Assembly (NCBI GenBank): GCA_019096065.1
Contig: JAGUCH010000002.1
Span: 136,501 to 200,500, forward strand
DNA from: Paracyclopina nana
Taxonomy: Eukaryota; Arthropoda; Copepoda; Cyclopoida; Cyclopettidae
DNA length: 64,000 nucleotides
Direction of reading: 5' to 3'
Shown: positions 1 to 64,000 of the stretch, piece by piece
Layout of the letters: the number at the start of each line of letters is the position of its first letter
How positions within the stretch are numbered: the stretch's first letter is position 1
The notes under the pieces: generated by a model
Told to the model about the DNA's origin: nothing
The model's input: the letters and a program-made list of their open reading frames with translations, nothing else
The model's database searches: none
Made by a program: the position numbers and the translations under genes

Positions 1-64
1 TTGCTTTGAATGGTGTGCGTAATTCCTTTCATTGGTAAGATGTAAAGCTTTTTGGATTGCTTAC

Positions 65-3000
65 CAGGTGGTAGATGTCAAGGGTTTCGTTGTCTCGACA
101 AACCAAAGCAAGAGGATAAGCCAAATGGAGATTCCAAATGATGGACTCTGAGCTGTTTTCTCTCATTGTGGAATTGGCCACTAGGTCTTCACCCACAATA
201 TTCCACACTTGGATACAAGTTGATGCCAAGGTGTGGCCTGTGACCAGGTAGTTGTCATCAACTGCCAATGAGTAGATTTCCCCATAGTCACTTTGGCAAT
301 TGAGAGTCCTCAAATGGACCAAGGTCTTAGAGCCTTCCAATTTCAAAATGGTCAAGGCCCCGGAGAGGCAAGTGGCATAAACCAGCTTGCCATCCTTGCT
401 GAACCTCACTCCACTGATTTCCCTTTGGTCTGGGTGTGCAAAGGTGTCTGCTTTGGTCCAAGAGAATTTCTGCCACAGGTTCACACTTGTGTCCCAAGAT
501 CCTGAAATGATGTGGTTGGAGTTCATGTCGACACTCCAAATGTGGTCAGAGTGGCCCTTGAGGGTAGCCACCTGGTCCAGGCTTTTCCTGTCAAAAATGG
601 CCAGTGTCTTGTTCAAAAGGCCACAAACTATCCAATTGGCATCGCAAGCCATACAATTGACGCCTTCTTGACACCTTAGTATGCGAAGGCTTGGTCCAGG
701 CTTAAATTGAATCGCTTTGAAACAATTGCTAAAAGTCAGACATTAGTAGGAGCTAACCTCAATACAGTTCCAAAAGTCTCGTTCAATGACCAGACCGGTT
801 AAATCGCAAGAGATGAGCCTGAGGGAAGATGCTGTGATTGTATGAACCAGTCCATTGTGACCGGTGAAAGTTCTGATCAAAAGTCCTTCATTGTTTTGGG
901 TATCTGGTTCATCCGGATCAGCACACTTGTCCAGGCTCCACATGAACAAATCAGTGTATTCATCACCAGTGAAAATGGCAAATGAGTTGAAAAACACTGA
1001 TCTCACATCCACTGTGTGAGTTATGGTTCTCAGGCAGTTGCCTGAACTCAACTCCCATAGTTTGGCTGTTTGGTCCCTATGAAATAATTCCTTTGATACA
1101 TCAATGACTTTTGGTAAGAAAAGAAATCACCTTGAGCCACTTATGGTGTATTTTCCTTTAAGGTACACACACCTTATCCCATTTGTGTGGCCAACAAAAG
1201 TCCTCACAAGTTCAGGCCTGCCTTGAAACATAAGAACTTTTATATAATGAACTAAGCTCATGTAAAATACATCAAATTTAACATTTGGTCTTGGATTTTT
1301 ATTTTGTGTGTACCTGTGATGTAAGTGAAGAGTTTCAGCTTTGCATCACTTCCACCTGTGACTACATTGGCACCATCCACACTCATGTCAATGATACAGT
1401 CGCCATGGTCCATGAGGAACTTGTCATCTGTTTCGAATGTATCCAAATGTATTCTCCTCACTTTGCCAGATCTGGCAGAATACAGGGCAAAGTTGCCCGA
1501 TTCACAGAGGTGTAAGCCTGAAATTGGTCCCTCTTCAGATGTCAGCTCTTGCAGAATTGTCCCAGTTTCTCTGGACCACAATTTCACAGTGGAGTCCCAG
1601 CTGGCTGAAATGATGTATTGTGGGCTCAAGTCCACAACTCTGACCAAGTCTGAGTGGCCTTGTAAAGGCCCCAAACGCTTGAAAGGCTGCCCACTTTTTG
1701 GTGAACTTCCCTGCCTTTCCCACACTTCAATGCTGCCATCCTCAAGGCCAAATACCAATGAAGTGGCATCGGTCTTGAATGCCATAAACCTTGAGCCCAG
1801 CTGTATTCTTCGACTGGTTGAGACTCCACTCAGCCATGAAGACTTAAGCTCATGATAAGTGCTCTATAAATGAAAGTTGCTATTAATCCAAAAATAACAT
1901 TTTCAATTTATTTGCTTTAGTAAAAGTTTTTTTGTAAAGTACTGTAAAAAAAACTGATGTATTTGGTGAAATGCTGATGTATTTTGTGCAATACTGATGT
2001 ACTTTGTGAAATACTGGTCTGTTATTGGTGATATACGGATGTTTTTTGTGAAATACTGATGTAGTTTGTGAAATACTGATGTACTTTGTGAAATACTGAT
2101 GTACTTTGTGAAATACTGATGTAGTTTGTGAAATACTGATGTAGTTTGTGAAATACTGGTGTGTTTTGTGAAATACTGATGTGTTTTGTGAAATACTGAT
2201 GTGTATTGTGAAATACTGACTTGTTGTGTGAAAGTGTGAAATATCGATGTGTTTAGTGAAATACTGGTGTGCTTTGTGAAGTACTGATTTATTTTGTGAA
2301 AAACTAATGTAAGTACAGGGGGCGGCTAGGTAATTGCAACCAAGCTGTTTTGGGCCATTTATTTACGTATTCAGAACAGCCCACTGCATGCAGTTTATTA
2401 TTGCACTAAATAATTATTAATACAATATTTAAAATATAAAATACATCAGCAGTTCACAAATAAATAATCATAAGAATATTGCAAATCAATATACAGTCTG
2501 ACCGTTCAAAATTGGACGGTACGGGAATCTAAACTTTTTGACACATATTCAATATATACAGGACATATAAATTATATCGTTGGAAAGATTGAGCCTTTTT
2601 CCATCTTTTTTGTTCAAGTAGAAAAAATCAATTGAAAGAGGAATAAACCGGGAAAATTCAATTTTCCCAAGGCAACCCATGAAATTGTTACGAAAAAACT
2701 GATGCATCATTTATTTTTGCTGTCACGCGAAATTCACAATAGTATTTTTCATTTTGTCAGAAAACAAAAAATATGTCCAAAGGTTCAAGCTTTCCAACGA
2801 TACCCATTAAGCCTCAAAATTCATGAATTCATAACACAAACTTTTGATTCCCGCACCGTCCAATTTTGAACGGTCAGACGGTATATACAGCAGCAAATCA
2901 AGAAATACAGCTATGAATAAAGAAATACAGCTGTAAATAAAGAAATGCAGATATGAATCAAGAGATACAGCTGTAAATAAAGAAATACAGCTGTAAATCA

Positions 3001-3486
3001 CAGAATACAGATATGAATCGAGGAACACAGCTATGGATCAAGAGATACAGCTACTATAAATAGGAAATGCAGCTATGAATAAAGAAATACAGCTGTAAAT
3101 CAAGAAAAGCAGCCGTAAATCAATAAATACATCCGTAAATACAGCAATACAGTTGTAAAAAATGCTTCTGTAAATCAAGAAATACAGCTGCAAATCAAGA
3201 AATGCTTCTGTAAATCAAGAAATACAGCTGCAAATACAGCTTTAAATAATGAAATGCTGTATTTATGGAATACAATTGTATTTTGGCCACTTTGGAACCT
3301 GTATTTTAAGGTTCAGTGTATCATTACCTTTCTGTTCACTAGTCTCAAGATGAAATTCCTCCATGATTTGGAGACTAGGCTGGAAGCTTCCAAAGAAGAA
3401 GCATCCAAACTGAGAAATATTTGCTCCAGGATGGGCTCAAAGTCTCCAGACTCGAACAATCTGTTCAAAATTGTCTCGTTTTCCAT
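65..3486 (-). CDS. F-box/WD40 repeat protein, 3' end beyond window
   Basis: Probable substrate receptor of an SCF ubiquitin ligase: the F-box would bind Skp1 and the WD40 propeller the substrate. Exons on the minus strand: 3486-3328, 1863-1314, 1221-1131, 1076-758, 700-65; donors and acceptors are GT/AG and phases agree. The first exon gives residues 1-53 with an F-box at about 16-49 (key run ILEQIFLSLDASSLEASSLV, then SKSWRNF). The rest is a WD40 propeller with GH...W-D blocks such as ISASWDSTVKLW, ISGSRDQTAKLWEL and ISGSWDTSVNLW. Sum of exons is 585 residues. The acceptor at 700 is pyrimidine-poor and was chosen because it keeps the frame; a TTTTAG at 730 would not. A strong donor (CTG/GTAAGC) at position 64 suggests another exon to the left; read-through would stop at 29. 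Intron 1 (1864-3327) holds two tandem arrays and a small transposon. I cannot assign an FBXW number. Confidence 0.82.
1925..2312. repeat. 20-bp tandem repeat in intron of F-box/WD40 gene
   Basis: About 18 degenerate units of the form TGTGAAATACTGATGTACTT, running the length of this segment. It lies in intron 1 of the minus-strand F-box gene and shows no coding potential. Confidence 0.85.
2494..2881. mobile_element. Small TA-flanked inverted-repeat element (Tc1/mariner-type MITE)
   Basis: The left end starts CAGTCTGACCGTTC and the right end, read in reverse complement, starts CCGTCTGACCGTTC. The match continues about 37 bp with two mismatches, through TTGGACGGT and CGGGAATC. Both ends abut TA (2492-2493 and 2882-2883), the target duplication typical of Tc1/mariner elements. 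At 388 bp with no ORF it is non-autonomous. Each terminal repeat contains a near-palindrome (ACCGTTCAAAATTGGACGGT). It is inserted in intron 1 of the F-box gene. Confidence 0.8.
2885..3250. repeat. ~19-bp tandem repeat
   Basis: Degenerate units of the form AAATCAAGAAATACAGCTG, about 18 copies, immediately next to the TA-flanked element and still inside intron 1 of the F-box gene. The 73-residue open frame across it is a by-product of the repeat. Confidence 0.8.
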
Positions 3487-4464
3487 TGTTGCTCACTGCT
3501 ATCATCATCCATTATCAAAAGCCACATTTATTTGCTCACAAATTCACTGTATTTGATAGGAGTGTTGAGTGGTTACAGTCTTGCAGCAAAAGCAGCTGAT
3601 TATTGATCCAATGTATTTAGAAAGCCTAAATACACAAAAACCGGCCATTACCAATGACATACTTATAAATACATTCCTTAACAAATAATTGCACCTTCAT
3701 CTCCACCTGCATTAAAATCTAAATTAAAAACCAGACTTTTAATTTTGCTTATGAACCTGACAATTATAATTATTGTACAAAATATCCCCAATCTTTAAAA
3801 AAAAGTCTTTTAAGCTTTAAAAATAAGATATTTTAAAGCTTCAAAAAAAGCAAAAATTATATCTTCTTTGAGTAGCTTAAAATTAAATTTTTTAAAAAAA
3901 GAAAAAAATCACTTTTATAAATGAACTTTTTAGCTTTTTTGCATTTTTTATGCTTTTTCACCAATAATAACTTCAATAAATGGTTTAGGTTCAAAAATCC
4001 TTTAAAAATCACCTTTTGAATTTTTCCCGCCACTTTTTGAACTGCCTTGACTCAAGGTCGCCTTTTTAGCCGCGCTGTCAAGGCCGTTTGGGCAGAAACT
4101 TTAGCTGGAACCGTCCAACTATTTTTAGGGCTCATTCCCCAAAGTTAATAAATTAATTCCGCTATTAAAACTCGCCCTAAAAAATTCCAAATCATCAATG
4201 ACTAAAATTCAATTTTATTTCAATTTCCAATGCCCAATTTCCATCAAAAAGTACGCCAAAACAATACCTTTAAGGCACATTCAGCTTAGATCGGGGCAGA
4301 AAATCGATCTGTTTTCCTCATGCACCAACTTGAGTCAACAGCAGCAGCAGCAGCAGAGATAACACACTGCGATTTCGCGAACTTTTTCACGAATGGAGAA
4401 GTGAGGATTTTCTCCGCGCGGAAAATGTGACTACAAAAAGAAAGAGGGGAGAAAAACCGCGAAA
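3487..4464. promoter_or_regulatory. Divergent intergenic region between F-box/WD40 and Cbl genes
   Basis: The two genes start back to back with 978 bp between their start codons, so this stretch must hold both promoters. It is AT-rich with A/T homopolymer runs at 3780-3970, then turns more GC-rich towards Cbl, with a CAG run near 4338-4355 and CGCG-containing sequence at 4370-4460 just before the Cbl start. I see no TATA box at a convincing distance from either start. Confidence 0.5.
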
Positions 4465-7400
4465 ATGTCCTCAGTGGGCCATTTGTTGTTTTCCAAGTTG
4501 TCAGCTGTTGTGGCCTCGCCAGCCTCGTCGGACCACCACAAAATGGTCATTGACAGAAAGACCATTGAGAAAACGTGGAAAAACATGGACAAGGTGAGAA
4601 GCAACGTCAATTTGGCGGAAAATCCGTTGATTGTTTACATTTGGAAAAAATCCGTGTTGCACCCCGCCGATTTAACGGAAGTTTCTGCGTTTGTTTACGT
4701 TAGCAAAATGACTCATCAGAAAATTCAAAAGTTTAAAATTAGCCACTTTTTCGGCTGTTTTTTGAGAAAAAGTATTAATACTAATCTTAGGTATTTGCAC
4801 CCCGCCGATTTAACGGAAGTTTCTGCGTTTGTTTACCTTTGCAAAATGACTCATCAAAAAAATATAAAAGTTAAAAATTAGCCACTTTTTTGGCTGTTTT
4901 TTGAGAAAAAGTATTAATACTAATTTTAGGTATTTGCACCCCGCCGATTTAACGGAAGATTCAGCATTTGTTTACCTTTGCAAAATGACTCATCAAAAAA
5001 ATATGAAAGTTTAAAATTCACCACTTTTTCGGCTGTTTTTTGAGAAAAAGTATTAATACTAATTTTAGGTATTTGCACCCCGCCGATTTAACGGAAGTTT
5101 CTGCGTTTGTTTACTTTTGCAAAATGACTCATCAGAAAATTTCCAAAAATGCAAAACTTGCAAAAAACCAGCTTTGTTCGCCATTTTTTGAGAAAAAGTA
5201 TTAATACTAATTTTAGGTGGTGAAGCTGTGCCAACATCCCAAGATGAATTTGAAGAATTCGCCGCCATTCATCCTGGACATTTTGCCGGATACGTACCAG
5301 CATTTGCGGCTGATCTACTCCAAATACGAGGACAACATGGCCGCCCTCAACGCCAACGACTACTTCAAGATTTTCGTGGAGAACCTGCAGAAGAAGTGCA
5401 AGCAAGCCATCAAACTCTTCAAGGACGGCAAGGAGAAAATGTTTGACGAAAACTCGCCGCATCGCCGAAACCTCACCAAGCTCAGCCTCGTCTTCAGCCA
5501 CATGCTCAGCGAGCTCAAGGCTGTGTTTCCGGCGGGAACCTTCTCCGGCGACAACTTCCGGATCACCAAGAGCGACGCCGCCGACTTCTGGAAGTCCAAA
5601 TTTGCCGACAAGTAGGACTTTTTAAACATGTCATTTGCTCGGAATTGAGTTTAGAGTGCACTTAATGAGAGTTGTAACGAGTAACGAGTAAGGTTACAAT
5701 ACTTGTAACGAGTAAGGTTACAATAATTGTAACGAGTAAGGTTACGTACTACTTGTGATGCATAAGGCTACAATACTTGTTACCAGTAAGGTTACAATAC
5801 TTGTGACAAGTAAGGTTACAATACTTGTGACAAGTAAGGTTACAATACTTGTAACGAGTAAGGTTACAATACTTGTAATGAGTTAGGTTACACTACTTGT
5901 GATGCATAAGGCTACAATACTTGTTACCAGTAAGGTTACAATACTTGTGACAAGTAAGGTTACAATACTTGTAACTAGTAAGGTTACAATACTTGTAACG
6001 AGTAAGGTTACAATACTTGTGATGCATAAGGCTACAATACTTGTTACCAGTAAGGTTACAATACTTGTAACTAGTAAGGTTACAATACTTGTAACGAGTA
6101 AGGTTACAATACTTGTAATGAGTTAGGTTACACTACTTGTAACAAGTAAGGTTACAATACTTGTAACAAGTAAGGTTACACTACTTGTAATGAGTAAGGT
6201 TTTTAGAAATGTAACAAGCAAGGTTTTAAGTAATGTAATGAGTAAGGTTACAAGTAACGTAATGAGTAAGGTTACACTGCAGGCACTAAATGATTGTGGT
6301 AATGATTATAATGTAACGATAGTATAGAACATGAGTAATCATCGAGACATGATTCAATGAAATTGCTTAGTCATGGTTCGATGATGGATCTTTTTGGCAA
6401 TTGCTGTATTTGCAAGCGTTCAAACTCCAAGTCGACCAAGTCGAATTGTATAATATTTCTCACATTTTCTTTGCAGAACCATCGTTCCTTGGAAGTTGTT
6501 CAGAGTCACGTTGAGTGAAGTGCACCCAATTGGCACTGGATTGGAAGCCATGGCATTAAAGTCCACCATTGACCTCACCTGTAACGATTACATTTCCAAC
6601 TTTGAATTCGATGTTTTCACCAGGTACACATTCTTGATCATTTAAATTTTGATTATTCATGACAATGTCATTGAATAGGCTTTTCCAACCTTGGACATCG
6701 CTGCTGAGAAATTGGCAAATTTTGGCAGTCACCCATCCAGGTTATGTCGCTTTTCTCACCTACGATGAAGTGAAAGCTCGATTACAAAGGCACATAACAA
6801 AGCCTGGAAGGTACAACTTGTTTCAATGTATAAATTACTGACTATTAATATCAATTATTTTAGTTACGTCTTTCGCTTGAGTTGCACAAGGCTTGGCCAA
6901 TGGGCCATTGGTTACGTTACCGCAGATGGAAACATTTTGCAAACCATTCCCCAGAACAAATCGTTATGTCAAGCTCTTCTGGATGGTTCGCGAGAAGGAT
7001 TGTAAGTTGAACGATTGAATCATGATTCGATGACATTGCTTCGTCATGGATGCAAGTTGGAACTTTTTGCCTATTGTCTTGTTCTCAAGCGTTCCCCCTT
7101 CAATTCAATCAAGTCGACTTTGTTCCCAATTGCTATGACTAAGATAGTTCTAAAATCGTTTCATTGCAGTTATCTGTATCCGGATGGAAGGAATGTGAAT
7201 CCGGATTTAAGCTGGGCGGTTCAAGCCACTCCGGAAGATCACATCAAAGTGACTCAAGAACAGTATGAATTGTATTGCGAAATGGGCTCCACCTTCCAGC
7301 TGTGCAAAATTTGTGCCGAAAACAGCAAAGACATTCGCATTGAGCCCTGTGGTCACCTCCTTTGCACACCTTGTTTAACATTGTGGCAGGTACAAAAACA

Positions 7401-10400
7401 TTTGGGAATTTATCTCATTTGGCAACATTGTTTCATGCAGAATTTCTGCTTTCGAAAGCAATCCTGCTCAATGTTGCTCATCTCTTCTCCTCTGAAAACA
7501 TGGCCATACCAATTGATTAACATAACTGAGCTGCCTTTCATTTGCCTTTCATAAAGCCGTTGATTGACCATAGTATTCAATGGGTTCTGTATCAATCAAA
7601 TTATTTACATACTCGATAAAATTCATTTATATCAGAACATTGCCACAATGTTCTGAATTTGTCCATGAATTGACGCCATTTGGTCATCAAGGTGCAAACA
7701 GCATGTTCATTGTCAGCCCAATTTTGAGACGTTAAGTTTTTTGTTTGACGTCTTTAGCAGAAACATTCAAGAAAATTGCTTTCGAAAGCAATTAATACAA
7801 ACATTTGTCATCCATGATCCTTTTGAAACATGGCCACACCAAGTGAGAAAAAAACTTGACAAATAACCATCGCCTTTTATTAACGTTAACTGACCATGGC
7901 ATTCAATAGGTTCTGTATCAATGAAAATATTTACATACTTGATAAAATTCAATTATATCAACGATGGTAATGTTCTGAATTTCTCCATGAATTGACGCCA
8001 TTTGGTCATCAAGGTGCAAACAGCATGTTCATAGTTAGCCATATTTTGAGACGTTAAGCTTGTTTGATTGACGTCTTTAGCAGAAACATTCAATAAAATT
8101 GCTTTCGAAAGCCATTGATACAAACATTTGTCATGCATGATCCTTTTGAAACATGGCCACACCAAGTGTTTAAGATAGTTTACGCATTTCATTGTTCCAG
8201 GACTCGGATGGAGGCGGTGGTTGTCCATTTTGCAGGGCTGAGATCAAGGGCACTGAATCAGTGGTTGTTGACCCATTTAGTCCGGGTCACCACGTGTCAG
8301 CATCAGCTGTTGTGCAAAACAATGGCAACAGCCTAGCAACAACAGCTGAAATTGGCAATTTAATCGACTGTGATATCGATGAGAATGATCAACAACAACC
8401 AGCAAAGGAGGTACACTGATCAAGGACGCCATTTTGTTTTTTTGTTCGCATGGATTTTGGCATGTTTTTTCCTTATTAATAAATGTCAGAATATACCACA
8501 AACTAGCTTTTGTTTTTTGCTTAATTATACCCCTATTTTTCTGTGAATGTATCTTACAGATTTAACCAAATAAATGAATATGTCATTTTTATTACTTATT
8601 AAATATATGGGCAACAGAGGACCTATTTTCAGACTCCCTTGCTAAGAAGATTGAGCCCTGGAGTGCCAAGTTTCTCACTGAGGCCACCACCTCTACCACC
8701 AAGAGTTAACCAGTCCAGGTAAATGAAAATTTGATTTATGATGTTTGACATTCTTTTATAAGAAAATAGGGACATTGATTTTTACTATCGATTTCTTGAA
8801 ACTAAGAAAAGCCCTGATTTTCAAATAAAGTAATCAAGTCAAATGGACATAAAATGTTCAAAAATTGATTAATAATTATGTCATCGATGTGCATTATTTT
8901 TCATTTTGTTGACTCAATTTAAATTGTTTTTCTAGGGACCCTAGCAGGCCTTTCAGTTTTCCCATGATGGAACCACCTCCAATTCCTTGCAGAATCCATC
9001 GAAATGAACCAAGTGCCAAACTGTCTTCAATGAGCAACACCCAAATAGGTATGTATTTATTGTTACTGAAGTAGGTACATAATTTATGAAATTGTTAATG
9101 TTGTCATTATCAATGTAACTAAAAGGTGTCAGCAATTTGAGCAACATTATCAACATAGTCAAATTAATAAAATGACATTAATGTCATTCAATAATAAACT
9201 ACTCAAAATTAATGATATTCAGTTATAATTTATCAAAAATATTATTTATGAATGTAATCCAAATTACCAAAGTGTGTTGACTAATGTCATTGAATTGATA
9301 AGATTACTTTTATAAATGTAATTAATAAAATGTTAATACATTTTATAAATGTTCTCAAATCAAAGTCTTCTCATTTAGAAATATCATCGCTGATAAAAAT
9401 AACATTAAATTAACATTGTTTCAGATAAGTTTGAGGATCAAGATCAAGGAGCAGCAGCTGCCTCTCTGGTCATCGACAGCCATGAGCCTCACTATGAAAA
9501 TGGGATCAATTTGTGCATTGGATCATCATCGTCATCCAATTTGATACTTCTTACAACTCCACCATCACCAAACAAGTCATTTGGCAATGGTCAATTGCTT
9601 TGCATTCCCCAGAAGAGGGCAGGTGTTTGTGGCAGCAAAACTACCATCAGTGATCCAACCTCTCCCAATGTTCCTTTCCACCACGAGCTAGATAGACGTC
9701 ACAGTGATAGTGCCCAAGTGGCCAAATTTGCTCACCAAACAGAAGATCCCCTTAACAAGGTTGACCTTGAAGATGATCCAGTATTGGTTGTCAGAAACAA
9801 TAACAGTCAACATATTTATCAAAACACTTCGCTTAGCTCAGGTAACATAATACAAAAAACAGTTAAGTGTTGTTCGTCAAACTTCAAAATGACTTTCTTT
9901 AAGTATTCCAAACCAAGATTATAATTCATAATACTTTCTAACTTGTTAGTTGGGTTCTTGGTATGTTGACTATCTAGTTTAGTAATTTAATGAATTAAAG
10001 TATTCATAGTGATGAATTTTGATATTGTCAATTACTGTTCATTACTCGACATTCTCAGCAAAACACTTAGCTCAGTAAACATGTGTAATCAGGCCATTAC
10101 AAGAGGATTACAACTAAGCTCATATTCAGTTGAGTGAACTGAAAGCTAAACCAAGAGATTATCACCAAGTCTTATTGACTGTATATTCAATACTATCAAT
10201 GATTCTTCGCGACAAATGATCAAATGTCGTCAGCATAATATAATGTGTTAATTTTAGGTACAAAGCCCAAAGGCGCCAGCCATGAACTCTTGATTGCTTC
10301 CAGCTCTTCCATTTCCAAGTCCAGACAGTGAGTTCAAACTTGTACATCAATTTCTTATGACTAATACAATGTCATTTGCAGATCTACGTTATCTTTCGAG

Positions 10401-10550
10401 GGGTCAGTGTCATATGAGAACCTGAACATGGATTACATTGGCCAACTTTGTGGTGAAGGCTACCCACAAAGCAGAGTCATCAGAGCCTTGGGAATCACCA
10501 AGAATGACTTGGCCATGGCCAGAGACATTTTGCAAGAATTCACCAAATGA
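4465..10550 (+). CDS. Cbl: Cbl-family E3 ubiquitin ligase (long form with UBA)
   Basis: RING-type E3 that ubiquitinates activated tyrosine kinases and acts as adaptor at the plasma membrane and endosomes. Exons: 4465-4593, 5217-5611, 6477-6623, 6679-6810, 6864-7001, 7170-7389, 8201-8410, 8633-8718, 8936-9048, 9425-9841, 10258-10327, 10382-10550; phases agree and give 741 residues. In order: four-helix bundle (about 1-175), EF-hand-like part (TIVPWK to FEFDVFTR), variant SH2 (about 230-320, with [20 protein letters not shown]), linker helix with the regulatory tyrosines (EQYELY, about 346 and 349), C3HC4 RING from about 359 (CKIC, CGHLLC, CPFC), proline-rich tail with an SH3-binding RPPPLPPR, and a C-terminal UBA (about 696-741, [15 protein letters not shown]). 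It is close to vertebrate Cbl through the whole TKB and RING. Only the tail, which is variable in the family, is uncertain in exon choice. Confidence 0.93.
4657..5216. repeat. ~140-bp tandem repeat in Cbl intron 1, each unit ending in a 3' splice site-like sequence
   Basis: Four consecutive units, each starting TTGCACCCCGCCGATTTAAC and ending with AGTATTAATACTAATTTTAG. The last unit ends at the true acceptor of Cbl exon 2, so the TACTAAT branch-point-like motif and TTTTAG acceptor are present up to four times in a row. The first copy is a little diverged at its end (TACTAATCTTAG). Confidence 0.85.
5670..6285. repeat. 24-bp tandem repeat in Cbl intron 2
   Basis: About 25 units of the form TAACGAGTAAGGTTACAATA plus CTTG, with minor variants. 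As 24 is a multiple of three, it creates an open frame with an 8-residue repeat (VTILVTSK) that is not a gene. It lies wholly between Cbl exons 2 and 3. Confidence 0.9.
7430..8175. repeat. ~320-bp tandem duplication in Cbl intron 6
   Basis: Blocks recur at about 322-bp spacing: GAATTGACGCCATTTGGTCA at about 7666 and 7988, GCTTTCGAAAGC at about 7448, 7778 and 8100, and CCTTTTGAAACATGGCCAC at about 7819 and 8142. The first unit is partial. No coding potential. Confidence 0.75.
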
Positions 10551-11400
10551 ACAAAAATAATTATAATTTAAAAAAGCACTAATGAATGAATATACTCTAG
10601 AAGCTTTCTTTGCTTCTTCTCCCAAAAAAGTTGACCTAGTTTCTGCTTGAATTGAGACTGCAAACATTTTGGAAATTTGACGATGTCATGATTATCTCTT
10701 GTTTACAACTCGAGTGAAGAACTAGTTTTGACTACAATTTCCCAGCAACAGGTGTCACTAGTGTTGAATGCCAATTAAAAGTTGCTGACTTGAGCCAAAC
10801 TGAACAATATCTTTTAAATCTTTAAACTCTCATGACTTTAGCAAAGTTGACCAAAAGTCAAATGTCAGTCAAATGAGAATATATGACAAATTTCTAACAT
10901 TGATTTCAATCCTCGGTGAATTAAGTAGTTATGTTGGTGAATTACTTAAAAATGAAGGCCACTTAAGGAATGCATGACCTTTGCTGAAATCTGCCATCAA
11001 AATGATCTTGCAATTTTTTCTGCTCATGCATGAATATTCTTCTGAAATAGCAAAAGAAACTTTTTGGCTAATTTATAAAACTGGTCATGCCTAATTAATC
11101 AGTTTCATATGGCAACTGAAAAAAGGCCTTATTTTGTGAAAGCTCATTCCCAAAGTCAGGCATCATCCTCAAGAATTCCATTTCATGAATTACCTAATTC
11201 AGTAACATTCTAATGAAATTCATGAGTGCCCCAATTCACAAACTAATTCAAGAACACCCTCATTTTTTGAATGTTCTAGTTGAATTCTCAAAAAAAATTA
11301 ATGCATAAATGATTTAAATTCATGGCATTCCAATTCTAAAGGAACTTTTTTCAGGATTGTTCTGATTCAAGGTCTTTATAATAAAAAATCCCTTATTTCC
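10551..11400. other. Intergenic stretch downstream of Cbl, no gene seen
   Basis: AT-rich sequence with frequent TTCATGAATT and GAATT words and no open frame with recognisable content. It probably includes the Cbl 3' untranslated region, but I do not see a canonical AATAAA within the first 60 bp after the stop. Confidence 0.5.
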
Positions 11401-12320
11401 ATAATTTCTTATTCTGCAACGTACTTTTTTCAAGAGTGTTCTTGTTCAAGGGTGTTCTTATTTAAGAGTGTTCTTATTCAAGAAAGCTCCCATTAATTCA
11501 TTCTTATTCATAAACGTTCTGACTCAAGATCATTCTAATAAAAAGTACCTTTCATAAAAGAACATTCCTATTCAAAAATGCTCTAATTCAAATAAAAGTC
11601 TTATTCAGGAATGTTTTTTTTCAAGAAACGTTCTTATTTAGGAATTTTACTTATGAAATAACGTTCTTTGTTCAATAGTGTTCTTATTCAAGAACGTTCT
11701 CTATTCAAGAGTGTTCATAATCAAGGAACATTTTCATTCAAGAGTGTTCTTATTCAAAGTACGTGCTTTATTCGAGAGTATTCTTATTCCAGGAATGTCT
11801 TATTCAAGAGTGTTCTTATTAAGGAAGTGTTCTTATTCAAGAACGTTCTTTATTCAAGAGTGTTCATAGTCAAGGAACGTTCTTATTCAGGAATTGTTCT
11901 TATTCAAAGAACATTCTTATTCAGGAATTGTTCTCATTTAAGAGCGTTCTTTATTCAAGAATGTTCGTTATTCAAGAGTGTTCTTTATTCAAGAGTGTTC
12001 GTTATTCAAGAGTGTTCTTTATTCAAGAGCGTTCTTTATTCAAGAGTGTTCTTTATTCACGAGTGTTCTTATTCAAAACGTTCTTTATTCATGAGTGTTC
12101 TTATTCAAGATCAAGGAACGTTCTTATTCATTAACGTTCTTTTTCATAATCTCGCTTACTAATAATTGTCTAGAATCAAGATCACTTTAATAAAATATTC
12201 CTAATTAGGAACGAGGAACGTCCTAATTCATAGACGTTCCGAATCAAGCCCGTTCTAACACAAAAAGGCTTTAAGTACCAACGTTCCAACTCAAGAACAA
12301 AGATCTCAAAGAAATGGCCA
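11400..12320. repeat. ~17-bp tandem array (TTCTTATTCAAGAGTGT type)
   Basis: Dozens of units such as GTTCTTTATTCAAGAGT and GTTCTTATTCAAGAAC. The most regular part is 11660-12130; edges decay gradually on both sides. The array contains repeated AAGAACGTTCTT and GAACATTC words. Long open frames here are only translations of the repeat. Confidence 0.85.
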
Positions 12321-12599
12321 TAATTTAAGAACAGAGGCAACCTTTTACTTTGCAACTTTGTAGGGTGTGCAAATTCCTGGCACATTTTTCCGCCAAAAGC
12401 CAGTTAGATTCGGTTTTGGTACACTCCCACTTTTTCCCGTAGCAATGTGCGCGCATGGGAGCGACCTTATAGTAGCTAGGGCAGCAAAAGCTGGCTGCAA
12501 ATGCGGCAGTGGCCAGATATCCAGCGCACAGAATCCCCGAAATTGGCTCGCCCGCAACCAAGCTGGGCAAGTGCAACAAAAAACTCAGATCGCGCCCTG

Positions 12600-14400
12600 C
12601 CTATCCTTGCGCACCCTCTTTTAAGCGCATTTATACCGGCTGGTCAGGAAAAAACTTTTTTCTTGCTAAAATACTTGTCCTCATGTGCTCAGGGGGTCAA
12701 TGACCTGTTTAAATTCTCGCGCGCCCTCATTTCAGTGCTTTAATGCCGGCCCGCCAGGAAAAAACTTTTTTCTTGCCAAATTACTTGTCCTCATGTGCTC
12801 AGGGGGTCAATGACCTGTTTAAATTCTCGCGCGCCCTCATTTCAGCGCTTTAATGCCGGCCTGCCAGGAAAAAACTTTTTTCTAGCCAAATTTCTTGTCC
12901 TCATGTGCTCAGGGGGTCAATGACCTGTTTAAATTCTCGCGTGCCCTCATTTCAGCGCTTTAATGCCGGCCTGCCAGGAAAAAACTTTTTTCTAGCCAAA
13001 TTACTTGTCCTCATGTGCTCAGGGGGTCAATGACCTGTTTAAATTCTCTGGCGGGGTCAATGACCTGTTTAAATTCTCGCGCGCCCTCATTTCAGCGCTT
13101 TAATGCCGGCCTGCCAGGAAAAAACTTTTTTCTTGCCAAATTACTTGTCCTCATGTGCTCAGGGGGTCAATGACCTGTTTAAATTCTCGCGTGCCCTCAT
13201 TTCAGCGCTTTAATGCCGGCCTGCCAGGAAAAAACTTTTTTCTAGCCAAATTTCTTGTCCTCATGTGCTCAGGGGGTCAATGACCTGTTTAAATTCTCGC
13301 GCGCCCTCATTTCAGCGCTTTAATGCCGGCCCGCCAGGAAAAAACTTTTTTCTTGCCAAATTACTTGTCCTCATGTGCTCAGGGGGTCAATGACCTGTTT
13401 AAATTCTCGCGCGCCCTCATTTCAGCGCTTTAATGCCGGCCTGCCAGGAAACAACTTTTTTCTAGCCAAATTACTTGTCCTCATGTGCTCAGGGGGTCAA
13501 TGACCTGTTTTAATTCTCTGGCGGGGTCAATGACCTGTTTAAATTCTCGCGCGCCCTCATTTCAGCGCTTTAATGCCGGCCTGCCAGGAAAAAACTTTTT
13601 TCTTGCCAAATTACTTGTCCTCATGTGCTCAGGGGATCAATGACCTGTTTAAATTCTCGCGTGCCCTCATTTCAGCGCTTTAATGCCGGCCTGCCAGGAA
13701 AAAACTTTTTTCTAGCCAAATTACTTGTCCTCATGTGCTCAGGGGGTCAATGACCTGTTTAAATTCTCTGGCGGGGTCAATGACCTGTTTAAATTCTCGC
13801 GCGCCCTCATTTCAGCGCTTTAATGCCGGCCTGCCAGGAAAAAACTTTTTTCTTGCCAAATTACTTGTCCTCATGTGCTCAGGGGGTCAATGACCTGTTT
13901 AAATTCTCGCGTGCCCTCATTTCAGCGCTTTAATGCCGGCCTGCCAGGAAAAAACTTTTTTCTAGCCAAATTACTTGTCCTCATGTGCTCAGGGGGTCAA
14001 TGACCTGTTTAAATTCTCTGGCGGGGTCAATGACCTGTTTAAATTCTCGCGCGCCCTCTATTCAGCGCTTTAATGCCGGCCCGCCAGGAAAAAACTTTTT
14101 TCTAGCCAAATTTCTTGTCCTCATGTGCTCAGGGGGTCAATGACCTGATTTAATTCTCCGGCGGGGTCAATGACCTGTTTAAATTCTCGCGCGCCCTCTA
14201 TTCAGCGCTTTAATGCCAGCCCGCCAGGAAAAAACTTTTTTCTAGCCAAATTTCTTGTCCTCAGGTGCTCAGGGGGTCAATGACCTGTTTGAATTCTCGC
14301 GCGCCCTCATTTAAGCGCTTATATACTGGCCTGCCAGAAAAACTTTTTTCTTGCTACAAAACTTGTCCTCATGTGCTCAGGGGGTCAATGACCTGTTAAA
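12600..14400 (+). repeat. 110-bp satellite, left arm
   Basis: The word AGGGGGTCAATGACCTG recurs at 12691, 12801, 12911 and 13021, an exact 110-bp period. Several units are followed by a ~31-bp extra block (TCTGGCGGGGTCAATGACCT) that duplicates the end of the unit. About 15 units, most differing at only one or two positions, with the outermost units more diverged. Confidence 0.95.
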
Positions 14401-14479
14401 ATTATCATGCGCCCTCACAAAAGCGATTAAATGCCAGCCAATCTGTTTTGAGAAGCGTCAGTTGCTTACTACTAAGCTT

Positions 14480-15815
14480 TTCAATTTTTCTTGCTTCAAA
14501 TTAACAGCTGTCATTGACTTTTTGACTCACAATTGACCGAGTCAAGAATTTCACGCATTCTTAACATTTATGGAGTAGTAGAACGCGATGTGCAAGTTTT
14601 TGCATTTGCGAATTCAAAATGAGGCAAAAGTTTGACTTTGCCTCACATTATGAGTCAAGTTGCCTCAAATAAACAGCTGTCATTGAATTTTTGACTCACA
14701 ATTAACCAAGTCAAGAATTTCGCGCATTCTTAGCAGTTATGGAGCAGCATAATGCGATGCGCAAGTTTTCGCAATTGCAAATTCAAAATGAGTCAAAAGT
14801 TTGACTTTGCCTCACATTATGAGTCATGTTGCCTCAAATAAACTGCTGTCATTGAATTGTTGACTCACAATTGGCCAAGTCAAGAATTTCGCGCATTCTT
14901 AGCAGTTATGGAGCAGCATAATGCGATGTGCAAGTTTTTGCATTTGCGAATTCAAAATGAGGCAAAAGTTTGACTTTGCCTCACATTATGAGTCAAGTTG
15001 CCTCAAATAAACAGCTGTCATTGAATTGTTGACTCACAATTGACCAAGTCAAGAATTTTGCGCATTCTTAGCAGTTATGGAGTAGCATAATGCGATGCGC
15101 AAGTTTTCGCATTTGCAAATTCAAAATGAGTCAAAAGTTTGACTTTGCCTCACATTATGAGTCAAGTTGCCTCAAATAAACAGCTGTCATTGAATTGTTG
15201 ACTCACAATTGACCAAGTCAAGAATTTTGCGCATTCTTAGCAGTTATGGAGTAGCATAATGCGATGCGCAAGTTTTCGCATTTGCAAATTCAAAATGAGT
15301 CAAAAGTTTGACTTTGCCTCACATTATGAGTCAAGTTGCCTCAAATAAACAGCTGTCATTGAATTGTTGACTCACAATTGACCGAGTCAAGAATTTCGCG
15401 CATTCTTAGCATTTATGGAGTAGTAGAACGCGATGTGCAAGTTTTTGCATTTGCGAATTCAAAATGAGGCAAAAGTTTGACTTTGCCTCACATTATGAGT
15501 CAAGTTGCCTTAAATAAACAGCTGTCATTGAATTGTTGACTCACAATTGACCAAGTCAAGAATTTTGCGCATTCTTAGCAGTTATGGAGTAGCATAATGC
15601 GATGCGCAAGTTTTCGCATTTGCAAATTCAAAATGAGTCAAAAGTTTGACTTTGCCTCACATTATAAGTCAAGTTGCCTCAAATAAACAGCTGTCATTGA
15701 ATTGTTGACTCACAATTGGCCAAGTCAAGAATTTCGCACATTCTTAGCAGTTATGGAGTAGTATAACGCGATGCGCAAGTTTCAAATTGCAATTGCAATT
15801 CAAAATGAGTCAAAA
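14480..15815 (+). repeat. ~168-bp satellite
   Basis: Eight units marked by CAGCTGTCATTGAATT (positions 14681, 14847, 15012, 15180, 15347, 15517, 15685). Units contain GCGATGCGCAAGTTTTCGCA and TTTGACTTTGCCTCACATTA. Related units recur at 59990-60420. Confidence 0.92.
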
Positions 15816-15816
15816 C

Positions 15817-17816
15817 TATGGCTTAGTCTTTCGCAAGTTTTGTATTGTCACGCTATTTAAGAGTGAGAATCCCATAGCATTGCAGAATGAGTCTAGTGGC
15901 TCCGACAGCTTTTCAAAAATCGTATGGACCATCTTGAGGGGCTACCCCTAGATACTCACTGTACCAAAGGGTTTTGCCCTTGGACCCCTGGGAGGGGAGA
16001 TACACGCCCCCAAAGTTTGGAGACATTCTTATGTAGTAAAACTTTGGACCCCCCTGGTGGCCACATGAGGCAACTTTTATCAACCCATTTTTTGTGCATT
16101 GTTATATCCCCTAAGGGTCTCTTGGGAAATGGGATAAAAGTTGTCGTCATGCATGCCCACTGTGCTCCAGGGGGCAATATGTTATTTTTAGGGGGTAACT
16201 TTGGCGCAAAATTGAGGAACCTTCCCGCGGATGAATTTTTTTCATTTTTTGCACAGAGTCAGCCAAAGGTTAGTACTTTTAAATAAAAGAATAAAAAAAT
16301 GACCCTTTTTTGTTTGGAGCCAGATATTGTCCGTCAAAGTTTTGCTAATTTTAGCCAATATAACTTTGTTTTACAGACTTCAGAATTATGGCCTGAAAAA
16401 GAAATTTTATTATAATTATGATATGTTGTGAACAATTTTTGTTATGGTCATTTTTTGTTTGGGCAGCATCTGGGGGTACTTCCTGAATAAAAGTTTTATG
16501 ACTTTTTGAAAAAATGGTTTAATTAAAAAACCTTAGTTTCTGATTGGTAAAATAAAAATGCATGAATTGGAAATGAAATTTTGTTATAAATATGGGGTAT
16601 AAGGAGCAACTTTTAATATTGTCATACTTTGGTGTTCTCAATTTTAGGGGCAGTTATTTGATAATAACTAATACATTTACTGTTAAACTACCCCCAAAAA
16701 TGATCCAACATTATCATAGCAAAAATAAAAGTTGTTGAATATAGCACATATTTATAATAAAATTTCATTTTCAGCTCAATATATTCAAGTTCATATAACA
16801 AATATATAAGTTTAAACAAGACTGATGTATGTTTATTATAAAAGTATCTTAAAAAGCCATCAAACCTCATCTTAGTAAAAATAAAAGTTGCTTGCCACAG
16901 CCAATAATTATAATAAAATTTCATTTTTAGAGGTGAAAAATAAATTATGTAACATACAAACGTAATTCTTGCAATTAACACCATTTTTTCAATAAACCAT
17001 AAAACTTTTATTCAGGAAGTACCCCAACCAAAACAAAAAATGACCATAATAACAATTGTTCACAACATATCATAATTATAATAAAATTTCTTTTTCAGGC
17101 CATAATTCTGAAGTCTGTAAAACAAAGTTATATTGGCTAAAATTAGCAAAACTTTGACGGACAATATCTGGCTCCAAACAAAAAAGGGTCATTTTTTTAT
17201 TCTTTTATTTAAAAGTACTAACCTTTGGCTGACTCTGTGCAAAAAATGAAAAAAATTCATCCGCGGGAAGGTTCCTCAATTTTGCGCCAAAGTTACCCCC
17301 TAAAAATAACATATTGCCCCCTGGAGCACAGTGGGCATGCATGACGACAACTTTTATCCCATTTCCCAAGAGACCCTTAGGGGATATAACAATGCACAAA
17401 AAATGGGTTGATAAAAGTTGCCTCATGTGGCCACCAGGGGGGTCCAAAGTTTTACTACATAAGAATGTCTCCAAACTTTGGGGGCGTGTATCTCCCCTCC
17501 CAGGGGTCCAAGGGCTAAACCCTTTGGTACAGTGAGTATCTAGGGGTAGCCCCTCAAGATGGTCCATAAGATTTTTGAAAAGCTGTCGGAGCCACTAGAC
17601 TCATTCTTCAATGCTATGGGATTCTCACTCTTAAATAGCTCATAGCATAAAATGTATTTAAATAGCCTCTGAACGTACTTAAATAGCTCATAGCATAAAA
17701 TGTATTTAAATAGCCTCTGAACGTACTTAAATAGCTGCTATTTAAATACGTTTTATGTTATGAGCTATTTTTAAAAATCGCGTGACTCTACAAAACTTGC
17801 GAAAGACTAAGCATAT
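15817..17816. mobile_element. 2-kb palindromic element nested in the 168-bp satellite
   Basis: Left arm 15817-16530 and right arm 17010-17816 are near-identical inverted copies. The ends share GCTTAGTCTTTCGCAAGTTT (left starts 15821, right ends 17812) and satellite sequence resumes on both sides. The right arm has about 120 extra bp near its outer end (17641-17760), made of two direct 58-bp repeats and a hairpin. Both arms carry a mirror 120-codon open frame (15924-16286 + and 17205-17567 -), differing by about one residue; it resembles nothing I know and I do not call it a gene. Confidence 0.75.
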
Positions 17817-17829
17817 GAGTCAAGTTGCC

Positions 17830-20413
17830 CAAGACCAGACTAGTCTCCCAGTGCAAAAACTAACTGAAACTAGCATATTTTTTGGCAACCTTTTTGAGCT
17901 GGGAGCGAAACTCACGTAACGTGAGTAATTACTGGAGCAAAATTGCATTTTTTGACAAAGGCCAAAATTAAGCCTTTGCTTCACCTAGTTCTACCAGACT
18001 AGTCTCCCAGTGCAAAAACTAACTGAAACTAGCATATTTTTTGGCAACTTTTTTGAGCTGGGAGCGAAACTCGCGTAACGTATTACTTACTGGAGCAAAA
18101 TTGCATTTTTTGACAAAGGCCAAAATTAAGCCTTTGCTTCACCTAGTTCTACCAGACTAGTCTCCCAGTGCAAAAACTAACTGAAACTAGCATATTTTTT
18201 GGCAACTTTTTTGAGCTGGGAGCGAAACTCGCGTAACGTATTACTTACTGGAGCAAAATTGCATTTTTTGACAAAGGCCAAAATTAAGCCTTTGCTTCAC
18301 CTAGTTCTACCAGACTAGTCTCCCAGTGCAAAAACTAACTGAAACTAGCATATTTTTTGGCAACTTTTTTGAGCTGGGAGCGAAACTCGCGTAACGTATT
18401 ACTTACTGGAGCAAAATTGCATTTTTTGACAAAGGCCAAAATTAAGCCTTTGCTTCACCTAGTTCTACCAGACTAGTCTCCCAGTGCAAAAACTAACTGA
18501 AACTAGCATATTTTTTGGCAACTTTTTTGAGCTGGGAGCGAAACTCACGTAACGTGAGTAATTACTGGAGCAAAATTGCATTTTTTGACAAAGGCCAAAA
18601 TTAAGCCTTTGCTTCACCTAGTTCTACCAGACTAGTCTCCCAGTGCAAAAACTAACTGAAACTAGCATATTTTTTGGCAACTTTTTTGAGCTGGGAGCGA
18701 AACTCGCGTAACGTATTACTTACTGGAGCAAAATTGCATTTTTTGACAAAGGCCAAAATTAAGCCTTTGCTTCACCTAGTTCTACCAGACTAGTCTCCCA
18801 GTGCAAAAACTAACTGAAACTAGCATATTTTTTGGCAACTTTTTTGAGCTGGGAGCGAAACTCACGTAACGTGAGTAATTACTGGAGCAAAATTGCATTT
18901 TTTGACAAAGGCCAAAATTAAGCCTTTGCTTCACCTAGTTCTACCAGACTAGTCTCCCAGTGCAAAAACTAACTGAAACTAGCATATTTTTTGGCAACTT
19001 TTTTGAGCTGGGAGCGAAACTCGCGTAACGTATTACTTACTGGAGCAAAATTGCATTTTTTGACAAAGGCCAAAATTAAGCCTTTGCTTCACCTAGTTCT
19101 ACCAGACTAGTCTCCCAGTGCAAAAACTAACTGAAACTAGCATATTTTTTGGCAACTTTTTTGAGCTGGGAGCGAAACTCACGTAACGTGAGTAATTACT
19201 GGAGCAAAATTGCATTTTTTGACAAAGGCCAAAATTAAGCCTTTGCTTCACCTAGTTCTACCAGACTAGTCTCCCAGTGCAAAAACTAACTGAAACTAGC
19301 ATATTTTTTGGCAACTTTTTTGAGCTGGGAGCGAAACTCGCGTAACGTATTACTTACTGGAGCAAAATTGCATTTTTTGACAAAGGCCAAAATTAAGCCT
19401 TTGCTTCACCTAGTTCTACCAGACTAGTCTCCCAGTGCAAAAACTAACTGAAACTAGCATATTTTTTGGCAACTTTTTTGAGCTGGGAGCGAAACTCACG
19501 TAACGTGAGTAATTACTGGAGCAAAATTGCATTTTTTGACAAAGGCCAAAATTAAGCCTTTGCTTCACCTAGTTCTACCAGACTAGTCTCCCAGTGCAAA
19601 AACTAACTGAAACTAGCATATTTTTTGGCAACTTTTTTGAGCTGGGAGCGAAACTCACGTAACGTGAGTAATTACTGGAGCAAAATTGCATTTTTTGACA
19701 AAGGCCAAAATTAAGCCTTTGCTTCACCTAGTTCTACCAGACTAGTCTCCCAGTGCAAAAACTAACTGAAACTAGCATATTTTTTGGCAACTTTTTTGAG
19801 CTGGGAGCGAAACTCGCGTAACGTATTACTTACTGGAGCAAAATTGCATTTTTTGACAAAGGCCAAAATTAAGCCTTTGCTTCACCTAGTTTTGACCAGA
19901 CTAGTCTCCCAGTGCAAAAACTAACTGAAACTAGCATATTTTTTGGCAACCTTTTTGAGCTGGGAGCGAAACTCACGTAACGTGAGTAATTACTGGAGCA
20001 AAATTGCATTTTTTGACAAAGGCCAAAATTAAGCCTTTGCTTCACCTAGTTCTACCAGACTAGTCTCCCAGTGCAAAAACTAACTGAAACTAGCATATTT
20101 TTTGGCAACTTTTTTGAGCTGGGAGCGAAACTCGCGTAACGTGAGTAATTACTGGAGCAAAATTGCATTTTTTGACAAAGGCCAAAATTAAGCCTTTGCT
20201 TCACCTAGTTTTGACCAGACTAGTCTCCCAGTGCAAAAACTAACTGAAACTAGCATATTTTTTGGCAACTTTTTTGAGCTGGGAGCGAAACTCGCGTAAC
20301 GTATTACTTACTGGAGCAAAATTGCATTTTTTGACAAAGGCCAAAATTAAGCCTTTGCTTCACCTAGTTCTACCAGACTAGTCTCCCAGTGCAAAAACTA
20401 ACTGAAACTAGCA
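17830..20413 (+). repeat. ~159-bp satellite
   Basis: About 16 units marked by GACTAGTCTCCCAGTGC (17837, 17997, 18155 and so on). Two unit types alternate irregularly, differing at CACGTAACGTGAGTAATTAC versus CGCGTAACGTATTACTTAC; otherwise units are nearly identical. The last unit breaks off within AACTAGCAT and joins the 110-bp satellite. Diverged relatives lie at 58490-59760 (reverse sense) and in an intron of both kinase genes. Confidence 0.95.
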
Positions 20414-21125
20414 TTAAAGCGCTGAATAGAGGGCGCGCGAGAATTTAAACAGGTCATTGACCCCGCGCGAGAATTTTAGCAGATCATTGACCCCCTGAGC
20501 ACATGAGGACAAGAAATTTGGCAAGAAAAAAGTTTTTTCCTGGTGGGCCGGCATTAAAGCGCTAAATAGAGGGCGCGCGAGAATTAAAACAGGTCATTGA
20601 CCCCCTGAGCACATGAGGACAAGAAATTTGGCTAGAAAAAAGTTTTTTCCTGGCGGGCCGGCATTAAAGCGCTGAATAGAGGGCGCGCGAGAATTAAAAC
20701 AGGTCATTGACCCCCTGAGCACATGAGGACAAGAAATTTGGCAAGAAAAAAGTTTTTTCCTGGTGGGCCGGCATTAAAGCGCTAAATAGAGGGCGCGCGA
20801 GAATTAAAACAGGTCATTGACCCCCTGAGCACATGAGGACAAGAAATTTGGCTAGAAAAAAGTTTTTTCCTGGCGGGCCGGCATTAAAGCGCTGAATAGA
20901 GGGCGCGCGAGAATTAAAACAGGTCATTGACCCCCTGAGCACATGAGGACAAGAAATTTGGCTAGAAAAAAGTTTTTTCCTGGCGGGCCGGCATTATAGC
21001 GCTAAATAGAGGGCACGCGAGAATTTAAACAAGTCATTGACCCCGCGCGAGAATTTTAACAGGTCATTGACCCCCTGAGCACATGAGGACAAGAAATTTG
21101 GCTAGAAAAAAGAGCACATGAGGAC
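20414..21125 (-). repeat. 110-bp satellite, right arm (inverted)
   Basis: Reverse complement of the left-arm satellite: CAGGTCATTGACCCCCTGAG and AAAGTTTTTTCCTGG recur with a 110-bp period, about six units. Unit variants (GGGCCGGCATTAAAGCGCT) match those at the inner end of the left arm, around 14040-14240. Confidence 0.92.
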
Positions 21126-21305
21126 AAGAAATTTGGGGTTGGGAGCATAGCTTTTTTGGGTGAGCTGATTTTGGTGATTGTGTGCATTCAATAAGCTGGG
21201 CAAGGCGCGCGATCTGAGCTTTTTGTTGCACTTGCCTAGCTTGGTAGCGGGCGAGCCAATTTCGGGGATTCTGTGCGCTGGATATCTGGCCACTGCCGCA
21301 AATGC

Positions 21306-24256
21306 GAGCTCTTCTCTCTGTAGTAGAAAGCTCAAGATCAGCTGATAAAGAGTCTTCAAGCATAAAGTAACAAAGACAGTTGCAGTCAACTGTCAGGGTT
21401 TGCCGGAAAAAAGCCCAGACTTTTTTTTTGCTTGCCAGCCTTAAAAAATTGCAAAATATCCAATTGCAAATACAGAGAGGTAAGATACACTTGAAATACA
21501 TTGATCTATTGAAAAATACATAATTAGGTCAAGGTTGAGTTTAATGTGTTCTTAATAGATGAAATACAGTCAAACATTCTCTAGATGTATTTGGATACAT
21601 TTGCAAATGTATTTTCTTTGTTGATTCGCGGAAAAAAGGAAAGCAAGATGGAATTTTTTGGGTGCCGGCTTAATTTGCTCTGAGAGCCATAAAAGCTTTT
21701 CTCGTCTGTTGCATTCCCCGCAAAAAAGTGTGTCAAATGTATTTGTCTGTATTTTGAATACATGCAAAAATCAGCAGTGTAGACTTCTATTTAAAACTAT
21801 TCATAATCAGACAAAATACAAGCAAATGTTAGCAGTACTTTTTTTAAATGTATTCATTAAAAAATGCAAAAAAAAATTATATCAATTCCAATACATTTAC
21901 TATAGTATTTTTTCTTAAATGTATTTGGATCATAAGTGACAAAATGCATTTAATGTTTTCCATTTTGAGCCCAAATTTTCATGCATTAATTTGAAAATGT
22001 ATTTGGACCTGAAATGATAAAATACACAAAAAATGTATTCAATGTATTCCAATAATGGTTAAAATGTATTCTTACATTTGCACTAAAAAGGATTAATACA
22101 TTTCTGTAATTAGACTCTATGTATTCAGGGGATTGTATTTTTTTCATGATTTTAATTTAAATTGTATTTTACAGAATAGTATTTTAGTCTTAATGTAAGC
22201 CGAGTTACCAAGCCAAGCCTATTTTCTCATGATTATAAAGTTGTGGTCATCTACTCACCAAGGGAAGAGTAGATGAACACACTCTACTGAAAAAGCCTTT
22301 CTATTTCGGGAAAAGCCCGGATTTTTTCAGCTTCTCATATCAAGAATAATAAAAAAATAAAAAGAGCTGAGCTATGCACAGTGGATTTTTTGGCCTTTTT
22401 GGCGCGCGTTGAAAAATCAAAAATAATCCATTGTGTTTGTTCCTTTGTTTGGCCGCGGCTTTTCCAGGTCAACAAGCCAATGTTTTGTAATTTAAAAAGT
22501 CCGGGAAAAATGTGGCAGAAATGTCAACAATTTGTAGTTGCTTTTTTTCATGTACTACAATTGTAATTTGTCTTTTTGAACTTGAATTTGCTTTGACATT
22601 TCTTGTTTGCAACAATCATCTAACGAGGAAAATAAACAAATCTTTCAACCGAGTGCACACAGTGGATTTTTCCCCTCTCATCAAAAACTGCAACTCTTAA
22701 TATACATAATTAATAATCAGGTTGCAAAATAGTAATTATAACAAGTAAAAAATAAGGTCTTTTGAGCTCAAAAATCCACTGTGGAATGGTAATAAAATCT
22801 AGCCCACAAAAATGAAAAGTTAAAAAATTACATAATTGCTTTTTTTATTGTTTTATTGGCCCGAAAAGTGAAATTATCATGAAATGTGGCTTATTTTTTA
22901 AAATTTAATTTTGAAAGCCAACTTTAAAATCTTTTGAATTTGAAGAAAAGATATTTTAAGATAAAAAAGTTAAATTCTAAAAAGTTACATAACCTTTTAA
23001 ATTCCAAAAAGTTAAATAACCTTTTAAATTCCAAAAGGTTACATATCATTTTTAAATGATAAAAGGTTAAACATAATTAAATTATAAAAAATCAATTATG
23101 ATTTAAATGATAAAAAGTTGAATATCATTTAAATTATAAATATCATTTCTAAAAAATCTATTATGGCTTGATTTCTAAGGAATTAAACACTATTTAAATT
23201 CTATGAAATATTACATAAATTCTCAAGAAATTAAATAATTTTAATAATTTTAAAAGAAAGATTTTGTCAACTTTTCTGAGGCAAGAAAATGATTAGGTTA
23301 GCTCCCGGCTAGCCAAATTATAGCGTTGATGCTCCGGTTTTGCCCCGAGCTGGAAAAAAGCAATAATCACAGTGGGCTGCACTGAGGGGCGTCGCAAAAC
23401 AAATGATGACGCTAAATAATTTCAGCACGAAATTCACTTTAGCAGCGGAATTCCCCACTGTATATTTACTTGAGCCCAGACCAGTTAATTTCCCCAAAAA
23501 GGGGGCCCCGCAATCCCCTAAATATTTCATTACACCATAAATGCTTGTTTATGCTAGTGAGTGCCAAGAATTGTGTGTCACAGTTTTAAAACTGGAAAAG
23601 TAAACAAACTGTGTGAAATCATTAATATTATGATGATCTTGTCTTTATATTGCACTAAATTCAGTCGAGTTTGTGGTGAGCAGATAAAATGTGAAAACTT
23701 TTCCATTGCCAAAAAAATGTAAGAACTTTTTAATAAAATCATCAAATTAAATCAAATTATGTAAAATAAAACAATGTTTTTCAAATACTTTTTAATTAGC
23801 TTATTCAAAAGCAAATTAAGTTTAAAAAATATCTTTAATCAAAACACTCTTTTTTTAAAATGAATTATAATCAACAACCTAATTAAAAAGTATTTTTTGA
23901 AGAAAATAGCTTACACCTAAATACTTTAAATAAAAATGTTCATGTTTTAACTTTTTGTCTAGATAAGCACGCAATTTTCAACAGTTTTCAAAATATTTAA
24001 AAATATTACTTTTTTAGAAAAGCACTCAAAAATCAATAACTAAATTTATTTCATTTTTTAAATAAGTAACAAAAAATAAAAAAATAGAGCATCTCTAAAA
24101 AAATACACTTTTTGAATTCTGAAAAATATTTTAAATTTTTTTTTTATTGCCCTTGTTTTCAGAAGTGGACCCAAGTGGAGCATAAGTTGGGCTTGTGCTA
24201 GTGTAAATTCGTGCCCACTTCGAGCCCAGATTACAAGGGGGAAACGCGTATTCAAA
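21306..24256. other. AT-rich gene-poor stretch upstream of the SLC16-like gene
   Basis: 21480-22150 is rich in repeated AATACATTT/AAATGTATT words on both strands. 22800-23250 and 23700-24150 are very AT-rich, with repeated TTAAATTCCAAAAAGTT words. 23280-23530 is less AT-rich and has open frames without recognisable content. I see no gene. The final ~200 bp should include the promoter and 5' untranslated region of the gene starting at 24257. Confidence 0.5.
22377..22783. mobile_element. Short element with CACAGTG inverted termini
   Basis: The left end CACAGTGGATTTTT (22377) is mirrored by AAAAATCCACTGTG ending at 22783. A further CACAGTGGATTTTTCCCC lies inside at about 22657. The element is 407 bp without a plausible gene. 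CACAGTG is the terminal motif type of Transib elements, but the 5-bp flanks (CTATG and GAATG) match only in their last three bases, so a target duplication is not established. Confidence 0.45.
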
Positions 24257-27232
24257 ATGGGCGCCAAAAGTGAGAAAACAGACAGTCCTTCCATTTCACA
24301 CAGGCCGAGTTTTGTGCTTCAAACCGTTGACGAGTCGGGCCAATATGTCAACAGTGAGGAGCCCCACCAACCCATCTGTGCCCCACTGGTCGACCTCCCT
24401 CCCCCACCGGACGGGGGCTGGGGCTGGGTCATTGTCTTTGCCAGCTTCATGTGCAACCTCATTCTAGGTATAAATTCTATCCAGTGTAAACCAGTTCTCC
24501 AGGCAAAAGTTCTGCCAAATAATTGCAATAATTGCAAACATGCAAAATTGCTTTGTGAGTCACATTCCATGTAATTTTCAATATTTGCCCCTTTAAATGT
24601 CTTGCAAAAGCTATTTAAAAAAGTTCCAAGTTATTTTTGAAAAACTTCAAATTCTTTAACAGAGTTTAAAGTCTTTTTAAAAAATTTTGAACTCTTTAAA
24701 AAGGATTATAGTCTCTAAAAAAGTTTAAAGTCTTTACTCTTCAAAAAACTTTAAGTCAAAAAACTTTAAAGTTTTGCAGAAACTCTTAAGTCTTTCCAGA
24801 ACTTTGAAGTCTATGAAAGTTCATGGTTTTGTTAAATGAAGCCTATTGGAAAAGATTCCAAAACTTTTGAGCAGCAGAAGAACATGTAATCCTGATGATT
24901 ACAAAATTCACATTTATGCAACACAGATGGGATAGCGTACACTTTTGGTGTGCTCCTTGGCCCCTTGGTGGTTAGCTTTGACTCGAATAGGAGCACAGTG
25001 TCCTGGGTTGGCTCCCTTCTCGCTGGAGTCTACCTCATGTCTGGCCCAATTGTGGGGGGACTGGTCAACAAATTTGGGTGCAGACCGGTCTGTATCCTAG
25101 GCAGTTTTGTGGCCTGTCTGGGCCTCTGTCTGTCCACCCTGAGCCCTAATGTCCCTGTCCTCATGCTCACCTATGGAGTCATCGGAGGCTTCGGCCTTGG
25201 TCTGATCTACTTGCCTGCAGTCATCGCTGTGGGCTACTACTTTGAGTCGAAGAGGGCCTTGGCGACTGGCATTTCGGTGTGTGGTTCAGGTGTGGGAACC
25301 TTCCTCTTCGCCCCCCTATCCACCCACCTTCTGGAGACCTTTGGGTGGAAAGGGGCCAATTTGATCTTTGCTGGACTCTGTCTCAACTGTGCAGTCTTTG
25401 GTGCCCTCATGAGACCCCTGGAGCTCAAAGCAAAACTGATTCTGCCCGAGGAGGAAGATGACGATGCCATTCTGGAAGAGGAGGACGAAGAAGACGATGA
25501 GGACGAAGGCGCTTTCAAGTTTAGGTCAGATAAGGTAACGCTTTGAACAGTGTCCCTATACCATGTAGGTCTAGCTCTCTCTTGGATTGTAGGATCATCA
25601 GTTGGACCCTCTGCTGAACTCAGACTCCAATCCTCAAATCAATATCGAGCATGTCCACTTGCCAACCATTGTGGAGCAGAGTGTCACTGCTGCAGCTTCG
25701 CAGAAGCCAGAGGAGAAGCCCAAGATCACCGACATTTTCCCAGACATTGCAGCCTCAGAACTGTTGAAGCCTCACCAACCCCCACAACAACAGCAACATC
25801 CAATGCGAAGGCATTCCGGAAGATTGAGGACAACCTCCGAAAGCCTTGCCGGAGCAACTGCAGTATCTGGGTCAAGATTTCAGGTGAACAGCCCATATGA
25901 GAAGTAGGCTTGAGTAGCTTTCATAGAATATTTATATAGATGACCCCATTGAAGAAGAAGATGGGACCTATACCCAGGAACAGCTCTGCACCTCACTTCA
26001 TCGATGCCAACCAAATCCTTCCGAGGAATGTGTCAACCCCAGGATTTGGTGGAGGCAGGGCCAGGCTAGGCTCCCAACTGTCCCAGGAGAGCGTGGGACA
26101 GCACATCATTTTTGGCCTGGAGGTGGGCTCCAATGCCCAATTGTCCAATACACAGCTTTACCTGGGACCTAGCAGCTCCAGCGCAAACATCATGAGCAGG
26201 CGAAACTCCAGACGAATGTCCAGGCCCCTGGTCAGACCGTTCTCTAGGAAGGATGTCTTCTATGCTGGCTCAGTGACACATTTGGTGGAGAACAATGACA
26301 TGCCAGCCAATTGGGATGAGTACAGGCACTCCATCATCTCAACTCCGAGGTTTGCATGAAGCCTATACTCAACATTCAGTCTTGAACTAGTTCTTTGGAC
26401 ACTTACAGGAGGTTGTCAACGATTCCTAGGGGTTCAATCATGGCGTCCCACCTGAGCTTGCCAGTCTTGGACCGAAAGGCCTCCAGCATCATTCCTAGCG
26501 AGCTCCTGGAGCCAGAAGGTGCTCAGCCCATATGGAATGCTCTGAAGGAGATGGTCAGCTTCGAGCTACTCGCCAACCCCACCTTCATCCTGGTGGGTGT
26601 GAGCAATGTGTTTGGCATGCTGGGCTTCTATGTTCCCTTTGTCTACTTGCCAAACATGGCAGTCATCAGGGGGGTGTCAGTGGAGGATGCCAACTTTCTT
26701 CTCTCAGTCATCGGTAAGTCATCCGGAATGGCGCATAATGGACTTACGGGTGGACCACTCTCGAAATTCAATTGCAGGCATTTCCAATACTGTGGGAAGA
26801 GTGCTGGCTGGCTGGTTCTCAGACTTCAGTTGGGTTGACTCTTTGCTAGTGACTAACTTGGCCATTTTGTTCAGCGGCATCTCCACGATGGCCCTGCCCT
26901 TCTGCTCCTCCTACGCATCCTTCATTGCGGTTGCCCTGCTTTTTGGCTTATTTGTGGCTGCTTACATCTCCCTCACCTCCATTGTCCTTGTGGACCTTCT
27001 TGGACTCGACAACTTGACTTCAGCCTTTGGACTCTTGGTCCTGTACCGTGGTGTCTCCTCAATGATTGGACCTCCAGTGGCTGGTGCGGTCTTTGATGCC
27101 ACTCAAAGCTATGATGTCTCCTTCTTCATGGCTGGTGGGTTCCTTGTGATTGCCAGCCTAGTTAGCTTTGCTGCCCAAATACTCCAGAGGAAGAAGCAAT
27201 CGAAGAGCAACGAAGAAGAGAAGAAGGGATAG
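24257..27232 (+). CDS. Monocarboxylate transporter-like protein (SLC16/MCT family, MFS)
   Basis: Plasma-membrane major facilitator of the SLC16 type; the substrate (lactate/pyruvate or another monocarboxylate) cannot be read from sequence. Exons: 24257-24467, 24927-25534, 25593-25883, 25940-26349, 26409-26713, 26778-27232; phases agree, 759 residues. The first TM segment carries the SLC16 signature PPPPDGGWGWVIVFASF followed across the intron by GIAYTFGVLLGP. TM1-6 are encoded by exons 1-2 and TM7-12 by exons 5-6. Between the halves is a long cytoplasmic loop with an acidic run (residues about 255-272, EEEDDDAILEEEDEEDDEDE), then Gln, Ser and Arg-rich stretches (exons 3-4), as in other invertebrate MCTs. 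The C terminus is basic (RKKQSKSN). An AATAAA occurs at about 27240, 8 bp past the stop. The stop lies 77 bp from that of the convergent PPT1 gene, so 3' ends may overlap. Confidence 0.9.
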
Positions 27233-27309
27233 ATATTTAAATAAAATCTTCCATTAGCCCGGTGAAAAACAACAATCAAACATTTGCTTTCTATTTCTTA
27301 TTGTTTGGT

Positions 27310-28538
27310 TCAGACAAAGAAGGGTTGGATGATCTCGTCAATCAGCCATTGGGTGGACACCTCTAGGTGGTCTCCAGGAACCTCATAGAAATGCAATTTG
27401 CCAGCCTCATCAAGGGTCTTAAGACCTATCCAGTCTTCGATGTAGATTGGTGATTCCCTGAGGGGAACCACTTCTGTATCAGAGCCTTGCTTGTAGAATT
27501 CAAAGTGGGAAGTCTCCCTAGGCTCAACCATAGCATCTTGCGCAAACTTGACCATGATGAAGTTGTTGAGCTTTGCTAAATTAGCAGCATAGGATTCATT
27601 CTTGGTTGGTCTCTCATTGTTGATCTCAGCTATGAACTGGGATTTCTCAACATACTCATCATGATGTAGTGAATCATGCCAATACTGAAAACAAGTTGCT
27701 CTTAAGATAATAGTGACTCGAAGAAAGTTGGTAGTACCTGGGCTTGAACCAGGGAGTTTTGGACAAAGCCAGTGTAGGCCCCATAGTGCAAGAGTTCCCT
27801 CATTATATTGCACAATTGGATGCTCTCTCCAGGGCAATTTGGGATGCCAAACACACCCTCATGTTGGGCTCCCATCGTGACCAGGTTCCTCATTGGTGGC
27901 TCAGGGCATCTCTGAGCCACAGCCCTCAAGAACTGCCCTCCCTATTATAAGCAAGGTTAACAGTTTCACTGGCGCCTCAATGTCTAAACAAGCCCCCAAT
28001 GGTTTCTCAAGCTGGAGCCATGTCAAACAACCTATTATAAAACTCATGAGACTTACTTGGGAAAAGCCAATTGCATTGTAGCCATTTCGGAGCTCTGGGT
28101 CCTCAGCTATTTGCTTACACACCATATCAATCTAGTGATGAAATATTAGTGAATTACTTTAAGCTTAAACAGTTATAAGCTATACTTGTGTATTGATGGG
28201 CTTCAAGAATCCATTGATGGTGTCATCAATCACAGAGTTGCCAATTTTAAGTGACAACACATATCCATTCGTTTCCTTTAAAATGTTTTCCGTAAGCAAT
28301 TGTTACAACGCTTTTAAAGTTATGTAGGTCTCACTTGCTCAATTACTTCCTTGATCCTTCCCATGCTTAGGGGATTGCAGCAACTGTCTCCCATCCCATG
28401 CCAAATGACAACGGGCAATGAAGAGGCTTTCCCTATTGATTGTCAGCTCAACATTTCAATATGGCCAAAAATATGTTATATACTACCTTGACAAAGGCCA
28501 AGGGAAAGGACAAACACACTTAGAATTGATCTATGCAT
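27310..28538 (-). CDS. Ppt1: Palmitoyl-protein thioesterase 1
   Basis: Lysosomal hydrolase that removes thioester-linked fatty acids from cysteines of proteins. Exons on minus: 28538-28487, 28432-28335, 28275-28186, 28131-28057, 27941-27738, 27684-27310; phases agree, 297 residues (human PPT1 has 306). Residues 1-17 look like a signal peptide ([17 protein letters not shown]). The mature start has [18 protein letters not shown], almost the human sequence. The catalytic triad is intact: Ser in GFSQGG (about 104), Asp in KFAQDAM (about 223) and His in PGDHLEV (about 279). LRAVAQRCP and [11 protein letters not shown] are further family blocks. The start codon is 60 bp downstream of the stop of the seven-transmembrane gene on the same strand, an operon-like spacing. 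Confidence 0.95.
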
Positions 28539-28598
28539 AGTATGAACACTAGATTTGAAAAAGCAATTTATCTAATCAGCAACAGTTTCTAGTGATCT

Positions 28599-29555
28599 TT
28601 ATGAACTCATGTTATCTCTGACATTGCATCCAACACTATCCTTAGCAAACTTGCCAAAAAAAGTGTGACGTATCTTCTTATGGCTGAGAGCAAACATTGG
28701 AGGAGAAATTCCAAATAGCAGGGACACAATTACACTTGCTACAATGAAGTTGATCTCTTCTTGGTACGACAAGTATGGTGCCACCACATACATTAGTATG
28801 GCAATGGTCCCAAAAGTGAGGCTAATCACCCTCATACTTGCTAGTTTTATTGGCATCATTTGATCATCGTCATACCTGATGTTGTAGTCAGTTTGAATTT
28901 AAAAGCAGGGGATACATTCAGTAGTTTACCATATTTGTCCCAAGCTCATGGTCTTGTTCCCAGCCTCAATCTTCAAGTGCAATGCCATTCCTGCAACCAC
29001 CATAAAGCTTGATGTGAAAGGTGCAACAGTACCATAAATGTCGAACATTGATCCATTGTAAAGCATGCTTCCTTGCCTCAACATTGAAAAAGCAGCAAAT
29101 TGACTCGGATCTTGACGCAAACCAACATCAAAGTATGAGATTGTAAGTGAAAGTATCCAAATGACAAGTCTTTGCAAATCAATCAACTTGCCCTCATCAT
29201 AATGAATAAAGCCATCCAAGTTGTGATAAATTGTCATAAACTTGACAAGGAGAAATAATATGGTGGAAAAGTGCCAACTAATGGCACAAGCAATACTAGT
29301 TACGCATATAATTCGGATTTGGGTATCACTCAAAGCTCCTGGAAAGCTAATGCCAAACACTATTGTTAATGTCCAGCACCAGCTGAATGCCAAAAAGCAA
29401 ACCAGCGCCTCAATTAAACACTTGTCATGAAACGTTTGCATACCAAGCGATTTGCCTTTCAAATGTTTCACAACAAGGTAAACAAAATAGGTGCTCGATA
29501 AGCAAGCCAATAGGCTTACAAGGAAAGTAATGGCTTTCAAAAAGCTAAGTAACAT
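28599..29555 (-). CDS. Seven-transmembrane protein, divergent GPCR-like, unknown function
   Basis: Two exons on minus, 29555-28930 and 28875-28599, joined in phase (W codon split), 300 residues. I count seven hydrophobic segments: LKAITFLVSLLACLSSTYFV, LIEALVCFLAFSWCWTLTIV, a segment after TQIRII ending FLLVKFMTIYH, LVIWILSLTISYFDVG, PFTSSFMVVAGMALHL, ISLTFGTIAILMYVVAPYL and IVASVIVSLLFGISPPMFAL. The last ends SPPMFALSHKKIRHTF, reminiscent of the NPxxY plus helix-8 region of rhodopsin-like GPCRs, and TM3 ends IYHNL where a DRY-like motif would sit. No close family is recognised. NGS sequons are present. A broken paralogue lies 1.2 kb upstream. Confidence 0.75.
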
Positions 29556-29920
29556 TTTTTTGGTTTATTGTGTAATGGACACAGAACTATGTCAGACTGT
29601 CCTTTCATGTGGTTAAACACTTCAAGCAGTTTCTATGGCTACCAAAGCCACACATCCGAAAGATAATGATGAGGCTCCTTAGACTTAATATGTAATAATG
29701 ATTCTTCTGAACCACTTGAGTGTAAAAACATTATTGTAATCTTTGTTGTTGCTTGATGATCCTCATTATGGCAAATCTTGAAGCACATTACATGAAATAT
29801 GGGCTTTCAAATTGCCTAAGAAGGCTCTTGTTTTATCATAGAAGTTTAGCAAACTTTACTTTGCAAACAACATACTTTACAGCTTACTTGGTGGGCCAAT
29901 GATGCACAATTCTATCTATT

Positions 29921-30107
29921 TATATATGTAAACAATTTATAAAACAAGCTAATAAAATAGCTGAGCAAATTTTGTAAAGTAAAAATCGAGTGGCAACTTT
30001 GCGGGCTCGAGCTTGCGAGAGCCAAGTAATGCTACGAGATTTTTACTTTGTAAAATGAGCTCAGACATTTTGTAAGCCTGTTTTATAATTTGTTTACATA
30101 TATATAC
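29921..30107. mobile_element. ~190-bp palindromic MITE-like sequence
   Basis: Ends ATATATGTAAACAATTTATA on the left and, inverted, ATATATGTAAACAAATTATA on the right. The arms continue to match imperfectly (AAAACAAGCT/AAAACAGGCT, TTTTGTAAAGTAAAAAT/TTTACAAAGTAAAAAT) up to a centre near GGGCTCGAGCTTGCGAGAGCC. Flanks are T/A rich so a TA duplication is possible. No coding content. Confidence 0.6.
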
Positions 30108-30700
30108 GATTTTATATGATGGAAAGTAATTTTCAAATGTTAATGAAGTTACCAGACCAGGCAATCTTGACTTAGCATTTGATCCATTACTTTGAGGGCT
30201 TGGGTTGAGAGGCCCTCAGTAGTGCAAGAGTAGCCGAAAGTGTTAATGAATCACTTAAAAAGTGTGCATTTTGAATTTGGCACTTTTGAAGCTAAAAGAT
30301 GTGTTAGATCAAGTTTTGTCTGGTATCTCTGATAGAGACTCTACTCCTCTGCTAAGCTTTGCTCAGCTTAGAAGAAGAATAAAAAGGAATTCTAACAACA
30401 ATCTTTTCTATCTGTAATGGTAGCTAAGTCAGTAGAGCGTCGGATTCCTAATCTAGATGATCAGGGTTCGATCCCCATGAAAGGCATTTTTTCTCCTTTT
30501 TTCTGCAATGGGATTTACTTCTTGGACAATATCTGGTCAAACAGAGGAGCAACACACCTTATAAAATACTTTATAATGTGTGTCACTTGATAAAGTTAAA
30601 CGTCAGAGCCTTTATATATGTGTAGTAATATGAACTGAGACAAATTGGTAAACTGAATTATACATGCGAAAATTACTTTCCATCATATAAAAATAGATAC
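30104..30700. repeat. 25-bp inverted repeats flanking the tRNA-like segment
   Basis: TTTTATATGATGGAAAGTAA at about 30112 is matched by its reverse complement TTACTTTCCATCATATAAAA at about 30673, with the match continuing to TTTTC/GAAAA. The enclosed ~540 bp holds the tRNA-like sequence. It could be a second non-autonomous element abutting the palindrome to its left, or an unrelated pair. Confidence 0.45.
30414..30486 (+). tRNA. tRNA-like sequence, degenerate, anticodon position reads CCT (Arg)
   Basis: Both internal RNA polymerase III promoter elements are present: an A box TAGCTAAGTCAG (30421) and a B box GGTTCGATCCC (about 30465). The anticodon loop reads TTCCTAA, which would be tRNA-Arg(CCU). 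A T6 run directly follows (from about 30486), as a pol III terminator would. However, the acceptor strands (GTAATGG and TGAAAGG) do not pair, and the anticodon and T stems are imperfect. A pseudogene or a tRNA-derived SINE head is more likely than a functional tRNA. Confidence 0.4.
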
Positions 30701-30783
30701 TAACATTGGTCACTGTTTTTATTTTGATGTTAAGGGGCATTTTGTGTAGTCAAATTTGAATCATTAGTTCTGAATTTGCTTGT

Positions 30784-31678
30784 TTATAAGCTCTGACGTA
30801 TCTTTTGATGGCTCATTGCAAACAAGGGAGGAGAAAATCCAAATAACAAAGCAATGTTAACATTCAAGGATACATGTCACTTCTGATTGGTAAAACAAGT
30901 ATGGCATCAGAGCATACATGATCAAAGAAATGACTGCAAAAGTAGCGCTAATCACTCTCAAACTTCCAATGTTGATTGGTTCTTGATCTCTGTCATGGCT
31001 GAAATAAAGTCATTGACTTTTAATACAAAAAAGAATTGATCAAGTTACCTCACTTCACCCAGGCTCATCTTTTTGTTCTCCGCCTCAATCTTTAGGTGCA
31101 ACATTAGTCCAAAAATCACCATAAAGCCGGATGTGTAAGGAGCAACATGGCCATAAGTGTCGGTTATTGATCCATTGAAGGTCATATTGCCTTGCCTCAA
31201 TACCGAATAGGCAGCAAATTGGGCCAGATCCTTACGCAAACCAATGTCCCAGTAGCTGATTAGTAGCGATACTGACCAAATGACAATTCTCAGCAAAACA
31301 ATCGCCTTGTGCTCATCAAACTGAATGAACTGATCCAGGTGGCGATAGATTGTCAAATACTTTACAAGTAGGAACAATATGGCTGAGAAGTGCCAAGAGA
31401 GGCTAGATGTGATGAGTATTGTACTTGCAATTCTGATTTGGACGTCATTGAGCATTCCCGGATAGCACCATTCCAAGGGATAACACTATGGCAAAGCTCC
31501 AAGTGAAGGCGAAAAAGCAAATCAACGTTTCATTCAAACACTTGTCATGAAATGTTTGCATCCCAAGAGATTTCTCTTTCAAATGTCTGATTAATAGATA
31601 AATAAAGTAGGTACTTGAAGAGGATGCCAATATAGCATTGACCAATGTCACTGTTCTCAAGATGTAAAGGATCATCAT
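30784..31678 (-). pseudogene. Frameshifted paralogue of the seven-transmembrane gene
   Basis: Same exon structure and clear relatedness to the intact gene at 28599-29555 (for example LGMQTFHDKCLNE, SWHFSAILFLLVKYLTIY, FSPPLFAMSHQKIR). Two frame breaks: near 31460, where one extra G (GGG for GG) interrupts the loop before TM3, and near 30860, where the frame is lost after YQSEVTCILEC and resumes in another frame as NIALLFGF. The intron lies at the same place, with an acceptor at about 30999. It ends early (QKIRQSL then stop). Either a decayed duplicate or two sequencing errors; two independent shifts favour decay. Confidence 0.7.
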
Positions 31679-33546
31679 TTTGGTGTTTTAATGCCAAGAT
31701 ACTCAAAGGACCTGACTTTTTTACCTGGGTTAATTTCTCTATGATGTTTCCTAGGTGATGTTTGCTAGCTCTTATATTTGATCACTCCAATTACTTAAGG
31801 AAAAAATGTCAAAAGAAATGACGCCTTTTACATGATGTGTTTTAATTGTGTAAATGTGCACATGTACAGTCCATCTTAATAGCCAGTTTTTTTAATACTA
31901 GTACTGAAAAACAGCAAAAGGATATTTTCTCCCCTTAAATACCTTCTTGTTAACTACTTGTAGCAGCTCTGAAAATGCTTTTAATCTACTTAGCTAACAA
32001 CTTTAAAGGAGGAAAACACTAAAGGAAAAACAGGAAAGGACCTAAGTGAAAATAGCTCTTACCTTCAAACTAGTAGCATTATACAAATATTAATTTTCCT
32101 AGCGAGGCTAGATAATCAATGATATGATCCTGACACAAATAACACATTATAATATACTACATTGTAAGCTTATAGCCAGTCTCATTCACAATGTTGAATT
32201 ATTTTTTTCTTTCTTTCTGTATAAAGGCAAGCAGTATCAAATAGAGGAGTCTACACTTGTTGCATCCATAAATCAATCATGTGAATCCAGATTTGCATTG
32301 CAGGCTAAATGTCGAAAAAAATGGCATCACTTTCGCTGTTTCATGCCATGAACTGTAATGGTTCAGCTCACACATCAGAGGATTGCATTACACTATGAAA
32401 AAATACTGTTAAATGTGGAAGCTCATCACCACACTGTGGAATTCTTCAATTACCCCATATGAATTTTTTGGTAAGTGTCGTACTATTATGTTTTTAAAAC
32501 ACTTTCTGAATAATTATGTAAAAGTAGTCCTTTTATCCAAGTTGACACAGGTCCACAGTGGCTTGTAAAGAGCAATGAACATCCTTTTTTGAAGGTGTAA
32601 TCATCGTAAAATGCTAAAGTCATTCAGTTGGCATTTGTTCGCAGATTCGCAAGACTGCTACATAGTTAATATTGATTGAAACGGGACTCGTTTTAAAGGA
32701 TTCTTTTGCACTACCCTTCCGGAGCAGCATGACATCTAAGGTGAGCCACTTTTTGCACCTATCCAACCTCCCTTTGCAGTTGTTCACTACACCCGAAACC
32801 GAATTGTGCATAGGCTCGACATCGAAAGTGTTCAAGTGATTCCAATCCGGAATCCATCCACATCCTCAGTCCTTCCAGCAACGAAGAAGACATCTTGGTG
32901 AGTGTCTACATTTCCACTTAATAACAATTATTATTAACAGTTATTTACAATAAATAATGTCAGCCGATCATAACATCAAATTGAACTGTGACATCTAAGA
33001 AATACGCTTCTGGATTTGTGAGTTTTGATTTTAATTGACTTTGCCACATAAATGTTTTTGAAGATTTTTTCCTCTTGAGTTGAACTACAAAAAATTTGTA
33101 GGTAGTCCCCAATTTATCAAAGCTGCTAGGGGAAATTCCAAGGTTGAAAATACCTGTCTTCTGCTCAGTTATAGCCCCAGTCCAAGTGCACACAGACCTC
33201 TTATTGACTTTTGAGTTGTCATCGTCAGCCCTGAAAATCTCAGAGAAAAAGTAGTGTGTGTAGTAATTAAACAGTTCATCAACTCAGGTATGAAATTTGA
33301 ATTGCTAAATCACAATAAAGTTTAAAAATTGAAGTTTCAAAACAAAGGCCGAGTTTTACAAGAAAAAAGGTTTGAGATCATCAGTAGAAGGTGTGTAATT
33401 ATCAAAAACACTATTTTTAAACTTTATTACTTATGATTAATAGCTATGAAAAATGGGGGGCTGGCCTTCGCGAGCACCCACTCCAATGAATAATAGAAAG
33501 TGAAACTCATTTTCAGGAAAGTTTGGGGAGTGAAACAACCTTCAAA
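31679..33546. other. Intergenic stretch with only weak coding signals
   Basis: Mostly AT-rich. On + there is an exon-like block at about 32780-32896 bounded by TTTGCAG and GTGAGT, open in one frame (VHYTRNRIVHRLDIE), but I could not join it to a neighbour in frame. On - there is the better candidate listed at 32960-33230. Otherwise nothing recognisable. Confidence 0.4.
32960..33230 (-). CDS. Possible last exon of an unidentified gene
   Basis: Open for 89 residues after a good acceptor (GAGATTTTCAG at 33231-33241) down to a TGA at 32960. The sequence looks protein-like, with alternating hydrophobic residues (GIFNLGISPSSFDKLGTTYK, KFFVVQLKRKK, YFLDVTVQFDVMIG), as in a beta-rich domain. No family recognised and no upstream exon found between 33240 and 33540, so it may be a relic or a false positive. 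Confidence 0.3.
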
Positions 33547-36500
33547 ATGGCTGCTCTATTCCAAGAGAAAATTGGCAAATTCTTCAAAAAGTATTTCCTG
33601 GAAGGTAAAACCTTAAGCATCTAACATAGAACCTAAGAACCTAAGTCCTTTTTTTTAAAAAGGCCAAAAATTGACCTCAGCACAGAGTGAAGCCTTGGCA
33701 AAGCTTGATGCCAATGCTTCTTGGCAGGACAAAGTCCTGGTGAAGCACAGACGGTTGGTGGGGATTCTGATCCCCTTTTGTTTCTTCCAAATCTGCTGGT
33801 GGTGCTTGGCCATCAAGCATGACTTCTTTGCCTTGTTCCCCGACAGATATGTCTTGTCAATCACCATGATATTCGGAGCTTCCATTGCAGGTAACCTATG
33901 CCTTTTTTCACAAATAATTTGGAATGGCGCCTCTTAGAAATGATGCAAAGCGCACTTAAAAGCTGCATGGCGCAATAATTATTTACATGGCGCTGTTATG
34001 AGTTACATGGCGCTGTTATAAGTTGCATGGCGCTGTTGTGAGTTGCATGGCGCTGTTATGAGATGTATGGCTCTGTAATTAGTTGCATGGCGCTGTTATG
34101 AGTTGCATGGCGCTGTTATGAGTAGCATGGCGCCGTTATGAGTAGCATGGCACTCTAATTATTTACATGGTGCTTTTATGAGTTGCATGGAGCTCTTATA
34201 AGTTTCATGGCGCCTGGTACTCTTAGTAATTGTAAGGCGCGGAAATAAGTTGCATGGCGCTCTCATTAGTTGTCATGTGCCCAACGGCGCTGTAACGTGC
34301 TGCACGGCGCTGTCACGTGCCGATCGGCGCTGTCACGTGCCGCACGGCGCTGTCACGTGCTGCACTGTGCTTAACGTAACGCACGGCGCTGTCACGTGCC
34401 GCACGGCGCTGTCACGTGCCGCACGGCGCTGTCACGTGCCGCACGTTGCTGTCACGTGCTGCACTGTTCTTAACGTAACGCACGGCGCTGTAACGTGTCG
34501 CACGGCGCTGTCACGTGCCGCACGGCGCTTTCACGTGCTGCACTGTGCTTAACGTAACGAACGGCGCTGTAACGTGACGCACAGCGCCGTAATGTGCCGC
34601 TCGCTTTTTTCAAAATGTTTTTGATTGTTTTCTTTAAGGCATGACGTCAGAGGGCGGGGGCGCAGTGGCTTTTCCAGTTATGACTTTGGCCTTGGGCATC
34701 CAACCTTCGGTGGCAAGAGATTTTTCGCTCATGATTCAATCCTGTGGTAAATTTTGATGAGAGCAAAAGCACAGTATTCTATTATTTTGTTGCCATTTGA
34801 TAAAGGGATGTCTGCGGCTGCCTTCACCATCTTTTGGATGCAAATCCAGCTGGAATGGCACTCAATTGTGTTTTGCTCTTTTGGGGCCACATTTGGCATG
34901 GTTTTGGGCCTGGAAGTGATTGACTCACTGCTCGATCCAGCATCCAAGAAGTTGGGCTTTGTCTGCATCTGGTTCAGCTTTGCCTTTGCCCTCTACTTAC
35001 TTAATAGGTGAGTTATAATAGATTATTTTAAAATTATTATGTTTAAAAAAAAAAGAGTTTCAGGTTTTTATATGAGTTTCAAAAGATTTTTCAGCTTTTG
35101 CTGATTTTTTCCGAAGCTTTGAAGAATTTTGCAATTTTTGCAGGATTTTCGGATTTTTAATGATTTTTTTCAATTTTACTTTCTTAAAGGCAACAAAAGA
35201 GGCAAACTTTTGACAGCATTCCCAAATTTGGGTATTGGCATGGAATCACTTTGATGCTCACAGGATTTATTGGTGGCATTTTTTCTGCCATTGCTGGAAG
35301 TGGAGTGGACATTTGCTCATTTTCCATCCTCAGCCTGCTTTTTAGGTAAATATTATTACTTTATGATCATTGAAATTTTCAAACTTGTGATTTTCAGGGT
35401 TAGTGAAAAGGTGTCGACTCCAACATCAGTGGTGTTAATGGCCATTAACACTTGCGTAGGTAATAAAAAATAAAATAATAATAATAAAATATTTTTACTG
35501 GCATAATATTAATCAATTTTGATCAAAAATAGTTATGGGATGCAAAGTGAATTATAGCCCCAAATTTCCTTTCATGAAAACTTGGCAAAGTTTATTTACA
35601 ATTTTTATTTGAGTTTGAAGTCGCTACGTTCGGGCTCAAAAATTTGCACTAGGTTTAAAAAAAATTTCTCACATTTTCAACAGCGTGGAAAACTGCTTTA
35701 CAAAAAGGAACATTTCAATAGCACAATATCTATTTCTATCTAGTGCAGGTATGTAAAACGGGGTCTTTAGATAATTTAAAAAAGGTTCGGGCTGAAAAAA
35801 TTGCACTTGGTTTAAAAAAACCTCACATTTTCAGCAGCGTGAAAAACTGCTTTACAAAAAGGAACATTTCAATAGCACAATATCTATTTCTATCTAGTGC
35901 AGGTATGTAAAACTGGGTCGTTAGATAATTTAAAAAAGGTTCGGGCTGGAAAATTTGCACTAGGTTTAAAAAAACCTCACATTTTCAACAGAGTGAAAAA
36001 CTACTTTACAAAAAGGAACATTTCATTAGGACAATATCTATTTCTATCTAGTGCCAGTATGTAAAACTGGGTCGTTAGATAATTTGAAAAAGGTTTGGGC
36101 TGGAAAATTTGCACTAGGTTTAAAAAACCTCTCACATTTTCAACAGAGTGAAAAACTGCTTTACAAAAAGGAACATTTCAATAGCACAATATCTCTTTCT
36201 ATTTAGTGCTGGTATGTAAAACGGGGTCGCTAGATAATTTGAAAAAGGTTCTGGCTGAAAAAATTGCACTAGGTTTAAAAAAAACCTCACATTTTCAACA
36301 GAGTGAAAAACTACTTTACAAAAAGGAACATTTCAATAGCACAATATCTATTTCTATTTAGTGCCGCTATGTAAAACGGGGTCTTTAGATAATTTAAAAA
36401 AGGTTCGGGCTGGAAAAATTGCTCTAGGTTTAAAAAAACCTCACATTTCCAACAGAGTGAAAAAACTGCTTTACAAAAAGGAACATATCAATAGCACAAT

Positions 36501-37082
36501 ATCTATTTCTATCTAGTGCCGGTATGTAAAACGGGGCCGTTAAATAATTTGAAAAAGCCAGTGCAACTTTACAAACACGAGCTGGGCGGGCCATAAAGTA
36601 CTTTTATGTCCCCACATTAGCCTAAATTATACTAATCATATAGTTTATAGCCTGAGAATGACTTTTTTACGCAGGCTTTTTTTGGCGCCAATTGATGAGC
36701 GAGACCGGATGCGAGCCCGAAGCGTGGAACTTTTTCGCGGTCTGTGTCCCCATAGTGGTTTTTTTCGCGCCTTTTGGCTCTTTCCTAGCCTCACACTTCC
36801 ACAGACAAGTTTTGGCCACTCTTATCTACATTTTGGACACAATTGCCCTGGTAAAAAGCAAAGTCACCTCTCATTTGAAAACATTTTTATTTTTTATTTT
36901 TGCATTTTTAGGTCACTGCTCTCATTGTCATTCCAATGACTGCCAATCGAGGAATTCTCTGTGGTTGCCTCATTTTGGGCGGTTTTCTCTTCTTTGCTCT
37001 CATTTCGAAAGCTGGAGAAAGACTTTTGCTTTACCTAGATGAGCCCAAAAATGTGGAAAATTCTGTGAAAAACCTGGCTTAG
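33547..37082 (+). CDS. TauE/SafE (TSUP)-type membrane protein, complete copy
   Basis: Multi-pass membrane protein resembling the sulfite exporter TauE/SafE family; the substrate in animals is unknown to me. Exons: 33547-33604, 33663-33890, 34639-34746, 34806-35007, 35190-35345, 35398-35459, 36675-36850, 36912-37082; phases agree, 386 residues. It has a soluble N terminus of about 55 residues, then at least eight hydrophobic segments. The two pseudo-repeats characteristic of the family are visible: GMTSEGGGAVAFPVMTLALG followed by VARDFSLMIQSCGM, and GFIGGIFSAIAGSGVDI followed by PTSVVLMAINTCVG. Introns 2 and 6 are swollen by satellites. Its stop is 315 bp from that of the convergent kinase gene. 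Partial copies of this gene lie at 47953-48264 and 61331-61937. Confidence 0.82.
33955..34605. repeat. ~20-bp tandem repeats in TSUP intron 2, two subfamilies
   Basis: 33970-34260 is built of TTGCATGGCGCTGTTATGAG units; 34260-34605 of CGTGCCGCACGGCGCTGTCA units. Both share GGCGCTGT and a 20-bp period, so the second looks like a diverged, more GC-rich amplification of the first. A 100-residue open frame across the second part is a repeat artefact. Confidence 0.85.
35635..36545. repeat. ~154-bp satellite in TSUP intron 6, about 6 units
   Basis: GGTTCGGGCTG (or a close variant) recurs at 35785, 35938, 36091, 36247 and 36402, spacing 153-156 bp. Each unit contains TTTACAAAAAGGAACATTTC and GTATGTAAAACGGGG. 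The same array, expanded to at least twelve units, follows the third gene copy at 62090-64000. Confidence 0.93.
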
Positions 37083-37397
37083 TGAATGAAAACAAATAAA
37101 TAGGAATAAAAAATGTCCACAGATTTTACTTTAAAATAAGGAAGTTTTTGTCAGAGGTTTCTATCAATTTTCTAAATTTGATTTTTCTATATGTGATTTG
37201 GAATATAATTCAGTCATTGACAAAAATCAAATTAATGTTGCTGTACAACTTTCCTAGTGTGCACACTCGGCAACTTTTTAGGGTGAACTTTTTTCAGCCA
37301 CTTTATCCCACTGTGCTGAAAGCAATTTCCTGTTTCCAAGTGAATTACACATTTATTAGTCACCTTTCGAATATTTTGGCTTTCAATTATACTTTAT

Positions 37398-40300
37398 TCA
37401 GACTTTTTTCCACCAAAGTTTTGTTTCACCCATGATATCTTTGGTTGAAATATTGAGCACGATAAGCGTGTTTGGCTCATTTCCTTTACCAGGAAACCAC
37501 CATGGTGTGAATTGGATCACTTTGGTGTCTCCAGATGTTTGCTGTTTGTCCAAGTCAACAATTGCACCCAAGTGATCAACTCCATTGATTTGCATCAAAG
37601 CCACTTCTTCTCCAACACTTTCATCAAAGGAAAATTGAGTATTATAATAATTTCCAGCTTCCTTGAAGTACAAAAACACTTTTCCTTTCACATTTGCTCC
37701 TCTCCATTGGAACTTGCAGTTGGCCCAAAATTCAGCTTCATAGCCATCAGCGACTTCCTTGGCTCCCTTCAAGATGGGCACAATTTTCCATGGCCTGGAA
37801 TTCATGGTGGAAAAGCTGTGTTAGGTGTGATGTGAAAAAGAAACTGAGCATTTGCACCTTTCTGGCTTGTTGTACTCCACTTGGGCACAACCATAATCCT
37901 TGGCAGTGTAGACATAATTGCCATTATGCAAAATTGCCCATCCAAAGAAGTCAGGATGACCAAGAAGTTTAAATACTTCTTGTTGAAGTATTTTTGATGC
38001 ACTTGGTCTCACTGATGGTTCACTGACCATTGAGTAGAGTAGCTTGGCACAAGGATCAGGCAATGACTTGAATTGTTCAATCTCTGCTTGTAGAGCTGAA
38101 GGAGTGGAAGTTTTTCTTAACATTTGGAATGCAATGACTCCGAGTGAATACACATCACTGAGGTGATCAGCCCCACTTCCAATGTCTGGACAAGCATAGA
38201 ATCCGTCCTGGCAACCAAAGAAGCCGCCAATTTTGGGAATGCCCTCATCGGAAATTGTGATGTTTGAAGGCTGCAGGCAGCTGCAAAATAATCATTATTT
38301 GCATCAAACTACTAAAAGATTATTAACTGCTGCACATTATATGTGAAACCTTGTTAAAAGACTGCAATTTTCAATCAAGCTTGCAAAAATAAATAGAGAT
38401 ATATGCAAATAACCTTGCCTATTCCGGCAGCGCACACTGGCCCAAAAAACTTCAATTTGTACATTTTGGTCAAAATCTAAAGTTATATTTTTTTCACTTT
38501 TTTTGCATGAATATCATCAGTTTAAGCTCTAGCACACCCAAAATATTCTTTTGTAGTGGTAGCAGTATCATACCGCATAAATGAGTGCAATGTGGTTAAA
38601 AATGCGATTTTCATGCTCATCCAAAAAAGTCGCATTTGTGCAAAGTTGAATTTGCCCTTATCAACTTTTGCCCAAAAATTATTTTTTTGTGCTAAATGTG
38701 CATCTTTATCTACCAATTTACATTAATTTGTTCTCTTTTTTAAAAGAGAGCCTAAAAGTCATGCAAATTAGAAACCGAAAATTGATGCATCCACTGTGCA
38801 TGATTATAAGGCTCCACCATAGAAGCTATGATATGACGAAAAAATTTGTAACATACAAAAAAAGTCTGTTTAGCCCTATTTGCAATGCAAGGTTATTATG
38901 GTAGGGGCCAGATATCCAGCACACAGAATTCCCAAAATTGGCTCTTCTGCAACCAAAGCGCAACAATAAAACATAAAAATCCCAAAAGTTCAAGCGCGCA
39001 TTCAAACAGCATAGCCTAATTATTCAAATTACATATTTTTCACTTCTAGCTCAAAAAAGTTGACAAAATATGCTAGTTTCGGTTAGTTTTTGGCACTACA
39101 ATAACGGTCTAGTCACAACTAGAAGAAACAAATGCCAAAATGATACATTTTATGTGATTTTTGCTCCTACCTCAAATAAGTTGTCAAAAATAGACTAGTT
39201 TTGGTTAATTTTTGGCACAAGGAGAGCAGTCTTGTCAAAACTGGGTGTAACAAAGGCCAAAAATTGGCCAATTATTATCCACATTACACAGTTTTTGTTC
39301 CTAGCTATAAAAGGTTGCCATGAAATATGCTAGTTTCCATTATAAGCTTTTGGCACTAGGAGACCAGTCTTGTCACAACTAGGAGAAACAAAGGCCAAAA
39401 GAGTCTGCCAGTGCTAAATAAGCGTACCTTTCTTTGATGTTCCGGCCTTCAAGGTATTTGAGCCCTTCAAGGATTCCATGGATTAGTTTCCATGCCTCCA
39501 CACGAAATTGTCTTGTGTGAACTTGCGCATTTTCATTGATGAAATCTTGTAGAGTTCTGCCTTTGCAGAACTCTGTTGCTGTATAAAAGTGATCCCCCTC
39601 CATGGTATCCAGCTTTAAGAAGTCATGGCTCAGTACTCCATCTATTGAGTCAAGTAAGGCACTTGAAACTCCTTGTATTTGATTCAAAAGCTTTTTGGCC
39701 CAACCTTCACAGAAAATGCAATATGAAACAAATATCTTTGGTGACAACAGAATTTTGGCGACTTATTATACCTTTGGGGTTGGTTTGCTCCCAATCCATG
39801 ATGGTGCTGACCACGTTAGGATGTTTGCTTTTGCTTAACATTTTCATCTTTTGAAAGGTTGCTGATGGACCATCCCTCTTCGGTGATATTGTCACCACAT
39901 GCACCTTGCTTTGCCAAAGAGTGGCATTAATAATGAGGGTGTCTCCTTCCACCCTCACTATTTTGATTGGTTGAAACCAAGATGAGTCATCACTAGAAGC
40001 ACTGTTTTTCTGAAGGTGGAAAAGAATTTCACATCCCTCTGGCCTGTCGTTTGGCTCCTTGCTGAGCATCTTTTTCAGCAATTGAATGTCATCATCGGAT
40101 AATCCACGCAGCTCTTGAACATCAACAATTCTATCCTTAATAGGAACGGGGCTATGCAACATGGCAAATATGACACCAAGGCAGTAAATGTCTGTCTTTT
40201 TATCATGGTGCTTCTTTCCCTCCCGCATTTCAGGGCTCTGATACTGATTGGTACCAATACCAAGAGAGTGACTTTGATCTTCTGAATCTTGGACTTTGGC

Positions 40301-41926
40301 GAGTCCAAAATTGGCAACTTTGAGTTGTCCGTTCAGGCCAATGAGGACATTAGCAGGCTTCAAATCTCTGCAACAAAAAGCAGCCAGTCTTTTTGAGTCA
40401 TTAACAAAGCTAATCCCAACCAGAAATTTACAAGCTTATTTCCATAAGTTGTTGACTGGTGTTTTTGATTATACTAACATCCAAGGTATAGTTAATTTTT
40501 CATAAAGACATAAACTCTTTGCTGATGAAAGGTTCAAGCTCCACTGAGTGTTATTTTGGCAGTGGCCAGATATCCAGTGCACAGAACCCCCCAAAAAATC
40601 TCAAGTCTCCCTTCCCCATGTCCTCGTGTTATTGCTAGCTCGCTTCAGGGCGTGTGTGCGCCCGTTAACGCCAGCCCCCACAAACCAAATAAAAAATAGT
40701 TCCAATTTAATGTACAGTTAGCTCCAAAAATAACCCGGTGAGGGATCAGTAGTCATTATAGTAGTACCATTAGTCACATATATAAGTAGTGTTGATTTCT
40801 CCATTACGATACTTTCAAATACGTATTTTGAAATTTTAAGATACATTGTATATCTCATAGCTTCTGTATATGGTGTATATAGAAAAGGTGCTATGTATTT
40901 TTTTTATACCTCCATTACTTTAAAAGACATCAGCCTTTTTCCAACTTTAGCTTGTTTTAAAAATTGGAATACACCATGAGTGAAAAACCCTATATGGACT
41001 CTTTTTTTGCATTTTTGGTAAGTTAATGACAGTTTGAATATTGTGACTGCACTTTAAGAACACAGAATGAATGCCAAATAGAGCTGATTTTGCACACATC
41101 ATTTGTTGAGTTGAAAATAAAGCAGAATACTGATAACAAAATGACCTATTTTATCTGTCGGATACTTGATCCTAAAGCTAACAGTAACTTGAAAGTGTTT
41201 TGGCGGCAACTTTTTAAGGTAGGACAAAAAAGATTTGTCCGGCAATTTTGGCGAGTGCTCAGAATTTCTGGTAGGGATGTGAAGCAGTTGAATACCTGTG
41301 GATGATGTCATGAGAGTGGAGGTAGAAGAGACCTTTGCTCAGTTGGGAACAGTACTCCTTGCATTCTTGGTAGTTTACTTCACTGCGGTTCTTGATGTAA
41401 TCAGAGAGCGTGCTAGACTGACACACCTCAGTCGCAATGAAGGTGCATGGCTCATCATCAAGGTCTAGAAGCTGATCGTAATCACCTGGTGTTTTGCACT
41501 TTTCCAATCCAACTTCAATAGGAAAATCTTCAAAAAAAAAAAAATTTGATCAAATTGAAAATGTAATCATCAAGGATCCTCATACCGGATGGAGTTGTCT
41601 CCTTCCACGCTCTAAAGTACCTCAGCAAATTTGGATGGTCCAGTTTGCTGAGGATGTCAATCTCATGCTTAATGTATGTCATCATATACTCATACTGTGA
41701 ATCCTTGATGATTTTCACTGCATGTGTAGTGTTGTCTTCTCCCAAGACTTGGGCCTCAAGAACCATACCAAAAGATCCGGAACCAAGGATTGACACTGCC
41801 TTATACATGTCCACAAAAGTCAAGGAGCTGAGAAAAAGCATGTAAAATCAACTGCCCTAGGGATGTTCTACTACTAACCAAGGAATGTGGGATTAGGAAT
41901 TTCTCTTACCTTTCATCCGCCGCCAT
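37398..41926 (-). CDS. Tandem kinase-pseudokinase protein, copy 1 (PEK/GCN2-like N-terminal kinase)
   Basis: Exons on minus: 41926-41910, 41827-41586, 41527-41296, 40367-39772, 39704-39428, 38280-37858, 37794-37398; phases agree, 727 residues. Kinase 1 (about 10-275): glycine loop GSGSFGMV, Lys44 in AVKII, Glu61 in KHEIDIL, intact HRDLKPAN (Asp165), but the DFG motif reads NFG (Asn183), so metal binding may be impaired. The N-lobe run RYFRAWKE recalls eIF2-alpha kinases; this placement is tentative. Domain 2 (about 300-590) is a pseudokinase: no glycine loop, KERSCLQPSN in place of HRDLKPxN, GFFG in place of DFG. The last ~130 residues (exon 7) form an unrecognised, probably beta-rich domain (KGKVFLYFKEAG, TLIVLNISTKD). 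The stop codon overlaps a polyadenylation signal (TGAATAAA). An intron holds relics of the satellite/foldback family. Confidence 0.82.
38900..39415. repeat. Degenerate foldback/satellite relic in kinase intron 5 (copy 1)
   Basis: Starts with GGGGCCAGATATCCAGC, the terminal module of the 8.8-kb foldback element, and continues with three decayed ~158-bp satellite units (AATATGCTAGTTTC, TTTTTGGCACTA, GGAGACCAGTCTTGTCA). A second isolated terminal module (GGCAGTGGCCAGATATCCAG) sits at about 40558 in intron 3. Both are duplicated at 50093-50600 and about 51756. Confidence 0.75.
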
Positions 41927-42297
41927 TTTCGGTGCAATTTTCCTGGTGTGGTGTTTTTTTCAAGAATGCATCACTTGCCAGATTAGTGGCAATTGGCAGC
42001 TTTAACAAAGCTAGTGACTTTATATTCACATTGATACCCTGTTTAGATAGAGATAAGGAAAACGTTACCTAAGCATGGCTTTTTGCTTTGCAAATAAATG
42101 ATGTTGCCTTCACAAATGCAATGTAAAAAAAATAATTTTGGAGAGTGATTTTTCAAAATCCACGCAGGGAAAAACAAGCGAAATCGTCAGAGTCAACTTT
42201 CACAGAGCTGTAAGCTAAAAACCAATAAAAGCTGATTTTGAAATTTATCATGGTAGATGGCGCCACTGTAAGGTAGCACAGTTGTTGTGAATTTGGT

Positions 42298-42310
42298 GTC
42301 TATATATAAG
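42298..42310 (+). promoter_or_regulatory. TATA-box-like motif, + strand, duplicated
   Basis: CTATATATAAG near 42300, followed about 25-30 bp downstream by CTTCTCTCGTAC, looks like a core promoter pointing away from the kinase gene. It is preserved at about 53500 in copy 2. No + strand gene is visible within the next kilobase, so this may be chance or drive a non-coding transcript. Confidence 0.25.
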
Positions 42311-42369
42311 CGATACCTGACTTCTCTCGTACAAAGCCACAACTGAGTTTATTTCTCAACCAAGCACTG

Positions 42370-42989
42370 CACACAGGGCCAGTGACGCTTTATTTCGTCC
42401 GGTTTGATTTTTCTGTCAAATAGAAGCTGCTACAATGGCGCTCCAAATTAATAGCAAAATTTGACTTTTTGGCCTCCCAAAACTTCCAAGGTTGCAAAAT
42501 GTAGCAGCTAAATTCAACTGGAATCATGTATTTGAGTGTCAGAGAGACTCTTAAGCCATGAATTTCGGTGATCCATGCTGATCCAAGAAAGTACAGCATA
42601 TTTTGTTTTAATTTTGTTCAAGTAAGTGAACAGCTTTTTTGAGGCCAATTTTGGGGCATTTACTATCAGGCAAAATCAACTGCAAATGCTTGAATAATTT
42701 CAGTAAGATCAAAAATCATACAGAAATACAAATTGTTATAGGTATCCAGCTTAGAACAGGTTGTTTGTCACCATTTTCTTTGCCATACTTTTTGGCTGCT
42801 TTTTTCCAAGTTTTTACTTGATCTCAAAATCAGGCATTTATGATCAGCTGAACTGAGCTCATATGTCTCTGCTGAGTGAATTTGGATTAGTTGGACCATA
42901 AACTAAGCGTTAAAGCAAAAAAAGTTGAAAAATACTGATTTCCGATTTTGGCCAAAACGGACAAAATGAAGCCTCCCTGGCCTAGTGTG
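42370..42989. mobile_element. 620-bp non-autonomous DNA transposon with empty site in the paralogous copy
   Basis: Termini CACACAGGGCCAG and, in reverse complement, CACACTAGGCCAGG, with imperfect inverted similarity continuing for about 35 bp (GCTTTATTTCGTCCG/GCTTCATTTTGTCCG). It is flanked by direct CACTG (42365-42369 and 42990-42994). The duplicate segment at 53566-53575 reads CACTG once, followed directly by TATATACAAT, which is the uninterrupted site. CAC-starting termini and a 5-bp duplication would suit Transib-type elements, but this classification is tentative. No transposase inside. Confidence 0.85.
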
Positions 42990-43149
42990 CACTGTATATA
43001 CAATGTACTGTCAAGGTGAAATCGCATTGTACATCCTGCTAGGTGAAAGTGTGGTTAGGCAGCGCGGCTCGTACTATGCTACTATACTACTATATTACTG
43101 AAGGACGACGCGCTAGCGCCATGAATGGTGAAAGTTATAAAAACATAAC

Positions 43150-44073
43150 ACAGTTGTTTGCACATGACGCTTTGGCAGAAAAGTGGAAAAAACACCCTAA
43201 AAGTTTTTATAAATTGCCAGTTTTTGCATAACAAACTGCCCAAATAACTCATAATGTGCTCTGATTGGTCAAAAAAAGGGGCGGGAAATGGTGGTTGGCA
43301 AGGCTGTTTTTTTTATGTATCTTTTGACCTTGTCATCATTGAAGTCAACAGACTGATCTTGTTTGATTAATCGAGCTAATACCTTTAGCGAGGACTTCTT
43401 ATCAGGCCAGCTTTAGCATATGCTACAATAGCTTCTTTATTTACTTTTCTCATGAGCGAGTTCTCCCAACTTTGCTTGAATTGCTCAGTTTAGAGCACAA
43501 CTTTCTAGCTTAAAAAAATGAAAAAGCTAACAGACAGTTCCCTTTCTTTTACAGCATGCATGTTAGGTTACAATTAAGTATTAATACTGCCAGCGAATTA
43601 TAGAAGTAAATAAATGGGCAGAATCGGCTGGGCGTTCTGGTGCAGGTTGCCCCAGAGCAGTAAATTGAGTAAAGAGTATAATAATCTCAGTTTGACTAAC
43701 AACAACAAGTACTGACTAAAAAACGAGCGTATGTGTTGGGCCACTTAAATGTAGCCTTATATCTTGCCTTAAGCAAGAAAATGTCCCCGCTTTTTCTTCT
43801 TCTGTCCCTCAAAATGATGAATGGATCTAAAAAAACTTGGATTACAATTCTAGAATTGAAAATATGAGCTCTAAAAAATTTGTTTTCTTTTTTGAATTTC
43901 CCACTCAAATTAATGTGCAGTCTTGTCAGAGTTATCTGTATGGTTTTTTACAACAATGGACTTTTTGTTTGGAAAAAAGCCAATTGCTTTGATTAACTCG
44001 GCTTAAAAAAGCCACATCTAAAACACTGTTATCAACAAAATTCACGTGCGCATTTTCAACTTTCGTGATCAAC
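43150..44073. other. Intergenic stretch upstream of the THAP gene, nothing seen
   Basis: No open frame with recognisable content and no obvious repeat. The last ~100 bp before the THAP start should carry its promoter and 5' untranslated region; no TATA box is evident. Confidence 0.4.
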
Positions 44074-46261
44074 ATGCCAACTTGTGCTGCAATCAATTGC
44101 CTGTCTGGGAGGTCAAAGGAGCATAAAGCTCAATTTTTCCCCTTTCCAACAACAGCCAGGAGGCTGAGGACCTGGTTGGAGGCCATGAGAGTGAAAAACT
44201 GGACACCTTTACCATCATCCAGGCTCTGCATCAAACACTTCACTGAGAGACATTTGGTGCCCATGGATGAAAACCTGGATGTTCTTGGCAAGCCTAAGCA
44301 GAAGCGCATGCTGAAGCCTAAGGCTTTCCCAACAATTTTCAACTTCAACAAAAAGTCATTGGTGAAACCTTCAAGGTAAGATTTGATTTGAAAAAAGATT
44401 GTGACCTTTCTCCAGCGCAAATCGATTTTTCGTTTTTGTTTTGTCAAAGGAACTTTTTTGCGCAGATTATTAAAAAAGTTGCGAAATTGCCGTGCGTCAA
44501 TTCCATAGCTCACATTAATAGCGGCAAAAAAGTGAAAGTGATTATTGCACAGCGGATTTGCCGATTTCTCGCACACGGAAAAAAGTCGCGAAATCAACGT
44601 AGTGTCCTTACTCCTTTTCTTGGACAGAGTTATCAATGGTGCAGTGGTAGGAATCGTTTTTGACTTGGTTTGGTTGGAAAAAAATTGTTGGTCGTAGGTC
44701 GGAAAAGTGGTCATTTTTGAAAATGACTAAAACTATCCACGTGGTTCAAAAAGCTGTTTTCATGCAAATAAGAAATTCCTCCATATTGCCAAAATCTCAT
44801 TTTCCACCAACAGTCAGCTTCTTTTTGGGAGCTCTTCTTAGCCATGAAGAAAGCTCAACTAAGTGAGAATTCATAGAAAAAGGCTGTTGACATCAAATGA
44901 CATTTAGCTATTATGGCTATGGTGTTAATCAGACCCCATGTTATGATCATTCAGCAAAATTGGGTTCTGAAATGTGCGGAATTGGGAGCTTAGAAAGTCA
45001 ATTTTTAACTTAGAGCCCTATGAAAATTGACTCCGACGATTTCACAAGGGATTTTGAACCACTGTGCTATCCAAAATAGGCACCTTAAACAAAAATAAAG
45101 CAAAAATTCCAATTTGACATGCACATTATTCCTTTTGGAAACAATCTTAGCCACAAATACTTTCAAAAAAGCTTAATTTCATAGGAAATATAAACTAAAG
45201 CTTGACTTAAATGAACAACAGCTTCTGGAGAACCAGGCTACTTTTTGCTCAGAGATGGGACATGAAAATAAAAATCATAATTTCATCAACCATTTTCATA
45301 AGTGACTAATTTTGTACGCCAAACATAAATTGGGTGAGTTTGTGCCGTTTTTGGTTAAGTGATGAGAAAAGTGGTCGTTTTGAAACATTTGGAAAAATTG
45401 TGATTGCAAAACTGGTCGTTTTGGGCCAAAAAGGTGGTTGGAAGCCTAAAAATCCGTTGACAATTCTGTAATCTTGTAGTAGTTTGGAATCAAAAGTTAT
45501 GGAAGCTTTTAGTTTTGTTCAATAACTGCTAAATTGTCATTCAAGTGAATTCACCCAAGTCAACTTTTGCCCCAAAAGTACTGCTTCCGAGCCAAATTTG
45601 GATCTTTATCTGTCAATTTACATTAATTTTGGACTCTTTTGGTAGCCTAAAGCACATACTATACAAATCATTTTGCGCTGCCTCTAAGAGGCCTACAGAC
45701 AAGATATTTACTCTTGCAAATTATCCTATCTGGACCTTTTAAATTGTTTTAATTTTTTCATCTTGTTTCAGGAAAAAGCCTACTGAACGTGACTCCACCA
45801 TTAGTAGGAAATCAAATTCTGCACCAGATTTGATTGGTGAGTCATCAATGGTGTTGCTGGACCATCCTTATGCTGCCAGGGAATCCCTGGGTGACTGGCC
45901 TGTGGTTGCTGGGTCTCCTCCACCTTCACCTGTGCCTCAACCTCTGCCTCAGCCTCTGCCTCAACCTATAGAAGTTGAAGGGAGTCACAGCTATGAGGAA
46001 CTCTCTGCACTGCAGAGCCTCATTGCTTCTCTTCGTCACGACTTGGAAGAGGCCAAAAATGAGAACTCAAGACTGTTGAATGCTCTTGGGAAGGTTTTCA
46101 ATCACGACCAAGTCTTAGTTCTCAAGGAAGTGGTGAAGCGCCCCAAAAAGTGGTCAGACCAAACTCTGGAGAAAGCCCTGCACATCAGGCATGTTGCTGG
46201 GTCCACTGGTAATACACACTTTCAAAAATTACTCTTTTCCATCAGAAGCAAAAAATCATGA
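44074..46261 (+). CDS. THAP-domain protein with P-element-transposase-like segment, apparently truncated
   Basis: Exons 44074-44375 and 45772 to either 46208 (donor GTAATA) or a stop at 46261; the latter gives 263 residues. Residues 1-90 are a THAP zinc finger: MPTCAAINC, FPFP, a conserved Trp, LCIKHF and AFPTIFNF, giving the C2CH set. The start at 44074 rather than 44065 places the usual MPxxC at the N terminus. Then comes a proline-rich linker (PQPLPQPLPQP), a coiled coil (LRHDLEEAKNENSRLLNAL) and RPKKWSDQTLEKALHIRHVAGSTG split over two runs, which resembles the region after the coiled coil in THAP9/P-element transposases. The catalytic domain is absent: directly after, the sequence becomes a 71-bp satellite. 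Probably a transposase remnant or 5' exons of a broken gene. Confidence 0.7.
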
Positions 46262-47945
46262 TTTATTTCTGTTTCAATTGGAGGCTGATGACTTTCATGA
46301 TGATTGGCATGCTGGCAAAATCTCTGGGAGGACTTCCAATATTCAATGAGCTCCAAAAATGACTTTCAAGATGATTGGCATGCTGGCAAAATCCCTGGGA
46401 GGACTTCCAATATTCAATGAGCTTCAAAAATGACTTTCAAGATGATTGAGATTCTGGCAAAATCTCAAGGAGGCTTTCCAATATTCCATGAGCCTCAGAA
46501 AATACTTTCACGATGATTGAGATTCTGGCAAAATCTCTGGAAGGCTTTTCAATATTCCATGAGCCCGAGAAATGACTTTCAAGATGATTGAGACCCTTGC
46601 CAAAATCTCCGGAAGGCTTTCCAATATTTCATGAGCCTCAGAAAATACTTTCATGTTGATTAAGATTGTGGCAAAATCTCTGGAAGGCTTTTTAATATTC
46701 CACGATCCTGAGAAATGACTTTCAAGATGATTGAGACCCTTGCAAAATCTCCGGAAGGCTTTCCAATATTCCATGGACCTCAGAAATAGCTTTGAAGATG
46801 ATTGAGATCCTTGCCAAATCTCCGGAAGCCTTTCCTATATTACATGAGCCTGAGAAATGACTTTCAAGATGATTGAGACCCTTGCAAAATCTCCGGAAGG
46901 CTTTCCAATATTCCATGGACCTCAGAAATAGCTTTGAAGATGATTGAGATCCTTGCAAAATCTCCAGAAGCCTTTCCTATATTACATGAGCCTGAAAAAT
47001 GACTTTCAAGATGATTGAGATCATTAAAAAATCTCCTGAAGGCTTTCCAATATTCCATGGACCCCAGAAATAACTTTGAAGATGATTGAGATTCTGGCAA
47101 AATCTCTGGAAGGCCTTCCAATATTCCATGGACCTCAGAAATAGCCTTGAAGATGATTGAGATCCTTGCAAAATCTCCGGAAGCCTTGATTGGCATGCTG
47201 GCAAAATCTCTGGGAGGACTTCCAATATTCCATTGACCTCAGAAAAAACTTTGAAGATGATTGAGACCCTTGCAAAATCTCTGGAAGGCCTTCCAATATT
47301 CCATGGACCTCAGAAATAGCTTTGAAGATGATTGAGATCCTTCCAATATCTCTTGAAGGCTTTCTAATATTACATGAGCCTGAGAAATGACTTTCAAGAT
47401 GATTGTGATCCTGGCAAAATCTCAATGAGGCTTTCCAATATTCCATGAGCCTCAGAAAATACTTTCACGATGAATGAGATTCTGGCAAAATCTCTGGAAG
47501 GCCTTCCAATATTCCATGGACCTCAGAAATAGCCTTGAAGATGATAGAGATCCTTGCAAAATCTCCGGACGCCTTTTCAATATTACATGAGCCTGAGAAA
47601 TAACTTTGAAGATGATTGAGATTCTGTCAAAATCTCTAGAAGGCTTTCCAATATTCCATGGACCTCAGAAATAGCTTTGAAGATGAATGAGATTCTGGCA
47701 AAATCTCTGCAAGCCTTTCCAATATTCCATTGACCTCAGAAAAAACTTTGAAGATGAATGAGACTCTGGCAAAATCTCTGGAAGGCTTTTCAATATTCCA
47801 TGGACCTCAGAAATAGCTTCTAAGATGATTGAGATCCTTGAAAAATCTCTGGAAGGCTTTCCAATATTCCATGGACCTCAGAAATAGCTTTGAAGATGAT
47901 TGAGATCCTTGCAAAATCTCCGGAAGCCTTTCCAATTTTACATGA
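46262..47945. repeat. ~71-bp satellite
   Basis: About 23 units of the type AAGATGATTGAGATCCTTGC, AAAATCTC, GGAAGGC, TTCCAATATTCCATGGACCT. Because 71 is not a multiple of three, open frames on the minus strand cycle through three translations; they are not genes. The array starts right after the THAP open frame and ends at the truncated TSUP copy. Confidence 0.95.
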
Positions 47946-47952
47946 GCCATTT

Positions 47953-48264
47953 CTTTTGGCTCTTTCCTAGCCTCACACTTCCACAGACAAGTTTTGGCCG
48001 CGCTCATCTACATTTTGGACACAATTGCCCTGGTAAAAAGCAAAGTCACCTCTCATTTGAAAACATTTTTATTTTTTATTTTTGCATTTTTAGATCACTG
48101 CTCTCATTGTCATTCCAATGACTGCCAATCGAGGAATTCTCTGTGGTTGCCTCATTTTGGGCGGTTTTCTCTTCTTTGCTCTCATTTCGAAAGCTGGAGA
48201 AAGACTTTTGCTTTACCTAGATGAGCCCAAAAATGTGGAAAATTCTGTGAAAAACCTGGCTTAG
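47953..48264 (+). pseudogene. TSUP gene copy 2, only the last two exons remain
   Basis: Homology to copy 1 begins abruptly inside exon 7 (about 47953, GGCTCTTTCCTAGCC) at the edge of the 71-bp satellite. Exon 7 remnant ends 48032, exon 8 is 48094-48264, with intact splice sites, reading frame and stop. Val at the start of exon 8 is Ile here. There is no 5' part, so it cannot make a TSUP protein unless exons lie elsewhere. Confidence 0.85.
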
Positions 48265-48580
48265 TGAATGAAAACAAATAAATAGGAACAAAAAATGTCC
48301 ACAGATTTTACTTTAAAATAAGGAAGTTTTTTGTCAGAGGTTTCTATCAATTTTCTAAATTTGATTTTTCTATATGTGATTTGGAATATAATTCAGTCAT
48401 TGACAAAAATCAAATTAATGTTGCTGTACAACTTTCCTAGTGTGCACACTCGGCAACTTTTTAGGGCGAACTTTTTTCAGCCACTTTATCCCACTGTGCT
48501 GAAAGCAATTTCCTGTTTCCAAGTGAATCACACATTTATTAGTCACCTTTCGAATATTTTGGCTTTCAATTAAACTTTAT

Positions 48581-51500
48581 TCAGATTTTTTTCCACCAAA
48601 GTTTTGTTTCACCCATGATATCTTTGGTTGAAATATTGAGCGCGATAAGCGTGTTTGGCTCATTTTCTTCACCAGGAAACCATAATGGCGTGAATTGGAT
48701 CACTTTGGTGTCTCCAGATTTTTGCTGTTTGTCCAAGTCAACAATTGCACCCAAGTGCTCAACTCCATTGATTTGCATAAAAGCCACTTCTTCTCCAACA
48801 CTTTCATCAAAGGAAAATTGAGTACTATAATAAGTTCCAGCTTCCTTGATGTACAAAAACACTTTTCCTTTCACATTTGCTCCTCTCCATTGGAACTTGC
48901 AGTTGGCCCAAGTTTGAGCTTCATAGCCATCAGCGACTTCCTTGGCTCCATTCGAGATGGGCACAATTTTCCATGGCCTGGAATTCATGGTGGAAAAGCT
49001 GTGTTAGGTGTGATGTGAAAAAGAAATTGAGCATTTGCACCTTTCTGGCTTGTTGTACTCCACTTGGGCACAACCATAATCCTTGGCAGTGTAGACATAA
49101 TTGCCATTATGCCAAATTGCCCATCCATGGAAGTCAGGATGACAAAGAAGTGCGAATACTTCATGTTGAAGTATTTGTGATGCACTTGGTCTCACTGATG
49201 GTTCACTGACCATTGAGTAGAGTAGCTTGCAACAAGGATCAGTCCATGACTTGAATCGTTCAATCTCTGCTTGTAGAGCTGAAGGAGTGGAAGTTTTTTC
49301 AAACATTTGGAATGCAATGACTCCGAGTGAATACACATCACTGAGGTGATCAGCCCCACTTCCAATGTCTGGACATGCATAGAATCCGTCCTGGCAACCA
49401 AAGAAGCCGCCAATTTTGGGAATGCCCTCATCGGAAATTGTGATGTTTGAAGGCTGCAGGCAGCTGCAAAATAATCATTATTTGCATCAAACTACTAAAA
49501 GATTATTAACTGCTGCACATTATATGTGAAACCTTGTTAAAAGACTGCAATTTTCAATCAAGCTTGCAAAAATAAATAGAGATATATGCAAATAACCTTG
49601 CCTATTCCGGCAGCGCACACTGGCCCAAAAAACTTCAATTTGTACATTTTGGTCAAAATCTAAAGTTATATTTTTTTCACTTTTTTTGCATGAATATCAT
49701 CAGTTTAAGCTCTAGCACACCCAAAATATTCTTTTGTAGTGGTAGCAGTATCATACCGCATAAATGAGTGCAATGTGGTTAAAAATGCAATTTTCATGCT
49801 CATCCCAAAAAAGTCGCATTTGTGCAAAGTTGAATTGGCCCTTATCAACTTTTGCCCAAAAATTATTTTTTTTGTGCTAAATGTGCATCTTTATCTACCA
49901 ATTTACATTAATTTGTTCTCTTTTTTAAAAGAGAGCCTAGAAGTCATGCAAATTAGAAACCAAAAAATTGACGCATCCACTGTGCATGAATATAAGGCTC
50001 CACCATTAGAAGCTATGATTTGACAAAAAAATTTGTTACTTACAAAAAAAGTCTGTTTAGACCTAATTGCAATGAAGGGTTATTATGGCAGGGGCCAGAT
50101 ATCCAGCGCACAGAATTCCCGAAATTGGCTCTTGGGCAACCAAAGAGGGCAAGCACAACAATAAAACATAGAAATCCCAAAAGTTCAAGCGCGCATTCAA
50201 ACAGCATAGCCTAATTATTCAAATTACATATTTTTCACTTCTAGCTCAAAAAAGTTGCCAAAATATGTTAGTTCCGGTTAGTTTTTGGCACTACAATAAC
50301 GGTCTAGTCACAACTAGAAGAAACAAATGCCAAAATGATACATTTTATGTGATTTTTGCTCCTACCTCAAATAAGTTGTCAAAAATAGACTAGTTTTGGT
50401 TAATTTTTGGCACAAGGAGAGCAGTCTTGTCAAAACTGGGTGTAACAAAGGCCAAAAATTGGCCAATTATTATCCACATTACACAGTTTTTGTTCCTAGC
50501 TATAAAAGGTTGCCATGAAATATGCTAGTTTCCATTATAAGCTTTTGGCACTAGGAGACCAGTCTTGTCACAACTAGGAGAAACAAAGGCCAAAAGAGTC
50601 TGCCAGTGCTAAATAAGCGTACCTTTCTTTGATGTTCTGGTTGACTAGGAATTTGAGCCCTTCAAGGATTCCGTGGATTAGTTTCCATGCCTCCACACGA
50701 AATTGTCTTGTGTCAACTTGCGCATTTTCATTGATGAAATCTTGTAGAGTTCTGCCTTTGCAGAACTCTGTTGCCGTATAAAAGTAATCCCCCTCCATGG
50801 TATCCAGCTTTAAGAAGTCAAGGCTCAGTACTCCATCTATTGAGTCAAGTAAGGCAGTTGAAACTCCTTGTATTTGATTCAAAAGCTTTTTGGCCCAACC
50901 TTGGTAGAAAATGCAATATGAAACAATTATCTTAGGTGACAACAGAATTTTGGCGACTTATTATACCTTTGGGGTTGGTTTGCTCCCAATCCATGATGGT
51001 GCTGACCACGTTAGGATGTTTGCTTTGGCTCAACTTTTTCATCTTTTGTTGAAAGGTTGCTGATGGACCATCCCTCTTCGGTGATATTGTCACCACATGC
51101 ACCTTGCTTTGCCAAATCTTGGCATTAATAATGAGGGTGTCTCCTTCCACCCTCACTATTTTGATTGGTTGAAACCAAGATGAGTCATCACTAGAAGCAC
51201 TGTTTTTCTGAAGGTGGAAAAGAATTTCACATCCCTCTGGCCTGTCGTTTGGCTCCTTGCTGAGCATCTTTTCAGCAATTGAATGTCATCATCGGATAAT
51301 CCACGCAGCTCTTGAACATCAACAATTCTATCCTTAATAGGAACGGGGCTATGCAACATGGCAAATATGACACCAAGGCAGTAAATGTCTGTCTTTTTAT
51401 CATGGTGCTTCTTTCCCTCCCGCATTTCAGGGCTCTGATACTGATTGGTACCAATACCAAGAGAGTGACTTTGATCTTCTGAATCTTGGACTTTGGCGAG

Positions 51501-53126
51501 TCCAAAATTGGCAACTTTGAGTTGTCCGTTCAGGCCAATGAGGACATTAGCAGGCTTCAAAGCGCTCCAACGAAAAAGCAGCCAGTCTTTTTGAGTCCTT
51601 AACAAAGCTAATCCCAACCAGAAAATTACAAGCTTATTTACATCAGTTGATGATTGGTGTTTTTGATTATGCTAACATCCAAGGTATAGTTAATTTTTCA
51701 TAAAGACATAAACTCTTTGCTGATGAAAGGTTCAAGCTCCACTGAGTGTTATTTTGGCAGTGGCCAGATATCCAGTGCACAGAATCCCCCAAAAAGTCTC
51801 AAGTCTCCCTTCCCCATGTCCTCGTGTTATTGCTAGCTCGCTTCAGGGCGTGTGTGCGCCCGTTAACGCCAGCCCCCACAAACCAAATAAAAAATAGTTC
51901 CAATTTAATGTACAGTTAGCTCCAAAAATAACCCGGTGAGGGATCAGTAGTCATTATAGTAGTACCATTAGTCACATATATAAGTAGTGTTGATTTCTCC
52001 ATTACGATACTTTCAAATACGTATTTTGAAATTTTAAGATACATTGTATATCTCATAGCTTCTGTATATGGTGTATATAGAAAAGGTGCTATGTATTTTT
52101 TTTATACCTCCATTACTTTAAAAGACATCAGCCTTTTTCCAACTTTAGCTTGTTTTAAAAATTGGAATACACCATGAGTGAAAAACCCTATATGGACTCT
52201 TTTTTTGCATTTTTGGTAAGTTAATGACAGTTTGAATATTGTGACTGCACTTTAAGAACACAGAATGAATGCCAAATAGAGCTGATTTTGCACACATCAT
52301 TTGTTGAGTTGAAAATAAAGCAGAATACTGATAACAAAATGACCTATTTTATCTGTCGGATACTTGATCCTAAAGCTAACAGTAACTTGAAAGTGTTTTG
52401 GCGGCAACTTTTTAAGGTAGGACAAAAAAGATTTGTCCGGCAATTTTGGCGAGTGCTCAGAATTTCTGGTAGGGATGTGAAGCAGTTGAATACCTGTGGA
52501 TGATGTCATGAGAGTGGAGGTAGAAGAGACCTTTGCTCAGTTGGGAACAGTACTCCTTGCATTCTTGGTAGTTTACTTCACTGCGGTTCTTGATGTAATC
52601 AGAGAGCGTGCTAGACTGACACACCTCAGTCGCAATGAAGGTGCATGGCTCATCATCAAGGTCTAGAAGCTGATCGTAATCACCTGGTGTTTTGCACTTT
52701 TCCAATCCAACTTCAATAGGAAAATCTTCAAAAAAAAAAAAAAATTTGATCAAATTGAAAATGTAATCATCAAGGATCCTCATACCGGATGGAGTTGTCT
52801 CCTTCCACGCTCTAAAGTACCTCAGCAAATTTGGATGGTCCAGTTTGCTGAGGATGTCAATCTCATGCTTAATGTATGTCATCATATACTCATACTGTGA
52901 ATCCTTGATGATTTTCACTGCATGTGTAGTGTTGTCTTCTCCCAAGACTTGGGCCTCAAGAACCATACCAAAAGATCCGGAACCAAGGATTGACACTGCC
53001 TTATACATGTCCACAAAAGTCAAGGAGCTGAGAAAAAGCATGTAAAATCAACTGCCCTAGGGATGTTCTACTACTAACCAAGGAATGTGGGATTAGGAAT
53101 TTCTCTTACCTTTCATCCGCCGCCAT
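48581..53126 (-). pseudogene. Tandem kinase-pseudokinase gene, copy 2 (frameshift, HRD lost)
   Basis: All seven exons are present: 53126-53110, 53027-52786, 52725-52494, 51564-50967, 50899-50623, 49463-49041, 48977-48581. Exons 1-3 appear identical to copy 1. Exon 4 begins CGCTTTGAAG instead of AGATTTGAAG, changing HRDLKPAN to HSALKPAN and removing the catalytic Asp. Exon 4 also lacks one T in a homopolymer near 51271 (CATCTTTTC against CATCTTTTTC), shifting frame in kinase 1, and has a 3-bp insertion (an extra Gln) near 51052. Exons 6-7 are open and differ from copy 1 mostly by amino-acid changes. A pseudogene by strict reading; if the missing T is a sequencing error it would encode a catalytically dead protein. 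Confidence 0.7.
50093..50600. repeat. Degenerate foldback/satellite relic in kinase intron 5 (copy 2)
   Basis: Counterpart of 38900-39415, starting GGGGCCAGATATCCAGCGCA. Its terminal module is slightly closer to the 8.8-kb element (CGCACAGAATTCCCGAAATT) than that of copy 1. Confidence 0.7.
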
Positions 53127-53584
53127 TTTCGGTGCAATTTTCCTGGTGTGGTGTTTTTTTCAAGAATGCATCACTTGCCAGATTAGTGGCAATTGGCAGC
53201 TTTAACAAAGCTAGTGACTTTATATTCACATTGATACCCTGTTTAGATAGAGATAAGGAAAACGTTACCTAAGCATGGCTTTTTGCTTTGCAAATAAATG
53301 ATGTTGCCTTCACAAATGCAATGTAAAAAAAAATAATTTTGGAGAGTGATTTTTCAAAATCCACGCAGGGAAAAACAAGCGAAATCGTCAGAGTCAACTT
53401 TCACAGAGCTGTAAGCTAAAAACCAATAAAAGCTGATTTTGAAATTTATCATGGTAGATGGCGCCACTGTAAGGTAGCACAGTTGTTGTGAATTTGGTGT
53501 CTATATATAAGCGATACCTGACTTCTCTCGTACAAAGCCACAACTGAGTTTATTTCTCAACCAAGCACTGTATATACAATGGGG

Positions 53585-56500
53585 TCCTACTAAAAGGCAC
53601 ACAATGCCCACAATTGGCACACAATGCCCACAATACCCACAAGGCACACAACCGGCACACAATTACTAAAAGGCACACATCGAGTTAAACAATAAAAAAT
53701 TTATGAATTCTAAAAGAAAGTTTTTAGCTTAGAAATGTGCCTTTTTAAAAATACAAGGAATCACAATTTAGCTAATATTATTAAACATAAGATAATTTGA
53801 TGCAGCTTCCAAAAATGTAAAAAAAAAATTCTGACTTTCCTTCGCACACAATGATGGCACACATTGGCGCACAATGGCACACAAAATTAACAACCCAAGC
53901 ACATGATCCAATTAGTTTGCTTTTTTACTCCATGTGTGCCTTTAAGTAATTGTGTGCCATCATGGCACACAATGGCACACAATGGCACACAATGGTACAC
54001 AATGGTACACAATGGCACACAAAGGCACACAAAGGCACACATTGGCACACAATGGGCCACAATGGCACACAATGGGCCACAATGGCACACAATGGCCCAC
54101 AATGGCTCACAGTTGCACATAATGGCACACAATGATGGCACACAATGGCCCACAATGGCGCACAATGATGGCACACAATGGACGGTTGAAACGGCAGCCT
54201 TTTGTACAACTCACTACATAAGGCTTGCTGCAAATCAAAGTCAGAAAATTATTGCATTTACATTTTCTGGCATTGCTTTGCTGAGATAATGCCAAAATTT
54301 CGGCCATTACAGCTAAATCAATTGTTTCAATTGTTGTTAACAACAAAAGCACACAAAAGCACATATTGGCACACAATGATGGCACACATCGGCACACAAT
54401 GGCACATAATGGCACACAATGGCACACAACGGCACACAATGATGGAAAACTAATAGCACACTTTTGTTTTTAGCTTAGCTGTGTGCCAAATATGAAATTA
54501 GCTTTTAAAATTATAAAGAATAATAATTTGGCTTTTATTATTTAATTGAAAAAAAGATACTTTGGGAGAGCTTCCAAAAATATAAACAGAATAATTTTCT
54601 GACTTTGCTTAGCTGAGATAATGAGATAATTACCGCTAAATCCATTGTTATTAACAACCCAAGCACATGATCCAATTAGTTTGCTTTTTTACTCTTTGTG
54701 TGCCTTTTAGAAATTGTGTGCCATCATGGCACACAATGGCACACAATGGCACACAATGGCACACAAAGGCACACAATGGGCCACAATGACACACAATGGC
54801 CCACAATGGCTCACAGTTGCACATAATGGCTCACAATGGCCCACAATGGCGCACAATGATGGCACACATCGGCACACAATGTCACACAATGGCACACAAC
54901 AGCACCCAATGATGGAAAACTAATAGCACACTTTTGTGACCACTTTTGTGACCACTTTTGTGACCACTTTTGTGATTACTTTTCTGACCACAAATGGCTA
55001 ACAATGACGGCACACAAAGACTCACGATGATGGCACACAATGGCAGACAATGGCACACAATAGCATACAACGGCACACAAAGGCACACAATGGCACACAA
55101 TGGAAGGTGGTTGCCTGTTTTTAGCTAAGCTGTGTACCTAATATGAAATTAGCTTTTAAAGTTATAAAGAATTATAATTTTGTGTAATCTTATTTTACAA
55201 AAAATAAAGATAATTTGATGCAGTTTCCGAAAATGTAAAAAAAATAATTTTCTGACTTTGCTTTGTTCAGATAATGCCAAAATTCGGGCAATTACTGCTG
55301 AGACCTTAGTGTGCTTGTTGTGTGCCAACATGAAAGTTGCTTTTAAAAATACAAAGAATTAATATTCGGCTTCCACTATTTAACATAAAATAAAGATAAT
55401 TTGATGCAGTTACTGAAAATGAAAACTGAATAATTTTCTGATTTTGCTTTGCTGAGATAATGCCAAAATTCGGGCAATTACCGCTGAGACCTTAGTGTGC
55501 TTGTTGTGTGCCAACATGAAAGTTGCTTTTAAAAATACAAAGAATTAATATTCGGCTTCCACTATTTAACATACAATATAGATAATTTGATGCAGTTTCT
55601 GAAAATGATAACTGAATTATTTTCTGATTTTGCTTTCCTGAGATAATGCCAAAATTCGGGCTATTACCGCTGAGACCGTAGTGTGCTTGTTGTGTGCCAA
55701 CATGAAAGTTGCTTTTAAAAATACAAAGAATTAATATTCGGCTTCCACTATTTAACATAAAATATAGATAATTTGATGCAGTTTCTGAAAATGATAACTG
55801 AAAAATTTTCTGATTTTGCTTTGTTGAGATAATGCCAAAATTCGGGCAATTACCGCTGATACCGTAGTGTGCTTGTTGTGTGCCAACATGAAAGTTGCTT
55901 TAAAAAATATAAGGAATTAAAATTCGGCTTTCACTATTGACATAAAATAAAGATAATTTGATGCAGCTTCCGAAAATGTAAACTGAATAATTTTCTGACT
56001 TTGCTTTGTTCAGATAATGCCAAACTTCGGGCAATTACCGCTGAGACCGTAGTGTGCTTGTTGTGTGCTAACATGAAAGTTGCTTTTAAAAATACAAAGA
56101 ATTAAAATTCCGCTTTCACTATTTAACATACATTAAAGATAATAATGCAGTTTCAGAAAATGTAAAAAAATAATTTTCTGACTTTGCTTTGCTGAGATAT
56201 TGCAAAAATTCGGGCAATTACCTCTGAGACCTTTGTGCGCTTGTTGTGTGCCAACATGAAAATTGCTTTTAAAAATTATAAAGAATTAAAATTTGGCTTT
56301 TGTTATTTAACAAACAATAAAGATAATTTGATGCAACTTCCATTTTTGGACTTTGATTTGCTGAGATAATGCCAAAATTCGGGCAATTAATCCAATGTTG
56401 CTAAAGTATCACACAACCCAAGCACACAATGGCTCACAATGGCCCACAATGGCACACAATGATGGCACATAATGGCACACAACGGCACACAATGGCCCAC

Positions 56501-58188
56501 AATGGCACACAATGATGGCACACAATGGAACACAATGATGGCACACAATGGCACACAATGGCACACAATGGCACACAATGGCACACAATGGCACACAATG
56601 GCACACAATGGCCCACAATGGCCCACAATGGCAGTAATTGCCCGACTTTTTGCGTTATCTTATCAAAGCAAAGTCAGAAAATTGATTTGTTTACATTTTC
56701 AGAATTAAATTCGCACAAAAAAAGTCACAAGAGTGGTCACAAGAGCAGTCGCAAAAGTGGTCGCAAAAGTGTGCTATTAGTTTGCCATCATTGTGTGCCA
56801 TTGTGTGCTTTATTTGTTAACAACAATTGATTTAGCTGTAATTGCCTGAATTTGTGCATTATCTCAGCAAAGCAAAATCAGAAAAATAATTTGAAAAAAT
56901 TTTTGGAAACTGAATCAAATTATTATTACTTTAGGCCAATTTCATATTATCGAAGTCAAGCTAACGCAAGCTAAGCTAGGTTCTTTGGAGGCTAATATCT
57001 CAGCAAATACTGAGTGTATTGGCACCAAATTTGGTAGGATTCATCAAAATGTCAACCAATAGCTGCGTTCCAAATTTGGTTAAGTTCCGAGGCCATTTAG
57101 AGGAGGTCATTTTCTAAGCAAAGCTAGCTTTTCTTTTTAGGCAGGTAAAGTCTGCCTATGGAAGGGATCCTTAGATTCATTTGAAATTTGGTATGGTGGC
57201 TTATTAGGCTCTTCTTATGAATCCTACCAAATTTGGTGCCAATCGACTTAATAGTTGCTGAGCTATAAGCCTCAAAAGTACCTTGCTTTTTTTAGCTTGT
57301 CTATGTGAAATTGGCCTTTTATGTTACATAGTGAAAGCCAAATTTTAATTCTTTGTTGTGTGCCATTGTGTGCCTTTGTGGGCCATTGTGGGCCGTTGTG
57401 TGCCATTGTGTGTCTTTGTGTGCCATTGTGGGCCATTGTGTGCCATCATTGTGTGCCATTGTGTGCTTTATTTGTTAACAACAATTGCTTTTGCTGTAAT
57501 TGCCTGAATTTTTGCATTATCTCAGCAAAGCAAAGTCAGAAAAATTATTTGTTTACATTTTTGGAAACTGCATCAAATTATCTTTATTTTATGTTTCATA
57601 GTGAAAGCCAAATTTTAATTCCTTTTATTTTTAAAAGCAACTTTCATGTTGGCACACAACAAGCACACAAAGGTCGTAGCAGTAATTGCCCGAATTTTTG
57701 CATTATCTCAGCAAAGCAAAGTCAGAAAATTAATTTGTTTACATTTTTGGAAACTGCATCAAATTATCTTAATTTTTATTAAATAGTGAAAGCCATTGTG
57801 TGCCATTGTTTGCCGATATGTGCCATCATTGTGCGCAAATGTGTGCTTTTTTTGTTAACACCAATTGAAACAATTGATCTAGCTGTAATTGCCGAAATTT
57901 TGGTATTATCTCAGCAAGGCAATGTCAGTAAATTAAATAGCTCAAATTATGTTTTGTTAAATAAAATAAGCAAAATTGTAATTCCTTATATTTTTAAAAA
58001 AGTACTTTTATATTTGGCACACATCTAAGCTAAAAACATGCAACCACTTTCCAACTTACTTTTACGAATCAATTATTTTTTTTTTAAATTTGATGTGCGC
58101 CTTTTAGTAATTGTGTGCCGGTTGTGTGCCTTGTGGGTGGTGTGGGCATTGTGTGCCAATTGTGGGCATTGTGTGCCTTTTAGTAGGA
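53585..58188. mobile_element. 4.6-kb foldback element built from GGCACACAATG repeats
   Basis: Terminal inverted repeats of about 100 bp: the left starts TCCTACTAAAAGGCACACAA at 53585, and the right, read inward from 58188, starts identically, with two or three mismatches to about 53691/58090. Inside, the 11-bp word GGCACACAATG is tandemly repeated on the left (53840-56640) and mostly as its reverse complement on the right (56790-57850). Left-arm segments such as TTTGATGCAG and TCTGACTTTG reappear inverted on the right. 55100-56390 holds about six ~186-bp units. No transposase is seen. It lies about 460 bp upstream of kinase copy 2. Copy 1 has about 23 unrelated bp at the same point (43006-43028). 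Confidence 0.8.
56934..57316. mobile_element. ~380-bp inverted-repeat element at the turn of the 4.6-kb foldback
   Basis: Ends GGCCAATTTCATA and TGTGAAATTGGCC are inverted, and internally GGCACCAAATTTGGTAGGAT (about 57020) is mirrored by ATCCTACCAAATTTGGTGCC (about 57221). It differs in sequence from the surrounding repeats and lies at the switch from left-arm to right-arm orientation, so it is either the loop of the foldback or a nested MITE. Confidence 0.6.
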
Positions 58189-58489
58189 GCGGTACATCCT
58201 GCTAGGTGAAAGTGTGGTTAGGCAGCGCGGCTCGTACTATGCTACTATACTACTATATTACTGAAGGACGACGCGCTAGCGACATGAATGGTGAAAGTTA
58301 AAAAGGCCACATAACGGCCGCGACTGCATAGGCAGGGATCAAATGCAAGCAAAACTTTATTTATTTTCACAAAAAATATAGATTACGCCGTGTGAACTTG
58401 TGTTTGGTGTGTTCACCGTGTTCGGTGTGTTCGCCCGTGTTCGCTGTGTTCGCCCGTGTTCGGTGTGTTCGCCCGTGTTCGCCCGTGAT

Positions 58490-59760
58490 TTTTGCTTCTA
58501 GTTTAAAAAAATGTCAAAAAATATGCTAGTTGCAGTTCTTATTTTGCACTAGGAGACCAGTCTTGTCAAAACTAGATGAAAAAAAGGCCAAAGTTTGGTC
58601 TTTGTCAAAAAATGCAATTATGCTCTAGCAATTATTCACGTTACGCGATTTTCGCTCCTAGCTCAAAAGTTAAAAAAATATGCTAGTTTTCAGTTCTTAT
58701 TTTGCACTAGGAGACCAGTCCTGTCAAAACTAGATGAAAAAAAAGGCCAAAGTTTGTTCTTTGTCAATAAATGCAATTATGCTCTAGCAATTATTCAGTT
58801 ACGCGATTTTCGCTCTTGGTTCAAAAAGTTAAAAAAAATATGCTATTTGCAGTTCTTATTTTGCACTAGGAGACCAGTCCTGTCAAAACTAGATGAAAAA
58901 AGGCCAAGGTTTGGCCTTTGCCAAAAATGCAATTTTGCTCTTGCAATTATTCACGTTACGCGAGTTTCGCTTCTAGTTTAAAAAATGTCAAAAAATATGC
59001 TAGTTGCAGTTCTTATTTTGCACTAGGAGACCAGTCTTGTCAAAACTAGATAAAAAAGGCCAAGGTTTGGCCTTTGTCAAAAAATGCAATTATGCTCTAG
59101 CAATTGTTCACATTACGCGATTTTTGCTCCCAGGTTAAAAAATGTCCAAAAATATGCTAGTTTCAGATCTTATTTTGCACTAGGAGACCAGTCCTGTCAA
59201 AACTAGAGGAAAAAAGGCCAAGGTTTGGCCTTTGTCAAAAATGCAATTATGCTCTAGCAATTGTTCACATTACGCGATTTTTGCTCCCAGGTTAAAAATG
59301 TCCAAAAATATGCTAGTTTCAGTTCTTATTTTGCACTAGGAGACCAGTCCTGTCAAAACTAGATGAAAAAAGGCCAAAGTTTGGTCTTTGTCAAAAATGC
59401 AATTTTGCTCTTGCAATTATTCACGTTACGCGAGTTTCGCTTCTAGATTAAAAATGTCAAAAATATGCTATTTTCAGTTCTTATTTTGCACTAGGAGACC
59501 AGTCCTGTCAAAACTAGATGAAAAAAGGCCAAAGTTTGGTCTTTGTCAAAAAATGCAATTTTGCTCTAGCAATTGCTCACGTTACGCGATTTTCGCTCCT
59601 AGCTCAAAACATTGAAAAAAAATATGCTATTTTCAGTTCTTATTTTGCACTAGGAGACCAGTCATGTCAAAACTAGATGAAAAAAAGGCCAAAGTTTGGT
59701 CTTTGTCAAAAAATGCAATTTTGCTCTAGCAATTGCTCACGTTACGCGATTTTCGCTCCT
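58490..59760 (-). repeat. ~157-bp satellite, reverse sense to the 17.8-20.4 kb array
   Basis: GGAGACCAGTC recurs at about 58552, 58711, 58869, 59028, 59184, 59340, 59496 and 59656. Shared words with the other array in reverse complement include TTTTTGACAAAGGCC and GCGTAAC. Units here are more diverged from each other than those at 17.8-20.4 kb. Confidence 0.9.
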
Positions 59761-59989
59761 TGATCCAAATATATGTAAATTCCACGTCCCGTTATTAATA
59801 TGCTGAGATATCTGTAAATTACTGTCACGGTCAGCAAAGAAGATCGTCTTGCTGAGCGAACTAAGTTAGTACAATATAAGAATTCATCCAATTCACACGT
59901 ATCATTCATGTCTTCATAAATTAAGTATATTTTCGATATTAGCACTCTGAAGTCTCCATTAGACCGTTGTTGATTCGTGGCGCTTTTCT

Positions 59990-60425
59990 GGTCATTCGTT
60001 TTTTTCTTAGTAGTTTATTAGCAGCATTACGCGATGCGCAAGTTTCGGCTCTCGCATAATCAAAAATGAGTCAAAGTTTGACTTTGCCTCACACTTAGGG
60101 TCCAGATGCCTCAAATAATTAGCCACTACTGACATTTTGACTCAAATTTGACCTAGTCTAGAATTTAGGATTTTCTTAGTAGTTTATTAGCAGCATTACG
60201 CGATGCGCAAGTTTCGGCTCTCGCATAATCAAAAATGAGTCAAAGTTTGACTTTGCCTCACATTTAGGGTCCAAATGCCTCAAATAATTAGCCACTACTG
60301 ACATTTTGACTCAAATTTGACCTAGTCCAGAATTTCGTATTTTCTTAGTAGTTTATTAGCAGCATTACGCGATGCGCAAGTTTCGGCTCTCGCATAATCA
60401 AAAATGAGTCAAGTTTGACTGGCTC
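59990..60425 (+). repeat. ~169-bp satellite, diverged relative of the 14.5-15.8 kb array
   Basis: GCAGCATTACGCGATGCGCA at about 60021, 60190 and 60360, followed by AAAATGAGTCAAAGTTTGAC and TTTGCCTCACA as in the 168-bp family. About 2.5 units. Confidence 0.88.
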
Positions 60426-60807
60426 TGCAGACTTTGCCTATCTGGCTCCAATTTGAACCTCTGAAGTCAGGTTGATCTCCTCTAAAAGGTTTATTAGCAG
60501 TCCAAGTTTTTCGCGGAAAATTCCACTTTAGAATTCTATTTGTACTCAGTCCAAGAAAACAGTAGAAGGAAGACTTGGCTGCACGAATCCCCCCTTTTCC
60601 AGTTCTTTTAAGCCCCCAAAAACCGAAAATTCGGGTCCTAAATGAAAAAGTAAACAAAGTCTATATTAGTAAACTTCGGGGAGCAATATCTCAGCAACAG
60701 AGCGCCCCAGCTCACTACTTTTTGCGGCTATTAATTTGTCTTGACTTTTATTTGTACTCAAATTCTCTCAGCGCATTTTCATTTACGAAGTTCTGTGATT
60801 TCTGTGA

Positions 60808-61275
60808 GGGCGAACACGGGCGAACACGGCCGAACACAGCGAACACGGCCGAACACAGCGAACACGGCCGAACACAGCGAACACAGCGAACACAGCGAAC
60901 ACGGGCGAACTCAGCGAACACGGGCAAACACAGCGAACACGGCCGAACACAGCGAACACGGCCGAACACAGCGAAAACGGCAGATCACAGCGAGCAGAGC
61001 GAACACAGCGAACACGGGCGAACTCAGCGAACACGGGCAAACACAGCCAACACATCGGAACACGGCGAACACGGCCGAACACAGCGAACACGGCTGAACA
61101 CACAGCGAACACGGCCGAACACAGCGAACACGGCCGAACACAGCGAACACAGCGAACACGGGCGAACTCAGCGAACACGGGCGAACACAGCGAACACGGC
61201 CGAACACAGCGAACACGGCCGAACACAGTGAACACACCTGAACACAGCGAACATGGGCGAACTCGGGCGGACACA
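60808..61275 (+). repeat. CGAACACGGC/CGAACACAG short tandem array
   Basis: Alternating 9- and 10-bp words CGAACACAG and CGAACACGGC/CGAACACGGG over about 460 bp. Strongly biased composition gives long open frames on both strands (Arg/Thr/Asn-rich on +, Val/Cys-rich on -) that are artefacts. Confidence 0.93.
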
Positions 61276-61330
61276 GCGAAAAAATTCTAAGTTTTGCTTG
61301 CATTTGATCCCTGCCTATGCAGTCGCGGCC

Positions 61331-61937
61331 CTACTTACTTAATAGGTCAGTTAAAATTGATTATTTTTAAATGGTAATCTTGCAATAAAATACATTTAAA
61401 TTGTTTTACAATCTTAATGTTAATTAATCTTGCAATAAAATACATTTAAATTGTTTTACAATCTAAATGTTAATGTTAAGTTAAGTTTTAATAAATATTT
61501 TTTTTTTCATTTTTTACATTTTATTTTTTTTCAATTTTTTCAGGTTTTTTTCAACTTTTACATATTTTTTAATCTTTATAAATCATTTCTAATTTTGACA
61601 TATTTCATGTATGTTTTTTTTTTTCATTTTTGATCATTTCTGTAACTCTTTTTCAATTTCTTTTTAGGCAACAAAAGAGGCAAACTTTTGATAGCATTCC
61701 CAAATTTGGGTATTGGCATGGAATCACTTTGATGCTCACAGGATTTATTGGAGGCATTTTTTCTGCCATTGCTGGAAGTGGAGTGGACATTTGCTCATTT
61801 TCCATCCTCAGCCTGCTTTTTAGGTAAGTATTATTACTTTATGATCATTGAAATGTGCAAACTTGTGATTTTCAGGGTTAGTGAAAAGGTGTCAACTCCA
61901 ACATCAGTGGTGTTAATGGCCATTAACACTTGCGTAG
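61331..61937 (+). pseudogene. TSUP gene copy 3, exon 4 end to exon 6, continuing beyond window
   Basis: Begins at the edge of the 3.0-kb foldback with only the last 15 bp of exon 4 (61331-61345); the donor is GTCAGT instead of GTGAGT. Exons 5 (61668-61823) and 6 (61876-61937) have intact frames and splice sites and are nearly identical to copy 1. Intron 4 is mostly unlike copy 1, with two copies of a ~50-bp ATACATTTAAATTGTTTTAC block. Exons 7-8 would lie beyond the window. The 5' half of the gene is missing, so function is doubtful. Confidence 0.8.
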
Positions 61938-62089
61938 GTAATAAAAAATAATAATAATAAAATATCTTTTATTGGCATAATATTAATCAATTTTGATCAA
62001 AAATAGTTATGGGATGCAAAGTGAATTATAGCCCCAAATTTCCTTTCATGAAAACTTGGCAAAGTTTATTTACAATTTTTATTTGAGTT

Positions 62090-64000
62090 TGAAGTCGCTA
62101 CGTTCGGGCTCAAAAATTTGCACTAGGTTTAAAAAAAATTTCTCACATTTTCAACAGAGTGAAAAACTGCTTTACAAAAAGGAACATTTCATTAGCACAA
62201 TATCTATTTCTATCTGGTGCCGGTATGTAAAACGGGGTCTTTAGATAATTTGAAAAAGGTTCGGACTGAAAAAATTGCACTAGGTTTAAAAAAACCTCAC
62301 ATTTTCAACAGAGTGAAAAACTACTTTACAAAAAGGAACATTTCATTAGCACAATATATATTTCTATCTAGTGCCAGTATGTAAAACTGCTTTACAAAAA
62401 GGAACATTTCAATAGCACAATATATCTTTCTATTTAGTGCTGGTATGTAAAACGGGGTCCCTAGATAATTTGAAAAAGGTTCGGGCTGGAAAAATTGCAC
62501 TAGGTTTAAAAAAAACCTCACATTTTCAACAGAATGAAAAACTGCTTTACAAAAAGGAACATTTCAATAGCACAATATATCTTTCTATTTAGTGCTGGTA
62601 TGTAAAACGGGGTCCCTAGATAATTTGAAAAAGGTTCGGGCTGGAAAAATTGCACTAGGTTTAAAAAAAAACTCACATTTTCAACAGAATGAAAAACTGC
62701 TTTACAAAAAGGAACATTTCAATAGCACAATATCTATTTGTATCTAGTGCCGCTATGTAAAACGGGGTCGCTAAATAATTTGAAAAAGGTTCGGGCTGGA
62801 AAATTTGCACTAGGTTTAAAAAAACCTCACATTTTCAACAGCGTGAAAAACTGCTTTACAAAAAGGAACATTTCAATAGCACAATATATCTTTCTATTTA
62901 GTGCTGGTATGTAAAACGGGGTCCCTAGATAATTTGTAAAAGGTTCGGGCTGGAAAAATTGCACTAGGTTTAAAAAAACCTCACATTTTCAACAGCGTGA
63001 AAAACTGCTTTACAAAAAGGAACATTTCAATAGCACAATATATCTTTCTATTTAGTGCTGGTATGTAAAACGGGGTCCCTAGATAATTTGAAAAAGGTTC
63101 GGGCTGGAAAAATTGCACTAGGTTTAAAAAAAAACTCACATTTTCAACAGAATGAAAAACTGCTTTACAAAAAGGAACATTTCAATAGCACAATATCTAT
63201 TTGTATCTAGTGCCGCTATGTAAAACGGGGTCGCTAAATAATTTGAAAAAGGTTCGGGCTGGAAAATTTGCACTAGGTTTAAAAAAACCTCACATTTTCA
63301 ACAGCGTGAAAAACTGCTTTACAAAAAGGAACATTTCAATAGCACAATATCTCTTTCTATTTAGTGCAGGTATGTAAAACGGGGTCGCTAGATAATTTGT
63401 AAAAGGTTCGGGCTGGAAAAATTGCACTAGGTTTAAAAAAACCTCACATTTTCAACAGCGTGAAAAACTGCTTTACAAAAAGGAACATTTCAATAGCACA
63501 ATATCTCTTTCTATTTAGTGCTGGTATGTAAAACGGGGTCCCTAGATAATTTGAAAAAGGTTCGGGCTGGAAAAATTGCACTAGGTTTAAAAAAAAACTC
63601 ACATTTTCAACAGAATGAAAAACTGCTTTACAAAAAGGAACATTTCAATAGCACAATATCTATTTGTATCTAGTGCCGCTATGTAAAACGGGGTCGCTAA
63701 ATAATTTGAAAAAGGTTCGGGCTGGAAAATTTGCACTAGGTTTAAAAAAACCTCACATTTTCAACAGCGTGAAAAACTGCTTTACAAAAAGGAACATTTC
63801 AATAGCACAATATCTCTTTCTATTTAGTGCAGGTATGTAAAACGGGGTCGCTAGATAATTTGTAAAAGGTTCGGGCTGGAAAAATTGCACTAGGTTTAAA
63901 AAAAACCTCACATTTTCAACAGAGTGAAAAACTGCTTTACAAAAAGGAACATTTCAATAGCACAATATCTCTTTCTATTTAGTGCTGGTATGTAAAACGG
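62090..64000. repeat. ~154-bp satellite after TSUP copy 3, at least 12 units, runs off window
   Basis: Same family and same gene position (after exon 6) as 35635-36545, but longer. The unit is about 154 bp, and a higher-order pattern appears: from about 62600 a block of roughly three units (AATATATCTTTC, AATATCTATTTG and AATATCTCTTTC variants) recurs, for example with near-identical copies from about 62690, 63150 and 63610. Confidence 0.93.

What the first reader, a model, noticed from the sequence alone, without database searches (positions are those of the whole stretch)
48581..49463. Kinase copies differ mainly by amino-acid-changing substitutions in pseudokinase and C-terminal domain
Comparing exon 6 (37858-38280 with 49041-49463) by eye, I see about a dozen residue changes and only about one silent change (for example Leu to Trp, Phe to His, Lys to Ala, Gly to Cys), often as adjacent double changes. 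Exon 7 shows a similar excess (about 15 changes in 132 residues). Exons 1-3 appear identical and parts of the intervening intron are unchanged. This pattern suggests diversifying selection on the non-catalytic domains, as in host-pathogen conflict genes. The defence idea is inference only.
Basis: partly seen in the sequence, partly recalled or inferred. Interest (0 to 1): 0.8.

Follow-up and report, generated by a model that had tools for sequence, protein, structure and literature searches.

The report
Fast-diversifying PKR-like tandem kinase genes
Five closely related copies of an apparently animal gene that joins a stress-kinase domain to a degenerate kinase domain have changed unusually fast at particular protein positions in the degenerate end, a pattern typical of proteins that recognise or dodge changing partners such as pathogens.

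Summary
The finding is exons 7 and 6 of copy B of a seven-exon minus-strand gene (A 37398-41926, B 48581-53126). A and B differ by 12 residues in exon 6 and 15 in exon 7, against 2 synonymous changes each; exons 1-3 are identical. Pairwise dN/dS alone is not significant. With the three other full copies found in the genome, codon site models on exons 5-7 give 2dlnL 91 for 19% of codons at omega about 9; exons 3-4 give 0. This survives double substitutions (54.7) and exceeds all null simulations with recombination (60 and 72 runs). Introns 5-6 have no three-state site; exon 6-7 first and second positions have 8. Pseudogene drift is refuted, although B and C each carry one exon-4 frameshift. Domain 1 is eIF2alpha-kinase-like (PKR, GCN2, PERK best), domain 2 a pseudokinase, the C-terminal domain unmatched. 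A, B and C have lost the DFG Asp of domain 1; D and E keep it. Heads and tails recombine as modules. Best reading: a fast-evolving recognition tail on an eIF2alpha-kinase-type head, probably defensive; defence is inference.

The parts
48581..48977 (-). Copy B exon 7: C-terminal domain of no known family; open frame
   Evidence: Gene model; no stops; site model for exon 7
49041..49463 (-). Copy B exon 6: C-lobe of the pseudokinase and tail; open frame
50623..50899 (-). Copy B exon 5: middle of the pseudokinase; open frame; includes codon 425, five residues in five copies
50967..51564 (-). Copy B exon 4: rest of kinase domain 1 and start of the pseudokinase; 1-nt deletion at codon 262; HSA for HRD; NFG for DFG
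52494..52725 (-). Copy B exon 3: kinase domain 1, identical to A
52786..53027 (-). Copy B exon 2: kinase domain 1, identical to A
53110..53126 (-). Copy B exon 1 with start codon
37398..41926 (-). Copy A, intact gene of 727 residues; exons 41910-41926, 41586-41827, 41296-41527, 39772-40367, 39428-39704, 37858-38280, 37398-37794
   Evidence: kinase match; PDB relatives
49464..50622 (-). Copy B intron 5, the neutral yardstick (24 substitutions in 1147 sites against A)

Best explanation
These are five recent copies of one gene. Each encodes an eIF2alpha-kinase-type domain, a second, degenerate kinase domain of the same stock (a pseudokinase) and a C-terminal, perhaps all-beta domain. Shown by sequence: about a fifth of the codons in exons 5-7 change amino acid far faster than neutral, about half are frozen, introns 5 and 6 are quieter than first and second codon positions, and exons 3-4 show no such class. 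Also shown: head and tail have very different divergence (A-D dS about 0.37 against 0.05), so tails have moved between copies as a unit. Inferred: the tail is a recognition surface (sensor or decoy) that follows a changing partner, most likely pathogen molecules. Inferred: in copies with an intact head (D, E) the tail controls phosphorylation of eIF2alpha and so translation, while copies with a damaged head (A, B, C) act as decoys or regulators, or are decaying.
For: Site models, exons 5-7: M2a over M1a 2dlnL 91.0, 19% of codons at omega 9.3, 51% near 0; exons 3-4: 0. With double substitutions: 54.7. Null simulations with recombination: 60 of 60 at or below 11.3 against 90.4; with recombination and double substitutions 72 of 72 at or below 12.0 against 54.7 (double-substitution fit) and at or below 36.8 against 90.4 (standard fit). 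Introns 5+6 in A-D: 97 of 1191 sites vary, 0 with three states; exon 6-7 first and second positions: 65 of 532 vary, 8 with three states (Fisher 0.009 and 8e-5). Five residues in five copies at codons 425 and 647. No stop in exons 5-7 of the five copies, 7.2 expected for 156 random changes. Kinase family. Modules.
Against: No pair is significant for exons 6-7 by counting (lowest Fisher p 0.08). Mean omega is not above 1 once double substitutions are modelled (exons 5-7 p 0.15). Exon 5 alone is not significant with double substitutions (p 0.09). Using only A, D and E with double substitutions the test gives 12.35 (p 0.002), and A with D 8.6 (p 0.014): modest, and close to the top of the five-copy null range (12.0). 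The standard test is inflated under the recombination and double-substitution null (median 8.3), so its chi-square p values should not be used. Two of five copies are frameshifted. Clustering of differences also occurs in intron 5. No orthologs, population, expression or infection data. eIF2alpha as substrate untested. Models of exons 6 and 7 too poor to place sites on a surface.
Confidence: 0.5

Rival explanations
1. Adaptive divergence without pathogens: the copies are under positive selection, but for new partners in stress signalling, reproduction or self-recognition.
For: The sequence tests detect selection, not its cause. Two head types with different motif states would fit division of labour.
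Against: Many states at the same codons (five residues in five copies at 425 and 647) look more like a chase than like settling into a few new roles; the eIF2alpha-kinase relation points to stress or antiviral work. Both are indirect.
Confidence: 0.33
2. Pseudogene drift: the copies are dead and change at random.
For: B and C each have a 1-nt deletion in exon 4; catalytic motifs of domain 1 are damaged in A, B and C.
Against: A and D are open throughout, and E with an inferred donor; no stops in exons 5-7, 7.2 expected; about half of the codons are frozen and a fifth are far above neutral; internal length changes in exons 5-7 keep the frame (the one 4-nt loss, in C and D, lies at the very end of exon 7).
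Confidence: 0.04
3. Artefact of multi-nucleotide mutation, gene conversion from divergent donors, or assembly error, which mimics a fast site class.
For: Double substitutions are strongly supported in exons 5-7 (delta about 0.085; M0 lnL improves by about 31); exon trees conflict; differences also cluster in intron 5; the frameshifts are in short runs (A5 to A4 in B, G3 to G2 in C) and could be read errors.
Against: The signal survives both processes in simulation, is absent from exons 3-4 and favours first and second codon positions over introns.
Confidence: 0.06
4. The organism is itself a parasite and these are its own fast-evolving effectors, like rhoptry pseudokinases of Toxoplasma (recalled).
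For: Tandem, fast-evolving pseudokinases are known there (recalled; PMC3682881 seen only in a listing); the species here is unidentified.
Against: The N-terminus (MAADESSLTFVDMYKAVSIL) has no evident signal peptide by eye; both kinase domains are of eIF2alpha-kinase stock.
Confidence: 0.06

Closest known systems
PKR (EIF2AK2) and the eIF2alpha-kinase family
   Same: Best solved relative of domain 1 is PKR (2e-37 for D; 6.9e-31 for A); for D, 12 of the best 14 rows are named PKR, GCN2 or PERK, the other two bear generic kinase names. PKR's kinase domain carries many positively selected sites, including helix alphaG (PMC11556786, passages).
   Different: No double-stranded-RNA-binding domain found; a second degenerate kinase domain and an unmatched C-terminal domain; selection lies in that second half, not in the head.
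GCN2
   Same: An eIF2alpha kinase that also holds a pseudokinase (recalled; D domain 1 weakly matches residues 345-515 of entry 9f58 besides its kinase).
   Different: Order here is kinase first, pseudokinase second; Pfam finds only kinase models in the 727 residues.
Plant tandem kinase-pseudokinase resistance proteins (WTK1/Yr15)
   Same: Kinase and pseudokinase in tandem; a decoy role was proposed there as one possibility (PMC6170490, passages).
   Different: Plant proteins of other kinase families; independent origin (inference).
Toxoplasma rhoptry pseudokinases such as ROP5 (recalled)
   Same: Expanded, fast-evolving pseudokinases (recalled).
   Different: Secreted parasite proteins of another kinase group.

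Membership tests
eIF2alpha kinase family | Kinase domain closest in sequence to eIF2alpha kinases | tested here: met
   12 of the best 14 PDB rows for D domain 1 named PKR, GCN2 or PERK; best 2e-37, first kinase named otherwise 3.9e-26. PDB sequences only; no tree was built.
eIF2alpha kinase family | Intact Lys, HRD and DFG in the kinase domain | tested here: inconclusive
   Met in D and E; A and C have NFG; B has NFG and HSA
eIF2alpha kinase family | Phosphorylates eIF2alpha at Ser51 | not testable with these tools
   Needs an assay
PKR | Double-stranded-RNA-binding domains | tested here: not met
   Pfam on the A protein lists only kinase models at E up to 1
Pseudokinase (domain 2) | Kinase homology with lost catalytic residues | tested here: met
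   PERK 8.5e-10 and GCN2 4.6e-9; ESC at HRD, GGF at DFG and Thr at the VAIK Lys in the alignment to domain 1
Genes under diversifying selection | Class of codons with omega above 1, robust to double substitutions and recombination | tested here: met
   modest when only A, D and E are used
Host-pathogen conflict genes | Infection phenotype or known antagonist | not testable with these tools
   No biological data available
Plant tandem kinase-pseudokinase proteins | Common descent with plant receptor-like kinases | not tested
   Considered for how it works only

The most novel reading that the evidence does not exclude
An animal counterpart of plant tandem kinase-pseudokinase immune receptors: an eIF2alpha-kinase head that can stop translation, fused to a hypervariable pseudokinase and C-terminal tail that acts as bait or sensor, with head and tail modules reshuffled between neighbouring genes so that new tails meet live or damaged heads.
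Probability: 0.25. Interest if true: 0.87.

Novelty: new variant of a known kind. Interest (0 to 1): 0.64.

Why it matters
PKR is the best-known eIF2alpha kinase in an arms race, and fast sites are mapped in its catalytic domain. Here an apparently animal genome holds a separate eIF2alpha-kinase-like family in which the fast sites lie in a degenerate second kinase domain and in a C-terminal domain of no known family, while the kinase head is constrained. If confirmed, it would suggest that animals, like cereals, have used a pseudokinase joined to a kinase as an evolvable recognition unit, and it offers a compact five-gene system in which live and damaged heads carry different tails.

Tried and rejected
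Rejected: pseudogene drift, and a pure mutation, recombination or assembly artefact (see rivals). Pairwise counting did not reach significance for exons 6-7. Structure prediction of exon 7 and exon 6 (two window sequences each) gave mean pLDDT 47.2 and 42.7, too low for fold searches or surface mapping, so no fold search was run. The C-terminal domain gave nothing in Pfam (0 of 6 members at E up to 10) or NCBIfam, one insignificant PDB sequence match (E 0.036 and 0.37), and no confirmed relative in one viral-contig scan (66 pattern matches, none confirmed). The species was not identified: COX1 has no match in the assembly, and the 18S family search ended in a machine error and was not repeated. 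A residue-by-residue match between selected pseudokinase codons and PKR's selected residues was considered by eye only; I make no statistical claim. Nine literature searches listed no paper on an animal eIF2alpha-kinase tandem with a diversifying pseudokinase; the listings were capped (6 to 12 shown, of up to 815 papers) and the library holds open-licence papers only. PMC11556786 and PMC6170490 were seen as passages; all other papers as listings.

Full report
What is there. The window is G000:C2:136501-200500 of a 92-Mb genome in 10 contigs. It looks animal (THAP domain 9e-17, RING finger and palmitoyl-thioesterase readings nearby; that THAP points to animals is general knowledge), but the species is unknown to me. 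The finding lies on the last two exons of a seven-exon gene on the minus strand. Copy A (37398-41926) has six GT-AG introns and codes for 727 residues. Copy B (48581-53126) has the same exons, but a 1-nt deletion in exon 4 breaks its frame; exons 5-7 stay open. Searches of the genome with DNA and with exon proteins find five full copies, all on C2: A, B, C (about 201.7-207.3 kb, minus), D (about 367.8-372.6 kb, plus) and E (about 375.0-381.6 kb, plus). They also find a fragment near 71 kb and a distant paralog on C3 at 3.540-3.550 Mb, with one kinase domain and, 8 kb on, the same C-terminal domain. That those two C3 pieces are one gene is inferred. The search tool scores only its best candidates, so further distant copies are not excluded.

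Intactness. A is open with a stop. D is open as joined; its last residues and stop are read from the printed sequence. E is open if exon 5 uses a shifted donor, which I infer from the printed sequence. C has a 1-nt deletion in exon 4 (one TGA). D and E have an extra intron of 522 and 515 bp inside exon 2.

What it encodes. Domain 1 is eIF2alpha-kinase-like: for A the best solved relative is PKR at 6.9e-31; for D it is PKR at 2e-37, and 12 of the best 14 rows are named PKR, GCN2 or PERK. Domain 2 finds PERK and GCN2 first (8.5e-10, 4.6e-9) but has ESC at HRD, GGF at DFG and Thr at the VAIK Lys, so it is a pseudokinase. In domain 1, D and E have HRD and DFG; A and C have NFG; B has NFG and HSA. 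That these changes impair catalysis is general knowledge, not tested here. The exon-7 domain has no significant match in Pfam, NCBIfam or PDB sequences; a low-confidence model is all-beta.

Check of the observation. A against B: exon 6 has 16 nonsynonymous and 2 synonymous changes (12 residues), exon 7 has 16 and 2 (15 residues), and exons 1-3 are identical. All ten pairs of the five copies have dN/dS above 1 for exons 6-7 (1.20 to 2.15), but none is significant (Fisher p 0.08 to 0.33); for exon 6 alone one of ten reaches p 0.03.

Test of selection. I wrote a codon likelihood (GY94, F3x4, 15 unrooted trees). Exons 5-7, 359 codons, best tree: mean omega 1.61 (p 0.016 against 1); M2a over M1a 2dlnL 91.0, with 51% of codons near 0, 30% at 1 and 19% at 9.3. 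On the second-best tree the values are 1.38 (p 0.10) and 79.2. With double substitutions allowed, best tree: mean 1.38 (p 0.15), M2a over M1a 54.7; second tree 43.3. Exons 6-7: 79.2 and 37.9. Exon 6 alone: 47.1 and 18.3. Exon 7: 32.6 and 19.5. Exon 5: 6.4 (p 0.04) and 4.8 (p 0.09). Exons 3-4, 276 codons: 0 and 0, mean omega 0.46 and 0.37 (exon 2 was left out there because D and E do not align over its second half). After leaving out further codons with poor alignment or gaps in D or E, 349 codons remain, with 2dlnL 90.4 and 54.7.

Controls. Copies recombine, so chi-square p values are unreliable. In 60 simulations without a fast class, with a random tree every 30 codons, the largest 2dlnL was 11.3. 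In 72 finished of 80 planned simulations that also contain double substitutions, the standard test was inflated (median 8.3, maximum 36.8) and the double-substitution test reached at most 12.0; observed 90.4 and 54.7. By subsets of copies, standard and double-substitution: A, D, E 38.4 and 12.35; A, D 23.7 and 8.6; A-D 53.3 and 30.7; A-C 26.6 and 13.2. The signal is strong in the full set and modest in the copies with intact frames.

Model-free support. In A-D, introns 5 and 6 vary at 97 of 1191 sites, never with three states. First and second codon positions of exons 6-7 vary at 65 of 532, 8 with three states; third positions at 22 of 267, 1 with three states (Fisher 0.009 and 8e-5 for first and second positions against introns). 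At least 156 changes in exons 5-7 should have made about 7 stops if random; there are none (P 0.0006). Against a purely selective reading of the clustered changes: neighbours within 2 nt exceed chance in exons 5-7 for 6 of 6 pairs among A-D, but also in intron 5 for 4 of 6 (p below 0.05), so a mutation or conversion process contributes.

Where. With posterior above 0.9 there are 29 of 349 codons (9 in exon 5, 9 in exon 6, 11 in exon 7; naive posteriors), and 27 under the double-substitution model. In order A-E: 425 HDYPN, 510 REQAR, 528 LWFSS, 572 LWLER, 647 NSHTA, 694 WLGFL. In the pseudokinase they lie before the degenerate catalytic loop, after the alphaF region, between alphaG and alphaH, and on the tail behind the fold (alignment; helix names by homology from general knowledge). 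In PKR, helix alphaG and neighbouring residues include positively selected sites (PMC11556786, passages).

Modules and exchange. A-D synonymous divergence is 0.37 in codons 85-290 (head) but 0.08 in 296-456 and 0.05 in 457-721. A, B and C share one head type, D and E another. Exons 5, 6 and 7 prefer different trees (9.3 and 13.9 lnL lost for exons 5 and 7 on the tree of exon 6). Intron 5 has 18 sites shared by B and D against 6 by C and D, while exon 6 has 2 and 9. Tails have therefore moved between heads, by conversion or unequal crossing over.

Mechanism and odds. I think the tail is a recognition surface under changing pressure and the head a translation-stopping kinase in D and E. I put about 0.93 on real positive selection, about 0.55 on pathogens as its cause, and about 0.5 on the whole picture. 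Shown: architecture, sequence family of both kinase domains, selection, module exchange, motif loss. Inferred: recognition, defence, eIF2alpha as substrate, decoy role of A-C.

Novelty. Both ingredients are known (an eIF2alpha kinase in an arms race, PMC11556786, passages; tandem kinase-pseudokinase resistance proteins in plants, PMC6170490, passages). Their union, with selection confined to the pseudokinase half and an unmatched C-terminal domain, appeared in none of the nine literature listings (capped lists). I call it a new variant of a known kind.

Noticed in passing
L008 and L009 (copies D and E), inside exon 2: An extra intron of 522 and 515 bp with a GTATGAG donor and TATAG acceptor, absent from A, B and C; by eye its 3' end resembles sequence upstream of the gene (window about 42220-42290), so it may be a recent intron gain from a repeat.
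   Followed up: partly
L029, L030, L031 (C4: 9.40-9.53 Mb): Four further kinase genes of 35-38% identity to domain 1, a second local expansion: L029 and L030 are 85% alike over 2234 bp, the two in L031 81% over 1017 bp; no C-terminal domain was found in the stretches searched.
   Followed up: partly
L024 7055-8318 and L025 6612-7007 (C3: 3.540-3.550 Mb): A paralog with a single kinase domain followed by the same tail motif, and 8 kb on the same C-terminal domain: a possible picture of the ancestor before the kinase domain doubled.
   Followed up: partly
L010 about 4963-5274 (C2: 70962-71273): A fragment in which exon 2 runs directly into a piece of exon 7.
   Followed up: no
window 47950-48300: By eye, a stretch from the 3' part of a neighbouring gene (about 36780-37120) recurs here beside copy B, so the duplicated unit is larger than the kinase gene.
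   Followed up: no
copies D and E, codons about 197-260 (L008, L009): D and E are identical in codons 1-80 and 261-300 but differ at 9-11 of about 60 bases per 20 codons across 201-260, from activation loop to alphaG of domain 1: probably another conversion tract, from an unseen donor.
   Followed up: partly
window 46260-47950 and 53600-57900: By eye, long arrays of degenerate repeats lie between and beside the copies and may promote unequal exchange.
   Followed up: no
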